A DNA stretch of 64,000 bases from Antedon mediterranea. Taxonomy: Eukaryota > Echinodermata > Crinoidea > Comatulida > Antedonidae. Where the stretch lies: assembly GCF_964355755.1 (NCBI RefSeq), contig NC_092674.1, positions 6,019,001 to 6,083,000 on the forward strand, written 5' to 3'. This document shows positions 1 to 64,000 of this stretch, one piece after another. The translations under genes and the position numbers were made by a program. Each line of letters opens with the position of its first letter. Position 1 is the first letter of the stretch. The notes under the pieces are model-generated. The model made no database searches. It was not told the DNA's origin and saw only the letters and a program-made list of their open reading frames with translations.

Positions 1-341
1 TCAATTGGAGAGATTACAGTAGTACAAAAAAATACAAAACCACTTCTGAATATATAATAGTAGAAATATAAACAATCATAACATTATTACTTCATAATCA
101 AGAAGCCATGACTTTATGATAATAAATTACTCAAATTACAGTCAGTGCTTGTAGATATTCACAATTCAATAAAATAATTTCTGCCGTTAAACTTGGAAGG
201 AACTATTTTTAAGTCGCTCTCGACAATAACATGTGTAATGGTGTAAATGACGTTTTTCTATATTTATCACACAATGGTCACACCTGATAAGAAATACACC
301 TTCACCTTTGTTCTCCTTCCTTTCTTAAAACACGCAAAATA
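1..341. other. AT-rich non-coding stretch
   Basis: No exon, repeat end or RNA gene recognised. It lies where the 3' part of RANGAP1 must continue, so it is probably intron. Confidence 0.4.
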
Positions 342-1681
342 GTAAAGCTACACTATCAGACTAGATTAACAAAATAGTGTGATGTCCCAAATATGATACT
401 GATATGCCCAAATATGATACAGATATGCCCAAATATGATACTGATATGCCCAAATATGATACTGATATGCCCAAATATGATACTGATATGCCCAAATATG
501 ATACAGATATGCCCAAATATGATACTGATATGCCCAAATATGATACTGATATGCCCAAATATGATACTGATATGCCCAAATATGATACTGATATGCCCAA
601 ATATGATACTGATATGCCCAAATATGATACAGATATGCCCAAATATGATACTGATATGCCCAAATATGATACTGATATGCCCAAATATGATACTGATATG
701 CCCAAATATGATACTGATATGCCCAAATATGATACAGATATGCCCAAATATGATACAGATATGCCCAAATATGATACAGATATGCCCAAATATGATACAG
801 ATATGCCCAAATACGATACTTATGTGCCCAAATATGATACAGATATGCCCAAATATGATACTGATGTGCCCAAATATGATACTGATATGCCCAAATATGA
901 TACTGATGTGCCCAAATATGATACTGATATGCCCAAATATGATACAGATATGCCCAAATACGATACTTATGTGCCCAAATATGATACTGATATGCCCAAA
1001 TATGATACTGATATGCCCAAATACGATACTGATATGCCCAAATACGATACTTATGTGCCCAAATATGATACTGATATGCCCAAATATGATACTGATATGC
1101 CCAAATATGATACTGATATGCCCAAATACGATACTTATGTGCCCAAATATGATACTGATGTGCCCAAATATGATACTGATATGCCCAAATACGATACTTA
1201 TGTGCCCAAATACGATACTTATGTGCCCAAATATGATACTGATATGCCCAAATATGATACTGATGTGCCCAAATATGATACTGATATGCCCAAATATGAT
1301 ACAGATATGCCCAAATACGATACTTATGTGCCCAAATATGATACTGATATGCCCAAATATGATACTGATATGCCCAAATACGATACTGATATGCCCAAAT
1401 ACGATACTTATGTGCCCAAATATGATACTGATATGCCCAAATATGATACTGATATGCCCAAATATGATACTGATATGCCCAAATACGATACTTATGTGCC
1501 CAAATATGATACTGATGTGCCCAAATATGATACTGATATGCCCAAATACGATACTTATGTGCCCAAATACGATACTTATGTGCCCAAATATGATACTGAT
1601 ATGCCCAAATATGATACTGATATGCCCAAATACGATACTTATGTGCCCAAATATGATACTGTATGTGTAGACAAGGCTTTA
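342..1681. repeat. Family-1 MITE with 60-copy internal 21-bp array
   Basis: The outer ends are a degraded family-1 terminus (TAAAGCT then ACTATCAGACTAG at the left; TGTGTAGACAAGGCTTTAG at the right). Between them lie exactly 60 head-to-tail copies of a 21-bp unit (389-1648; core AAATATGATACTGATATGCCC with its last base trimmed in some readings). Three main variants occur: GATATG, GATGTG and TTATGTG with ATACG. A 17-unit block (357 bp) is duplicated: 872-1228 and 1229-1585. Because 21 is a multiple of 3, open frames run through it on both strands; they are not genes. Confidence 0.9.
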
Positions 1682-1924
1682 GAAGTTGAGCAGTACTTAA
1701 AATGATGTTTGATTGTGATCATTAAAAGTCATTTCAAAATTCACACTTCAGTTTGGTCATAATTTGAGATTAGCCATAGTATCAGTCAAATCATCACTCT
1801 GAAACAAACCAAACAAAAAAATTGTTCAAAAAATGTCTAAATTTTGTAATTTTTTTTAACTTCGGTAGAAACTTTAATTTTGAAATGACTTTTTTGGTGC
1901 ATCAGACTTTCCGAAAGACATATT

Positions 1925-2055
1925 AAGCTCTGTCTACACCATCAAACTAGATTGACAAAAAAAGTGTGATGTGCCCAAATATGGTAGCGACATGTCCATA
2001 TATGTGCACATTACATTTTTTTTCACCTAAAGTTTCATAGTGTAGACAGAGCTTT
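1925..2055. mobile_element. Family-1 MITE
   Basis: Inverted ends AAGCTCTGTCTACACC and GTGTAGACAGAGCTTTA. Flanked by TTA on both sides, which fits a 3-bp TWA target duplication. Contains one internal 21-bp unit. Confidence 0.8.
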
Positions 2056-2182
2056 AGGCCAGATCAAATAGAGTTGCCTGTACTATTAGGAAACCATGGC
2101 AAAAAATACAGAATGTTCTCACCTCAATGAAACCATGGCTGGGGTCGAGGCCAGCCCATGTATTAAATTAAATTTAGCATAC

Positions 2183-5100
2183 CTGTGTATTTTCTTTCTT
2201 GGGTATAATTGCTGTTCCTTTAACCTCCAAAGCTGGGTCTTTTATCGTGGTACCTTCTTCATCCTCCTCATCCTCGTCTACATCTTCGTATTCATCATCA
2301 TCATCGTCTTCTTCATCATCACCCTCGTCATCACTGATAAATATTATTATTAATATAAATTATAGATTTTGGAAAGACGCTGAACATTTTGCAATTTTTT
2401 AAGTAGTTTATATCGGCTGCTGCTTTTACAGATTTTTTCGAGAGCTTTTCCAACTTTCGTAAGTCCTTGATTGACACTGAAGTGTTTAAGGTGAATTATG
2501 TTGCCAAACTTCCGACAGCATAATAAAATTAAAATAAACTTTGTTTGAAGCTCTTGAAAAAAAACGTAAAAGCAGCAGCTTATTTAAACTAAACTATTTA
2601 AAAATATATAAATTATACAAAAACAACAAAAGCACTATTCTTCCAAATATGGGCATTTTTAATTTTCAAAAAGATTTTACCTACCTGAGAGAACCCAAAA
2701 TATCAAGCTGGTCAGCGGCCTCCAACGTGCCTTTTACCTCTTCTATACCATCCTCACCTAAACAGTTACCTACAGAAATAAGACATTTTTAATAATAAAT
2801 CAGGCTTACTGTATATAGCTTATTACGCAAAAGCAAACAAACGGTAAGATTAAAAATTAAACTCCAAAAATCATTAATCCTTAACTTACCATTAAGGTCT
2901 AATTTTTCCATAGCTTTTCCATATAAACTTTCAACAATTTTAACAGCTGCTAAACTATTAATTTCACCAAAGGCTAAATATAATTCCTGAAAATAAGATA
3001 AAAACAAAGGCATGTTAACCACCAAGCGACAGCTCCACTACAACCACCAAGCTACAGCTCCACTACAACCACCATGCTACAGCTCCACTACAACCACCAA
3101 GCTACAGCTCCACTACAACCACCAAGCTACAGCTCCACTACCATCAAGCTACAGCTCCACTACAACCACAAAGCTACAGCTCCACTACAACCACAAAGCT
3201 ACAGCTCCACTACAACCACCAAGCTACAGCTCCACTACTATAAAGTAACTCTGTCCAATCTGAATAGCAGCGCATTATGCCACTCTTGTTTTACATACCT
3301 TAAGGGCAGGAACCCCATTCTTTAAGGTGTCTGCTAAAGCTTCTGCTCCTTCAGACTTCACTAAACAGTCGCCAAAGTTGATTACTTCTAACTTATCAAG
3401 ATGTTTAATTGACTAAAACAAAAGAAAGGAATTCCATCAAATCACTAAAGAGAGTTTGTACGTTTGATATAAACCTTTTAGCTATTGCAAGCATTTATAC
3501 ATATGGGGTATGAAAATAACCGTAACTGTAATGGGAAGATTTTTAAATACATTTCAATCAAGCGGGTAATCAATAAAACTAACGTTTTACTAGGTTTAAC
3601 TATAAAAATATATTTTTGCAAAAAATTTGACTACATTAACTAACCTTTGCCATGGATATAGCTCCTTTTGCTGTAAATGTGTTGTCATTTAAATTAATAA
3701 CCTGTGGGGAAAACAAATCACATACTGTAGATTTGAGGACTTTGTTGGTACAAACAAAAACAACATGTGATCATGACATTCATATCTCATCCTGTGTAGG
3801 ACACTAGGGAGCTTTCAAAAAAGCAAAGTGGGTTAGGCAAACCAGAGACAGCCCCTTTAGGCAACGCCCAATCACATTGCCTGTTCAACGGTCTGTGGAA
3901 GTTTTCTTGTATCCGCATGCGCATTGCAAATTGCACACTTCTGCGTCTTCTGTTTCGAAAGTTCTCTATTGTTGTGAGGTGGTTTCCTGAATAATCGTAA
4001 AATCAGAACGGTACTGGGTATGACCAACTAGCGTTCTTTTCACCAACTAGCCATCCATTCATAGAAGTACTGATGTAGCAGCCTAACTGTACGGCGACCA
4101 TAGAATGTGACCTTACTTTTAATGAAAAAGCTCCTTTTAGCACTATATTAGTATGAAACTAACTAAAAATATTACATAAAATTTCTTTTTGAACAACCAA
4201 AAATAGTATAAGCGAACTTACAGTACGTTTCGAAACCTATCAGGTTTCATTCTCAACTGGCGTTTCATCGTCTAGCGTTGTTAATCCCATGACGACGATG
4301 AGTTGGTATGAATGAAACCTGATAGCTTATACTATTTTTGGTTGTTCAAAAAGAAATTTTATGTAATACCTATTCCACAACCAGATGAAATTCTTCTAAC
4401 TAAAAATACTATAGAATCTTTACAATATGGAGGTCAGGCTTTGTAAGTTACCTTGAGGTTTTTGTTGTAAGCTAAAGATTCTGCCAACGCTGTGATCCCT
4501 TCATGATTAATTCCATTCTGAAACATCGCAATCTCCTCTAACGATTTTAAAGTCTACAAAAAAAAAATTAGATTTAAGTTTCAAATAATAAATGTTTTTT
4601 CAATTGAAAGATATATTTAATCCTACTTATTCTCTACTTACAATCCCTTAAACTCTGTCCACACTATCAAACTTTATGTGACAAAAACATTTGATGTGAT
4701 AAAAACATTTGATGTGCCCATATATGGACATGATGTCATATTCTACCATATTTGGGCATATCACTAACATATTTGGGCACATCACACTTTCTTTGTCAAA
4801 CTAGTTTGACAGTGTAGACAGAGCTTAACAGAATGTTAGCTTACCTTAAATGCCTTTGCAAGAGCTATAGCGCATGGGTTCTCAAGCCTGTTACGTCCAC
4901 ATATGAATACTTTAAGTTCTAATGGTTTTCCTGCTTGTGTGCTTAGCTTATGACATTCAATCAGTGCTTCTGCTAAAATCTAAACAATATAAGGAATAAC
5001 ATCACATTAACTAGAAATAATTGAGTATATGAACAAGATCTGTGTGCGAACAGGAACCACGTCATTTTAATCCAAGTCTTTGGAGCACAAAGTTGTGAGA

Positions 5101-7513
5101 ACAGTGTTTATAGTATGACTACATAAAATAAATAAACTACCATTTAATTTATGTCCCAAGAATGCAGAATAATTATTTATATTTATTTTTGAAAACCAAT
5201 TTTTAAATAAGTAATCTGTGGTCTCTATCATACAAATTTTCTAGTTCCCTGAGACCTCATTTCATCATTTTCTTGAAACACTGTACATATTATTTTTATT
5301 GTCATTTGATGAATAAATGTATTTATCTTTGGGACAAAACAAACTGTCCCTTTAATAGGGCTTTTACTGTAAATGGGTTCTACATTACAAGCTACAACAT
5401 ACATACCTTTCCTCCAATGCCAAGACCATTGTTGTTGAGCCTAAGTTCTTGTAATGAGTAACATGCAGTACTTGTAAGCAGCTCTTTGAAGGCTTTTACA
5501 CCATCAGGTCCAAAAGCATTGTCACTTAAATCAAGCTCAACTAATCTGGCACTGGATTTTATAATTGCACCACCTAGGCTCCTCTAAATTATTAAAAAAA
5601 AGATGATTTAAAATTACACCCCCTAGGCTCCTAAAAATTAGAAAAAAAGATGATTTAAAATTATACCACTTAGGCGCCTCTAATTATGAAAAGTGATGAT
5701 TTATAATTGCACCACTTAAGCCGATTTTCCACTAGGCGAATTTTTTCGCGCGTTTCTGTCTGTCATACTGCCTTCTTCGACGAATTCTAGTTCCTTTGAT
5801 TTTTCGCTTCAGCAAAATTTACTAGTTCGAATTGTTTCTACTTTTTGCAAAGCGAAATATTGCGCAACCAATCAGAGCTCAGGAAATGAGCTATGACGCT
5901 TTCATGAGCACTCATGCGAATCGAAATGCTCAGCAACCACGCGAGGAACATGAACGTCGCAGCTATTCGCTCATGTAGTGGAAAGAGAGTAGGCGATTTT
6001 TTTCTCTTCGAAACGTTGGATTCGCGCGAACAAATTCGCCTAGTGGAAAATCAGCTTTAGGCTCCTCTAAAATATACTGTATTAAAAATCCCAACAGAAT
6101 CTTACCAAGGCAGGAGGAATTTCTGATCGCAATCTTCCAGTAAACATGTCACTCCACCTGGCTCTCTGAAGGAAATATTCAAAAGAATTATTATAGCATT
6201 GCATAAAGCTGTTTACACTATCAAACCTTATATGACAAAAAAATGTCATGTACCCATGGACATGATGATTTCATACCACTATCATATTTGGTTATATCAC
6301 TACCGTATTTGGGCACATCACACTTTTTTTGTCAAACTAGTTTTATTTGATGATAGTGTGGACAAAACTTAACAATTCAAATTTGATTTAGAAATTGATC
6401 AAATTAGTAAAAATTAATTATTTTAGTAGTTTATTCACAGTAGGCCCATGAAATATCTTTTAAAAAATGGGGGATGGGGAATGAAAAGTATATATTAAAT
6501 ACTGTAGATTAATGCAGTAATTATTATTATTAATTATGCAGCAGAGATATGGAAGAGCCTGAACATAATATAATGGGTCCCACCCGCCTGGGGATGTACT
6601 CAAGATGAATGTCCTACCTGAAACTCAGGTCTTTTTTCTAATGCTTTAGCAATGGCTTCTGCTGCTTCAACTCCAAGTGTGTTTCCTTCTAATCTTAATG
6701 ACTGCACATCTTTTGCCTCTTCTATTGCATTCACAATTGGTAAAGCTGAAAATGAACAAATTGTTCAATTATTATACTGTCCTGCAATTCCAACAAATTC
6801 TGTACAATTTTTTTGTTTTCAATATGCCATTTTAATGTCACATAATAGTTATTCACTTTCACAAAAAATTTAAACTGTAGTGCAAGTAATTTAAAGTCGA
6901 ATTGACTGGAAATCAATAGGTTTATGGTTGAATTTAACAGTTTATTTTATTTTTTTTTTAAAGTTTAAAAAAATTTTTTTTCTTTATTTAAAAAATTCTT
7001 TTTTAATTATAAATCTTTAATAGTTTGTCTTGATTAATAATAGGATAGGCCTACCTAGGCCTATATTTGATTAAATTATTATTAATATTAAATTATTATT
7101 AATTACCTAATAATTATTAATCATCCCATACAAAAAAGTAAAAATAAGGTAAGTTTAAAAAAACAAAACATCATTGCATCAAGTTAAAGTAGCCGAGTGG
7201 GTGAGTCACGACTTATTTATGGAGAAAGGCATTCATGGTTTTCAAAATCATATCCATGAAAGCCGTGTTTCTAAAAAGGCTAGGCCTAGGCCCACCATAT
7301 AGGTCCCTCAAGAAAAATGGGACATGCCGCTTTCTGCACACAGGACACCCTCGCTCTGTCGCCCGCTGGAAATTCGAACCCCTGTTCTAAACTCTCACCA
7401 TCTTTGGCCTCGTCTAACTTCAAACTTTGTCCTTTGAACGATACTTCATTAATCTTGTCAACTTTAGCTTCTGCTAGTAGGTTTGTTACACTTGATATAT
7501 CGGATGTAGACAT
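2183..7513 (-). CDS. RANGAP1: Ran GTPase-activating protein 1, N-terminal 407 residues (3' end outside window)
   Basis: RanGAP1 stimulates GTP hydrolysis by Ran on the cytoplasmic side of the nuclear pore. Eleven coding exons read in order on the minus strand: 7399-7513, 6618-6745, 6106-6165, 5407-5583, 4845-4979, 4452-4553, 3645-3701, 3299-3412, 2890-2986, 2685-2769, 2183-2333. All have GT-AG borders and matching phases and sum to 1221 nt. The protein starts MSTSDISSV, then has SFKGQSLKL, a leucine-rich-repeat domain with the signatures [13 protein letters not shown] (holding the arginine known to be essential in the family), [27 protein letters not shown] and [14 protein letters not shown], and [15 protein letters not shown]. 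The last exon seen is the acidic run of Asp/Glu that follows the repeats in this family. The C-terminal domain (SUMO/Ubc9-binding in vertebrates) was not found in 1-2182 and must lie to the left. Start: first ATG in frame, matching the usual N-terminus length. Divergent from SPCS3. Confidence 0.95.
3020..3240. repeat. 25-bp minisatellite, about 9 copies
   Basis: Unit ACCAAGCTACAGCTCCACTA plus ACAAC, head to tail in the RANGAP1 intron between the exons ending at 3299 and 2986. One copy is shortened. The open frames across it are an effect of the repeat. Confidence 0.9.
4171..4367. mobile_element. Fold-back element with ~43-bp inverted ends
   Basis: Left end ATTACATAAAATTTCTTTTT is repeated inverted at the right end, together with the adjoining ACCAAAAATAGTATAAGC. 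A second inverted pair (AACCTATCAGGTTTCAT type) lies inside. In a RANGAP1 intron. Confidence 0.7.
4650..4828. mobile_element. Family-1 MITE in RANGAP1 intron
   Basis: Ends AACTCTGTCCACACTATC and GTGTAGACAGAGCTTAA, flanked by TAA on both sides. Carries two internal 21-bp units. Its right end is 16 bp from the exon ending at 4845. Confidence 0.8.
5556..6075 (-). repeat. Tandem copies of a RANGAP1 exon start and acceptor, one split by a MITE
   Basis: The first ~28 bp of the real exon (to 5583) with its acceptor recur near 5608-5640, 5655-5690 and 5704-5718 + 6057-6075 as decayed copies (GATTTAAAATTACACC, CTTAGGCGCCTCTAATTAT and similar). The fourth copy is cut in two by the element at 5719-6056. 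Confidence 0.75.
5719..6056. mobile_element. PIF/Harbinger-type MITE, 338 bp, TTA duplication
   Basis: Inverted ends of about 34 bp (AGCCGATTTTCCACTAGGCG and its inverse). TTA at 5716-5718 and 6057-6059. Joining the flanks restores CCACTTAGGC, which is present intact in the neighbouring tandem copy, so the empty site is known. A 3-bp TWA duplication is typical of PIF/Harbinger. Confidence 0.85.
6205..6371. mobile_element. Family-1 MITE, diverged
   Basis: AAAGCTGTTTACACTATC at the left and GATAGTGTGGACAAAACTTA at the right, with two internal units. It lies 39 bp upstream (gene sense) of the RANGAP1 exon starting at 6165. Confidence 0.75.
6800..6965. mobile_element. Family-2 MITE, partial
   Basis: Carries the family-2 core AATATGCCATTTTAATGTCA, TTATTCACTTT and GGTTGAATTTAACAGTTTAT. 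Ends decayed. Confidence 0.6.
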
Positions 7514-8337
7514 TTTTATACAGTTTCTTTTTTACAACTTAGGCCAGCTCTTTCTCGTCTTTTTCTTATCGAGAGGCAAACAAACGACGATAACACAAAA
7601 TTGATTGAAAATTGAATGAATTCGATCGAGTTAGATCAGAGCGCGCCACATGGTGGTGGCGGCTATGTTTTCAATCCCATCATGCAATACAACAAAACAA
7701 GTTTGGTCCACAAGTTTTCTATTTTTTTTACTCACACTTTTTGTTCTTTCCCCTTTTTAGTATAGGAAATAGAAAGAGCATTTTCTGTAATACAATTAAA
7801 TTGTGCATGTACAGAGTAACGGACGCTAACCTAAATAAATGCGGGTTTTTTTTAATTGACTAAATCTTTATGAATTTAATGCAGTATGCCTTGAAAAGTG
7901 TAACAATTTGTCATTTAATATCCTTGAATAAACTAAAAAATAGATTGGCATGGCGGCCTGTTTCTATATCAATAAAGTATCTAATAAAAAATCAATAATA
8001 AAACCCAGATCGATAATATATTAAAAATGAAAAAATAAACAATTAAATATTGAATGATAGGTGATTTACTACACTACACTAGTATGTAGTATCGTAGGCT
8101 ACGCGCAATAGTGTTATCAATTACTTAAGTACTTTTCAAAGAAACAAAAATAGGCCTAAATAAAACAAAAACTATTATATAATATTGTATTGAGCTTTGG
8201 TCCTATGGTCCCTGGATCGGATGGATGGATGGATGATGGGTACCAAAAATCTTAGATGGGTACTTTCTTCCCACAAATTATTGGTGGCGCACTCCAACAT
8301 CACAATTTTATTTTGTTTTGTGTACCGGCTGGACAAA
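7514..8337. promoter_or_regulatory. Bidirectional intergenic region of RANGAP1 and SPCS3
   Basis: The start codons of RANGAP1 (minus) and SPCS3 (plus) are separated by 824 bp with no other gene. It is locally richer in CG near 7620-7680 (GAGCGCGCCAC, GTGGTGGCGGC). Both transcription starts must lie here or nearby. No TATA box was assigned. Confidence 0.45.
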
Positions 8338-11212
8338 ATGAACACTGTTTTATCCCGTTTAAATACGGTATTTGCCTTCACACTAAGTGTGATGGCTGCT
8401 CTTACTTTTGGTTGTTTTTTAACTACAGCATTTAATGACAATTTATCTTCTGTTCAAATAGAAACATTTAAACATTCTGTGTAAGTACACGTGTACATGC
8501 TAGGCCAGGCTAGCTAGGCTAACTAGAGACAAAGTCATGACATTAGCTTGTTTTTGTTGTGCCGGAGGTGGCATGCAGTCGGTGTGAATGTCGAGTCGAG
8601 GTCTGAGTATCAATGGGTGGCCTAGCAAAGTTTTGTATATTTGTGCAAATTGCACCCGTATGGTTATTTTTTTCTTTTATTTATGAGGTATATATAGACC
8701 TAACCTAATAAATGCCGGCGCTAGTTCCGTTTCGCACCTGTTTTTATTTCGACTTCCTTTTGACTCCAAATTGTTGTGAATACCACACCTTAAAATTGGG
8801 CCTCATAAGTACTTTTATGAAGAAGAATCACATAAAAAGTAACAAATAAATCCTTTAAATTGATGATTTTACAGACATGTTTCTCGCATACCGTTCGCGA
8901 ATCTAGCATACTCGAAGTTTCTATGGAGCACCAGAAGAGCAACAACAATAGATGGTTAAAAACTCAGTGGAATTCGTCTTCTTTTAATGCATTTATTATT
9001 GAAATACACGTTTAATTTTAATATATTTTGTCAATAAAAATGCTGTAACATTTTACTGCTAATAATTTGCTGTTTTCAAATAGCAACCAACCCTAAGAGC
9101 CTAAGAGTAAGACTAAGACTAAGAGGAATATTATTTAGATCAGGTATACCCCTACAGTACATGTAATATGATGATGAATTTGTCGATTTTCATTCCTAAA
9201 AGTTCCTGCAAAAACCATGTACAGTATGAACAGTAATATTTTTGTTGCATTGACATTGACAAAATATGATAAATGCATTAAATATACACAATTTACTGAG
9301 TTTTTAGCCCTTTATTATGATTGCTCTTTTGGCACTCCATATAAACAACAACATTGAACATGGAGTATGCGAAATTCACGAACCGATGTGTGAGAAACAC
9401 GTCTGTAAATTCATCAATTTAAAGGATTTTTTTTAACTTTTTGTGTGATCTTCTTCGTAAAATATTTTTGAGGCCTAATTCTAGGGTGTGGTACTCACGA
9501 TAAAGTCCAATTTTGAGTCGAAATAAATTACAGGTGCGAAACGGAACTAGCGCCTAAATGCCTACATATTTTGTTTTAACTAAAAAGAGTTTGAGCTATC
9601 AATCATTAAATACTAAATAAGATAAAGATACATAAAGGTTTTTTATATATTTTATTTATCATAAATATTTTATAAACATTATTGAATTTGTATTGTATAT
9701 ATAGGCCTAGGTAGGCCTTAATAAAATTTATTTTATTAAATAATGTCTATTTAGACTACTTTATAGGTCTATATTTATGAATTAAAATAGTTTGTATGGA
9801 TTTTTTATCAACAGAAAAAGTGGTTATACTCCATACAATGAAAGAAGTGAACGTGGAAATTTTGTTTTTGATCTACATGCAGATTTGAACCCAATATTCA
9901 ATTGGAACGTAAAACAACTGTTTTTGTATTTGACTGCAGAGTATAAAACTGAACAGAATGTAAGTTTTTGTTCCAATTAATTTCTTTCTTCCTACTATAT
10001 TTGTATATTTAAAATTCTTACTTAAACTTACAGAAAAGATGAATAACATTGACATTACTAATATAAATGCTATTTTAAGTTTGTTTTTTATTGAGCATTG
10101 TGAAAACAATGTTATTGAAATGTAATAAAATATATACTAATGTTTAACAATGTGTTATTTTTGTAGGCTTTAAATCAAGTTGTATTATGGGACAAAATAA
10201 TTCTGCGAGGCAATGCCGCATTGCTGGACTACAGGGGTATAAAAATGAAATATCCCTTTTTTGATGATGGTAATGGTTTAAAGTAAGTACAGTCAAATGT
10301 AATTCTTAAGCTCTGTCTACACTCTAAAACTATGTGAAAAAAGTGATTTGTCCATAATGGACATGATGATGTCATATTTGGGCATATCACTGCCATATTT
10401 GGGCACATCACACTTTTTTTGTCAAACTAGTTTGATAGTGTAGACAGAGCTTTGTAGACCTACAGTATGCAGTACTATTAGGGCACAATGTAATCTCAGA
10501 GGAGATGATCTTGTATGCAATTTGGCAGTGAAGCCACGAGATAGGATTATTACCTCCGCCAGAATGTGTGATTGTGTGGGTTTGTTCTATATTTGCGAGT
10601 TATCAGAATTAATGCCCAATTTTCAAAAGATTTTAAAGGATGATTTCACAGCTGTATTTTATTCATTTTCATATGCCTGAGTGCCCTTCTAGTTTTTATA
10701 TGTGATTTTATATTGTTTTTTTTTTATATAAAAGACTGCTACTATGATGCTGAAGGTTTTAAGATTACAGAGATTAGGAAAGGAAATGTATTTATTATGT
10801 CTTTATCTGTTACTATTTAAGAAAGGAAAATGTTTTATACTGCTGAAACTATTGTACAGACCTATAGAAGACAATTATAATCGATCAATATATATCAAAT
10901 ATAGTCTTCAGTTTCAGTTTTATTTCACACAACATAATACATTTGTACTAATAATAAAACAGTTGATTGTCTTAATGTCAGACAGAGGTCAAATGTTAGA
11001 CCTTTCATTTAATACACCTTCAACCTTGTCAATCATTTTTAAATATCTCGGTCATTGTGTAATTAACTAAGATTATCTTTTTTTTCAGGGGTCATGACAA
11101 CGTAACGCTTACGCTCTCTTGGAATGTTATCCCGAACGCTGGAATGTTACCACGAATATTTGGAGATGGATCTACCTCATTTTCGCTACCCGTACAATAT
11201 TCAAACCGTTAG
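8338..11212 (+). CDS. SPCS3: Signal peptidase complex subunit 3 (SPC22/23), complete, 175 aa
   Basis: Non-catalytic subunit of the ER signal peptidase complex, needed for cleavage of secretory signal peptides. Four exons on the plus strand: 8338-8480, 9815-9959, 10167-10282, 11089-11212, total 528 nt, all GT-AG with agreeing phases. The N-terminus [14 protein letters not shown] leads into one membrane segment (about residues 12-34) and then a lumenal domain with [40 protein letters not shown] and [17 protein letters not shown], all hallmarks of the family. Length is close to the usual 180 residues; the end is the in-frame TAG after QYSNR. Intron 1 holds an 838-bp long-TIR element. A family-1 MITE lies 25 bp after exon 3. 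Head-to-head with RANGAP1 (824 bp between start codons). Confidence 0.96.
8717..9554. mobile_element. 838-bp long-TIR element with 8-bp target duplication
   Basis: Starts GGCGCTAGTTCCGTTTCGCA and ends with the exact inverse. The inverted arms continue, diverged, for about 230 bp on each side (ACCACACC, AATTGATGATTTTACAGAC, GTTTCTC and GCATACTC recur inverted). TAAATGCC flanks it at 8709-8716 and 9555-9562. No coding frame was seen. It sits in SPCS3 intron 1. Superfamily open: 8-bp duplications occur in hAT, P, Merlin and others. Confidence 0.9.
10308..10453. mobile_element. Family-1 MITE in SPCS3 intron 3
   Basis: Ends AAGCTCTGTCTACACTCTA and GATAGTGTAGACAGAGCTT; two internal 21-bp units. 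It begins 25 bp after exon 3. Confidence 0.85.
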
Positions 11213-11538
11213 ATAAGACAGAAGGTGTTTATTTTGCAATTATTCTTCGGCTTATTTTTTCTGTTTTTGTAGTAATTATAGCTTTTTCTTTCTTTTTTTG
11301 TTGTGGCGAGGGGGAACTGAAATATGTGGCAAATGCTTAGCAAGAATGTGTTATTTGGTTCAAATCCTATTTCAAAAAACATTACACCATTTTGTTACTT
11401 TCTACAATGTATAAAAATCACTATAGTGCAACCTCTATTTTGGAACAGACCATCATGTACAGAACACCCTATGTGAAATGAACAAAGGACAATACAGACA
11501 ATACCCCTTAAACTGGGTTGTATTGTAAATGTTCATAA

Positions 11539-11717
11539 AGCTTGGTTCCCACTAGAACGTAACCCAAGGACTTAAACGCAACGCAAGTGTTTTAACCAAT
11601 GACAAGCGAAGTTATAGACAGTTTGCAATCACAAGCGAATAAGCCATCGCTTGTGATTGGTCAATTCACTTGCATTGCGTTACGTCCTTGTGTTGCGTCG
11701 CTAGTGGGAACCACGCT
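11539..11717. mobile_element. Family-3 MITE, TAA duplication
   Basis: Ends AGCTTGGTTCCCACTAG and CTAGTGGGAACCACGCT, flanked by TAA at 11536-11538 and 11718-11720. Inside are inverted CAATGACAAGCGA-like arms. In the SPCS3 3' flank. Confidence 0.85.
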
Positions 11718-11743
11718 TAAGATGAAACCTCAACTTAACAACT

Positions 11744-11910
11744 TAAAGATGTATTGTCCCCCAAATAAAACATTAAAAAATAATGATGAATAAAATCAGA
11801 CTTTTGATAGGTCATTTTGCAGTTTTAATAAAGTTATTCACTTCTGTTTAAAAAAAAACCAAATTGAATAACATTAACATTTTTAGGGGACAATATATGT
11901 TTAACATTTC
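11744..11910. mobile_element. Family-2 MITE
   Basis: Inverted ends AAAGATGTATTGTCCCCC and GGGGACAATATATGTTTAA. Internal GATAGGTCATTTTGCAGTTT and AGTTATTCACTTCTG recur in other copies. Confidence 0.75.
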
Positions 11911-12046
11911 TAGAAAAATGTTATGAAATTCACACATTCTGGTGAAATACTCAATTTTAGGTGCTGATATCGTTGTAATTTATTATTAAAAATTATTATT
12001 TTGTAAATTCATGGACATATAATATGCAAATACTATAATAATAATA

Positions 12047-12345
12047 GTGAGCGAGTGGCTGAGCGGTTAAGACAGTGGAACCGTAATTACCTAGCCATAA
12101 CATTGGCAGGGGTTCGAGGCTCACTCACTCCATGGTTCTGGTGGTAGAACGAGTCTTCTCGGATAAGGACTATAAACCGTAGGTCCAGTGTACACATCTA
12201 GCTCGTGTGCACTTTAAAAGAACCTAGTACATCTTTCGAGACGAGTAGTGGGTGACCCCGGTGTATTAGTACATCACAGCCACTGATCACCAACTGGGCC
12301 CTCTGGGAGACCAGTCATTGACTGAAGAGGTTACCCAGCTTAAAT
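12047..12345 (+). mobile_element. tRNA-derived SINE (Leu/Ser-like head)
   Basis: The head GAGTGGCTGAGCGGTTAAGAC is an A box and GGGGTTCGAGGC a B box, spaced as in a long-variable-arm tRNA. A body of about 220 bp with CCAGTGTACACATCTAGCTC, ACATCTTTCGAGACGAGTAG and GGGAGACCAGTC follows. A second copy is at 39332 and a piece at 28045. Confidence 0.85.
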
Positions 12346-12509
12346 ATATATTTCAATCAATATATATTTCAATACAATTATTGCATCAAAATTTATTTTT
12401 TCTGTATATCTACCAGAAGTAAATAGTGCCCCCACGTATTACTATGGATACCTTAATGTATTTTGATGGAAGTAATGTCTAAAACATTCCTTCTACATCA
12501 TAACTGTTT

Positions 12510-12637
12510 AAAGCTCTGTCTACAATATCAAACTGTATGTGACCAAAAGAATGTGATGTGCCCATATATGGACATGATGTCATATCACTACCATATTTGG
12601 GCACATCACACTTTTTGATGGTGTAGACAGAGCTTTA
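12510..12637. mobile_element. Family-1 MITE
   Basis: Ends AAGCTCTGTCTACAATATC and GGTGTAGACAGAGCTTTA; one internal unit, the short form of the family. Confidence 0.85.
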
Positions 12638-12886
12638 TTTTATATTGATACCTGTTTTGAATAGAATAAATGTTAAGGAAGTTTAAACAAGTGATTTGTA
12701 GCCACTTATTTACTATACAAATTAAATAAAGATATTGTCCATATTTTGCCTTTTCTTTGACCGTCACATAAATGTACAAACAACAAAAAGTGCGTAAATA
12801 GATCAAGGAATCACATCCCCACTTTCCCACATGCACACAATAAATTGACATGACTTGTTCCTAGGTACAGTAAACTCAAATCAAAA

Positions 12887-13035
12887 GCTCTTTTTTCATA
12901 TGCATCCAACAGTGAGCAACTCCGCAATTACAGGATGGATAAACTATTTAATAAGTTACAATCAGGCATTAGGCTTGAACCCTGACCTTGGGATTGGAAG
13001 GAAGGCACTTTAACCACCAAGCTATACCTGTCCAC
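12887..13035 (-). mobile_element. tRNA-derived SINE, second family
   Basis: Read on the minus strand: A-box TAGCTTGGTGGTTAAAG, B-box GGTTCAAGCC, then a tail with ATCCTGTAATTGCGGAGTTG and TGTTGGATG. Related pieces are at 30583-30750 and 57113-57145. Confidence 0.75.
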
Positions 13036-13588
13036 TACTATTATATATTGTTATGCAGCCAAAATTAAGCTAGAAATAAACATACGAATGAAACACAATT
13101 TTAAACTCTATATAGTACATATATTTGTACATATTTTTATTGAAAAGTCATGTAACCAACTCTGTCAGTGCTTTACTAGATTACCAGATTGGTTCACAGA
13201 AATAAAATACATTCAAAATCAACTATAGTATGTACACAATACATAGCTCGTTTGAATCAAGAATGTCAGTCAGTGGGGAGGGTGAAGCTCAGACAATATG
13301 AAGTTTTCAATTTGCGACTACCTAACCAGGTCAGGCCAATTGATATATGTCATCGGTTGGACCTAAAAACCATCACAACTGTACCGACATCCCCTGCATG
13401 CGAACAGTGAATAAACATTGACGTTATTTGGTCATTAGTCGTCGCAAAATGAATGCTTCCTAATATTAATGTAAACGAGTATAATAATATACTCGAATAC
13501 AATCCCACGCCCAAACGAGTATACACTATACTCAAATATAACTCCACACCCAAATTTATATTTGACATAAGTATCCAGCAGTAGTCCT

Positions 13589-13717
13589 AAGCTCTGTCCA
13601 CACTATAAAAAAAAAGTGTGATGTGCCTAAATATGGTAGTGATATGACATCATGCCCATATATGGGCACATCACATTTTTTTGTCGCATAAATTTTGATA
13701 GTCTATACAGAGCTTTA
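13589..13717. mobile_element. Family-1 MITE
   Basis: Ends AAGCTCTGTCCACACTATA and GATAGTCTATACAGAGCTTTA. The odd right end GTCTATACAG is shared only with the copy near 47.7 kb. Confidence 0.85.
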
Positions 13718-13819
13718 CAAGTATAATTGAAAGTTAAAACTAAAAACATAACTTTATAGTATCATTACTCAATCGCATTGAATCAATCTTTATGGAATTC
13801 TACCTGCAAGTCAAATGAA

Positions 13820-15270
13820 AATTCAGGTTCACTAATAAGTTTGATATACAAAACAAACTCCAAAATCACAATAGCTTGTCTCACTTTTTTTCCGATATTG
13901 TTTTAAATACTTAAAATAGTTCCCTCCATTAAATGTACCCTTAACATGTTAAAATCATTGAGGGAATTTCCTATGTTTCTTTTTGTTGTGACTTCACTCT
14001 TAATTAAACTGTCCACTTTCCTATCCATAATAAGTATTATAATTCAAAATCTAATGATTCTATTTCATTTTGTCAACTTGGTTTGTGAAATTGTAAGTGA
14101 ATCTGTCTGTTCAACAAAAACAAACATGTTAACATATATTTCTACTTGATGTATGCATTAATTTCCTACTAAAGTTGTAAACAAATATTACTAAATATTT
14201 CAATTTATTAGTTAAATAAATATGAGTACCTTTCACCTTGTTATGATAATATGAGTTTCTAAACTAGAGAATAACTTCTCAAGGAGATATTAGTAAAGCA
14301 TCCAAAATAATTGGACTACATGAATCCAAGGATTTTATAACATATAATATAAATTATATATGATATTATTAATAGATTCTGTTCTAATTAGATCATTAGA
14401 GCCTCTATTAAAGGAACACCTGCATAACCAAATTAAAGTGTCTTATATGAAATTGTCCCCTTAATAGAGGTACATACATAACCCAATCAAAGTGTCATAC
14501 ATGAAATTGTCCCCTTAATAGAGGTGCCCAAAAGGAAGGTTTATACCATATCTGACAGCAAAATTAATTACAAAATTAACATCAGCCCATTAACCGTATT
14601 TTAACATTGGCCTATATCGTTTCTTGTAGTTTTATTGTCTTAATTATGCAAAGCAAAATGAATTTCCATTTTAAGTTCACCAATGAATCTTGACATCTAA
14701 CTTTGTGACATAGTTAAGTATTAGGATACATTTAGTAATAATTCAAACTAGAACACTAGACTGATAAACAACACATTTTAAATAAATTATCAAAAAAAGT
14801 AAAATAAATCATCTTCATAATCTCATTGTACAAAATTGTTGAAATTTCAATTAATTAAAAATCATATCAACTAAAAATCAATCAATTGAAAATCAATCGA
14901 AAATCAATCAATTGAAATAAATCAATTGAAAATTAATCAATCAAAAATCATATCATTTAAAAATCAATCAATCAAAAATCATATCAATTATAAATCAATC
15001 AATGGAAAATCAATTGAAAATTAATTAATTGAAAGAAGAAATAACCAATCAGGTGTTTTATGTGCAAAAAAAAATGTTTTTGAAAAATTGAAGTTTGAAT
15101 GACACACAATGACATACTTTCGTTCACCAAGTGACACATTTGTTTAATGATGCATGTCATATTGCAATCATTGGGGACTTCATTTGCTCTTCTAGTTGTG
15201 ATTAATAATCAATTACATTAATTAGAAAAGTACACAAGGTGCATAATAATTATGTGTATTTGCAGAAATT
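13820..15270. other. AT-rich intergenic stretch with simple repeats
   Basis: No gene seen. 14401-14530 holds two copies of a CCCTTAATAGAGG-type fragment of the CAGTAGAACC element group. 14855-15025 is a loose array of AATCAATCAATTGAAA. Confidence 0.5.
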
Positions 15271-15273
15271 CTA

Positions 15274-15372
15274 GAGCTTAATGCAAGGATGTAAGCACAA
15301 CAAGAGAGTTGACCAATGACAAGCGACAGTTTGAATAATCCATTGCTTGTAATTGGTTGGAACCAAGCTTAA
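15274..15372. mobile_element. Family-3 MITE, truncated
   Basis: GTTGACCAATGACAAGCGACAG and the right end GGTTGGAACCAAGCT match the element at 11539. The left end is missing. Confidence 0.6.
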
Positions 15373-15430
15373 TAAAGCTGGACTGGCAACACCAATTTTT
15401 TACTGTAGCTGCTTACTGTACCTTGACTTA

Positions 15431-15542
15431 AGGGTCTTTCACACCTGTTCCAGCACGGTTTACGACGGCGGGAAATCAAATTTCACGTTGACATTGGATT
15501 TGCCGCCGCCGGACCCATGCCGGAACAGGTGTGAAAGACCCT
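15431..15542. mobile_element. 112-bp MITE with perfect 21-bp inverted ends, TTA duplication
   Basis: AGGGTCTTTCACACCTGTTC plus C is repeated inverted at the right end. TTA flanks both sides (15428-15430, 15543-15545), again the TWA type. Confidence 0.85.
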
Positions 15543-15545
15543 TTA

Positions 15546-16405
15546 TTAAGCAGTGCTTTTTAAGTCAATTCTTTTTATCTGAAGGAATGGACATTACCAT
15601 ATAAGAAAATATGTAAAAATAAATGCTTAGGATATTTGAAAACTGACTTAAGATGAATTTTAATAAAATCTGACCCCTGTTCACAGACAACTAAGGTCAA
15701 ATATGAATTGTGTGCACATCAAATCATGATCAAATGTACTATCACAGGAGCTACCTATTATAAAGATAGTACAGTGTTAAATACCATCGACAAGATCACC
15801 AATATCGATGGTCTAAAATAATATACATCAAATCAAATGCAACGTTGTTATTGCTAAAACATTATTATGTCTTGCTGACAATGATAAAATAAATTTAAAT
15901 AATATATTCTATCAACATCAATTGAATAAATAAATAGTATCCCCTCACCAAATATCTATTTTAAAATGTAAGCGAAATCTACAATATCTCATTAAAGATA
16001 TACATTGTGACAAAATGGAAACAAATAATTATGTTCTCAAAAAAATTTACAAAATTAGAGAATTAAAATATAAATCATCTTAAAACTGAACATGGCGACT
16101 CAATTTACCATGTTTTGACCTTTGACACTATTTTGATCACTGATAAAATATTTTCATTGTGGTGTTGTTTGATCATGTGGTATGCAGCGTAATATAGCAA
16201 ATGGTATTTTCATATTTAAGTTCTGTAGTAGTAGAGTAATACATCACAAATCATGTTACACAGGGGTTTACCAAACATGTAGAATGTGGATGTCCTATTA
16301 GGGAAACTGCTCATGTCATACAAGTAATTTTCCCCCATCCCCAGCGGTGGATTTAGAGGGGAAGGGGCATCAGACGCACTTGAAAAAATTAGACATACAC
16401 AAACC
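15546..16405. other. Non-coding stretch
   Basis: AT-rich, no exon, terminal repeat or RNA gene recognised. Confidence 0.4.
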
Positions 16406-16411
16406 AGTGAC

Positions 16412-16561
16412 CGTATTCACCAATCAAACTTAAGTGACATATTTCCCTTAAATATTAGGTTTCCACTTCAACTCAATAAATATTTAAGTATTTCCCTTAA
16501 ATTGTATTCACTTAGATAAGGGTAAATGTTTCCCTTAGCCTAAGTGTGAATGGTAAATACA
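16412..16561. mobile_element. Fold-back element, GTATTCAC ends
   Basis: GTATTCACCAATCAAACTTA at the left and TAAGTGTGAATGGTAAATAC at the right are inverted relatives. ATTTCCCTTAAAT recurs inside. A related end is near 36575. Confidence 0.55.
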
Positions 16562-16865
16562 GCCACTGGCCCCAGGCTACTGTTCATGCCTTCAGCATAT
16601 GCGCCTCCCCTCCTACACAATGCTGGATCTGCCCCTGTACCAATGTTGCTCTGCAACTATTACTACAAGTGACCTGTGCAGAACATTTTGTACTGCAATT
16701 AAAAATGTTGAATAAAATAATACCAAAGTAAGTAAACCCAAATTTTGATACCGTAACTGTCGTCAGTTGCGAATTCTTGCCATGGCCAAACAAAAAATAT
16801 TCAGCGTTTCTCGTTTTCGTCTGTAGTTATTTCCTCTCCTATGCCACTGACAACGTTCATCTATC

Positions 16866-17056
16866 AAAGGCCAATGTACACAGACAAGCGGTAATGGTAA
16901 GTGGAAAACCGCGTACCTTGACCCACACAGTATCCGTATGTATACCGAGGGGGAAACCACCCGTCCGCTCTGCGTTGTGTGTAAATGGTCATAAGGAATA
17001 ACATAGATTCTATAATTTTTATTACCGTTACCGCTCGTCTGTGTATATTGGACTTA
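16866..17056. mobile_element. Family-7 MITE
   Basis: AAAGGCCAATGTACACAGAC at the left and GTCTGTGTATATTGGACTTA at the right, with GCGGTAATGG / CCGTTACCGC as inner arms. Same family as 49027-49205. It lies in the USP46 3' flank. Confidence 0.7.
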
Positions 17057-17287
17057 ACTCATTAACCTTAACCTTTATCTGCCATTCATTTCACGGTCTT
17101 CATATCTTCTTAATTTTCATTTTCCTCTTTCCTATTCTTCTTCCATCTTTTATTCATGTCATCCCTTACTTATTCCCTTCTTTTCTCCTTCTCCTCTTTG
17201 CATATAAGTCCAACAATCTTAATTCATTACACAAGGCATCTGATTTCATCTTTGTTTCGGAGTGTCTATATATTGCATAGTGTTGGG

Positions 17288-20200
17288 CTATAAGTCACGC
17301 GTTTGGTAAAATAAAATGTAGCCAGCGTCTGAATTCTTTTGTACGTCCGTCGTTAAACCGAAGAACTCCTCTATACTTGATACGTCAATTTTCTGTCAAA
17401 AGCAATAACAAAAATTATTTATATATTTTCTGTTGAATACAAGCTATGACCCTAAATTTCAATCAAAAATCCAGGAACTAACCACTGTGGTACATCTTAA
17501 AGCTCTGTCTACACTATCAAACTAGTTTGGTAGCGATATGACATCATCATGTCCATATAAGGGGAAGTCAGATTTTTTGTCACATAAAATTTGATAGTGT
17601 AGACAGAGCTTTTAGTTTTTTGGTGAAAAAGTGCAATTTTGTATATGGATATGCTACGGGTCAATATTGAAATTAAAATATTGTAAATATTTTTACATCA
17701 TCTGTTTCGCCCACGAACACTTTTCAAATAAATTGAATTTTAATGACAGTGTACAGTACAATCAAAACATAAGGAAATGTTACAATTACTTTCAAGGAAG
17801 TGTTTTTATGTGTTTGTAAATTTAACAATTACAATCAATAATGTATTAAATTTTGTACATAAATTACTGAAAGATATATAGCTACATGACATTTCAAATG
17901 AAAAAAAAAATATTGAATATATATTCACTGCTGACATACCATGAAAATTATTAGTTACATATTTTACTGATTGAGATTGATAGCCTACTATTAAGTGTTT
18001 CTTGAATGTATAAATAATATATTTAAAATTGTAAAACAAAATATCCATATTCTAGGAGCTTAAACTATGTTACACAATGTTATGATATAATAAACATCAA
18101 ATATGTATATAACTACAAAAATGTTCTGAAAAAATCAATGAAATAATTTAATTTATTTATGGAAATTTTACAATTTTGCAATATAAAAACATGGGAACTG
18201 ATTGGAATGCATGAAAGCATTTGTAAGTATGCTGAGAATGTTGTATTTGGTATACTGTAATGTCTGTATTAGTGCCAAATAATCAATGTTTATAAGTGTA
18301 ATGGTACAAATAATGGCAAGAGGTGAATGATGAAAGGTTATATTTCAATGTTCAATAGTGTGTACTATTGCACGCCATGTGACTAACAATCGTCCAATCA
18401 AATGACAGGAATTTCTTTAGGCGTTATATAATACAATCTATATTATACTTACTTCTACAATGTCATCATCAAAGAGTAACCAGAATCCATGACTTTTAAC
18501 AATTGTTATATAATGTCCTCTATTAGGTCCACTGCAAGATAACAAATAAGATTTAATAGTAACATTGTTTGAAAAGAAATACTGAAGCCCTACCTACACT
18601 ATCAAACTTTATGTGACAACAAAATGTGATGTACCCATATATGGACATGATGATGTACCAATATGGACATGATGATGTCATATCACTACCATATTTAAGC
18701 ATGTCACTACCATATTTGGGAACATTACACCTTTTTTTGTCATACTAGTTTGCTAAGCTAACGTATAGTTACTACTAGTTAATTAAGCATGGTTCCCCCT
18801 GAAGATGCAACGCATAGTTGACCAATCCACAATCGACAGTTCGGGTGATCCATCATGTCTAACACTTGTCATTGGTTAACTTGCTTGCATTGCGCTTACG
18901 TCATTGCGTCGTGTCCTAGATGCGTCGCGTCCTAGTGGAAACTAAGCTTTAAAAATACAGTAAAACCTCTCCATTGGTACACTCCTATTATCGGGAAACT
19001 TTAACCTGAAAAGAACCAGGGGCAATATATGTTTTAACGCTAATGGCCAACCCCTATTTTAAGGTTCCTACATTTACACAGAAACTTAAACGCAGAAGAA
19101 GCTAAAAAAGCAATGGAAATCCAATAGAGAAAGTACATTTATTAACAGTTAACAGTTTTATTTATTTATTTCCTTTATTGCATCAAGTAAGCAGTGATGA
19201 AGTTGACATAAATATAATAGTAAATATGTAAACACATAGTATAACACAGTCCAAACAAGTAATACTAAAATATATCATAGTCCACAAATCAGTCTTTCAA
19301 TGGCCATCATAGTAAAGTACATCCAGTAACACAAACCAATAGAGGTTCACAATTTGCTTATCATAACTCAGTTACTGATCATTCACCAATCATTGAAAAC
19401 TCCGTGGAAAGTAATGAAGTTTTTGGTGCGTTGTTTCCGGACTTTGGGGAGGGTGAACAATCTAACGCGTCGGAGCTGATGGTTGTGTGTGGGAGGTTTA
19501 GGTAAGAGAGAGTGTAATATATGATCTTCTTTTTTCATTTATCAAAGAATTTTCTTGACAACTTCTCGCGGCGTTCAGATAGAGTGATGATGTTAAGGTA
19601 TCTGCGGGTATCAGCATACGAGGTACCATCGGGGCATATTATGTTACACGCTCTTCTTTGGACATGTTCGATTTGGTCAGATTGTGCTTTGGATAAACTC
19701 GGGGACCAAACAGCACAGGCATATTCGAGAACTGGTCGTATCACTGCTTGATAGTATCGGAGCAGTTCCAGTCTATCTAGGCAAGACCTCTTGAGTTGCT
19801 TAAGAAAAAACAACCTTGGTACAACGCGCTTGGTTAAACAGCATTGTTGTAATATGCCTGTATTATATATGTATATTGAATTAATATATTTATGAATTTA
19901 ATATATTAAATGTTAGAAGCCTCTATGAATAAATATTATGCATATATCTACATAGTTTATGTGTGTACAGTTAATATATTAATAGTTAGAAGCCTCTAAT
20001 CTAAAGCTCTGTCTACACTATCAAACTTGTTAACAAAAAATGGTAGTGATATGGCCAAATATGGTAGTGATATGGCCAAATATTCAACTTTACTTTATTC
20101 ACATCATCATACATAAATAGTACAATACAATAAAATGTATGTGTGTGTGAAAAGGAGCTACAATATGGTAGTGATATGGCCAAATATGGTAGTGATATGG

Positions 20201-23200
20201 CCAAATATGGTAGTGATATGGCCAAATATGGTAGTGATATGGCCAAATATGGTAGTGATATGGCCAAATATGGTAGTGATATGGCCAAATATGGTAGTGA
20301 TATGACACGGGCACATCACATTTTGTTGTCACATAGTTTGATAGTGTAGACAGGGATTTAGAAGCCTCTTATTTAATAAATATATCTTATGATAGCAAAT
20401 GATTAACTTAATATCAGAACAATGAATAATCAATAAGTTGAATGTGAACATAATGACAATGTACAAGTGTTTAAGTGGACTTATTCAAGCAAATCCACTT
20501 ATGTTGCTACTTTGTTAAATTACCATATATCATCATAAGAAACACCTAATGAGATCCATGAATACTGTGTGTTGATTATGAGAACATCCAACTTAAACCA
20601 ATTGTGTAGGTAATTTATGCTATAAAGTTGAAGTTCTATCAGTGCATTAGTTATTAACTCCCACATGTTCCTATTTACAATCATTTTTTTTTTCATTTTT
20701 TTTTAAAAACCATATTTGGTTCCATCCAGCTAATGCTGATCATTAAGGACCCTCAGAGGTTCACAAGACAAACATATACACAAGATGCTCTACATAAACA
20801 AAGTCTTATTACAAGTCTTTGGGAGTGGAGTTGTAATTTGGTCCTTAGAAAAAAATTCTGACATGTGACGTCATAATGACGTCATATCACTACCATATTT
20901 GGGCATATCACACTTTTTTGTCCAACTACACTAGTTTGATAGTGTAGACAGAGCTTTAGCTCTTACTTATAATGTATTTGATTGCTTTGTTCAATTTTTA
21001 TTGAAATGAAATAAATGAAATGAATACAAAAAATGAATAAACGAAAAATACCTTCCACAGTGGATGACAACAGATACTAAATCATACAGCTTATGAGGGC
21101 AGTCTGCATCGTCTGACTACAAAATAAAAACAAAAATAATCAGTACAAAATTAAGCATGGATGAATAAATGAATGAATACAAAAATAGAATGGATGAATG
21201 CAAAATGATTTAATTGAATAAAGTATAACCTATCCTTTGGGACAATCTTATTCTAATAATGGAACATTTTCCTATAAAACTAAGAAGGAGCAATTACAGC
21301 CAACACCTTGGTTCATGAGAAACTCTATTAAGGGGACACTTTGATGGGTCCTGAAATTGTCCTTTAATAGAGGCTTAATACATTAAGATATAAATGCATG
21401 AAAGAAAAATGCTCAAATTAAATTAAAATGAAAGAATCATAATCAACCACCAAATAAATAATGTAGAGTGAATTTTTAAAAAGACAATGACTGATTAAAA
21501 CACTAGATAATAATAACACAACAAAACTAATTATCATAATGGTGTTACTTACTGTGTTCATCAGCCTAAGTTCGAGTGGAAACACGACTCTGTATGAGAG
21601 TTTCGTAAACCTATGCAACTGTTCCATATATTTAAACCTCTTCAAATGCAACGCTAAAATCTGGGGTAATTTCTTTATTTGCATTCTAGTGAAAATATAA
21701 ATCGTATAAATGTCCAATAAATTGATAAGCATCAATATATAAATTATGAAGACTAGTAATGAGTTTTTTGTCATCCAAAAACATGAAAAATTAAAATAAA
21801 TAAAATTAGATTTTGATAGGCCATTTTTTAGTTTTAATCAAGTATATGTTGAATTGAAAAATGTTGAATTGAATTACTTCTGTAGAAAAGCAGAATAAAC
21901 AATGTTTTCACTTATAAAATGGTTGAATTCGACCAAAATCAAATTATAAACAATTTTGAGGAAGATATTAAATAAACACAAAAAAATGTCATCAATTAAT
22001 GAAGAAGCTAGACCATGTTTTTAGTCGCGTGCAAACCCGACTCTATAGCTCACTATGTCTGTCTATCGGTCGGTAAACATTAACTCAAATTTGAGCACGC
22101 GAATGCAGCCATGTATATGGCCTTGTTATTAAATATTTATATTCCAGGATTTCCTTATGTTGTTGAGATGACAAATATCAAAGTGTAACGTTAATCCAGA
22201 AGGTAATTGCAAAACCAAGACATGATCTATTCTCATCAACTGCAAATTACACAGACTGATTCTATTTACGTCGGCGATAAATGGAATAACACACTTTGTA
22301 GTCACGGTAATTATTGTCGAGTAAATATTAACATTTGCAGTTTACAAACGCAGTCTCAGCAATGATTGTTGATAGATAGTTGATTAACAAAATTGAAACG
22401 CATCAGTATCTAGTTAACGATCACAAGACAGAGAGCGATTATCGATAGGCTCAAGATTAAGTGATATATCTATACTCATCAACTTATTTACACACACATG
22501 ACAAAAACAGTACTAACAGAATCATTATTATATGTGAAAAGGTCAGAATTGTTGGCAATAATTGCCTCGTCCTTCAGATAGGCTGTTAAGCTGTTGGTTC
22601 TGTGTACATTAATATAGACATACATTGTACACTATTTGAAAAAAGCAGAGATTCATATAATAGGCTCTGCACCGTTGCGGTTAACCCAACCTCTGACCTT
22701 AACTCCAGTAATATACAAATTTACAAACATATACATGTACAGTCAACTCTCCCAATACCGGAATCTCTTGACAACTAGAAACTCTCCTAAACCAGACTTC
22801 AAAAAGGTCCCAAATTCATCTTTACCATTAAAACATATTCCAAATACCAGACGTTCCAGAAAACCAGACATATTTTAGGCCAGTACAAAGGTTTCCGGTA
22901 TTGGGAGAGTTGACTATATTAGTACTACCTACTAGTTCTGTAGGCCTACTACTAGGTAGCCTTATATGAGATTAGGCTCAAGTTTTGTAGGTTACCTTTT
23001 TTGTGCTTCCTGCTTGCTACAACATGTCTCACAATAATATTTGTATTCACAACATAAAGTTTCTGTATTACTAAAAACCCTGTAAAAACAAACATAAATA
23101 GTTGTACCCATTAAATATTACACTGCTAGTCCTTGTCTTGTCCCAAATTCTCAGGAAGGCACCTTTCTACTTATCTAAAAATAGCACTTAGCCAAAACTT

Positions 23201-26200
23201 TGTCCTATCTTTTCAACAAAAATTTGTGCATTTTAAGCCAATTTTAATTCCCATTAAGCCTTGTCTACGCGATCAAACTTTATTATTTGACAAAAAAAAA
23301 TGTGATGTGCCCATATATGGACATGGTGATGTCATATCACTACCATATTTAAGCATATCACCTACCATATTTGGGCACATCACACTTTTTTGTTAAACTA
23401 GTTTAATAGTGTAGACAGAGATATTTTATTTAGACTGTTTGGCTAATACCACCAAATTTCTAACAAGATGGTGCCTTTCCATTGAATCAAAATGGCTAGA
23501 TATACGTGGCTAGTATTATATTCCAAAGCTTCTCAATTTACTCAAAATCTGAACTTGCCTTAAACAATGTGTTATCGACGTGTTCTGCTCGACATCAACG
23601 GATAAGTCAAGAAAATCCTCATCCTTGCTGCTCACGCCCTCGCAGGTTAGACATCTCGTCTCATTCGTTAACGTTCCCTGAAATATTTCGTGGATCCACG
23701 TTGGGTCCGTCTTTGACGGGTGGTGGTTGATCAACATGCCGTTGGTTTGCGGACCGTTGGCTTTGTTTTTTCCTCCTTGTTTTTCTTGCTTCTCAGCTAA
23801 AAGGTTAAAGGGCAAGATATTATGAAAGGTTAAAGGGCAAAGATATTATGAAAGGTTAAAGGGCAAAAATATTATGAAAGGTTAAAGGGCAAAGATATAA
23901 TAAAAGGTTAAAGGGCAAAGATATAATAAAAGGTTAAAGGGCAAAAATATTATGAAAGGTTGTAGGGCAAAGATATTATGAAAGGTTAAAGGGCAAAGAT
24001 ATTATGAAAGGTGAAAGGGCAAAGATATTATGAAAGGTGAAAGGGCAAAGATATTATGAAAGGTTAAAAAGCAAAGATATTATGAAAGGTTAAAGGGCAA
24101 AGATATTATCTATATAAATGTTATTTTAATATCTTAATGATTATTACATTGAATACAAAATGTTCTGTTCATTCCCTCATTAGTACTTTGCAATAACAAA
24201 TTAGGTAATGACACACAACCTTAATATCAAGTTTCATACTACAGTACACAATACTATTGTACATAGGCCTACAGTAGTATTGTACAGTATATCAAGTTAC
24301 AAACTACAGTGTACTACTACTACACATAGTAATAATATTGTATGTAAATTATTTTGAAGTTAAAAAGTGGTGTAACGACTATAAGCTCTCACTGGCTAAA
24401 CCCAGGGCGGCCCCAGAGTTTATGGGACCCAAGAGGTTATGGGGCCCCAGAGGTTATGGGGCCCCTGAGGTTATGGGGCCCCTGAGGTTATTGGGCCGCT
24501 GAGGTTATGGGGCCGCTGAGGTTATGGAGCCCTGAGGTTATGGGGCCCCTGAGGTTATGGGGCCCCTGAGGTTATGGGGCACCAGAGGTTATGGGGCACC
24601 AGAGGTTATGGAGCCCCAGAGGTTATGGGGCCCCTGAGCAGTGCACAGAGATAAAAAACAGGCATTAAAATATGCCAAAAAAGTCTAAAAAAAGCCAGAG
24701 GCCTCCTCTTCAAAAACAACAACCTGCCTCAATGCACCCCTTTTGTATTCAAGACACATTACAATTCAAAAAGCACTATAAAATAACTACTGTACACTAT
24801 AATTTATGCGTTATCTCGACCTTCATCAACAAGGCCTGGGTTCGGTCCACATTTGCACTAGGTCAATGCAATTTAAATCACAAATTTCTCTCAAGCTGTG
24901 AACATAATTAACTAACTAAAATAATCAAATATTTTTACATTGATAATATTGCAATAGCTTCAACATTAACGGAATGTTTGGTAGCTAAGAATGAATTCCC
25001 TCGTTAACTCGCTCTAATGACATCACTAAATTACAATTAGGAAGATAGTATAACAAGATTTCACCGTCTATTGAAATCGAATACCGTACCTAAAGTCAAA
25101 TTGAGGCATTTACAGTAAATATTTAGTTTTCACTTTCACATGTGAAATACAATGCACGGTAAGCCTATTGTTATGCGACCTGTGTTATGAATGTTAATGA
25201 ATACAATAACAAAACCCACTGCTAGCGATTTGCAAACAAAACACTTCAGTTAATGTAATAATAATTAAATAACTTTAATAACAGTTAACATTCAAGAATT
25301 CAAGAGAATTCCAGAAGATGTTTATGTCAGTAAACTGGTGTAGAAATGGAATTATATAAATTACATTTAGTACCACTGTATTGAGTTTTTTTAGTTTTTT
25401 TTATTTAAAAAAATCCTCCTGATAGGTCCAAATTTTGCTTGCAATTTACCATATATGATTCAAGTATAATCCCATGCTTAAGTATACAGTAATCCCACCC
25501 CTAATTTAGGCTAAATATGGACATATGTCTACTGAAACTAGGGACTAATAGTTGTACCTCTACCTGTCTATCGCGGCATAATACATTTGAACATATTGGC
25601 ATGGAAGTAAATTGGAATCCTCAATAATAAGCTATACATAACTTGAAATATTAGCTATACATACAGTACCTAGTAATAATATATACCTTGTAATAAGCTA
25701 TACAGGGAGCTATACATACCTTGTAATAATACATACCTTGTAATAAGTCAGCTATCGTGTTTAACAGGTAGATTAAAAATTCATGTGCATCTTGCTGCAT
25801 ATAATTATCAAATAGTTCTGAAAATAATTTTTAAAAATCATATCAAACAAAAGTCACTGTATTATAGCACTATATAAGGAGGTAGTAACATCTGAATGAA
25901 AGGTATTTATAACAACTTGGGGCACTGGATTTATTATATAGTCATCATCATTCATCTTTTATTTCGGAAAAAAAAAATTCTCCATAGCTCAATAACAAAT
26001 TAGTGTACATTATTATAAATATAACAAAAATATATATATATAGGTATATACAAAAAAACCTACGCCACATATGAAGCAGAAAGTTCCAAGTTCGAATCTT
26101 GGTTGGGGAGGCTTTTTCTCACAGATTTCCTCATTTTATTCATTCAAATTAATTAATTACATTCAGTATATCACTGCGTGATTTAGAATTTATTCTGTGC

Positions 26201-29200
26201 CTGTTTATTTATATGTTATCAATTACATTTTTATTACTTGGCAAAATGCTTATAAAGCCTTTGCCAAGTAACTGTAAATTTCTTGCTTTGTGTGTCTGTT
26301 TGTTCAGGCGATAACAATCACAATTTTCAATTTGTTATCCTGAATTTCTTTTTGTTTTTATAATATAATAACAAATAATAACACAAATAATAAACAAATA
26401 ACTATAATATCAACAGACAATATTTTGATGGCATCACTAAAGCTTATTAAAATCTGTTATCTTTTGTCTTCAATTATTATTATTAACATTTTTTTTTTGG
26501 TCGAAATATTTACTGTAGTATTTACTTTCTGAATTTGGCATTTAATTGATTTTTCATATCACCACCTTTTATTTTTTATTTCTTTTATATTTTTCCAAGT
26601 ATGACATCCATTTGATTCAGTGAGGTTGTACATTTTCTTTCATCCTACTTGTGAAAACAAATTACCAAGTAGAAAGCAAGACTTATTCTATTGTTCAAAT
26701 GGTTTATCTATTCGTTAAAACCAATTATGACCATATGGACGCAACACATCCAATAATCAATAGTAATGAAATATTGACTCGATCAGTATCAAACGAATGA
26801 ATGAATAGAATTAACGCACAATTTAACAGGTACTGTAGCCAATATTTAATTGTTTGCGATACACAAGGATGTAATTGTGCCGAGTGGAGGCAAGGCCAAG
26901 GCTACAAGAAATGCTGAGATGAGCAAAAGTTTATATTTTCGAGGGCTTATGCTCTGTCTACACTATCAAACTAGTGTGATGTGCCTAAATATGGTAGTGA
27001 TATGCACAAATATGGTAGTAAAATGATCATCGTGTCCATATATGGGTACATCACACTTTTTTCGTTACATATAAGTGTAATAGTGTAGACAAAGCTTTAA
27101 AATATGGACTTTGACTGATTATCTTTTAATTGCTTACTGTATGTAAAAAAAGTATTTATGCAATATGTAATATAATTAACAATCTTCAGGTTTGAATACA
27201 TAAGCTCTGTCTACGCTATAAAACTAGTGTGATGTGCCCAAATATGGAAGTTTTATGCAAAAATATGGTAGTGATATGACAACATCATCATTAATAGTCT
27301 AGACAAGGCTTAACACACAGACATTACAAACAAAAAGTGGTATTGGAAAATACTGTATTGACATTTGCCTTTATGAGATGAATACATAAATATTCATTAC
27401 ACCTTTGTCAGTCAATGGTACATTCCATGAAACCTGCCCCCAAGTAGGAGCATCCAAACACAACATTCATCATTTCTTTTCTCAAGATAGAAAAACATAG
27501 GCCAATGTCCGTTTATCCAGGTAAGCTAGGCACCAAATAGACACCAATGTACTTAACACTTAGGGTACTTGAAATACCACCAATAGGTCTTTCATGATAC
27601 TAAGTATTTAGGGAAGCATGGACTTCCTCCATGGGAAGGAAAAGTAAACTCAGGTGTGAACAAAATTTCGAACGGATAAAAACCACATTCACTCCCGAAT
27701 CCCACATTCCCAATGAGACAATTTGAAAATGTTGTCTCGTAATCATTCTTACCGTTTTCTTTCCTTAATTTGGCAACAAATTTCTTTGGAGCGATTACCC
27801 CGACTTTCTTCTTACTGGTTGTTATACTGTTGTAAAGGTCAGACAAACAAGAAAGTAGTGTTTCCTTCTTTTTAGGCTGTGCTTTGTAACCAAGAACACG
27901 TTCTCTAAACGGCTTACAGAAGTACAATGCTTGTAACACAGAGTTACAGTAGCAGGTATTTCCAAACTGTTGACAAATAAAACATTTACAAGTTAGATAT
28001 TTAGTTAATTAAATTCCTTTTCTTTCATTTTCAACCCAATTGTACAAACTGGAAGTCCAGTGTACACATTTGGCTTGTATCCAGAACCAGAACTGTACAT
28101 TTTTCGTAAGAGTAGGTGGTTACTCCAATGTACTAATCCATTCTGCCCCTCCGTCGTTGTGGACAGACGAACGGGCGCCGTTTGGTGGCAGCACTCAACA
28201 TGAAGGGACCCTTAGGGGAGAGGAAAGTTGTAGTATGTGTCGTCCACACCTGTGCACAATTCAGCACAGTAGGCTGCAAGTCACAGGTTATTCCCCCATT
28301 TACACGTCTCATGGTTTCCAACAAATTAATTGCATTGTTAGTTATAATACTAATAATAAACGATGGGAGCTGGAATGGACCAGAATACTGATGTGACCTC
28401 GCTACTCTTACTAAAAGATGTACTGGGGACTGTACACTGGATTTCCATATTTAAGTCCGTATTCGAGAAGAATGTTTCCGTCAGACCTTACTATGGCCAA
28501 GGAGTGTTTGAACCAGTGCCATATAATGGTGGCTGTGGTTTGCGGTACCACTGAAGGAACCGATAAGCCAATTGAGTCGACTTACTGTGTGGGATTTATC
28601 TGCATATCTGTACGGAAATTACGACCGCATTCCAATTGAATGGGCTGCTTTCAACAAGACACAATATAAAATATTATATCAGCATCATTAATAAAATCAT
28701 TATTGGTTGTTATTATATTAATTAGATTTCTATGAAATATTTAATTTAATACTTACATTGACTAGACCGAAATAATGCTCATTGGGCGGAAATTGATCAG
28801 AGCCAATTTCCTTTTCCAAGGCCGATGCATTGGCGCCCTACAAAATTAAAATACGACATCTCAATTTAATATTTAAAATGCATTAATATTAACGTTAATT
28901 AGCATTTTACCATTCATAATTATCAAGAATATAATATTTGTATTAGTACAAGTACGGTAATGAAAAACCACTAATAATACCAATATTAATGTATTCATGT
29001 GACGTATTAGAATAAATAGCAATAATAATAAAATAATAATAATATAGCATTGTTCTGTTGTATTATTACTATTATTGAATTACATCAATATAATGTTGCA
29101 TGAATGCACAAATCATTAGAATAAATAGGCCTACATTTAGGCAAATACTGGTTGGTCGTTCTCCTAAATTATGTCACAGTATAACCCTACAGTATACCCT

Positions 29201-32200
29201 TCCGGACCCAACAAAGTGTCCCCTTAATAGGAATGCTTAGGGTTTGGTTGTAGCATTTACACCTATATTTCTTCTTGTTTCACAGAAAAGTATCCTAATA
29301 AGGAGAGATTCTACTGTATATAGTATGTACAAAAATATGAAAAATAAAATAAGTTGTTTTAAATAAAAACTGTGATGGAATTAATCTGATGCTTATATAC
29401 AAAATGTTCTACATTGTAATATACTGTAAGTCAAAAGAGTTGGAAGGCCATAGCAATAATCACATTATAAAACAATTATGAAACATGATAAATGGAACAA
29501 AACTTGTTACAGCTAAATAAAGATAAATGAAGACGACAAGATGTGAATTTGCATAGAATATTTCATAAGAGCAAGACGGTTTTAATGATATTTTATCCCC
29601 TGAAGTGAAACATTGATCATTTCTCATTTGATGGAACATGTGTGCAAAGCTGTGAATTAGAGAAAAAAATCAATATTCCTCCACTCGCAAACAAATTAAA
29701 AGGATTTAAGATGACATGGTTATCTGTACAAGGTTTATGTAACAGTATAACAGTTCTTTAAAAAAAATAAATTCAAGTACAAAAATATCCAAAGTGAAAT
29801 TTGTCCTTAACACTATCTTATTTCCTCTTATTCATAATATAAAAAAATGAGATGCCGTTACTAGTAAATAAAATATTTATATGCTAAATTTATAAAACAT
29901 TTACGCAATCAAAATCCAATATGGAATAGGTGCTGCTGTATCTGTAATGGTACAAATGCTATACAATTATTCTGCGGCCAAAACCAGAGCGCCCTACTAT
30001 TTTTATTTAGCCTTCGACAGTTGATTCAAGATGGAAGTGATGGATTAATTTAACTAAACTGAGTAGGTGTGTTATACACTAATACAGTAAAAAAAAGTCA
30101 TTCAATGTCCACACTATCATAAGTAGTTTGATAAAAAAATAGTAATGTGCCCAAATATAGTAGTGATATGACATAATCATGTCCATATATGGGCACATGA
30201 TCACATTTTTTTTGCCATATAAAGTTTGACACATTCTCCACATTGAACATTGTTTGACTCTGTACATTAATTGCACAAAAAATATACTGTAAATATGAAA
30301 TGTGACTTTGCAAATATACTATTGAATTCTACTAATAATAGACTTGTATCTATAAATACCTGTTACCTTTGTAACCTGTTAAATCTGACTGTACAGAGGT
30401 GCCAATGCTTAATATGATTATTACAATAGACATACAATACTGATTTTGACAATAAATATTGTTTATGTGTAAATGCAAAAGGTAATACAACTTGAATCAA
30501 GCGTGAAATCTCACTAGACGAAAGGTGAGAATTGGGTGTACATCAGATTCTATTCATGTCCAAATTTTGTTTTATTTATAGTGCCGTACATCCAACTTAC
30601 GGTAAATTGCCAATTACAGGATGAGATTTTAAGGGGATGATAACTAAATTCCTTTTAAGAGCACTTGCAGGTCGACGATGTAGTGGGAAATGTTATGGTA
30701 GTACTACAGTAAAGTCAGGATTTAAACCGTTAACCACCAACTTCTAAAGAATGCCTATAAACATTAGAAATGCTTCTGAAATAATGCTTAAACAGAACTA
30801 CTACAGTATGTACAAAATAATATAATTACTAATGTGGGTGGTTTGTTGAGTTTGTTTCTCTCAAGAAATTAAAGACAGACAGTGCTGCCGCCAGATTTTT
30901 AGGGCAATTTTATCACGGCTGCGCATGTATGCACTACAGGTAGTGCCGTTCCACTAAACCACAAGTCTTTTTAAAAGGGTTTGCATATAGGACAAACTTA
31001 GTTATTCTGACCGTTTTAACATGTTGAATTTTCTTACAAGTTATTAAAATCAACTCATGCATCCTACAGAATTTTTTTCCATCAAACAGAACATTACATT
31101 ATATACAGTTTTATCATACTACATCTACAAATATACAGAGTAGACCTGAATCAGATGCTGTTGCAACATGTATCTTTTATAATAACTGTCAAATACATAT
31201 TCTGTATGACATTATTGCATAGGCTGCAAAATATCATTTGGAATAGAACATCCGCTTCAATTTCCTTAATCAATTTTGAGTAGATGAGGAGAAGTGGGTT
31301 TAAGTTGATACTAAACAGTCATGATAATGTAGAGGATCCTCAAAGGGTTCACAACGCTATGGAATAGTCATTGTTGTAAGCCTTTGTACAGTATGTCATC
31401 CAGGTTTCTTTTAAATGTTTTACCCTTTACAAAAAGTGTTCCTCTCGATAAACAGGATAATTTGTTGTACAGTAAAACATGATATTTATAATAAGAATTT
31501 CCCAATGGATAATAAAGCTATTTTGAATTTAATTGATAGTCATTATAATAAAGTGATTTTTAAATTCAAAAGCTCTGTCTACACTATCAAACTAGTTTGA
31601 CAGTGTGATGTACTCATGAGTCATATATGGTGGTGATATGCCCAAATATAGTAGTGATATCATATCATCATGTCCATATATGGGCACATCACATTTTGTT
31701 GTCACATAAACTTTGAGAGTGTAGACAGAGCTTTACAAAATAGGCTATAAACATTGATGAATAACTAAGTTTGAAATAATGATTTAGCATTTTATTTGTC
31801 AAGAAATTGAAATTGTGAATAAATTAAGGCTTACAAAATGTACAGTACATTATCAAAATGTATTGGTAAAAAATACCTACAATAATGGGTGTTGTATTTT
31901 TAAATGCTGAATCATCAATGAGTAGTATACCATAAAGCTATGGGATTCATAGGAAGTGTCTCTGACAAGGTTAAGGATACGGCTTAAACAGTGTACAGTA
32001 TTATCAAATACTGTAGCGATCGGGACATTCCTTATGTTTATATTCAACTAGAGGATTGGCCTAGTAAATTAGCTTTTTACTGGCCCAAATAAATTAAATT
32101 TTACTGGCCAACAAAAAACATTCCCTGTTTTAAAGATTTTTGAGCGTCAAAATTAGATTTCTCATATTTTCTGTTACAATAAAATTGACAGGCCAAAGTG

Positions 32201-33124
32201 GTCCAGTTACTGTACTCATCAGAGATATTAAATATCTCTATGCTGTACTGTAGTGTAAGTAAGAGTATACAGGTTGTGGCCTACACATATGGCATTGGCT
32301 CAGTAGACTTGTACAGTACTTAAATAAAACGCTAAAAATAAAACTATTTAAAACTATGTGCAAACCTTATTACATTAGGATTTCTTTTTCTCTCAATATT
32401 TTAGCTAATTTTTCGTGGTGTGTTTTGCAGGTATTTATTGTTTTAAAAATATTTAATTAATTTATTTTTTACGAAACGTTTTTAACCAGCCATCAATTTA
32501 CATCTTCTATTTGTATACAATACTTTGCTGCTTGCATATATGATATAGTAATAGTACACCTATATATTTGAAAATCAAAAATTGAAATTATATTATAATA
32601 TTTAACTTGTTGGTGGTATGAATATAAATCTACAGTAACATGGCACAATGTTATGGATAGCTATCGCTTAACATTGAAACATAATCTCTAAGCATTGCAC
32701 CTTATCCTACATTGTGTAAATAAAAATATAATAATTATTATAGTTATCAACCATTTAATATGGCCTAGCCTAGGCCTAGTATAATTATAAGGAACATCAT
32801 TTTTTTAATAATTATAGTCCTAAAATAACTAAAAATAGGCCTACTCATCCAGACAAATTTTAAAAAAAAAATTTATTTTTACAATGTACATGAAATAAGC
32901 CATGCTATTCATTTTATTCTAATGATATGACAGCTAAACACGCAGACCCAGTCTAGCCCGAATGGTGCAGTGCAACAACACTGTCAGTTGTCAGAGACTA
33001 GAGAGTTACTGGCCAGAGAGAGTTTGTCAGTGTGGTACCCGCTAAGCGAAGGCGCTGATTACCAATGTTGACTTCCCAATGTTTTTACAGGTATCTGATC
33101 GCCTTAAAAATGTTAACTTACCAT
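17288..33124 (-). CDS. USP46: Ubiquitin carboxyl-terminal hydrolase 46/12, complete, 360 aa
   Basis: Deubiquitinase of the USP12/46 group, a partner of WDR48/UAF1 in vertebrates. Exons on the minus strand: 33122-33124 (ATG only, inferred), 28757-28837, 27753-27966, 25737-25817, 23559-23796, 22996-23079, 21553-21685, 21052-21116, 18453-18531, 17288-17392. Together 1083 nt, 361 codons with stop, and every phase agrees. The first large exon reads [16 protein letters not shown]. The Cys box [17 protein letters not shown] carries the catalytic Cys (about residue 33). [27 protein letters not shown], the zinc-finger cysteines of [32 protein letters not shown] and the His box [19 protein letters not shown] (His about 306) follow, ending [11 protein letters not shown]. 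The wording is closer to USP46 than USP12, but invertebrates usually have one gene for both. Intron 23558-23080 has a GC donor (AAG|GCAAGT), proved by the reading frame. The start exon is the only uncertain part. Confidence 0.94.
17499..17614. mobile_element. Family-1 MITE in last USP46 intron
   Basis: Ends AAAGCTCTGTCTACACTATC and GATAGTGTAGACAGAGCTTTT; short form. Confidence 0.85.
18585..18757. mobile_element. Family-1 MITE, right end decayed
   Basis: AAGCCCTACCTACACTATC at the left; the internal units CACTACCATATTTAAGCATG and CACTACCATATTTGGGAAC; right end lost after TCATACTAGTTTG. It starts 53 bp upstream (gene sense) of the USP46 exon at 18531. Confidence 0.75.
18786..18948. mobile_element. 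Family-3 MITE, TTA duplication
   Basis: Ends AGCATGGTTCCCCCTGA and CTAGTGGAAACTAAGCT; TTA at 18783-18785 and 18949-18951. Confidence 0.8.
19140..19832 (-). mobile_element. 5'-truncated LINE, end of reverse-transcriptase ORF
   Basis: On the minus strand 19535-19832 reads [20 protein letters not shown] then [20 protein letters not shown] and [20 protein letters not shown]. This is the C-terminal part of CR1/Jockey-type reverse transcriptases. The 3' UTR runs down to about 19140 and ends in TTTATTT (plus sense). In a USP46 intron. Confidence 0.8.
20003..20360. repeat. Family-1 MITE with internal 21-bp array (2 + 7 copies)
   Basis: Ends AAAGCTCTGTCTACACTATC and GATAGTGTAGACAGGGATTTA. Units ATGGTAGTGATATGGCCAAAT: two before and about seven after an 80-bp foreign piece at 20083-20162, whose AT-rich text resembles an inverted LINE tail. 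The unit is homologous to the array at 389-1648 but with GGTAG and GGCC wording. Confidence 0.85.
20877..20958. mobile_element. Family-1 MITE, right half
   Basis: CATATCACTACCATATTTGG to GATAGTGTAGACAGAGCTTTA; left half missing. Confidence 0.75.
21770..21975. mobile_element. Family-2 MITE, decayed
   Basis: GATAGGCCATTTTTTAGTTT, CACTTATAAAATGGTTGAAT and ACATGAAAAAT match other family-2 copies; ends unclear. Confidence 0.5.
22740..22915. mobile_element. Tigger/pogo-like MITE
   Basis: CAGTCAACTCTCCCAATACC at the left; the right end GGTATTGGGAGAGTTGACTA is its inverse. Flanked by TA, the Tc1/mariner type. In the GC-rich ends only; centre is AT-rich. Confidence 0.75.
23256..23424. mobile_element. 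Family-1 MITE in USP46 GC-AG intron
   Basis: AAGCCTTGTCTACGCGATC and AATAGTGTAGACAGAGATA; two internal units. It sits in the intron with the GC donor. Confidence 0.8.
23797..24112. repeat. 26-bp minisatellite, ~12 copies, touching a USP46 acceptor
   Basis: Unit GAAAGGTTAAAGGGCAAAGA plus TATTAT. The array begins at the acceptor AG of the USP46 exon 23559-23796. In gene sense each unit reads CTTTGCCCTTTAACCTTT, so it repeats the branch-point and pyrimidine tract. Confidence 0.9.
24415..24640. repeat. 17-bp GC-rich minisatellite, ~13 copies
   Basis: Unit GAGGTTATGGGGCCCCT with variants GGGCCGCT and GGGCACCA. In a USP46 intron; unusually GC-rich for this window. Confidence 0.9.
24660..25736. 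other. USP46 intron, no further feature
   Basis: AT-rich intron. The open frame near 24672-24911 has no recognisable product. Confidence 0.4.
26948..27099. mobile_element. Family-1 MITE
   Basis: TGCTCTGTCTACACTATCAA and TAATAGTGTAGACAAAGCTTT; two internal units. Confidence 0.8.
27202..27312. mobile_element. Family-1 MITE, internally shortened
   Basis: AAGCTCTGTCTACGCTATAA at the left; right end is only TAGTCTAGACAAGGCTTAA. It lies 102 bp after the previous copy. Confidence 0.75.
27405..27600. repeat. Rearranged copy of a ~220-bp dispersed repeat
   Basis: 27480-27600 (GGCCAATGTCCGTTTATCCA, GGTAAGCTAGGCACC) matches 50375-50440 and 56245-56290 in direct sense. 27405-27480 matches the first part of those copies in inverted sense (GGTACATTCCATGAAACCTG). 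Confidence 0.6.
28045..28137 (+). mobile_element. SINE fragment (body of the 12047 family)
   Basis: CCAGTGTACACATTTGGCTTG, TACATTTTTCGTAAGAGTAG and CCAATGTACTAATCCA align with the body of the SINE at 12047. The tRNA head is absent. Confidence 0.6.
28138..28660. other. Unassigned, relatively GC-rich block in USP46 intron
   Basis: Richer in GC than its surroundings and open over up to 118 codons on the plus strand, but no family was recognised. It lacks visible terminal repeats. It may be a decayed mobile element. Confidence 0.3.
30104..30230. mobile_element. Family-1 MITE, decayed
   Basis: ATGTCCACACTATCATAAGT and internal TGTCCATATATGGGCACATG; both termini worn. Confidence 0.6.
30583..30750 (-). 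mobile_element. SINE of the 12887 family, worn
   Basis: TACATCCAACTTACGGTAAA and GCCAATTACAGGATGAGAT match the tail of the 12887 copy. The head GGTGGTTAACGGTTTAAATC is degenerate. Confidence 0.55.
31569..31735. mobile_element. Family-1 MITE
   Basis: AAAGCTCTGTCTACACTATC and GAGAGTGTAGACAGAGCTTTA; two internal units. Confidence 0.85.
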
Positions 33125-33560
33125 TTTTATAGACTAGTGTTCATTGAAAAAATCAGTGCAGGTGCTTGGCAACAACTCATATGTTCTATTGGTGACTAAC
33201 TTTCAGTAATTACATATTTTCAGGTCTTCCTATACTCTGGAAACTGTCTGAAAAACAAGTTCGTACTTGGATATTTGTTGGTTGGGATTGTTGGGAGTAA
33301 TGTGAACTTTGACCTCTCATTTCTATAGTCTATATATTTTATAACGATATAATGTCTTGGTTTTGCATAAATATTGTGTGTTAAAGTAACCATTAAATAA
33401 TATTTTAAATGTGAATAAATTATATTCTATTTTATTATTTTCATTTTAACAGGTTTTAATTGAATTAATTATTTATTTTAAAAATAATTTATCACGTGCT
33501 GTGTCCGTTTCCTTCGGCCTTTTTTCCAGCACCACATTGCGAGCTTTTGGTACGGTTATT
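33125..33560. promoter_or_regulatory. RPL21: Shared promoter region of USP46 (minus) and RPL21 (plus)
   Basis: An E-box CACGTG is at 33493-33498. It is followed by TTTCCTTCGG and CTTTTTTCC (about 33509-33527), the polypyrimidine type of start seen in ribosomal-protein (TOP) genes. A possible donor GTACGG follows at about 33551. The RPL21 coding exon is spliced at about 34020, so a non-coding first exon is expected. The USP46 ATG-only exon faces the other way at 33124. Confidence 0.35.
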
Positions 33561-34053
33561 TTCTTGACATAATATGAATAATTACACATTAACTATCGTT
33601 TGTACACTTAATGTATTAAAGCCAAATGAAATTAAACTATTTCTTTGTTTAAGTTTGATAAAAATAGTTTATAACATATTTATATAATAGCCAAATTGAA
33701 AATATTGTGTCGTTACAACGGCGTTAGGCCGTCGGTCGGTTTAACTTTTAGCGACCGAGAAGCTTGTCACTGCACTCGCGGGTCTCGGCCACGGAGGGGA
33801 GGTTTCCAGGTCATGCTGTACTCTAGCTAAGCCGACCATACATGATGTTCAATCGTGTGTGATGTGCGCATGTGGTGTCAGGGGTAAATGTGTTCTTTTA
33901 TAGTGTTTTGAAGTTTAGATTTTGTTATTAAATATTAAAAAGTATATTTTCTAAAATATTTTATTTTAAACTTCCTCTGTTGTTTTTTCATTATCAGTTG
34001 TTATATTTTTATCTTCATAGATCAGTGAATCCACTGGCGCAAACTAAAGCAAG

Positions 34054-36951
34054 ATGGTAAAAACAAATACAACAGGTGTCCGCCGTGGTACTCGGTACAT
34101 GTTCTCAAAAGGCTATAAAGAAAATGGCGTTGAGCATCTTAGTACTTACATGACCCTCTACAAGACTGGCGACTATGTTGATATCAAGGTTTGTTAGCCT
34201 TTTTATTTTAAGCATAAAGTTCCGTCCCCAATCCCCAAAAGGGAACCGAAACATCCATCTCATTACAGTAGAACCTGTGTTTTACGTACCCTAATTTTAC
34301 GTTCCCTGGATTTTATGTACGCTTAAAATAACCGATGACGTCATCATTTTCTTACATTGAGGGCGCAATTTAACAACAACAAACAAAGCCATGGCTGTGT
34401 AAGGAATTCTGCTGTGTGAGACAAGCTACACACGTGCATTCCCCCTACAGCAGCGACTGTTTTTATTGATAGAAAATACAAGAACATTGATATTAAACGC
34501 ACAGGCCGTATATACTGTACTTTTCTAGTAGAGCCTCACATCTTGCTAGGCCTGCTAGCCTGGCCTGAATAGTCTAGGCAAGGCCTAGCTAGTTACCACC
34601 TGCATGCTGTACAGTAAAGTAGGCCTAGGCAAAGACGGTAGCCTTTATAGCTACGATCTCTGCGTATTTGGGGTCAATTTAAGGTCAACCTGGATTTTAC
34701 GAATCTCCTGTTTTACGTACGCCTTTCGATCCCGTACCGTACATAAAATGAAGGTTCTACTGTACTTCCCTCAAGTTGATTTTTACATTGCTTTGCTTGT
34801 TGTGACTTAGGATTGGTGATTCTATCCATGACAAACAACACAAGTTTTTTAAGTACTTAAAAAAAAAAATTGATGTAATATAAATGAAGATTTCAAATTT
34901 TGTGTACTTTTTAATATTGAATGATTTTGAATATTAGGCCAATCTGCTGTACGATACTCTTTTGTTTTCTGTAGGGAAACGGTGCATTTCAGAAAGGTAT
35001 GCCATACAAAGCCTACCATGGTAAGACTGGCCGCATTTACAATATAACACCGCACGCAGTTGGTGTGGTTGTCAACAAACAAATCAAGTAAGTTTATCTG
35101 TGTGCACCAATATTCAAATGAGGGTGGTAAGGATATCAAACTGCACTCAAATTGGTCAAATGAGTTTTTTTTTTCTGGTTTCAAAATGCTAGGTGGAACG
35201 CCTTTAAGCTCCATGTTTACACTATCAAAGTAGATGGACAAAAAAAGTGTGATGTGGCCAAATATGGTAGTGATATGACATCATGTTGTCCATATATGGG
35301 CACATCACTTATGGGATAGAGTTCCAAAGAATTGTATGTTTTGGCAGTACCTTTTATTGCCACAAAAAAAAAAATATACATATATTTAAAAAATGGTAGC
35401 TGGTTAGTTTAGTGGTTATGACAAATAAATGAATTTTGAATTGATAAATAACTATTTGTGATTTTTGTTTGTAGACATCGCATCATTGCAAAGAGAATCA
35501 ATGTACGAGTTGAGCACATCAAGCCATCACAGTGCAGGACTGACTTCTTAAACCGAGTTGCAAAGAACGAGCAGATGAAAAAAGCTGCAAAGGAGACTGG
35601 TGAAAGGTTGAACCTTAGGCGACAGGTAAGAGTTTTTTTCAACTACACGTTCTGTTATAATTTAACTCTAGGCTGTTTAAAACTATCTACATTTTGTGTT
35701 AATATTATAGTCAGTTCCCCATGTCAAAAAAAGTGAATGTGCCAATCATAGAGAAAGTGTAAACATTGTCTATAAAAACCCATGTTGTTAAATTTCTAAA
35801 ATTCATCTTTGACCTCTGACCTTAATTTGAATATTTTTACCCATTACCTAAACTTTAAGTAACAATATTCACCACCACAGAACACTTGCCCTACAAATTA
35901 GAAATATACAAGTCTAAAATGAATAGCACTTAAGTGAAATCCTGAAATATTTATTGACTTAAAGCTCAGGTACAGGCATGAATTTTAAATATAATATCTG
36001 GTTAATTGTACATAAATCAAGACGAGAAAACATGAATTTCCCTTAATATGGTCAAATACAAAATTTGGCAAAATTCTGCCATAAAAACCAGGAAGACTTT
36101 TTTCAGTAGTTAGGTAGTTCAACCTAAAGTAATAACATGTCTGGTGACTCCCTAGAAGGTGAAAAAAGATGGTGGATAAACATTGGATAATTTTTGCTAT
36201 AGCATGAAAATAAAAATCTGAAGTTGAATAAAAATACCAGAAATGTAAAATTCAAATTATATTACCTATATTTTGTCATGTCTGATAACATTTTTTACCA
36301 CACCGTTTATTTTTCATAGCTTTTTAAAATGCTTCTCTATTTACAAAATTTGTGTACAAAAGAATAAAGATTTTACTCTGTAATTTGAACTATCCCCCCC
36401 CCCACCCCACTGATAAGAAAGTGCTTATTTTCAACAAGCTCGTGTAACACAAATAAAATCCCAAAAATTATGAAACTAGGGGAAACTATAGATCGATAAT
36501 TATTGGAATGTATGATCAATAGAAATTTTTTTCCCGTACCTGGCCTTTAAGTAAAATATTTGACTTTGGTGAATACAGCCACAGGCAGTTATATTCAGCC
36601 TGAGTCAACTTAAATATACTCTGGTTTTTTGTTGTTTTTTTAATATTAAATTGTACCTTATTTTTTTATGTTTGGCAGCCCTTGACAAATTTTTGCTTTT
36701 AGGTTTCGCCACTCTTATTTATAATTTTTTATCACAAACTCTGTACAGAAAAAGAAAAATAAATGTTCTGAAATGACAATGCTTTCAGGAACACAAAATT
36801 ATCCCCATCGCATTGCCTACAATATTAGTTAGTTAATATAATTCATTCATTTCTTTCTCAGGCTAAACAACCCAGACCAGCACACTTTGTCACAACAAAG
36901 AACAACCAACCACAACTGGTAGAGCCCATCCCATATGAGTTCATTGCATAA
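34054..36951 (+). CDS. RPL21: 60S ribosomal protein L21 (eL21), complete, 162 aa
   Basis: Structural protein of the large ribosomal subunit. Four coding exons on the plus strand: 34054-34188, 34975-35087, 35475-35625, 36862-36951, total 489 nt, GT-AG with consistent phases. The start is in the sequence AAGATGGTAAAAAC after a splice acceptor at about 34020. Diagnostic stretches are [70 protein letters not shown] and the C-terminus [11 protein letters not shown]. Usual length is 160 residues. An AATAAA polyadenylation signal is at 36998-37003, 47 bp past the stop. A non-coding 5' exon is probable further upstream. Intron 1 carries a CAGTAGAACC element and intron 2 a family-1 MITE. No snoRNA could be supported in its introns. 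Confidence 0.97.
34266..34762. mobile_element. Tc1/mariner-type MITE (CAGTAGAACC ends) in RPL21 intron 1
   Basis: CAGTAGAACCTGTGTTTTAC at the left and its relative inverted at the right (GAAGGTTCTACTG). TA on both flanks. Inner arms repeat TTTTACGTACGC-type text. Confidence 0.75.
35205..35310. mobile_element. Family-1 MITE, right end missing
   Basis: TAAGCTCCATGTTTACACTATC to TATATGGGCACATCACT, in RPL21 intron 2. Confidence 0.7.
35626..36861. other. RPL21: RPL21 intron 3, no feature recognised
   Basis: Searched by eye for C/D and H/ACA snoRNA boxes, common guests of ribosomal-protein introns; none supported. A C-run is at about 36395-36410. Confidence 0.35.
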
Positions 36952-36997
36952 ATGTCTACAGGCTTAAAAATTGTATTTACATTGTAAATCGTCTGAT

Positions 36998-37003
36998 AAT
37001 AAA
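36998..37003 (+). terminator. RPL21: RPL21 polyadenylation signal AATAAA
   Basis: Canonical AATAAA, 47 bp after the RPL21 stop codon, in a short AT-rich 3' UTR as usual for ribosomal-protein genes. Confidence 0.7.
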
Positions 37004-37100
37004 ATCAAATGAAAGACTGAATATTTGTGTTATTTTCCTTTCAAGAAGTATGTAGTTATAGGTTTGGAGTTCTGGGTCCTGGCTGTGATTAAAATGTCTA

Positions 37101-37372
37101 AATCTGCTTTCACATCGCGCGTGGAAAATGGGTTCAGTGGTAAAGCATATCGTTTACAACAAATTCGGACTTGGAATTCGATGCAATGGATCATGAAGCC
37201 ATTTTTTTTCTGAAATTATACGATTTTTTTCTTACCGAACAACAGTGAGCATGAATGGCCTCACTTGACAACAGATAAATAAATTTGTGGTTGATGTGAA
37301 AGCGCACTTAACGCTCACAGTATTTAACTCCAAGCGTCTGACCGAATCTGGGCGCGATGTGAAATCAGCGTT
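37101..37372. mobile_element. Fold-back element, CGCGATGTGAAA ends
   Basis: AATCTGCTTTCACATCGCGC at the left; GGCGCGATGTGAAATCAGCG inverted at the right. It lies between the RPL21 and ETFDH 3' ends. Confidence 0.7.
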
Positions 37373-38024
37373 ATTCACAGATTCCTAAATACATTACAAA
37401 ATGAAAACTTCAATGAAATATAACATACTTTAATTTAACAGATACCAATGACAATCAAATGCTAAATTAATGTGCGAAACCTGATTTAACTGATTTCACA
37501 CCCGTACAGTATAAATATTGCAAAGCATCGGTATATTAAATATATGATAAAGAAATGGAATACATATCCCAGGCATTTCCACTACTGTAATGCACACAAA
37601 TTCAGTCAATCACAATACCCATAAAATTCACAATATTTTAATTAATTTAAAGTCTTAAATGCTCTTAATAGCTCCCTTCTACACCCGCCATACTACCCAA
37701 TTCACCATACTGTATCAACACAAATTCGTACCAGTATCATAGGCAATTATACGGTGTCACATGTGGCACCTGTATTATAATAAGGTTTAGTTTATGGCCT
37801 ATGATAGGCATCACATGTAAACACTGTATCACATTATTTGCCCATGATACTGGAAAGTTATAGATACAGTACCGGGAATAGGTAAGCCATTCACACACTG
37901 TATTGTATCATTAAATTCAATAAGTAACCTTTAACTAATATATTCTGTATCATGGTATAGTCTTCATTATCATTTCTTTACCGATTTAGTAACATCTTCT
38001 TGTTATCTATACATTATATAAATC

Positions 38025-41000
38025 TTACATGCCGCTGTATGCGGGCCCACCACCAGCTTCCGGTACGACCCAGTTGATGTTCTGACTTGGATCTTTTATA
38101 TCGCATGTTTTGCAGTGTACGCAGTTTTGAGCGTTTATTTGTAATCGCATTCCGTCGCCCTCTTCAACCGGTACATACTCGTAAACACCTGAAAAAAGTT
38201 TGTATTAATATATGATTTAATAAATGTTTCGCCAAATATGACATAGACGCTAGGTGCATGCCTTAGTTTATGACGCCATAATCAGAAATATAAAAAGGCC
38301 TGATAGAGTAGGACACCTATTCTGGGGACACTCCTATTAAGTGGACAATAGGGATTCTACTGTATGAAGATGAATAGCATATCTTTACATAATAATTTTG
38401 AGTGAAAACTATACCACAAGACATGGAGTAAACTATTACCAATCGGTTTCAAACGTTGTATTTAATAATATTCAGTCTTTACCTGCCGGGCAAAACCTTT
38501 GTTCTGGTCCGTCATACACGGCAAGATTTCTCTCAACCGGGACATCATCATTCATAAGCGTTAAATGGGCAGGCTGGTTACCCTCATGGTTTGTTCCGCT
38601 CAATGCGACTGAACTTAGTAAGTCGAAGCTGATCTCGCCATCTGGTTTAGGATATTCAATAGGGGTGCATTGTGAGGCTGGTTTTAAGGTCTCGGAATCC
38701 TTATCTAATAAGAAATCAATACAATATTATTATTATTGATATGTATATAGAAGAACCTCGATGAAGGGAGAACTACAGTATCAGGTAAATGCGGGTCTCC
38801 CCTGAAGAGGTTAATTATTGCCAAAAAATGGGCTTGCAAAACAAGGAAGACCAGCACTCATATACATTGATGTACTATAGATAGATACTGGTATGCAGAG
38901 AGAAGAACTAGCTGTCACAATGGCAGATAGGAAATTATGGAGGAATCTAGTCATATAAGTTCTAGTATGTCCCGGACTAAGTAAGTATATTTTCCTTTGT
39001 GAAGCAAAATCAGATGAACAACTCACGTTTATGTTTTAAAGTCCATGGTTCTTTTCCCCTGCCGATGAAATAGAATAGTCCTGTATACATCATGGTCCCT
39101 AGAACTCCAAGAGGTGAGTGAAAGGATGGACGGATGTTCCGTACGGAATACAACTCCTTCCAAATCCAACTACTCTTGATGCGATCTTCATAATCATCAC
39201 AATAAATACCTAATTTCAAGACAACAAATTTGTAAAAAAAAGGGATGATCATTTTACGTGGGTTACATTACAGATGGATGGGGAGACCTTGGAACCCAAC
39301 ACTAGGCCTAGAGGAGCGATCAATCACTGTTTACCCGAGTAAGTGGTCAAGCGGTTAAGACAGTGGAAGTGTAATTATGTAGCCATAACATCGGCAAGGG
39401 TTCGAGGCTCAATTGCTCCATGGTTCTGGTGGTAGAAACTTTACAGTGTACACATCTAGCTCATACAGAATACAGAAATTTATTGGTCCAAAAGGAAATT
39501 CGTTTTGTTGAAAAGCTCTCAAATAATTAATTATAAATATATAAATAGTCATGAATACAAAAATACAAGATCTTATCAAAATATGAATAAACATCAAACA
39601 TAGAAAAAAATATAAAAAATACTATATCGTAACATATAAAAATATAAAAAATATATATATATATATTAGCAGTATTATATACAATTAAAACAAATTACAT
39701 TTTCAATCTATCTTTTAATAGTTGCGTTATATAAATGGCAAGAATTTGGAACAAAAGACTTTCGAAGACGATCATGATCTCCTCTTAGTGGACGTAGCCT
39801 GATACCCGATCTGTTTAAAACATAGTACTTATTTAGTGGGTGTGTGTGGTCATTCATAATCATGTTAACTTTATGTAATACTCTTTTTTCATATGTTTGT
39901 TGAATAGTTGATAGGTCAGAGCCAATAATTTTGTCAGCACGCTTCCTAACTCGTTCTAATTTTACTTTGTTCTCATTTGTAAGACCAAAAAACAACGATA
40001 TTAAACTAATGGTTAAATGTGCCTAGTACATCTTTCGAGACGAGTAGGGGTTACCACGGTGTACTAGAACATCACAGCCACTCATCATCATAACTGGGAC
40101 CTCTGGGAGACCAGTCGGCCAGTGTAAATAAATAACAACAAACATACCTGCTGTTTCTGATGTTAAATTTTCATTGCTGAGTTTGTCAAAGATTGATTCT
40201 GCCGCCAGCATGCCGCTCTTCATTGCGTTATGCGTTCCTTTAATCTTTGGTACGTTCATAAATCCAGGACTGCAACCAACTAATACGCCACCAGGAAACG
40301 CCAACTTGGGAATGGACTGGAGAATAAAATTAATCGGTAAATATACGCTTGATAATTTATATATCAACTGTACAGTCAATTTTCCCACAACTCTCAGAAA
40401 ACATTCCATAAACCAAAACCAACAGTAGAATGCCATTAAGAGGACATCTTCGGGACCCAAAAAAGTAATAGGGGTGTCTGCTCTTTAGGGGTTGGCCGTT
40501 GTGTTTAAGTGGTGCCTCAAAAGGAGGAGTTCCACTGTTTTTTTACAGGGGGAGCAATACAAATAGCAATACAAGAAGAACATGTTAATAATACAATAGG
40601 ATAGGATGAGGACAGTGAATGCACAGACTCACCATTACAAGTACTCGTTGTTGTTGCTGGGATACGACATTATAATAAAAGATATATTAGTTGGTTCTTT
40701 TGTCTTTTATATTTTTTAAGGAAAGCCAAGATATTAGCACTGAAATTTTCAGTATATTGGATAATAAAAGGAATCTGTATCTGTATACAAATAAAATAGA
40801 ACATATTACCTGTAGGCCACCCTCGTTGAGAGCCCTTGCGCCATATGCTATTCTTTTACCGCCTTCAAATGTTGGTTTAATTGCTGGATGATGCTTAAAC
40901 CTCTGAAACTCCTTGTAAGGGCTTAGGTATGGGTTGGTGTAGTCCAAACCAATGACGAAGCCTACCGACACCAAAGGTGAACCTTCATCAAGGTGATATA

Positions 41001-44000
41001 TAAACGAGCCTCCATACGTTTGTATATTCTAATTAAATATGTAAAAAATATTATAATGCAATAAGTATATAAACTAAAGTTACTGTAGATGTTTGTAATA
41101 AGTTTTTGTTTAAAGGTATATAACAGCACAGCCAAAAATGTTTGTTTTGTTTATAGGCAGATTGCCAAGGAGTCTGGAGTTAAGTTGTAAATACAATAGT
41201 TGAATATTATACGGTGTCTCAGTTAAACTATGGAGTGTTAAACACTGTATACAACCTTTCTACAGTATTTTATAATTGATAGCCTTTGGGTATGGAGTGC
41301 CAAACATAATAGGTACAATGTCAAAATTTGTAAATGTATATAATTTTTATTGCACTATGCTGCATCTAATGCTCCGTCTACACTATCAAACTTTTTGTGA
41401 CAAAAAAAGTGTGATGTGCCTAACTATAGTAGTGATATGCCCAAATATGGTAGTGACATTATCATCATGTCCATATATAGGCACATCACATTTTTGTTCT
41501 CCCATAAAGTGTAGAAAAGGATTTAGCAATTGTGGAAATTTGCACATTCTCACAAATATAATTGCATTGCTATAAGCATAATTAAGCTGTTATTAATAAA
41601 CAAAAGTTTTTGTTACCAATGGCCAACCAACAGTGTGTTCAACTTTACCAGGCTCATGTTTAGCTGGATCAATTTCCCATAGCTGAAAAATAAAATAGTT
41701 TATATTGTTTTCTTCTCAAAATTTACGTACTAAGATCATAACAGTACCACAAACTCACATCAAACAGTTCATAATAATAAACAAAAACATTCAAAAAAAA
41801 ATCTTACTTCTTTGATACCAATAGCATATGTCTGAGGATCACAATTTTCCCTTAGATTAAAAGTCTTGTAAAGTTGTTTTGATAGATGTCCATGGCAACC
41901 CTCGCCAAATACAGTTACTTTTGCATGTAGTTCCATACCTCTCTCAAAGTTAGGCTGACAATAAAAGGTCAAAGGTCAACTTTAACAACATAACAATCAT
42001 GGTAGGCACTGTACCAGGTGGGAGGAAAAGAGGAAGAACTAAGAAACACTGGAAAGACAACAACATCAAAGAATGGACCAAACTGACTCACAATAAGACA
42101 CTGAGGGTGGCAGAGGACAGGGCCACATGGAGGAGAGTGGTTAAATCATCTACGGAGCCCCAACAGCCCCTCACTCTCCAAACGGCTAAAGGGTTAAAAT
42201 CAGGTCAAGGTTCACTTTGTTTGTGTATGTTTATCTTAAAGTGATTGAGTAAAGATTTTTTATTAAATCAACATCTAAAATCAAAGTGACACTTCCCATG
42301 AAATTAATAAATATAAAATATATATTTAAAACTACAGTAAAATCAGCCCACATCAAGTGTAGTGTAGACAAGGCTTAATTACCTTAGGTGATCCATCTTT
42401 TGCGATTCCTACATCTGATGTTGCCACACCCTTGACACTCCCATCTTCATGGTATAGAACCTATGATCAATAAAAAAAAAATGTCTGTCAATCTTAACTG
42501 CTGTTGAAAACTATAGCTTGTCTTATTGAAAGGATGCTTTGGAGTGTTTTTCGTTTCTCACTGTTCGATTTATAAAATAATCAATTTTTAAAATGTTATG
42601 ATAGCCCCAATAGTCTATTGGAGTTTCTCTATCAATTTCAAATTGACGTATGATGATTATAGATATATAAAATATTTCTTACCTCACTGGCTGGGTAGCC
42701 AGGGTATATCTCTACTCCAAGCTCTTCCGCCTGTTCACCTAACCACTTCACAACATTTCCAAGTCTGACAATGTAATTACCATGATTGTACATAGGAAGA
42801 CCTAAAATAAGGAAACAGTTAACAGCTATTAGTATCGAAAAGTCTCAAACTCATTATTTGTCTAACCATACTAAAACTCTGTCTACACTATCAAACTATA
42901 TGTGACAATAAAATATGTGATGTGCCCATATATGGACAGGATGATGTCAAATTTGGGAACATCACATTTTTTTGACAAGTTTGATAGTGTGGACAAGGTC
43001 TTAAACATACCTTTCATTATTGGGATTCTAATACTACGTTTCTCTGTTAGAAACAAGAAAACATCTTTCTTTACTTGAGTCTTCATTGGTGCTCCTCGTT
43101 CTTTCCAGTCTGGTATCAATTCATCAAAGGCATGCATCTCTAAACAAGCTCCTGATAAAGTATGGGCACCTAGAAAACATACAAATATATATATAACTGA
43201 ATATCATCGAGCAAAAGCTAGTGGAACTGTAGCTTAGCGTTCAATCACAAGGTCCAGGGTTCGATCTTGAACCTAGATTAGGGTTGTGTTTACGCCCAAT
43301 TGGTTCTACTCCACTGGCTAATCATGGAGTCCTGCCCTAATGAAATTTAGTTTATATAAGCATGATATATTTTATCCCTTCTGTAAGTGGCAAGTTGCTT
43401 GTTGTTGGATGTGTATGAAACAAAACAATTAAGCTATAACCAGAAAATAAAAATTATTGTTTTACTAAATGAATGAGAGCAGCCACACATGAAGCCATAC
43501 ATCACCAGTGCTCCAAATGAAATAAATACAACAAATTAATTTAATTTAGTTAATCATGCACTAACTTATTTTTAAAATACTGCGGTTTGAACAACAATTT
43601 GACCAGGACTGTAAATATTTTTACATCGGTCACTTCTAAACAACACGCAACCACACGTCATACAGTACATTAGTACAATGTTGCTATGTTTAGTGCTACT
43701 ACAATTAGATGGAATATTTAGAGGGTTGGGTTCAATTTTGATTGATTCAGTGAGGTTGATTATTTAGGGGTTACAGTATGTTAAAATAGGAGTACTAGCA
43801 TGCATTTAATTAATGCCTTGTGTGATGCGCATGTGGTACTTTAATGTATATCGTTGTGTGGCATGTAGTGGCGCGTGGTGTTTAGTAGGACCAGTTAACA
43901 AACCTATTTCTGTGGCTTTTTCTACCACACAGACCCTCAAATCATGATTTTTCTCTTGGCTAAGTTGTTTAAGTCTGATAGCTGTTGAAAGTCCCGCTGG

Positions 44001-44995
44001 TCCACCGCCTACAATCAAAACATCGACATCATCCCCAAATCGCTCCATGTCCACATCTAGACAACAAACAAACAAAACTTTTCTTTTAATTTTTAAAAAG
44101 GGGTTACCGGTAATGATTGGATACAGTTAAGTTTGAGGATGTTGCTGGCTTGATATTTCTCAATAAATATGTTCTGTGGTAGTGAGGCCCACATGAGTTG
44201 TGAATTGGATTTGGAAAACTGCATTTGCCTTTATATTTTTCAACTGAACTCTTTCCAACCCTAAATATGTTTGGGAGAGAGAGGCACATTCCACCCCACC
44301 CCATCCCCGCATGAGTTGTGAATTGGATTTGAAAAACAACTGCATTTAATAAAACTTTATTTCACCTTTCCAGCGCTCGTCATTCTCACGTGGTACCACT
44401 GTGTAATGTGTGGTTATTTTATTTTTTGTACTTGAACTCATAGACAGACATCGTGACCCAATTTGATTGAGTAAATGGCCTGAAAAAAGTAAAAAATAAA
44501 ATATTAATTTACAAAAATAAATTACAATCGAATCGAGGGGACATATACTTAATAATAGACCTCTCTCTAGGCTAGGCCTACTAGCCTAAATTACTTTTTT
44601 TTATATTATCATTTTGTCAAAAAAGTATATATTTTTTGAAAATTAAGATCAATTCATGATAGAAACAGTACAGAGTGTCAGAACCCTAGTGCGATTTTCA
44701 TCACAAGGTCAAGGTCCTTAGCTAGGCCTAGCTACATATTAGGCGGCCGCGTAGACAGGTGAAGTAGCCCTCATTTGGTCAGTGACTCACTCACACAGTG
44801 CAGTGTGACAATCGTGAACTTGGCCTACAACTAACCAAAGTGTAAATTACATCATAATATCCTAAACTGGATAATAAATTACACCGATTTACTTTGTGAA
44901 CCAATAATAACGAGTTGTAAATGTTTTTATGTAATAAAGCAAGTTCTAAAATAGGTAAAATAGTAAATTTACGTACCAAAACATTTAGGTTTCAT
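38025..44995 (-). CDS. ETFDH: Electron transfer flavoprotein-ubiquinone oxidoreductase, complete, 603 aa
   Basis: Inner-membrane mitochondrial flavoprotein that passes electrons from ETF to ubiquinone. Thirteen exons on the minus strand: 44977-44995, 44366-44479, 43904-44056, 43011-43169, 42683-42801, 42383-42460, 41808-41954, 41617-41682, 40810-41028, 40148-40316, 39027-39209, 38483-38704, 38025-38188. Sum 1812 nt, all phases agree. After a short Ser/Lys-rich presequence comes the FAD dinucleotide-binding motif [19 protein letters not shown] (about residue 58). Others are [50 protein letters not shown] and [15 protein letters not shown]. The 4Fe-4S cluster cysteines are in RFCPAG (about 547) and NCVHCKTC (about 572, 575, 578). 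The end is GPAYSGM then TAA. Human protein is 617 residues. Convergent with RPL21, divergent from PPEF. Family-1 MITE ends lie within 10 bp of the donors of exons 4 and 6. Confidence 0.97.
39332..40124 (+). mobile_element. SINE (12047 family) split by a LINE
   Basis: Head CGAGTAAGTGGTCAAGCGG and GGGTTCGAGGCTC, body to CATCTAGCTCA at about 39466. The body resumes at about 40020 with CCTAGTACATCTTTCGAGAC to GGGAGACCAGTC. In ETFDH intron 10. Confidence 0.8.
39467..40018 (-). mobile_element. 5'-truncated LINE inside the SINE
   Basis: Minus-strand frame 39708-39995 reads [20 protein letters not shown], then [37 protein letters not shown] and ends in a stop. This is a LINE reverse-transcriptase C-terminus. 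The 3' tail near 39467-39480 is the short repeat TTCTGTATTCTGTA (minus sense). Confidence 0.75.
41369..41524. mobile_element. Family-1 MITE in ETFDH intron
   Basis: GCTCCGTCTACACTATCAAA at the left; two internal units; worn right end AAAGTGTAGAAAAGGATTTAG. Confidence 0.75.
41992..42240 (+). mobile_element. LINE fragment, end of reverse-transcriptase ORF
   Basis: Plus-strand frame 41999-42244 reads [20 protein letters not shown], then [20 protein letters not shown], the usual last segment of one group of LINE endonuclease-reverse transcriptases. In ETFDH intron 6, opposite to the gene. Confidence 0.75.
42356..42378. mobile_element. Family-1 MITE end only
   Basis: GTGTAGTGTAGACAAGGCTTA matches the family right end. 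It stops 5 bp from the ETFDH exon 6 border at 42383. Confidence 0.5.
42873..43003. mobile_element. Family-1 MITE beside an ETFDH donor
   Basis: AAAACTCTGTCTACACTATC and GATAGTGTGGACAAGGTCTTA. The right end is 7 bp from the ETFDH exon 4 border at 43011, so the donor lies almost in the element. Confidence 0.8.
43222..43385 (+). mobile_element. tRNA-derived SINE, third family
   Basis: GGAACTGTAGCTTAGCG (A-box-like) and CCAGGGTTCGATCTTG (B box), then GTTTACGCCCAATTGGTTC and an end in ATATAAGCATG. In ETFDH intron 3. Confidence 0.6.
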
Positions 44996-45006
44996 CACCC
45001 ACTGTA

Positions 45007-45016
45007 GCGCCATCTT
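45007..45016 (-). promoter_or_regulatory. YY1-like motif AAGATGGCGC at ETFDH start
   Basis: On the minus strand AAGATGGCGC lies 11 bp upstream of the ETFDH start codon. This matches the YY1 core AAGATGGCG known near transcription starts of many housekeeping and mitochondrial genes. Function is inferred from position and wording only. Confidence 0.35.
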
Positions 45017-45019
45017 TAG

Positions 45020-46910
45020 TTTGAATTTAGCAACTTTTTAAAGATACGTCGTGTGCGTGATGTATTTTTATTTTTTTAATGTGACCGGGTCGAAACCCGC
45101 ACTAATCAAATGTAGGCGTACCAGCATTGGCAATTTATTTAATTCCTCCATAGGTAAAGCAGGGAAATGTAAAATAAATTTATATTTTATCTCACTGGTA
45201 CAAGTAGCTATTAAATCGGTCGGACATAAATTCAAAGTAAAACAATGTATTAGAATATTTAATGTATATAAAATAAATAAATAAACCTTATTTATATTTT
45301 ATAGATTAATTATACGAAAATTATATAAGAAAACAATATGTATTATTAAAGAAAGAGGTAGCAGATATTATACTACTACTGATCTTAAAATAATATAATA
45401 CTAGAGGCCTTTAAATGCGGATAGCCTATATATAACAGTTAGAATTTAAAACATCTGTTATGCATATATCTGTAAAGAAAAGTTGATATTGAAGTATTAA
45501 GTTTAAGCCATTATTTCCAAAATGTTATATTATAGATCATATTAGCTATATCATATATAATAGAAATACAAGCGCAACCAAATTTTCAAGTTATTTAAGT
45601 CAGCTATGATACGTAACTTTAAAAAAAGTTAGGATAGTGATTGTAGACGCCTTAAAAAAAGATAATGAGTTACCACCTCGGATGTTCGATTTCAATCCTA
45701 AACTGTATTAAGTTAAATTCTAGTTTTTGAAATATCTAAAGGCTGGGTGGAAAGAATCTATTGATCATTACATTACAATAATTATCGATCTATATTTTAC
45801 ACTGTGTTTCATATTTTTATACCTTATACATCAATTATGTATAGGAGGAATAATCAAATAATGACTACACGCAAAAAAGCAAAATTAAAAACTAAATAAA
45901 ACTTGACGGCCTTTCGGTTGATCTTTTTCTTTAAATTACTTTCTTTCAAATAAATACATTTGTTTTTTAATTAATTATTTGTCAAATTTTAATAACTATG
46001 TGTATTTATTAATGTTTCTTCGGATTTTAAGACCAATCAAAATATTAGTAATTTCTTAATAAATTGAGGGCGCCAAACTAACCCAGTTTATTGAGAGTGG
46101 TAGTAGAAGTGTGGTAGTCTCTCTAGTAACAACACGACTGACTAAACATTGGAAGCAGACGACCCAGGCATGTGAAGTTTTTTGAGAATTATATATCTTA
46201 CTGTTGTAAGAAATATAACATAACTATCAGAGTAACAAGGTAAGATCTTGTAATAACTTGTGTTAGTACCGCAGTTAATGTTTGATCAAACCTGGCCCTG
46301 TGGTCGAGCGTCCATGTGTGGTTAAAAGGCCTAATTGTTTTCGCATAGAATTTGATAAATGTAGCCCTGGGGAATTTTGAAGGCAATAGGTTGGAATTAA
46401 CAGTGTTTCATGTGTTAATTGTCGGTTTCTTTTATCGCATTATGTAAACGAGTGACATTATTAAAGGTTAGTAAACACAGTACTGCAATATATTACAATT
46501 AATAATTATCATGTAGGCTAATGTAATCATATTTTGGAATTTTTAAATAAAATACATATATTCATTTGATTAATTCTTTTTACACCTGTAATTAAATGAT
46601 ATATATATCCTTTTAATTAGCTATTTTTCAAAACAAAATTTAAAGGAAATAAGAATCATTAAATATATATTTTTTTGTTTTAATGATAGAACTCTAAAAA
46701 GTGTCATGTCTTGGTTAATTTAAAATATGTTCATGTCAGTTAATAATAGCTCTGTTACTATCATTGCTTTAGTTTAAATTGTGTAGTTTGTATTTGAATT
46801 GATTGATTTGATTCCAAAGGTGAAGCATCCAAATAAATAAATAAAATAAATATGTACTTTATATATTTATTTACTTTATTTGTAGCAATAAAATGGGCAA
46901 AATATAAAGT
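45020..46910. other. ETFDH/PPEF intergenic, AT-rich
   Basis: No exon recognised. The PPEF transcription start may be near 46080-46240, where a less AT-rich stretch ends in a strong donor-like CAAG|GTAAGA. Confidence 0.35.
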
Positions 46911-46914
46911 AACA

Positions 46915-47130
46915 ACAGTTAAAAATGTATTGTCTGCCAAAAACATGAAAAATGAATATATAATAATACTTGAATAGGTCAAGTTAATCACTTTAGTATA
47001 ACAAAAAATAAATAAAATAAAATTACAAAATAAATCGTTAAATCCAACCATAAACCCATTGGCTGGCTGCCAATTTGACTATTTTCGCTTTAAATTACAG
47101 TCTTTTCAGATAAATAAATTTCTCTTCTGA
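46915..47130. mobile_element. Family-2 MITE, worn
   Basis: AAAAACATGAAAAATGAATA, ACTTGAATAGGTCAAG and GGCTGCCAATTTGACTATTT match other family-2 copies. AATAAATAAAATAAATATGT repeats surround it. Confidence 0.55.
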
Positions 47131-47550
47131 AATAAATAAATAAAATAAATATGTACTTTATTTATGAATTTATTTACTTTTGTACAAAAAAGTAGCAACA
47201 CTTAAATAAATAAATAAATAAATATGTACTTTAAACATTATTATTTGCAATAAATGGCACAGAGTAACTACACTTAAAAATTTAAAACCAATTGTTGAAA
47301 CTATTTAAAGTAAAAAGCATCTGAAATATTATAAATGAATAAATATGTACTTTAAACAATTTTAGCAACGCCAAAGGCCAATATGTTAAAAGCCATTTTA
47401 TGGCAAATGCACCGCCCATGTTTGACACAGTTACACAGAGTTATTTATAGTATTACTATATACACAGTTTATCATTTTAATATTTGCTTTGCTCAATTAT
47501 ATTGGTAATAAAAAGAACACTTGTAACATAGACTGCCACCGCGGATGTAT

Positions 47551-47822
47551 AAAGCTCTATCTACACTACCAAACTAGTTTGACAGTTTGAGTTTGACTAC
47601 TTGCAGGTAGAATTCCATAAAGATTGATTCAATGCGATTGAGTAATGATACTATAAAGTTATGTTTTTAGTTTTAACTTTCAATTATACTTGTAAAGCTC
47701 TGTATAGACTATCAAAATTTATGTGACAAAAAAATGTGATGTGCCCATTTATGGACATGATGATGTCATATCACTACCATATTTGTTCACATCACTACCA
47801 TATTTGGGCACATCATACTGTT
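47551..47822. mobile_element. Two family-1 MITE pieces around a captured segment
   Basis: A left terminus (AAAGCTCTATCTACACTACC) at 47551, then non-MITE DNA 47599-47694, then a second terminus AAAGCTCTGTATAGACTATC at 47695 and a body to 47822. The non-MITE part matches 13717-13811 inverted. Confidence 0.75.
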
Positions 47823-48533
47823 TATTTCATTTTCATTTGTTGATAGAGTCTTCTTAAGCTTTCACTTTTGTGACCATCAATTTTTCTTATTGTTTGTTAG
47901 GCACTCTCTGGTTGTAATCTCTTTCTAGTTGTGTTTTAAACTCATTATTTGACCTTAGAATCTCATTATTTGACCTTAGAATTTACTGCAATGGGCAGTT
48001 AAATTCTTCCTTTTTTCTGAAAATGTAATATGAAAAATATGAGAAGATTTTTTAAATTAAGGCATCGTGTTCTATGTTCCTTATTAAATGTAGAGTGTGG
48101 ACAGAGTTTTAGATTCAACAAGCTGTCAAACTGAGATCTGACTCTTTCCACTTGACTCTGCAACATGAAATTGCTCAATATATTTTTTTCAAAAAATAAA
48201 TAATAGGCTATTGATTTTTTATTTCTCACTGAAAGTATATCTGTCCGATTCCATAAGGTTCAGCGTACAATTGGTATTGTGGAATCCCCGCATCCTAACC
48301 AGACAATCAATTATTACCATGGTAACTATAAACATAGCTGTCAATATAATAAATGGTTTTAGAAATGTATTGTATGTATTATAAGTATTGTAAATTTATG
48401 CTATTGTTTGAGATTAAATTTAATACCGTAGTGTTATACTTGATTGATATTGTTTAATTATACTGGACAAGCTGGATCGCAAGTTTCAATTGAAAAAAAC
48501 ATGAAGATAATTTTTTATATAATTAGTTTTTTT

Positions 48534-48862
48534 TTTAAAGATATGTATTGTCCCCCAGAAAAAAATAATTCTTAATTTTCTTGTTGAATATGCCATTTTA
48601 ATGTCACATGTGATCCACTTTGATCAAAAATTTAATTTATTTACCTGAAACACTGTAATTTAAAGCAAAAAAATAGTCAGTCAATGGATTTTTGGTTGAA
48701 TTTATCCATTTATTTTGTAATTTTATAAGTGAAAACATTATTTTTTTCGTTTTTTTTCTATGAAAGTGATTAACTTTATGAAAACTACAAAATAAACTAT
48801 TTAAAGTCTGATTTTTATATATCTTCATTTTTCATTTTTTTTGGGACAATACATCTTTAACA
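48534..48862. mobile_element. Family-2 MITE, near full length
   Basis: AAAGATATGTATTGTCCCCC at the left and GGGACAATACATCTTTAA at the right. Core TTGAATATGCCATTTTAATG, TGATCCACTTTGATC, GGTTGAATTTATCC and CTATGAAAGTGATTAACTTT. Confidence 0.8.
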
Positions 48863-49026
48863 TCATGTTTAACTAATTGTCTGCAATCTGCATTTCAGCA
48901 TATAAGCCTAGAAAAATGAAAAACAATCAGTTTTCTTCCTTTTTTTCCCTGAAACAAAAAGCTTGTATATTTATTTTATAATAAAAAAAAAATCTAAGTT
49001 TATTTGTTTAAGTCAATTGGAGAATT

Positions 49027-49205
49027 AAAGCCAACTTACACAGATGAGTGGTAACAGTAATAAAAATATAGAATCTATGTTTCCGCTTCCATTTACACAA
49101 AATGGACGGCCGGTTTACGCTCAGGATAGATACAGATTCTATGTGGCACAAGCTACGCGATTTTTTTGTTTATAGTTACCCCTTGTCTGTGTAAATTGGC
49201 CTTTA
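49027..49205. mobile_element. Family-7 MITE
   Basis: AAAGCCAACTTACACAGATG and CTGTGTAAATTGGCCTTTAG are inverted ends, with ATAGAATCTATGT inner arms. Confidence 0.8.
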
Positions 49206-49826
49206 GTGAACTCTTCATAGTATGGTTAGTTACAGATTATCAACACTTTAGGCTATTGGTTTAGCTGCATATCAATCATAGATAAGCCAAATATCCCTAT
49301 ACACTGTCATTTAAGAAATATCCAGTTGCCAATACGACGATAAATATCTTATCATAAAACATTAATGAAATTCATTAGATTTTCAGAACTAAATGTGCAT
49401 TATTCTATGACGTCTACTTTCATTTTGTCTGAAATTATTAACTGTTGTTATTTTGAAAAATGTATTATTAATAATATCGATTGTGTTGTTTACCACTGGA
49501 GGCAATCTCGGTAACCTGATACAAGTTGATACAGGGTTAATATATATATCAATTTAAATTTAAATGCTATTCTCCTTTCATTAATCTTATATTCTGTTTT
49601 TACACATAGAACATTATTGATTTTTGGAATGAATTCATCAATACATTGACAATTCATAATTTTAATATGGCAACAAGTAATTTAAACATAATTTCTTATT
49701 CCTATATTTAGAGAAAGAAATATGAGCTTGATTTATGGTTAATTATTTATATTTTATTTATGTTTTATATCTGAAAATCATTTTTTTAATGTACATTTTA
49801 ACTAAATTATTCTAATATTTGTTATA

Positions 49827-50066
49827 CAGTAAAACCCCTATTGGGGGACACGTCTGTACCTTCACACTAAATTATTATGTACTAAAATACACTTCATATA
49901 GTAGAAACTCTAGTAAGAGGACACATTCAGGACACAATAATAAAGTTTTCCTTTAATAAGGGTGTCCCTAGAATAGGGGTTGGCTGCAGTTTTAAAACAT
50001 CATCATAGTCACTAGTGTCACCATAATAGTCCATTTGATTAATGGTGTCCCAAACGGGTTCCACTG
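49827..50066. mobile_element. CAGTAGAACC-type element
   Basis: CAGTAAAACCCCTATTGGGG at the left and AAACGGGTTCCACTG at the right; inside GGACACATTCAGGACAC and CCCTAGAATAGGGGTTGG. TA precedes the left end. Confidence 0.6.
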
Positions 50067-50239
50067 AATATTTATTTTAAATTAATGATTTCATATACAG
50101 AGGTAGAATCCCGCCTTTGGGACACCCCTAAGGAATGCCTCTATTAAGTGGACACTTTCCAAGGAAAAGAGTGAAAAGAAATATGAATACTACAGCCAAC
50201 CCATATTCAATGGACACTTTGTTTGTCTATCACCATGTC

Positions 50240-50450
50240 TCAAAAAGAAATGATGATGGTGGTGTGTTGGGATGTTCCCACTTAAGGTCAGGGTTCATGA
50301 AATGTACCATTATCTGACAGGGGTGTTTCATAAATTGTTTATATATTCGAGTTGTAGCTCTCGTCTCGGGGAGAATAGGCCAATGTTGGTTTATCCAGGT
50401 AAGCTAGCACTTATAGACTACCAACACCACTTTTGGTTTGTGTAGTTTAG
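50240..50450 (+). repeat. ~220-bp dispersed repeat
   Basis: GATGATGGTGGTGTGTTGGG, GGTTCATGAAATGTACCATT and GGTTTATCCAGGTAAGCTAG align with 56090-56310. Confidence 0.65.
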
Positions 50451-50692
50451 TCCTGAAGGTGTCCCTTTAATAGAAGCAATTTGCCGTACACTCAATATGA
50501 AAACACAAAGGACGCTGTTGAATTAATTAATAATATGTATGATATTAAAAAACGCACTCCAACTGATATTGCAACTTCAATGCCTGATGCTTAAAGTGCG
50601 TGTGGTAGAGTTTATTACAGTACGATATTAAATAAGTAGTAGTACACACGCACTGTACATTATTCAAATATAAACTTTACTACTCTACTAAT

Positions 50693-50857
50693 AGGGAGCT
50701 TCCAATTTGCAATGACAAAACTACATCTTGTACGTTGTGCGTATGCAGGAATATTGGGACGTGTGTTTCTAGGTTCAAACGACTGACAACACATCGATTG
50801 ACCTAACCTAGGTTGGTCGTTGGTCCCCGGCAAATCGAAAGTTCCCTAATACAGTAC
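50693..50857. mobile_element. Fold-back element, TAGGGAACTTTC ends
   Basis: GGGAGCTTCCAATTTGCAAT at the left; GCAAATCGAAAGTTCCC at the right; TAATA flanks both sides. A similar single end (ACTAGGGAGCTTTCAAAA) is near 3809. Confidence 0.7.
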
Positions 50858-51159
50858 TGAAACAAAATGTGTGTCGTGTGAGAGTAAAATTCGCTATAGT
50901 TTTTAAAATTTAATTAAACTCATCACTAATTTGTTTTAATTACCTCCCAAATAAGCAGGTATTGTATCATGAAAATCAGAAAACATGAAAAAGGTCAATT
51001 AAATACAGTAAACAGTATATGTTTTAAAAAAAAACACAATTATCAACAAAATTAATTTAAAAATTACACATTAAATGTCAATAAAATTAATATTTTGAAA
51101 AAAGGCCAATTAAATATTAATTGAATATAGAATTATATACGTTTCTTTAATTTTTCCAG

Positions 51160-51260
51160 GTTTTCACAATGACGTTCTTAACTGTTAACAATGTATGTGT
51201 CATTTGGTTCCTGACCTGAAGAAGATTTTATGTAATATAGTATCTGTAAAGCTGAGCATC
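51160..51260 (+). promoter_or_regulatory. Probable PPEF 5' UTR with acceptor and upstream ORF
   Basis: A pyrimidine tract and CAG at 51151-51159 look like a splice acceptor just before the PPEF start exon. An upstream ATG at 51169 opens a 17-codon frame ending in TGA at 51219, 41 bp before the PPEF start. The non-coding exon further upstream was not identified; a strong donor-like CAAG|GTAAGA near 46239 is only a candidate. Confidence 0.35.
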
Positions 51261-54200
51261 ATGGGATGCGGCGTTAGCAATTCCCAGGATACCGACTCTC
51301 AAGCAATGAGTCATTCAGAAAAAAGTGAGTACCGCTGAAAATATATTTTTCCCCTGAAAAAATAATTTCTTTTTTCTTTCTTCAACTTTTTCTTGAATAT
51401 GCCATTTAATGTCACATAATTGTTATTCACTTTGATTGACCAAAAATTGGATTAAAAAAAAAACATTTTCCTGAAAAAATTGTAATTTTAAGAAAAAAAT
51501 ACTCAAATTTGTTTTTTGTTGAATTTAACTGTTTATTTTCTCATTTTATAAGTGGAAAGATTATGAAAACTTTATATATATTTTTCAGGTTTTTTTTCTA
51601 ACAAAGTCATTACACAATGATTTGATTATTGTTCATTTTTCATGTTTGCACCAAAATTGGATAATTGTTAATATTTTGAATTTTCTTTTTTTGGGGTATA
51701 TTTTTTGTTACCTTAACAATGTATTGTATTTAGATCTGCTTAAAATAAATTTATCCATTGAGTACTTGTATACTATAATTAGATTTTTTTAATTACAACA
51801 TTTGTAATATACAAATATTTGAAGGTGTTGTCAAGTAAATAAATTAACTACAGTATTAGCATTCAGTGTTATCATTACATTGTTGACTATATATTGATTT
51901 TTCTTTGTATGTCATCAGAAAATAATCTATAACTGTTAATTAGGTGATAATCTTCTTTATTACCTGTTAATTATGAACATAATATTCGAAATGTTTCTAT
52001 GTATATGACAATTCAAATATTCCTAATGCAATATTATTACTAGATGACATATATGATTTATACCAAGATAACATAATTTGCTATATTTTTGACAATATTG
52101 GAAAATCGTTTTTAATTAAAGCTATGAAACATAGGACCCATTGGCTGGAAGCCAATTGGACTATTTTTTGCTTTAAATTACATTTAAAAATTTGCAATGA
52201 CACTTTTAGGAGGAAAAAAGAGAAACTCCCAGCTTTAATTCTAAAAATGTTAAATCCTTTTAATATTAACATTTTTTCAGGTAAATTTTTTTTATCCAAT
52301 TTTTGGTCAAAGTGAATAACTATTATGTGACATTAAAATGGCATATTCAACAAAACAATGTTTCAGAATTATTTTTTCAGGAGAAAAATACATCTTAATA
52401 AATTAATAATAAATAATGTTTTTGTATTACTTGTTGAGTGAAATGTTGTATTTTTTATATGCAATATTATGTTCAACTTCAATTTATTTATATAATGAAA
52501 TGCAATAATAAAGTTCAATTTCATACAATAATACCGTTATATAAAAAAACACAATTATAGGGGAAGTATTCAGTAATTTGTTTTATTTTAAATTTTAAAG
52601 TAGGAATTTCTCAATTTTTCATGTAATTTTTAAAAAGATTTTTCCATAGAAAAATATGAAAATTATAAATGAAAGATTAATATGGTATTTGGTAAGTTTT
52701 TAACTGACTTAATGATTTTTTTTAATGTTTTAGCCATCAAGTCGGCACTGTTGATACAGAGATGGTTTCGCAGTTACCAAGCAAGGATGGAAACTCGACG
52801 TAGATGTACGTGGAGTATTTTCCAAAGCATAGAATACTCAGGAGAGCAAGATCAACATAATGTACGTATTACAAAGCAGCTGAGAATATAGATCATCGTG
52901 GCCTTGCGTTTTGTGGCCTTGCGTTTTCCTTTTGTGTCGTTCCATTAAAATACTCACAAGTTTGAATCATCCACAACACTTCAAATGACTTAAGCTCTGT
53001 CTACACTATCAACCTAACAAAAAAATTGTGATGTGCCCAAATTTGGTAGTGATATGCCAAAATATGGTAGTGATATGCAGAAATATGGTAGTGATATGAC
53101 ATCATCATGTCCATATATGGGCACATCACATTTTTTTTGTCACAGTTTGATAGTGTAGACAGAGCTTTAGCGTAACAAACAACATATGTGGCATCACTCC
53201 TGTTTTGGCTGCGAGAATCCCATATTTGTGGCTTATCGATCATGAGGTCTAACATCATGCTCCCGGTTTTTCACATTTTCTCCCAGGTTATACAAGTATA
53301 CATAATCAGTTTTTTTTTTTTTTTTGCACTAAAATTCAGCAAAAAGCTCCAACATAAGTGAATTTACTATATTTAAGCTGTTATACAATCATCTGCAGTT
53401 TGTTTGTTTTTGTTGTTTCTCTAAACACACACATAACATTTACAAAGAAAGAACAAAAATTACACTTAGTAAAAGAAAACAAAAAGTGTGCAGAAGGAGA
53501 CCAAAATAAGTTTGGAGATAAATTTAAGTCATGGCCACCAGATTAAAATAAAAAAATAAGTTAATAAAATATTGAAGGTAAAGTAACCTAATTTATAATA
53601 TATAACTAATTTTAATAACTAATATTAGGAAACAGTAGAAGTCATAATAATTTTTTTTTATTGAAGGAGATTCAACCCTTTCCCCTTCCCCACACAAAGC
53701 TGTGTACCTCCATTTATAATTACACTCGTCACCTGATCTCTCCATCAAAACAAATCACGGTTTTATTTCATCTTGTATATTGCCATATACCCCTATAGAA
53801 TTGAAAAGCAAAGGTCCCTTTATAAACACTCTTATATGACATATAGCTATATATGTTGGCATTGAAAGTAACTAATCTGAACTTATGCTTATAATGGTGT
53901 TTTTAATAAGAAAATGTGTGTTTACATCTCCTAACCCTCTGGCAGTGTACCTAAAAGAAATAGCAAAAGCTGACAGCAATGGAAATTTGTATCTTTGAGA
54001 TATCCGTCCTTTGTGTTTTATAACTTGGTTTCCATGCCAACAATCAAGCACTATACAAGATATCAAGGATGATAAATTTAATGATTAAAGTTGCCATAGT
54101 TATCATAACATTTTTTATATTATTTTATTGCATGTAACATACTTTGTATGCTAATTAGCTGGCTATTAAAATTAAATATAAATTAAATCATTTTTTGTAA

Positions 54201-57200
54201 ATTATTTTTTCATTGTATTCGTTTATTTCAATTTCATATCTACTGTATTTTTTACAGTAGACCTCCTCCTTTGGGACACCCAAGTCTCCCAGGGAAAAAC
54301 AAGAGGAATAATGTCACTACTACTGCCAACCCATTTTCAAGGGACACCCCTATTAAGGGGGCAGTCTCCCAGGGAAAAACAAGAGGAATATGTCAACACT
54401 ATAGCCAATCCATTTTCAAGGGACACCCCTATTAAGGGGAAGTCTCCCAGGGGAAATGTACTAGATGAATATGTCACTACTGCCAACCCCTTTAAAAGGG
54501 ACACCCCTATCAAGGGGACACTTTTCTGGGGAAATGTACGAGAGGAATATGTCACTACTGCCAACCCCTTTAAAAGGGACACCCATATTAAGAGGATATA
54601 CATTGTTGGGTCCTGAAGGTGGCTCCTTAATAGGGAGTTCTAGAACCTCTATTAAGGGGACACCTTTGGTACTAAAAAAAGTGTTCCCTTAATACAGGTG
54701 CCCTTAATATGGATTGCGTACCTGTTAATTGCCCTTTGTTAGGTTTATGGGAAATGTCCCCTTAATAGGGGTTTCCCAATGGAGGTGTTCTACTGTATTT
54801 AAATTATGTAAAAAAGTGGAATAATCCTACAAACGAGAATAAATTTAATTTGTTCAGGCATCGACACTCGTTAATTTCAATGGATTACAGGTTCTTGCAC
54901 GTTTTCCAACAGTGTAATTTGTTATAATTTCTTGAGCTTAAAAATAATCACTCCTGGTTTAGAGAGAATACTTTGCGGACTTCATTCCAAGGTTGTATGA
55001 AGTGTAAAAAGGTCAAATTAATTTGTAAATAACTGAACAATGATGTTGTTAATAATTATTATTGATAAGATGGTTAATCTTAGGCCTACAATCACTAGCC
55101 TTATAATTGATTATACTCTACAAAATCTAATGGCTAATTCATTATTCGGTTTTAACAAATAGGCCTACAATCACTAGCCTTATAATTGATTATACTCTAC
55201 AAAATCTAATGGCTAATTCATTATTCGGTTTTAACAAATAGGCCTACAATCACTAGCCTTATAATTGATTATACTCTACAAAATCTAATGGCTAATTCAT
55301 TATTCGGTTTTAACAAATAGGCCTACAATCACTAGCCTTATAATTTATTATTCTCTACAAAATGTAATGGCTAATTCATTATTCGGTTTTAACAAATATT
55401 TTTTCTGAAATAGGAAAATGGAGTATAAAATGATCTTTTAAATTAAATGAATAGAAATACAGTAATTAATTTAATCTTTAAAAAAACTATATATAATTAG
55501 TTAAAAACGTTTGATACAGTCTTTATCTATCAGTATAGCCATAATAATGTGTTGTTTTGTAAACTATAGTAATTAATAATATAATAATGTCTACAGTCTA
55601 CATCCAATAAATCCCAAAACATAATCCACATGTATTTTAAGAGGCACTATATGTCAACAAATAATTATTAGTCCTCTCTCCATGACGGTTGTCACATAAT
55701 GCTTTGTATTATTTTTTATTGTATTTATATGTTTCATATGGACAGTTTGTCTGAAATAAAGTTGAATTGAATTGAATTTATAAATACAAAGAAATGTGTA
55801 CAGCAATTTTGATTCAAAAAGATGTACATTAAGAAATATAACAAAAAAGAATATATGGAGTAACATAACAAGTTTAGTTTAAAAAGAAAAGAATACAAAT
55901 TCCTAAAATTACAATTTTTTTATTCTTGTGCATAGAATTTAGCTAAAACTTGTTTCATGATGATTTTATGTATTTTGAGTGCAACACGTTCTTAAGAGAT
56001 GTTTACATATTACATTTTTTACAGACTTTATCAAAATTTTGTCTATGAGTGTTAGCTTACCTGTATAAACGGCCTCCCACCGTCCCCCATTTCGCAAGAG
56101 TTATTGCAAAATGATGATGGTGGTTTGTGGGGAGGTTCCCACTTGAGGGATGGTTCATGGACTGTACCATTTGTGGAGTGGGGTGTTCAATGAAAATTTC
56201 TACTTTTCGAGCTATACCTCGCTCTTCGAGTAAAAAGGGCTATTGTCGGTTTATCCAGGTAAGCTAGGCACGAAATAGACTACAAACACCACTGTTGGTT
56301 TGTTTAATTTATAGCAATCCTAAGTTATTATATAATAATAATGATTTTTTTTTTACAGCTTTACAACTTTTTCAACGACATGCTTCTAACCTTAGGGGGC
56401 AACGATAAGAGTAAAGTTTATGCTGAAGGTGATAAAGGTAATTTTTTATGTTTTTAATTTTGAAAAAAAAGCATAATGTTAATGTTGTGTGATTTATAAA
56501 ATGCTTATACAATCAAAAGATTGTCCCAAAGCGCTAAGAGATAAAACAGAAAGAAATTACAAAGAAAAAAGATGGGTTTTTAAGAGTGTTTTGAAAACTA
56601 TGATGAGGATGCATTTTTAATAGGATCAGGAAGATTGTTCCACAGTTTAGGAGCTGCAACTGCAAAGGCTCCATCACCATAGGTCTTATGGCAGCTGGGT
56701 GGAACAAAAAATGCAGATGGATTAGTGGATATATTTTATTCCTTCGATTTGTTGTTCATTCAGTAAAACTGAATTGCGATACATTTTTACATAACAGTCA
56801 TTGAAGCAATGATTTAAAAATGTAGAGACAAGAAAAACATTAAAATCTGACAATAAAACAGAGAAAAAACATAAATAACATGCTTAAAACAGGATAAAAA
56901 CAGAGCAAAATTATAAATGAAACAGATTAAAAGCAGAAAATTGATTTTCTTTACCATATGAGTAACAGTAAAATACTTAACAAAGGCAAACAAAATGAAA
57001 AAATCCAATAAAATATGAATAAACAGAAGTTAAAAAAGAAATTTTAAAATAATCAAAATTACCAACATTTTCTTATTTTTTTTTTATTTATTTTTTTATT
57101 TCAACCACATCCAACAGCGAAAGATCGCCAATTACAGGATGCCTTAAAACTCTTTAGATATAAATATAGAATTAAAAGCACATGAAAATACAAAACATGA

Positions 57201-60200
57201 AACATACAATATTTTATATTCATTTTTAACTTGTATTAAGTTGTATGTTACAGGGATTGCGGACACAAATGTGTTATGGCGCTCTGTTGCTGTCGCAATC
57301 CCTGGACCGCTTGTTGTCGAATAAAGAAATGAAATGAAATGAAATGAAATGAAACAAAAAGGCAAACTTAAATCGATTTAAGAATTTTAGACTTAAATTT
57401 GGACAAAAGTGTCAATAAAATATCGATAGTCTTATCCTTAATAATTATATAATCTGTTTATAATTACTATATAAAACTACAGAATAAAAGAGATATTATA
57501 TCTTGGTGTATACATATTATACCTGACCTGTTAATACTAAAAAGAATTGAACGTAATTATTCTTCAAATTTGTTTATCAATTAAAATTAAACTGCTAAAA
57601 AAATAGCCATTAAAGGCCAAGGAAAAAATGTTTTTTATTGTTTTTTATTATTTTTTTTATTCTCAATTTAGGCAAAAATTGCTAATTGGTAAGTGAATTC
57701 ATTCTGTTTTTCTCAACAACCCTGTTCACAGGAAAACAAATACACATCAAGAAAAACTATTTATTATTTTTTTATTATTTTGTTTATTCTCAATTTAGGC
57801 AAAAATTGTTAATTGGTAAGTGAATTCATTCTGTTTTTCTCAACAACCCTGTTCACAGGAAAAACATATACACATCAAGAAAAACTATTTTTTATTTTTT
57901 TATTATTTTGTTTATTCTCAATTTAGGCAAAAATTGCTAATTGGTAAGTGAATTCATTCTGTTTTTCTCAACAACCCTGTTCACAGGAAAAACAAATACA
58001 CATCAAGAAAAACTATTTTTTATTTTTTTATTATTTTGTTTATTCTCAATTTAGGCAAAAATTGCTAATTGGTAAGTGAATTCATTCTGTTTTTCTCAAC
58101 AACCCTGTTCACAGGAAAAACAAATACACATCAAGAAAAACTATTTTTTATTTTTTTATTATTTTGTTTATTCTCAATTTAGGCAAAAATTGCTAATTGG
58201 TAAGTGAATTCATTCTGTTTTTCTCAACAACCCTGTTCACAGGAAAAACAAATACACATCAAGAAAAACTATTTTTTATTTTTTTATTATTTTGTTTATT
58301 CTCAATTTAGGCAAAAATTGCTAATTGGTAAGTGAATTCATTCTGTTTTTCTCAACAACCCTGTTTACAGGAAAAACATACACATCAAGATGTTCTATTC
58401 TACTTTTGTAGACAATTTTGTCTTCAGTGTTTTAACATTTTCCCTATTCTTTCCAATATACTGACACGTGACATTCTAAATGTAATAAGGGTACTTAGCT
58501 GTATTTTCGTAACCTTCATTCGTATTGGTTTGCAAATGTGATTGCCATGGTTACCACCATAACTTTGATATTTGAAGGGTTATTCAAGAGTTATTCAAAT
58601 AATTTTAAAATGGACATTTAATTAATATTTTAGAGGACTCTGTTTTAATTGATTTCTAGAATGAATATATCAGAATCTTTTTTTGCTTGTAAAAAAATAA
58701 GATTCATTATTATATAAGTTCTATAAAAGTGAGAATATTAAATATGTATATGTATATATATATATATGTATATATATATGTCCCCCCCCCCCCCCCAAAA
58801 ATAATTCTTAAAAATGTTGTTCAATATGCCATTTTAATGAAACATATTAGTTGGCCATTTTGATAAAAAATTTGATGGAAAAAATGTATTTACCTGAAAA
58901 AACTGTAATTTAAAGCAAAAAAAAAAGAGTCAAATTGGCTGCCAGTTTTTGGTTGAACTTAACCATTTATTTTGTATTTTTATAAGTGAAAACATAATTT
59001 TGTTTTTTTATAAGGAAGTAATTAACTTTGTTAAAACTATATATATAGCTTTTCAAATTCTGATTTTATTAACCTTCATTTTCCATGTTCTTGGGGACAA
59101 TACATCATTAAGAAATATAGGCTATATTTATATGTATTAACTTATTTTATTTATGCGAATGGAAACATTGAGTGGTGCGCATGCATATTAATATTTTAAC
59201 CTACTTTTTATGATGTGAAAATTATGCCAACAATATAATTTAATAAGTTTTTAATATTTGCTTTAATTAAACATTTTTTTTTTCTCTTTAAGATGATGAA
59301 GATGATGAACTAAGTGAGTATGTAATAGACCACTCTTACGATGGTCCACATCCAACTTTCCCGCTTTCCCACGAGACAATGCTCGACTTAATTGAAGCCT
59401 TTAAGAAGAAACAAGTGCTACACACTAAATATGTGTTAAAAATCTTAAAACAAATGCAAGAATTGCTGAAAGAAAGGCCTAACATCAGTCAAGCTACGAC
59501 GGCAATCGCTAAGCAGATCACAGTGTGTGGTAAGTGGATGTCTTTTGTTATTCATATTATCTCTAATAACTCATCTATTTCAGTATGAAAATGACAATTT
59601 TGATTTTCTAGTCTCAAAAAGCCTGTCAAATACAGTAGCTATCACAATGCTGTTTAGTTTTATATATTGAAAAACTTGACAACAATCAAATGATTTGTTT
59701 TTTAATTTTGTACATTTATTTCATTAAAGATATATTGTTCTAAAAATATAATTTGTTTACAATTTGTGTTGAATATGCCATTTGAATGTCACAGAACAGT
59801 TATTTCACCAAAAACTAGATCGGAAAAAAAAAATATTTACCTAAAAAAAATTAACTTAAAGCAATCAATTGGTTAAATTTAATTATTATTTTGCCTTTTT
59901 ATAAGTGAAAGCATTTTTTTTTTCTACGAAAGTGATTAACTTTATTAAAGCTGCAAAATAGACTATTCAAAGTCTGATTTATATTAATCTTCCATTTTTC
60001 ATGATTTTGGAGGATAATACATTTTTAAGTATAAAAACTTGACGACAATCAAATGATTTTTAATTTTGTCCATCTATTTCATTAATTTATATCCTTGGAA
60101 TTAATTAATCTTGCGCCAATATATGCCAGCCGCCGTTTCTCTAGCCTCAACAATTTAGGCCAGCCGCTGTTTCTCAACAATATAGTGAGTAGCCTAGCAT

Positions 60201-63200
60201 TATGTAACCAAGTTTTATGTAGTTTACCATAACAATGCACATTATCAATCCATACAGCAAAGAGCTCTATGATTAATTGGTATAAAATCAATAGTAGCTA
60301 TTTAACTGTAGTATAATTCTAAAATCATTTTCAATTAAGAATAATCTGATTACCTGTTATTGCAACCTTCCTAAACAAACATCTTTATATTTACACGGTT
60401 AACAGCATTGTAAATATCACCACCTGCGTTAAATAATATATATAAATAAATCCAAAGGCAAATTACTGAAAATAATTACAATGCTGTGGGTATTAGTGGC
60501 TGGATGTCAATGTACAAAATAAAATAAGCTAAAAGCTAAATAAAAAATCAAGTTTGACCAAATTAAAATAATGTAAGATTTCAGGCCTGTATGCAACATT
60601 TATAATGGGGGGGGGGGGGGGTGTGTGCGAGGTAAGCGAGCAACAATGGCTGGGGGGGGGGGGCCGCCAAGGGCCCCCGGTCAGGGTCCAGGGGCAAAAT
60701 TTGCGTTATTTGACGTTCTAAAGACTGATTTAAGAGTCTCTGTTGTGGCTTGGGCTAGTTGAACGATGAACACCAGAACTTAACGCTTTCATGATGAGGC
60801 CAACTCAGACAGCGTCGTACGACGCTGTCTGAGTTGGCCTTCCCTTGTTTAGGCGCCGTATTCGATAGTGTCTGTATTTCCAGACACGTCTTTACCGCCG
60901 GTTAAGTTGTCTGTATTTCCAGCAAACACTTTACCGCGTACCGCGTACATGAAGCGCTAAGCTATTGCTTGTCGTCACATGATCGACTGCGCATGTTTTA
61001 CATCGAGTTTGTAGTCAGTTCAGATTCCGTAATTTAATTACCGGTATTTTTTCATTTTATATTAGCATATTTTTGTTTGTATACCATTGATAATGTAAAT
61101 TTTGTATATATATAATGATATTGTCTTTAGTTAAACAAGACAAGAAAAAATACCAACCGAGGAAATAGTGGACCTTTTGGGACTTGGGGGGGGGGGGGGT
61201 GCGTCTGCACCCAACGCACCCCCTCTGGATACGGGCCTGGATTTAAATACAACACTGATGTTGCTATGGACCCTTCCTCATCCCAATTTTGACTAACTCT
61301 CAATGAAAAATAACTACTAAATTATTTAAATACAGTATATGCAACAGAGGGATACTTTATACCACCATACATTCACACTGATGAGCCTAATTGCTCGTTT
61401 GTAGATAATGATCAAATTTGTAAATTGTTTATAGTATAATTGTTGAAAATCATTCTACTGCAATTACTGCAGTAATTACATTTTCTTAATGCAATAATTA
61501 TAACATTACTTGAATATTTAGTTTTTTTTCAATGTAATAGTTTCAAAGAAACCATGTCATGGTGAACCTAAAATAAAGATATATTAAACAAAATGTCGTT
61601 ACTGCAGTAACTGGAGTAGAACACTTTTTACATGAACTCCGATAAAGATAGGTTGAACATATTTGCGTCATGTATTTAAAAGTGCCTAATATGTCATTAA
61701 ATGAATTCAGATTCATATACTAAATGTTATTTGGTTGTTATGTTGGTTGCCATGCTGTTGATTGCGTTTCTAGATAATTCTATCATAACAATAGGCTATT
61801 CTAATATGACAAATTCAGCTATTATTATAAAGAAGTTAATATTATTATTATTTTATGACATAATTAGTTTGATTCTGGACATATCTTTTGTCATCCGTAT
61901 GATGGTGGCTATTGAAGACATTTCCATATATATTCATTTCCTGAAAACACAATTAAAAGTAATTTAGAATAATCATATTAATGATTAAAATTGGTATACA
62001 AGCATCCTAATGAGATGGACAAGTTAATTAAAAATATTGATAATAAATATATTGCCGCAGTGTGTCGGACGTTGGGACTACTGATCGTGAGACCGAGTTT
62101 CGAATCCAACCCTCGCCGCATTGCTTGTATCTGGCAAGATACTTTACTTATGTTTGCCTCTCTCCACCAAGGTGTATAAATGGGTACCCGGTTAGATCAA
62201 GACACAACTTTGCGCTGATTACTAGCTGCATTGTGGAAGCATGTTTCCATACGTGTTTGATCCCCCCAAAAAAAATGACTTGGGTAATAATGTTCAGTGC
62301 ATTGAGAGCTTGCTTATATGCGCTATATAAGAATGAACTAATTATTATTATTATATAATTAGTACTTAAGGGAACATGTCAGAATTTAGTTACTACGCTA
62401 AACTACATTGTTTACTACATACCAAATGATTTTTAGTTTTTGTGTCAATGTAGCTGTCACTGCAATAAACATAAAAAGCTAAATATTTTATTTATTATAT
62501 ACAGGTTAAAGATGTCCCCCAAAAACATGAAAAATGAAGATTAATAAAATCATACTTTGAATAGGTTGTTTTCTAGTTTGCCAATTTGACTATTTTTTTA
62601 TTTCATTTACAGATTTTTCAAGTAAATAAAGATATTTTTTTTTTCGATCTAATTTTTGGTCAAAGTGGATAACTATGATGTGACATTAAAATGGCACATT
62701 CAACAAAAACAATTTTAAATAATTATTTTTTCCGGGGGGCAATACATCTTTTAATAGTAAGCAAAATGTTTTACTTCAGGGACTGCAGTAAAACTGTTTT
62801 GACATTTTCCCTAAGCATATCCTAATAAATGAACACAATTAAAATTGCATTATACTGTACAGGTGTTTTTTTTTTAAAAGGAACATTTCCTCAACCAATT
62901 AAAATACAGTAGTATTACGTTAAAACTGATCAATAAAGTATAAATTAAAGGTGTCTTATATTACTCTAGATACCATTTATTTACGGTATCAACAATTCCA
63001 TTCAACAATGGTTGCTAAGTAAACAATCTAAGTTATATAATCAAGTACATGTTCCATGTAATATGAATTGTATTGACTATCTGACTATAAATGCACAATA
63101 TATCAATGGTTTACCAACATCCTACACGCAATATATAGATGGTGAAAAAGACTAGAAAATGTGTATGTATATATTACGCTGTGTAATCAGGAAAAATAAG

Positions 63201-63809
63201 ATTTATGAAAACAGATTTTGGATAGGCCCTATTTTGCAGTTTTAATGAAGTTATTCACTTCCATAGAAAAAACGCACAAAAATAATGATTTCACTTATCA
63301 AAAGACAAAATAAACAGTTAAATTCAACCAAAAAGTTGTTAACAGAAGTAACTAATAATGAATGATTGTAACAGAATTGAAATCTTTGTAAATTGTATAA
63401 AGTTTCAATGCAATACAGAGTTACTGCTAGTTGTTTGTACCAGTTGTGCATGAATATATTTTGGTTGAATAAATAAAAGTGTGGCAAAGAGTGAAATTAG
63501 ACAAACCCACAAAAAACATATGCAGATATTAAAATTATATAATTAATAAAAAATGATTGTGGCATACTATAAAATGAAATACTGTATAAATGCATTTTAA
63601 TTTGTTTGGAATAAACGAATAAGAATACTTATGATAAAATGATTCCATAAAAAGTGAACTTAATGCAAAGTTGAATAATGGGAGAGATGTGAAGAATTGC
63701 TTTATTGAAAGATATTTATAAAATAATTTTTCATTAAAGGTCAAACCTTTTTGTTTTTGTAGGTGACCTTCATGGGAAAATTGAAGACTTATTTTTAATC
63801 TTTTATAAG
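51261..63809 (+). CDS. PPEF: Serine/threonine phosphatase with EF-hands (PPEF/rdgC), 5' part, 185 residues seen
   Basis: PPEF/rdgC proteins are PPP-family phosphatases with an N-terminal IQ motif and C-terminal EF hands, linked to sensory cells. Five exons on the plus strand: 51261-51324, 52734-52861, 56359-56437, 59293-59529, 63763-63809, total 555 nt, phases consistent; the rest lies past 64000. Exon 1 reads [12 protein letters not shown]: Gly2 and Cys3 fit N-myristoylation and palmitoylation, as in relatives. Exon 2 has the IQ motif [19 protein letters not shown] and the hallmark [17 protein letters not shown]. Exon 4 has an acidic patch, then [21 protein letters not shown] and [16 protein letters not shown]. 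Exon 5 begins the catalytic domain with [16 protein letters not shown], holding the GDxHG metal-binding motif. EF hands are not in the window. A 17-codon upstream ORF lies at 51169-51219. Whether it is the PPEF1 or PPEF2 counterpart cannot be told here. Confidence 0.93.
51345..51730. mobile_element. Family-2 MITE in PPEF intron 1
   Basis: TTGAATATGCCATTTAATGTC, TTCACTTTGATTGACC, TTGAATTTAACTGTTTATTT and CATTTTATAAGTGGAAAGA; ends worn. Confidence 0.65.
52105..52402. mobile_element. Family-2 MITE, inverted, in PPEF intron 1
   Basis: GGCTGGAAGCCAATTGGACT, TTTGGTCAAAGTGAATAACT and GACATTAAAATGGCATATTC are the core in the opposite sense. Confidence 0.65.
52992..53169. mobile_element. Family-1 MITE, three internal units, TTA flanks
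   Basis: AAGCTCTGTCTACACTATCA and GATAGTGTAGACAGAGCTTTA; TTA precedes AGCTC and follows GAGCT. Three tandem GGTAGTGATATG units. In PPEF intron 2. Confidence 0.85.
54255..54795. mobile_element. Tc1/mariner-type MITE with internal ~79-bp array
   Basis: CAGTAGACCTCCTCCTTTGG at the left and CAATGGAGGTGTTCTACTG at the right; TA on both flanks. Inside, a block with GTCTCCCAGGG, AAGAGGAATATGTC, GCCAACCC and GGGACACCCCTATTAAGGGG repeats four times (about 54283, 54363, 54441, 54519). Confidence 0.8.
55082..55397. repeat. 79-bp tandem repeat, 4 copies
   Basis: Unit begins AGGCCTACAATCACTAGCCT and ends TTCGGTTTTAACAAAT, starting at 55082, 55161, 55240 and 55319. The first three copies look identical; the fourth has a few changes. 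In PPEF intron 2. Confidence 0.95.
56090..56310 (+). repeat. ~220-bp dispersed repeat
   Basis: Second copy of the 50240 repeat: GATGATGGTGGTTTGTGGGG, GTCGGTTTATCCAGGTAAGC, ACTACAAACACCACTGTTGG. It ends about 50 bp before the PPEF exon at 56359. Confidence 0.65.
56490..56735. repeat. Dispersed repeat, widely shared type
   Basis: CCCAAAGCGCTAAGAGATAA, GATGGGTTTTTAAGAGTG, AGGAAGATTGTTCCACAGTT and AAGGCTCCATCACCATAGGT. I remember similar text dispersed in several animal genomes, but cannot name the family. Confidence 0.45.
57244..57356 (+). mobile_element. LINE 3' end with GAAAT tail
   Basis: GCGGACACAAATGTGTTATG, TGTCGCAATCCCTGGAC and TGTCGAATAAAGAAATGAAA, then a (GAAAT)n tail to 57353, the usual look of a CR1-like 3' end. 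Confidence 0.55.
57630..58391 (+). repeat. 128-bp tandem repeat, 6 copies, with splice-site-like units
   Basis: Copies begin (TCTCAATTTAG) at 57661, 57788, 57916, 58044, 58172 and 58300. Each has ATTTAG, then the 17 nt GCAAAAATTGCTAATTG, then GTAAGTG, and later CCCTGTTCACAG. Copies are nearly identical. In PPEF intron 3, gene sense. Confidence 0.95.
58741..58796. repeat. (TA)n followed by a C-run
   Basis: About 40 bp of TATATG/TATATA then 16 C in a row at the left end of a family-2 MITE. Confidence 0.9.
58785..59112. mobile_element. Family-2 MITE in PPEF intron 3
   Basis: TTCAATATGCCATTTTAATG, GGTTGAACTTAACCATTTAT and right end GGGGACAATACATCATTAAG. The left terminus is replaced by a C-run. 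Confidence 0.75.
59725..60032. mobile_element. Family-2 MITE in PPEF intron 4
   Basis: AAAGATATATTGTTCTAAAA at the left, core TTGAATATGCCATTTGAATG, right end GGAGGATAATACATTTTTAAG. Confidence 0.7.
60587..61243. mobile_element. DNA element with CAGGCC ends and G-runs
   Basis: CAGGCCTGTATGCA at the left and GGATACGGGCCTG at the right are inverted relatives; GATTT flanks both sides. G-runs at about 60607, 60652 and 61187 lie near the two ends. A second fold-back element seems nested inside (60778-60962). Confidence 0.6.
60797..60840. repeat. Perfect 44-bp palindrome
   Basis: Left arm AGGCCAACTCAGACAGCGTC plus GT, right arm its exact inverse, with no spacer. It sits inside the nested fold-back at 60778-60962. 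Confidence 0.95.
61250..62040. other. PPEF intron 4, AT-rich, no feature
   Basis: No repeat end or exon recognised. The 88-codon hydrophobic frame at 61701-61967 has no start context or homology that I can see. Confidence 0.4.
62050..62345 (+). mobile_element. tRNA-derived SINE
   Basis: GACCGAGTTTCGAATCCAAC is B-box-like; TGGGTACCCGGTTAG and TTGCTTATATGCGCTATATA then AATTATTATTATTAT form body and tail. Confidence 0.55.
62508..62760. mobile_element. Family-2 MITE, inverted
   Basis: TTAAAGATGTCCCCCAAAAA at the left, TTTTTGGTCAAAGTGGATAA and GACATTAAAATGGCACATTC inside, GGGGGGCAATACATCTTTTAA at the right. Confidence 0.75.
63185..63335. mobile_element. Family-2 MITE, partial, inverted
   Basis: GATTTTGGATAGGCCCTATT, AGTTATTCACTTCCATAGAA and CAAAATAAACAGTTAAATTC match the core; right end missing. 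Confidence 0.55.
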
Positions 63810-64000
63810 GTAAGGTAATTGAAATTTTCTTTGGTTTTCTCTCAGTTATACTTTTTGTATTTTGTGTAAGTGTTGTCAAATGACTCATTTTTATATACTG
63901 ACATGTCTTTTAGATGCAATGGCGTCAATCGGTTTTGAATGCTAGTGGGGTGGGGTAAGGACGCAAAAAACAAAAGACAGGGTGTCTAACTTTACTGTTG

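Follow-up and report, generated by a model that had tools for sequence, protein, structure and literature searches.

Gene and repeat content of the window

The window, that is, the whole stretch of DNA analysed here, comprises 64,000 nucleotides of the Antedon mediterranea genome (C5:6019001-6083000 of an assembly of 354 Mb in 18 contigs). As listed in Table 1, it contains exons of what we take to be four genes, RANGAP1, a USP12/46-like deubiquitinase, ETFDH and a PPEF-type phosphatase; these names come from tblastn with protein queries and are provisional. Tandem arrays are also found at 23800-24109 (period 26 bp), 54283-54592 (period 78 bp), 55081-55398 (period 79 bp) and 57622-58390 (period 128 bp). 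The feature under study is a short inverted duplicate, one copy of which lies at a MITE at 13.6 kb and the other at a second member of the same family at 47.5 kb.

Table 1. Positions of the genes and of the components of the duplicate pair in the window
Feature	Position	Strand	Basis or remark
Presumed RANGAP1 exons	2687-7513	-	tblastn, protein query
13.6-kb MITE (likely donor), complete, TA at both edges	13588..13717	-	TIR ends read
A-type end of the 13.6-kb MITE, TAAAGCTCTGTATAGAC...	at 13717	minus-strand reading	B-type end at 13588
Unique flank, duplicated, 94 bp	13718..13811	+	two genome matches; runs unbroken past 13812
Presumed USP12/46-like deubiquitinase exons	17294-27963	-	tblastn, protein query
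Presumed ETFDH exons	38028-44585	-	tblastn, protein query
47.5-kb locus (likely acceptor), left outer TIR TAAAGCTCTATCTACACTACCAAACTAGTTTGACA	47550..47584	+	TA at 47550-47551
Junction filler/slippage, three tandem AGTTTGA-like units AGTTTGACAGTTTGAGTTTGACT	47575..47598	+	overlaps left TIR end
Captured copy of the likely donor flank 13718-13811, inverted	47599..47692	-	94/94 identical
A-type MITE end and inner sequence, matching the likely donor	47693..47748	-	one difference (47724)
Acceptor's own MITE core, family consensus GGACATGATGATG, two 21-bp units	47749..47821	+	sequence comparison
Low-copy repeat fragment, LINE-like 3' end	47822..48090	-	interrupts right side of acceptor MITE
Right outer TIR remnant of acceptor, then TA	48091..48112	-	17/20 to family end
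Presumed PPEF-type phosphatase exons	52733-63809	+	tblastn, protein query

The MITE family

The MITE family is abundant, and its members differ from one another by about 10%. The core contains 21-bp internal units (CCCAAATATGGTAGTGATATG) and the two ends are distinguishable, the A end being TAAAGCTCTGTCTACACTATCAAACTTTATGTGAC and the B end TAAAGCTCTGTCTACACTATCAAACTAGTTTGAC; in 39/43 sampled elements the A end lies on the GGACATGATGATG side of the core with the B end opposite. Among the 58 TIR pairs collected, the median length was 159 bp, TA-containing triplets (TAA/TTA) were present at nearly all edges, and inspection revealed no target duplication longer than TA. A short TIR element with TA beside both ends is what is expected of a TA-target MITE. 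A 3-bp TWA (Harbinger-like) target site was considered and rejected; the two sides agree, by inspection, only about as often as chance, and TA is preferred over TWA for this reason. From sequence features, we presume the family to be Tc1/mariner-like, a label that serves as a lead only.

Two further tandem arrays in the window, at 386-1665 (61 copies) and 20162-20304 (6.8 copies), are formed by a 21-bp unit, CCCAAATATGATACTGATATG, and a relative of it. The array unit CCCAAATATGATACTGATATG is nearly equal to the internal unit of the MITE, and the arrays are apparently minisatellites that grew out of the MITE.

Extent and copy number of the duplicate

Positions 13669-13811 and the reverse complement of 47599-47741 are identical at 142/143 bases, with no gap and a single mismatch at 13686/47724. 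This bears out an earlier sequence-only reading of the window, which had described a gap-free match with almost no differences, and the ungapped alignment can be extended to 150 bp (13662-13811 / 47599-47748) with one difference in total. Beyond 150 bp the duplicate decays to the usual MITE-to-MITE similarity (95.4% across 197 aligned positions). The duplicate consists of one MITE end and 94 bp of unique flank, close to the roughly 95 bp of non-MITE sequence that had been estimated; it is inverted, with its copies 34 kb apart on one contig, and near-identity crosses the border between MITE and flank.

When the whole genome (354 Mb) was searched with the duplicate, the second copy was recovered at E = 1.8e-66, and the remaining matches ended at or near the MITE end. 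A flank-only query (13707-13811), run with E up to 10, gave exactly two matches in the 354 Mb, at 13.6 kb and 47.5 kb; the inserted sequence recurs at a single other site in the genome, as in a repair-mediated duplication. The sequence-only reading had proposed this search as a way to separate repeated capture from a local duplication, and the count of two indicates a single local duplication. It had also considered that the flank might be a normal internal part of a longer subfamily of the MITE. Because there are two flank copies in 354 Mb, the flank is no part of such a subfamily, at the sensitivity of a search with E up to 10. Loci L003 and L011, which matched query positions 1-79 and 1-82 at 82-85%, were considered as additional flank copies and could not be confirmed, as the flank-only search (E up to 10) missed both.

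The MITE-end variant GTCTATACAG had been called rare. Within the window this holds, as it occurs only at the 13.6-kb and 47.5-kb copies, but across the genome the 22-mer AAGCTCTGTATAGACTATCAAA is matched exactly at one further site, on C9, and with a single mismatch at many others, which makes it uncommon but short of unique.

Anatomy of the two loci

The 13.6-kb MITE is below consensus length, lacking one 21-bp internal unit and a portion of the B subterminal region, and its core bears a private 24-bp deletion relative to the family consensus. Its A end departs from the consensus at three points, all of them common to the 47.5-kb copy. The adjoining DNA at 13812-14500 is single-copy in the genome search except for one weak 74% match, and no second MITE end was found in this interval beyond the flank. 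On the other side of the MITE, the DNA is single-copy except for a weak old repeat.

The 47.5-kb locus is a composite in which the flank copy lies between MITE termini, as had been noted previously. Its left outer TIR is B-like, whereas an A-like end was found in 42/43 sampled MITEs, with L072 as a partial parallel; the ancestral acceptor can therefore be only partly reconstructed. The last TTTGACT of the filler that follows this TIR is common to the likely donor at the point where homology stops. At the outer junction, TTTGACTTGCAGG in the likely donor and TTTGACTACTTGCAGG in the acceptor are a 3-nt ACT repeat apart, beside the three AGTTTGA units. The breakpoint has microhomology and filler and no polyA tail, and the insertion interrupts a recognisable TE copy, both as expected of repair-mediated duplications. 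The acceptor's own sequence resumes at some point between about 47717 and 47749, and the acceptor core that follows keeps 24 bp absent from the likely donor.

The fragment that breaks up the acceptor MITE on its right side is present in about 10 places in the genome and presumably represents the 3' end of a non-LTR retrotransposon RT, as judged by motif recognition only. Its MITE-side and TIR-side junctions suggest either a 5'-truncated insertion or a second filler. For the right TIR remnant beyond it, 0/2000 shuffled 300-bp segments reached a match of 17/20. The composite as a whole is single-copy in the genome, and so is the sequence on its left side. Loci at C5:7.71 Mb, at C5:7.73 Mb and on C17 were considered as carrying a long element from which the composite could derive, and rejected; all that they have in common with it is the LINE-like fragment and an ordinary MITE, which are separated there by other DNA.

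Evidence for a probable repair-mediated duplication

A single repair-mediated duplication, from the 13.6-kb donor into the 47.5-kb acceptor MITE, probably accounts for the anatomy observed at the two loci and for the presence of exactly two copies. By parsimony, 13.6 to 47.5 kb is the likely direction; we infer both this direction and the break itself. The 13.6-kb locus is assigned as the donor because its flank is continuous and its MITE complete, while the flank at 47.5 kb ends at a filler junction.

Under the proposed mechanism, a double-strand break (or stalled fork) would have occurred in the left subterminal region of the 47.5-kb MITE, and the core-side 3' end would have invaded the homologous core of the inverted 13.6-kb MITE. 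Synthesis would have copied the donor A-type end and then the 94 bp of flank before the new strand was displaced. Rejoining to the acceptor outer TIR would have taken place via the 7-nt microhomology TTTGACT, with slippage at this step leaving the AGTTTGA units and the 3-nt ACT repeat as filler. The process would correspond to synthesis-dependent strand annealing, or to an equivalent replication template switch, in which homology guides one side of the copied tract and microhomology the other. The MITEs would serve only as dispersed homology, and a transposase step would be unnecessary.

Both limits of the copied tract can be compared with this scheme. The acceptor regains the consensus where the donor has its 24-bp deletion, which places the inner switch within homologous MITE DNA, and the outer limit is formed by the 7-nt microhomology and the repeated filler. 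Homology on one side with microhomology and filler on the other is the prediction of one-ended strand invasion, displacement and annealing, and a synthesis polarity running from core to end to flank is consistent with the proposed repair. The three departures shared by the A ends fit copying after the donor MITE had aged, with inheritance within a subfamily as a possible alternative. The B-like left TIR of the acceptor and the 34-kb distance to the donor, greater than is usual for repair duplications, count against the scheme.

Alternative origins of the duplicate

A roughly 34-kb inversion with staggered breaks could also place a short inverted segment at both breakpoints, left by fill-in of the overhangs. 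The two copies have opposite orientations, each turning the same side inward, the presumed USP12/46-like and ETFDH genes lie wholly inside the interval, and none of the four identified genes spans either site; since the genes cross neither site, gene structure leaves an inversion undecided. We consider such a scar unlikely nonetheless, since homologous MITE cores lie in register outside both copies, which under staggered breaks would require a coincidence, and the copy at 47.5 kb terminates at a MITE TIR accompanied by slippage filler. Homologous recombination between the MITEs would leave the flank unduplicated. The in-register cores and the filler junction favour copying, with inversion the less likely origin. 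Copying could alternatively have been started by a transposase, if aberrant excision or transposition of the 47.5-kb MITE left a gap for which the 13.6-kb MITE and its flank served as template in abortive gap repair. TIRs and TA are present at both outer edges of the acceptor, and foreign pieces (the flank and the LINE-like fragment) occupy its interior. Filler DNA after DNA-transposon excision has also been documented in rice (PMC4423477). However, the flank copies are identical at 94/94 positions against about 10% divergence within the family, so that the duplication is apparently younger than the MITE burst, and a spontaneous break gives the same structure; a role for transposase seems quite improbable.

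The sequence-only reading had pictured a pair of MITE ends moving the DNA enclosed between them, and the flank at 47.5 kb does lie between two TIR-bearing MITE pieces. This picture is not supported by comparison of the two loci. No second MITE end borders the 13.6-kb flank, the composite is single-copy with no further copies in the genome, and its boundary at 47.5 kb is formed by slippage filler and microhomology in place of a clean TIR/TSD edge. Multiple TIR/TSD-bounded copies with the same captured DNA were not found by the genome search, which gave one copy only, and we regard composite transposition as very unlikely. We give just as little credence to an assembly artefact, in the form of a chimeric or duplicated contig piece. 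The near-perfect identity of the copies might raise this concern, but their surroundings are different, and the 47.5-kb copy is accompanied by its own consensus-like MITE core and by filler, which a misjoin would not create.

Comparison with known systems

Over a thousand repair-mediated duplications (RDs) were described in human TEs by Pace et al. 2009 (PMC2671141). These RDs have one other genomic location, with a median length of 147 bp and a maximum of 619 bp among proximal ones; their breakpoints show microhomology of 2-9 nt and filler of 1-68 nt, and they were attributed to synthesis-dependent strand annealing (PMC2671141). Donors lay within 5 kb in 824/1,136 human cases, and in 58 cases the two sites shared a chromosome but were separated by more than 5 kb (PMC2671141). 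The duplicate described here resembles RDs (PMC2671141) as a copy of about 150 bp from one other place on the same chromosome, inserted in a TE, its breakpoint marked by microhomology and filler. It differs from most human RDs (<5 kb) in that the donor is 34 kb away, proximity being typical of RDs and not obligatory, and from RDs in that homology between MITEs directed one side of the event. The RD survey covered vertebrates (PMC2671141), whereas the present case comes from Antedon mediterranea, with a genome of 354 Mb. It fits RDs in all tested points except donor distance and is a further example of an already described type of small duplication.

In rice, filler DNA at DNA-transposon excision sites averages 13 bp, with a range of 1-123 (PMC4423477). 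The present case resembles these sites in having foreign filler, copied in by SDSA, at a DNA transposon (PMC4423477). In contrast to the rice sites, the outer TIRs and edge TA are still present at 47.5 kb, hence no excision is evident. Pack-MULE-like gene capture also places host DNA between the TIRs of a non-autonomous element, an arrangement shared by the 47.5-kb locus. Here, however, there is one copy, the composite shows no sign of ever having moved, and what was captured is intergenic DNA.

Frequency of flank duplication at MITE ends

The 80 bp outside each of 176 MITE ends, from the window and fetched loci, were searched within their own stretch. The 13.6/47.5-kb pair was the sole strong non-MITE flank duplicate among these ends, and the other matches were MITE-to-MITE; the sample is a small part of the genome, covers local partners only and serves as a rough guide. 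It gives little support to MITE-guided duplication as a route. We think it doubtful that one-sided break repair in this genome regularly uses dispersed MITEs as homologous landing sites and so repeatedly copies the unique DNA next to them from one locus to another. Read as a repair-mediated duplication, the pair is a clean record of homology-seeded, microhomology-resolved repair between two MITEs, and illustrates how unique host DNA can end up inside a MITE that did not transpose it. A single case alters no general view and would gain larger weight if a genome-wide count showed MITEs doing so often.

At another locus (L039, 1503-1880), two family MITEs are separated by about 30 bp, and a shared short flank (TTAGAATTAGAACTAATTC...CATGG) follows both of them; the stretch of about 30 bp adjoining one B end is repeated, with a few differences, beyond the next. 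This is a tandem duplication of MITE and flank, older than the 13.6/47.5-kb pair.
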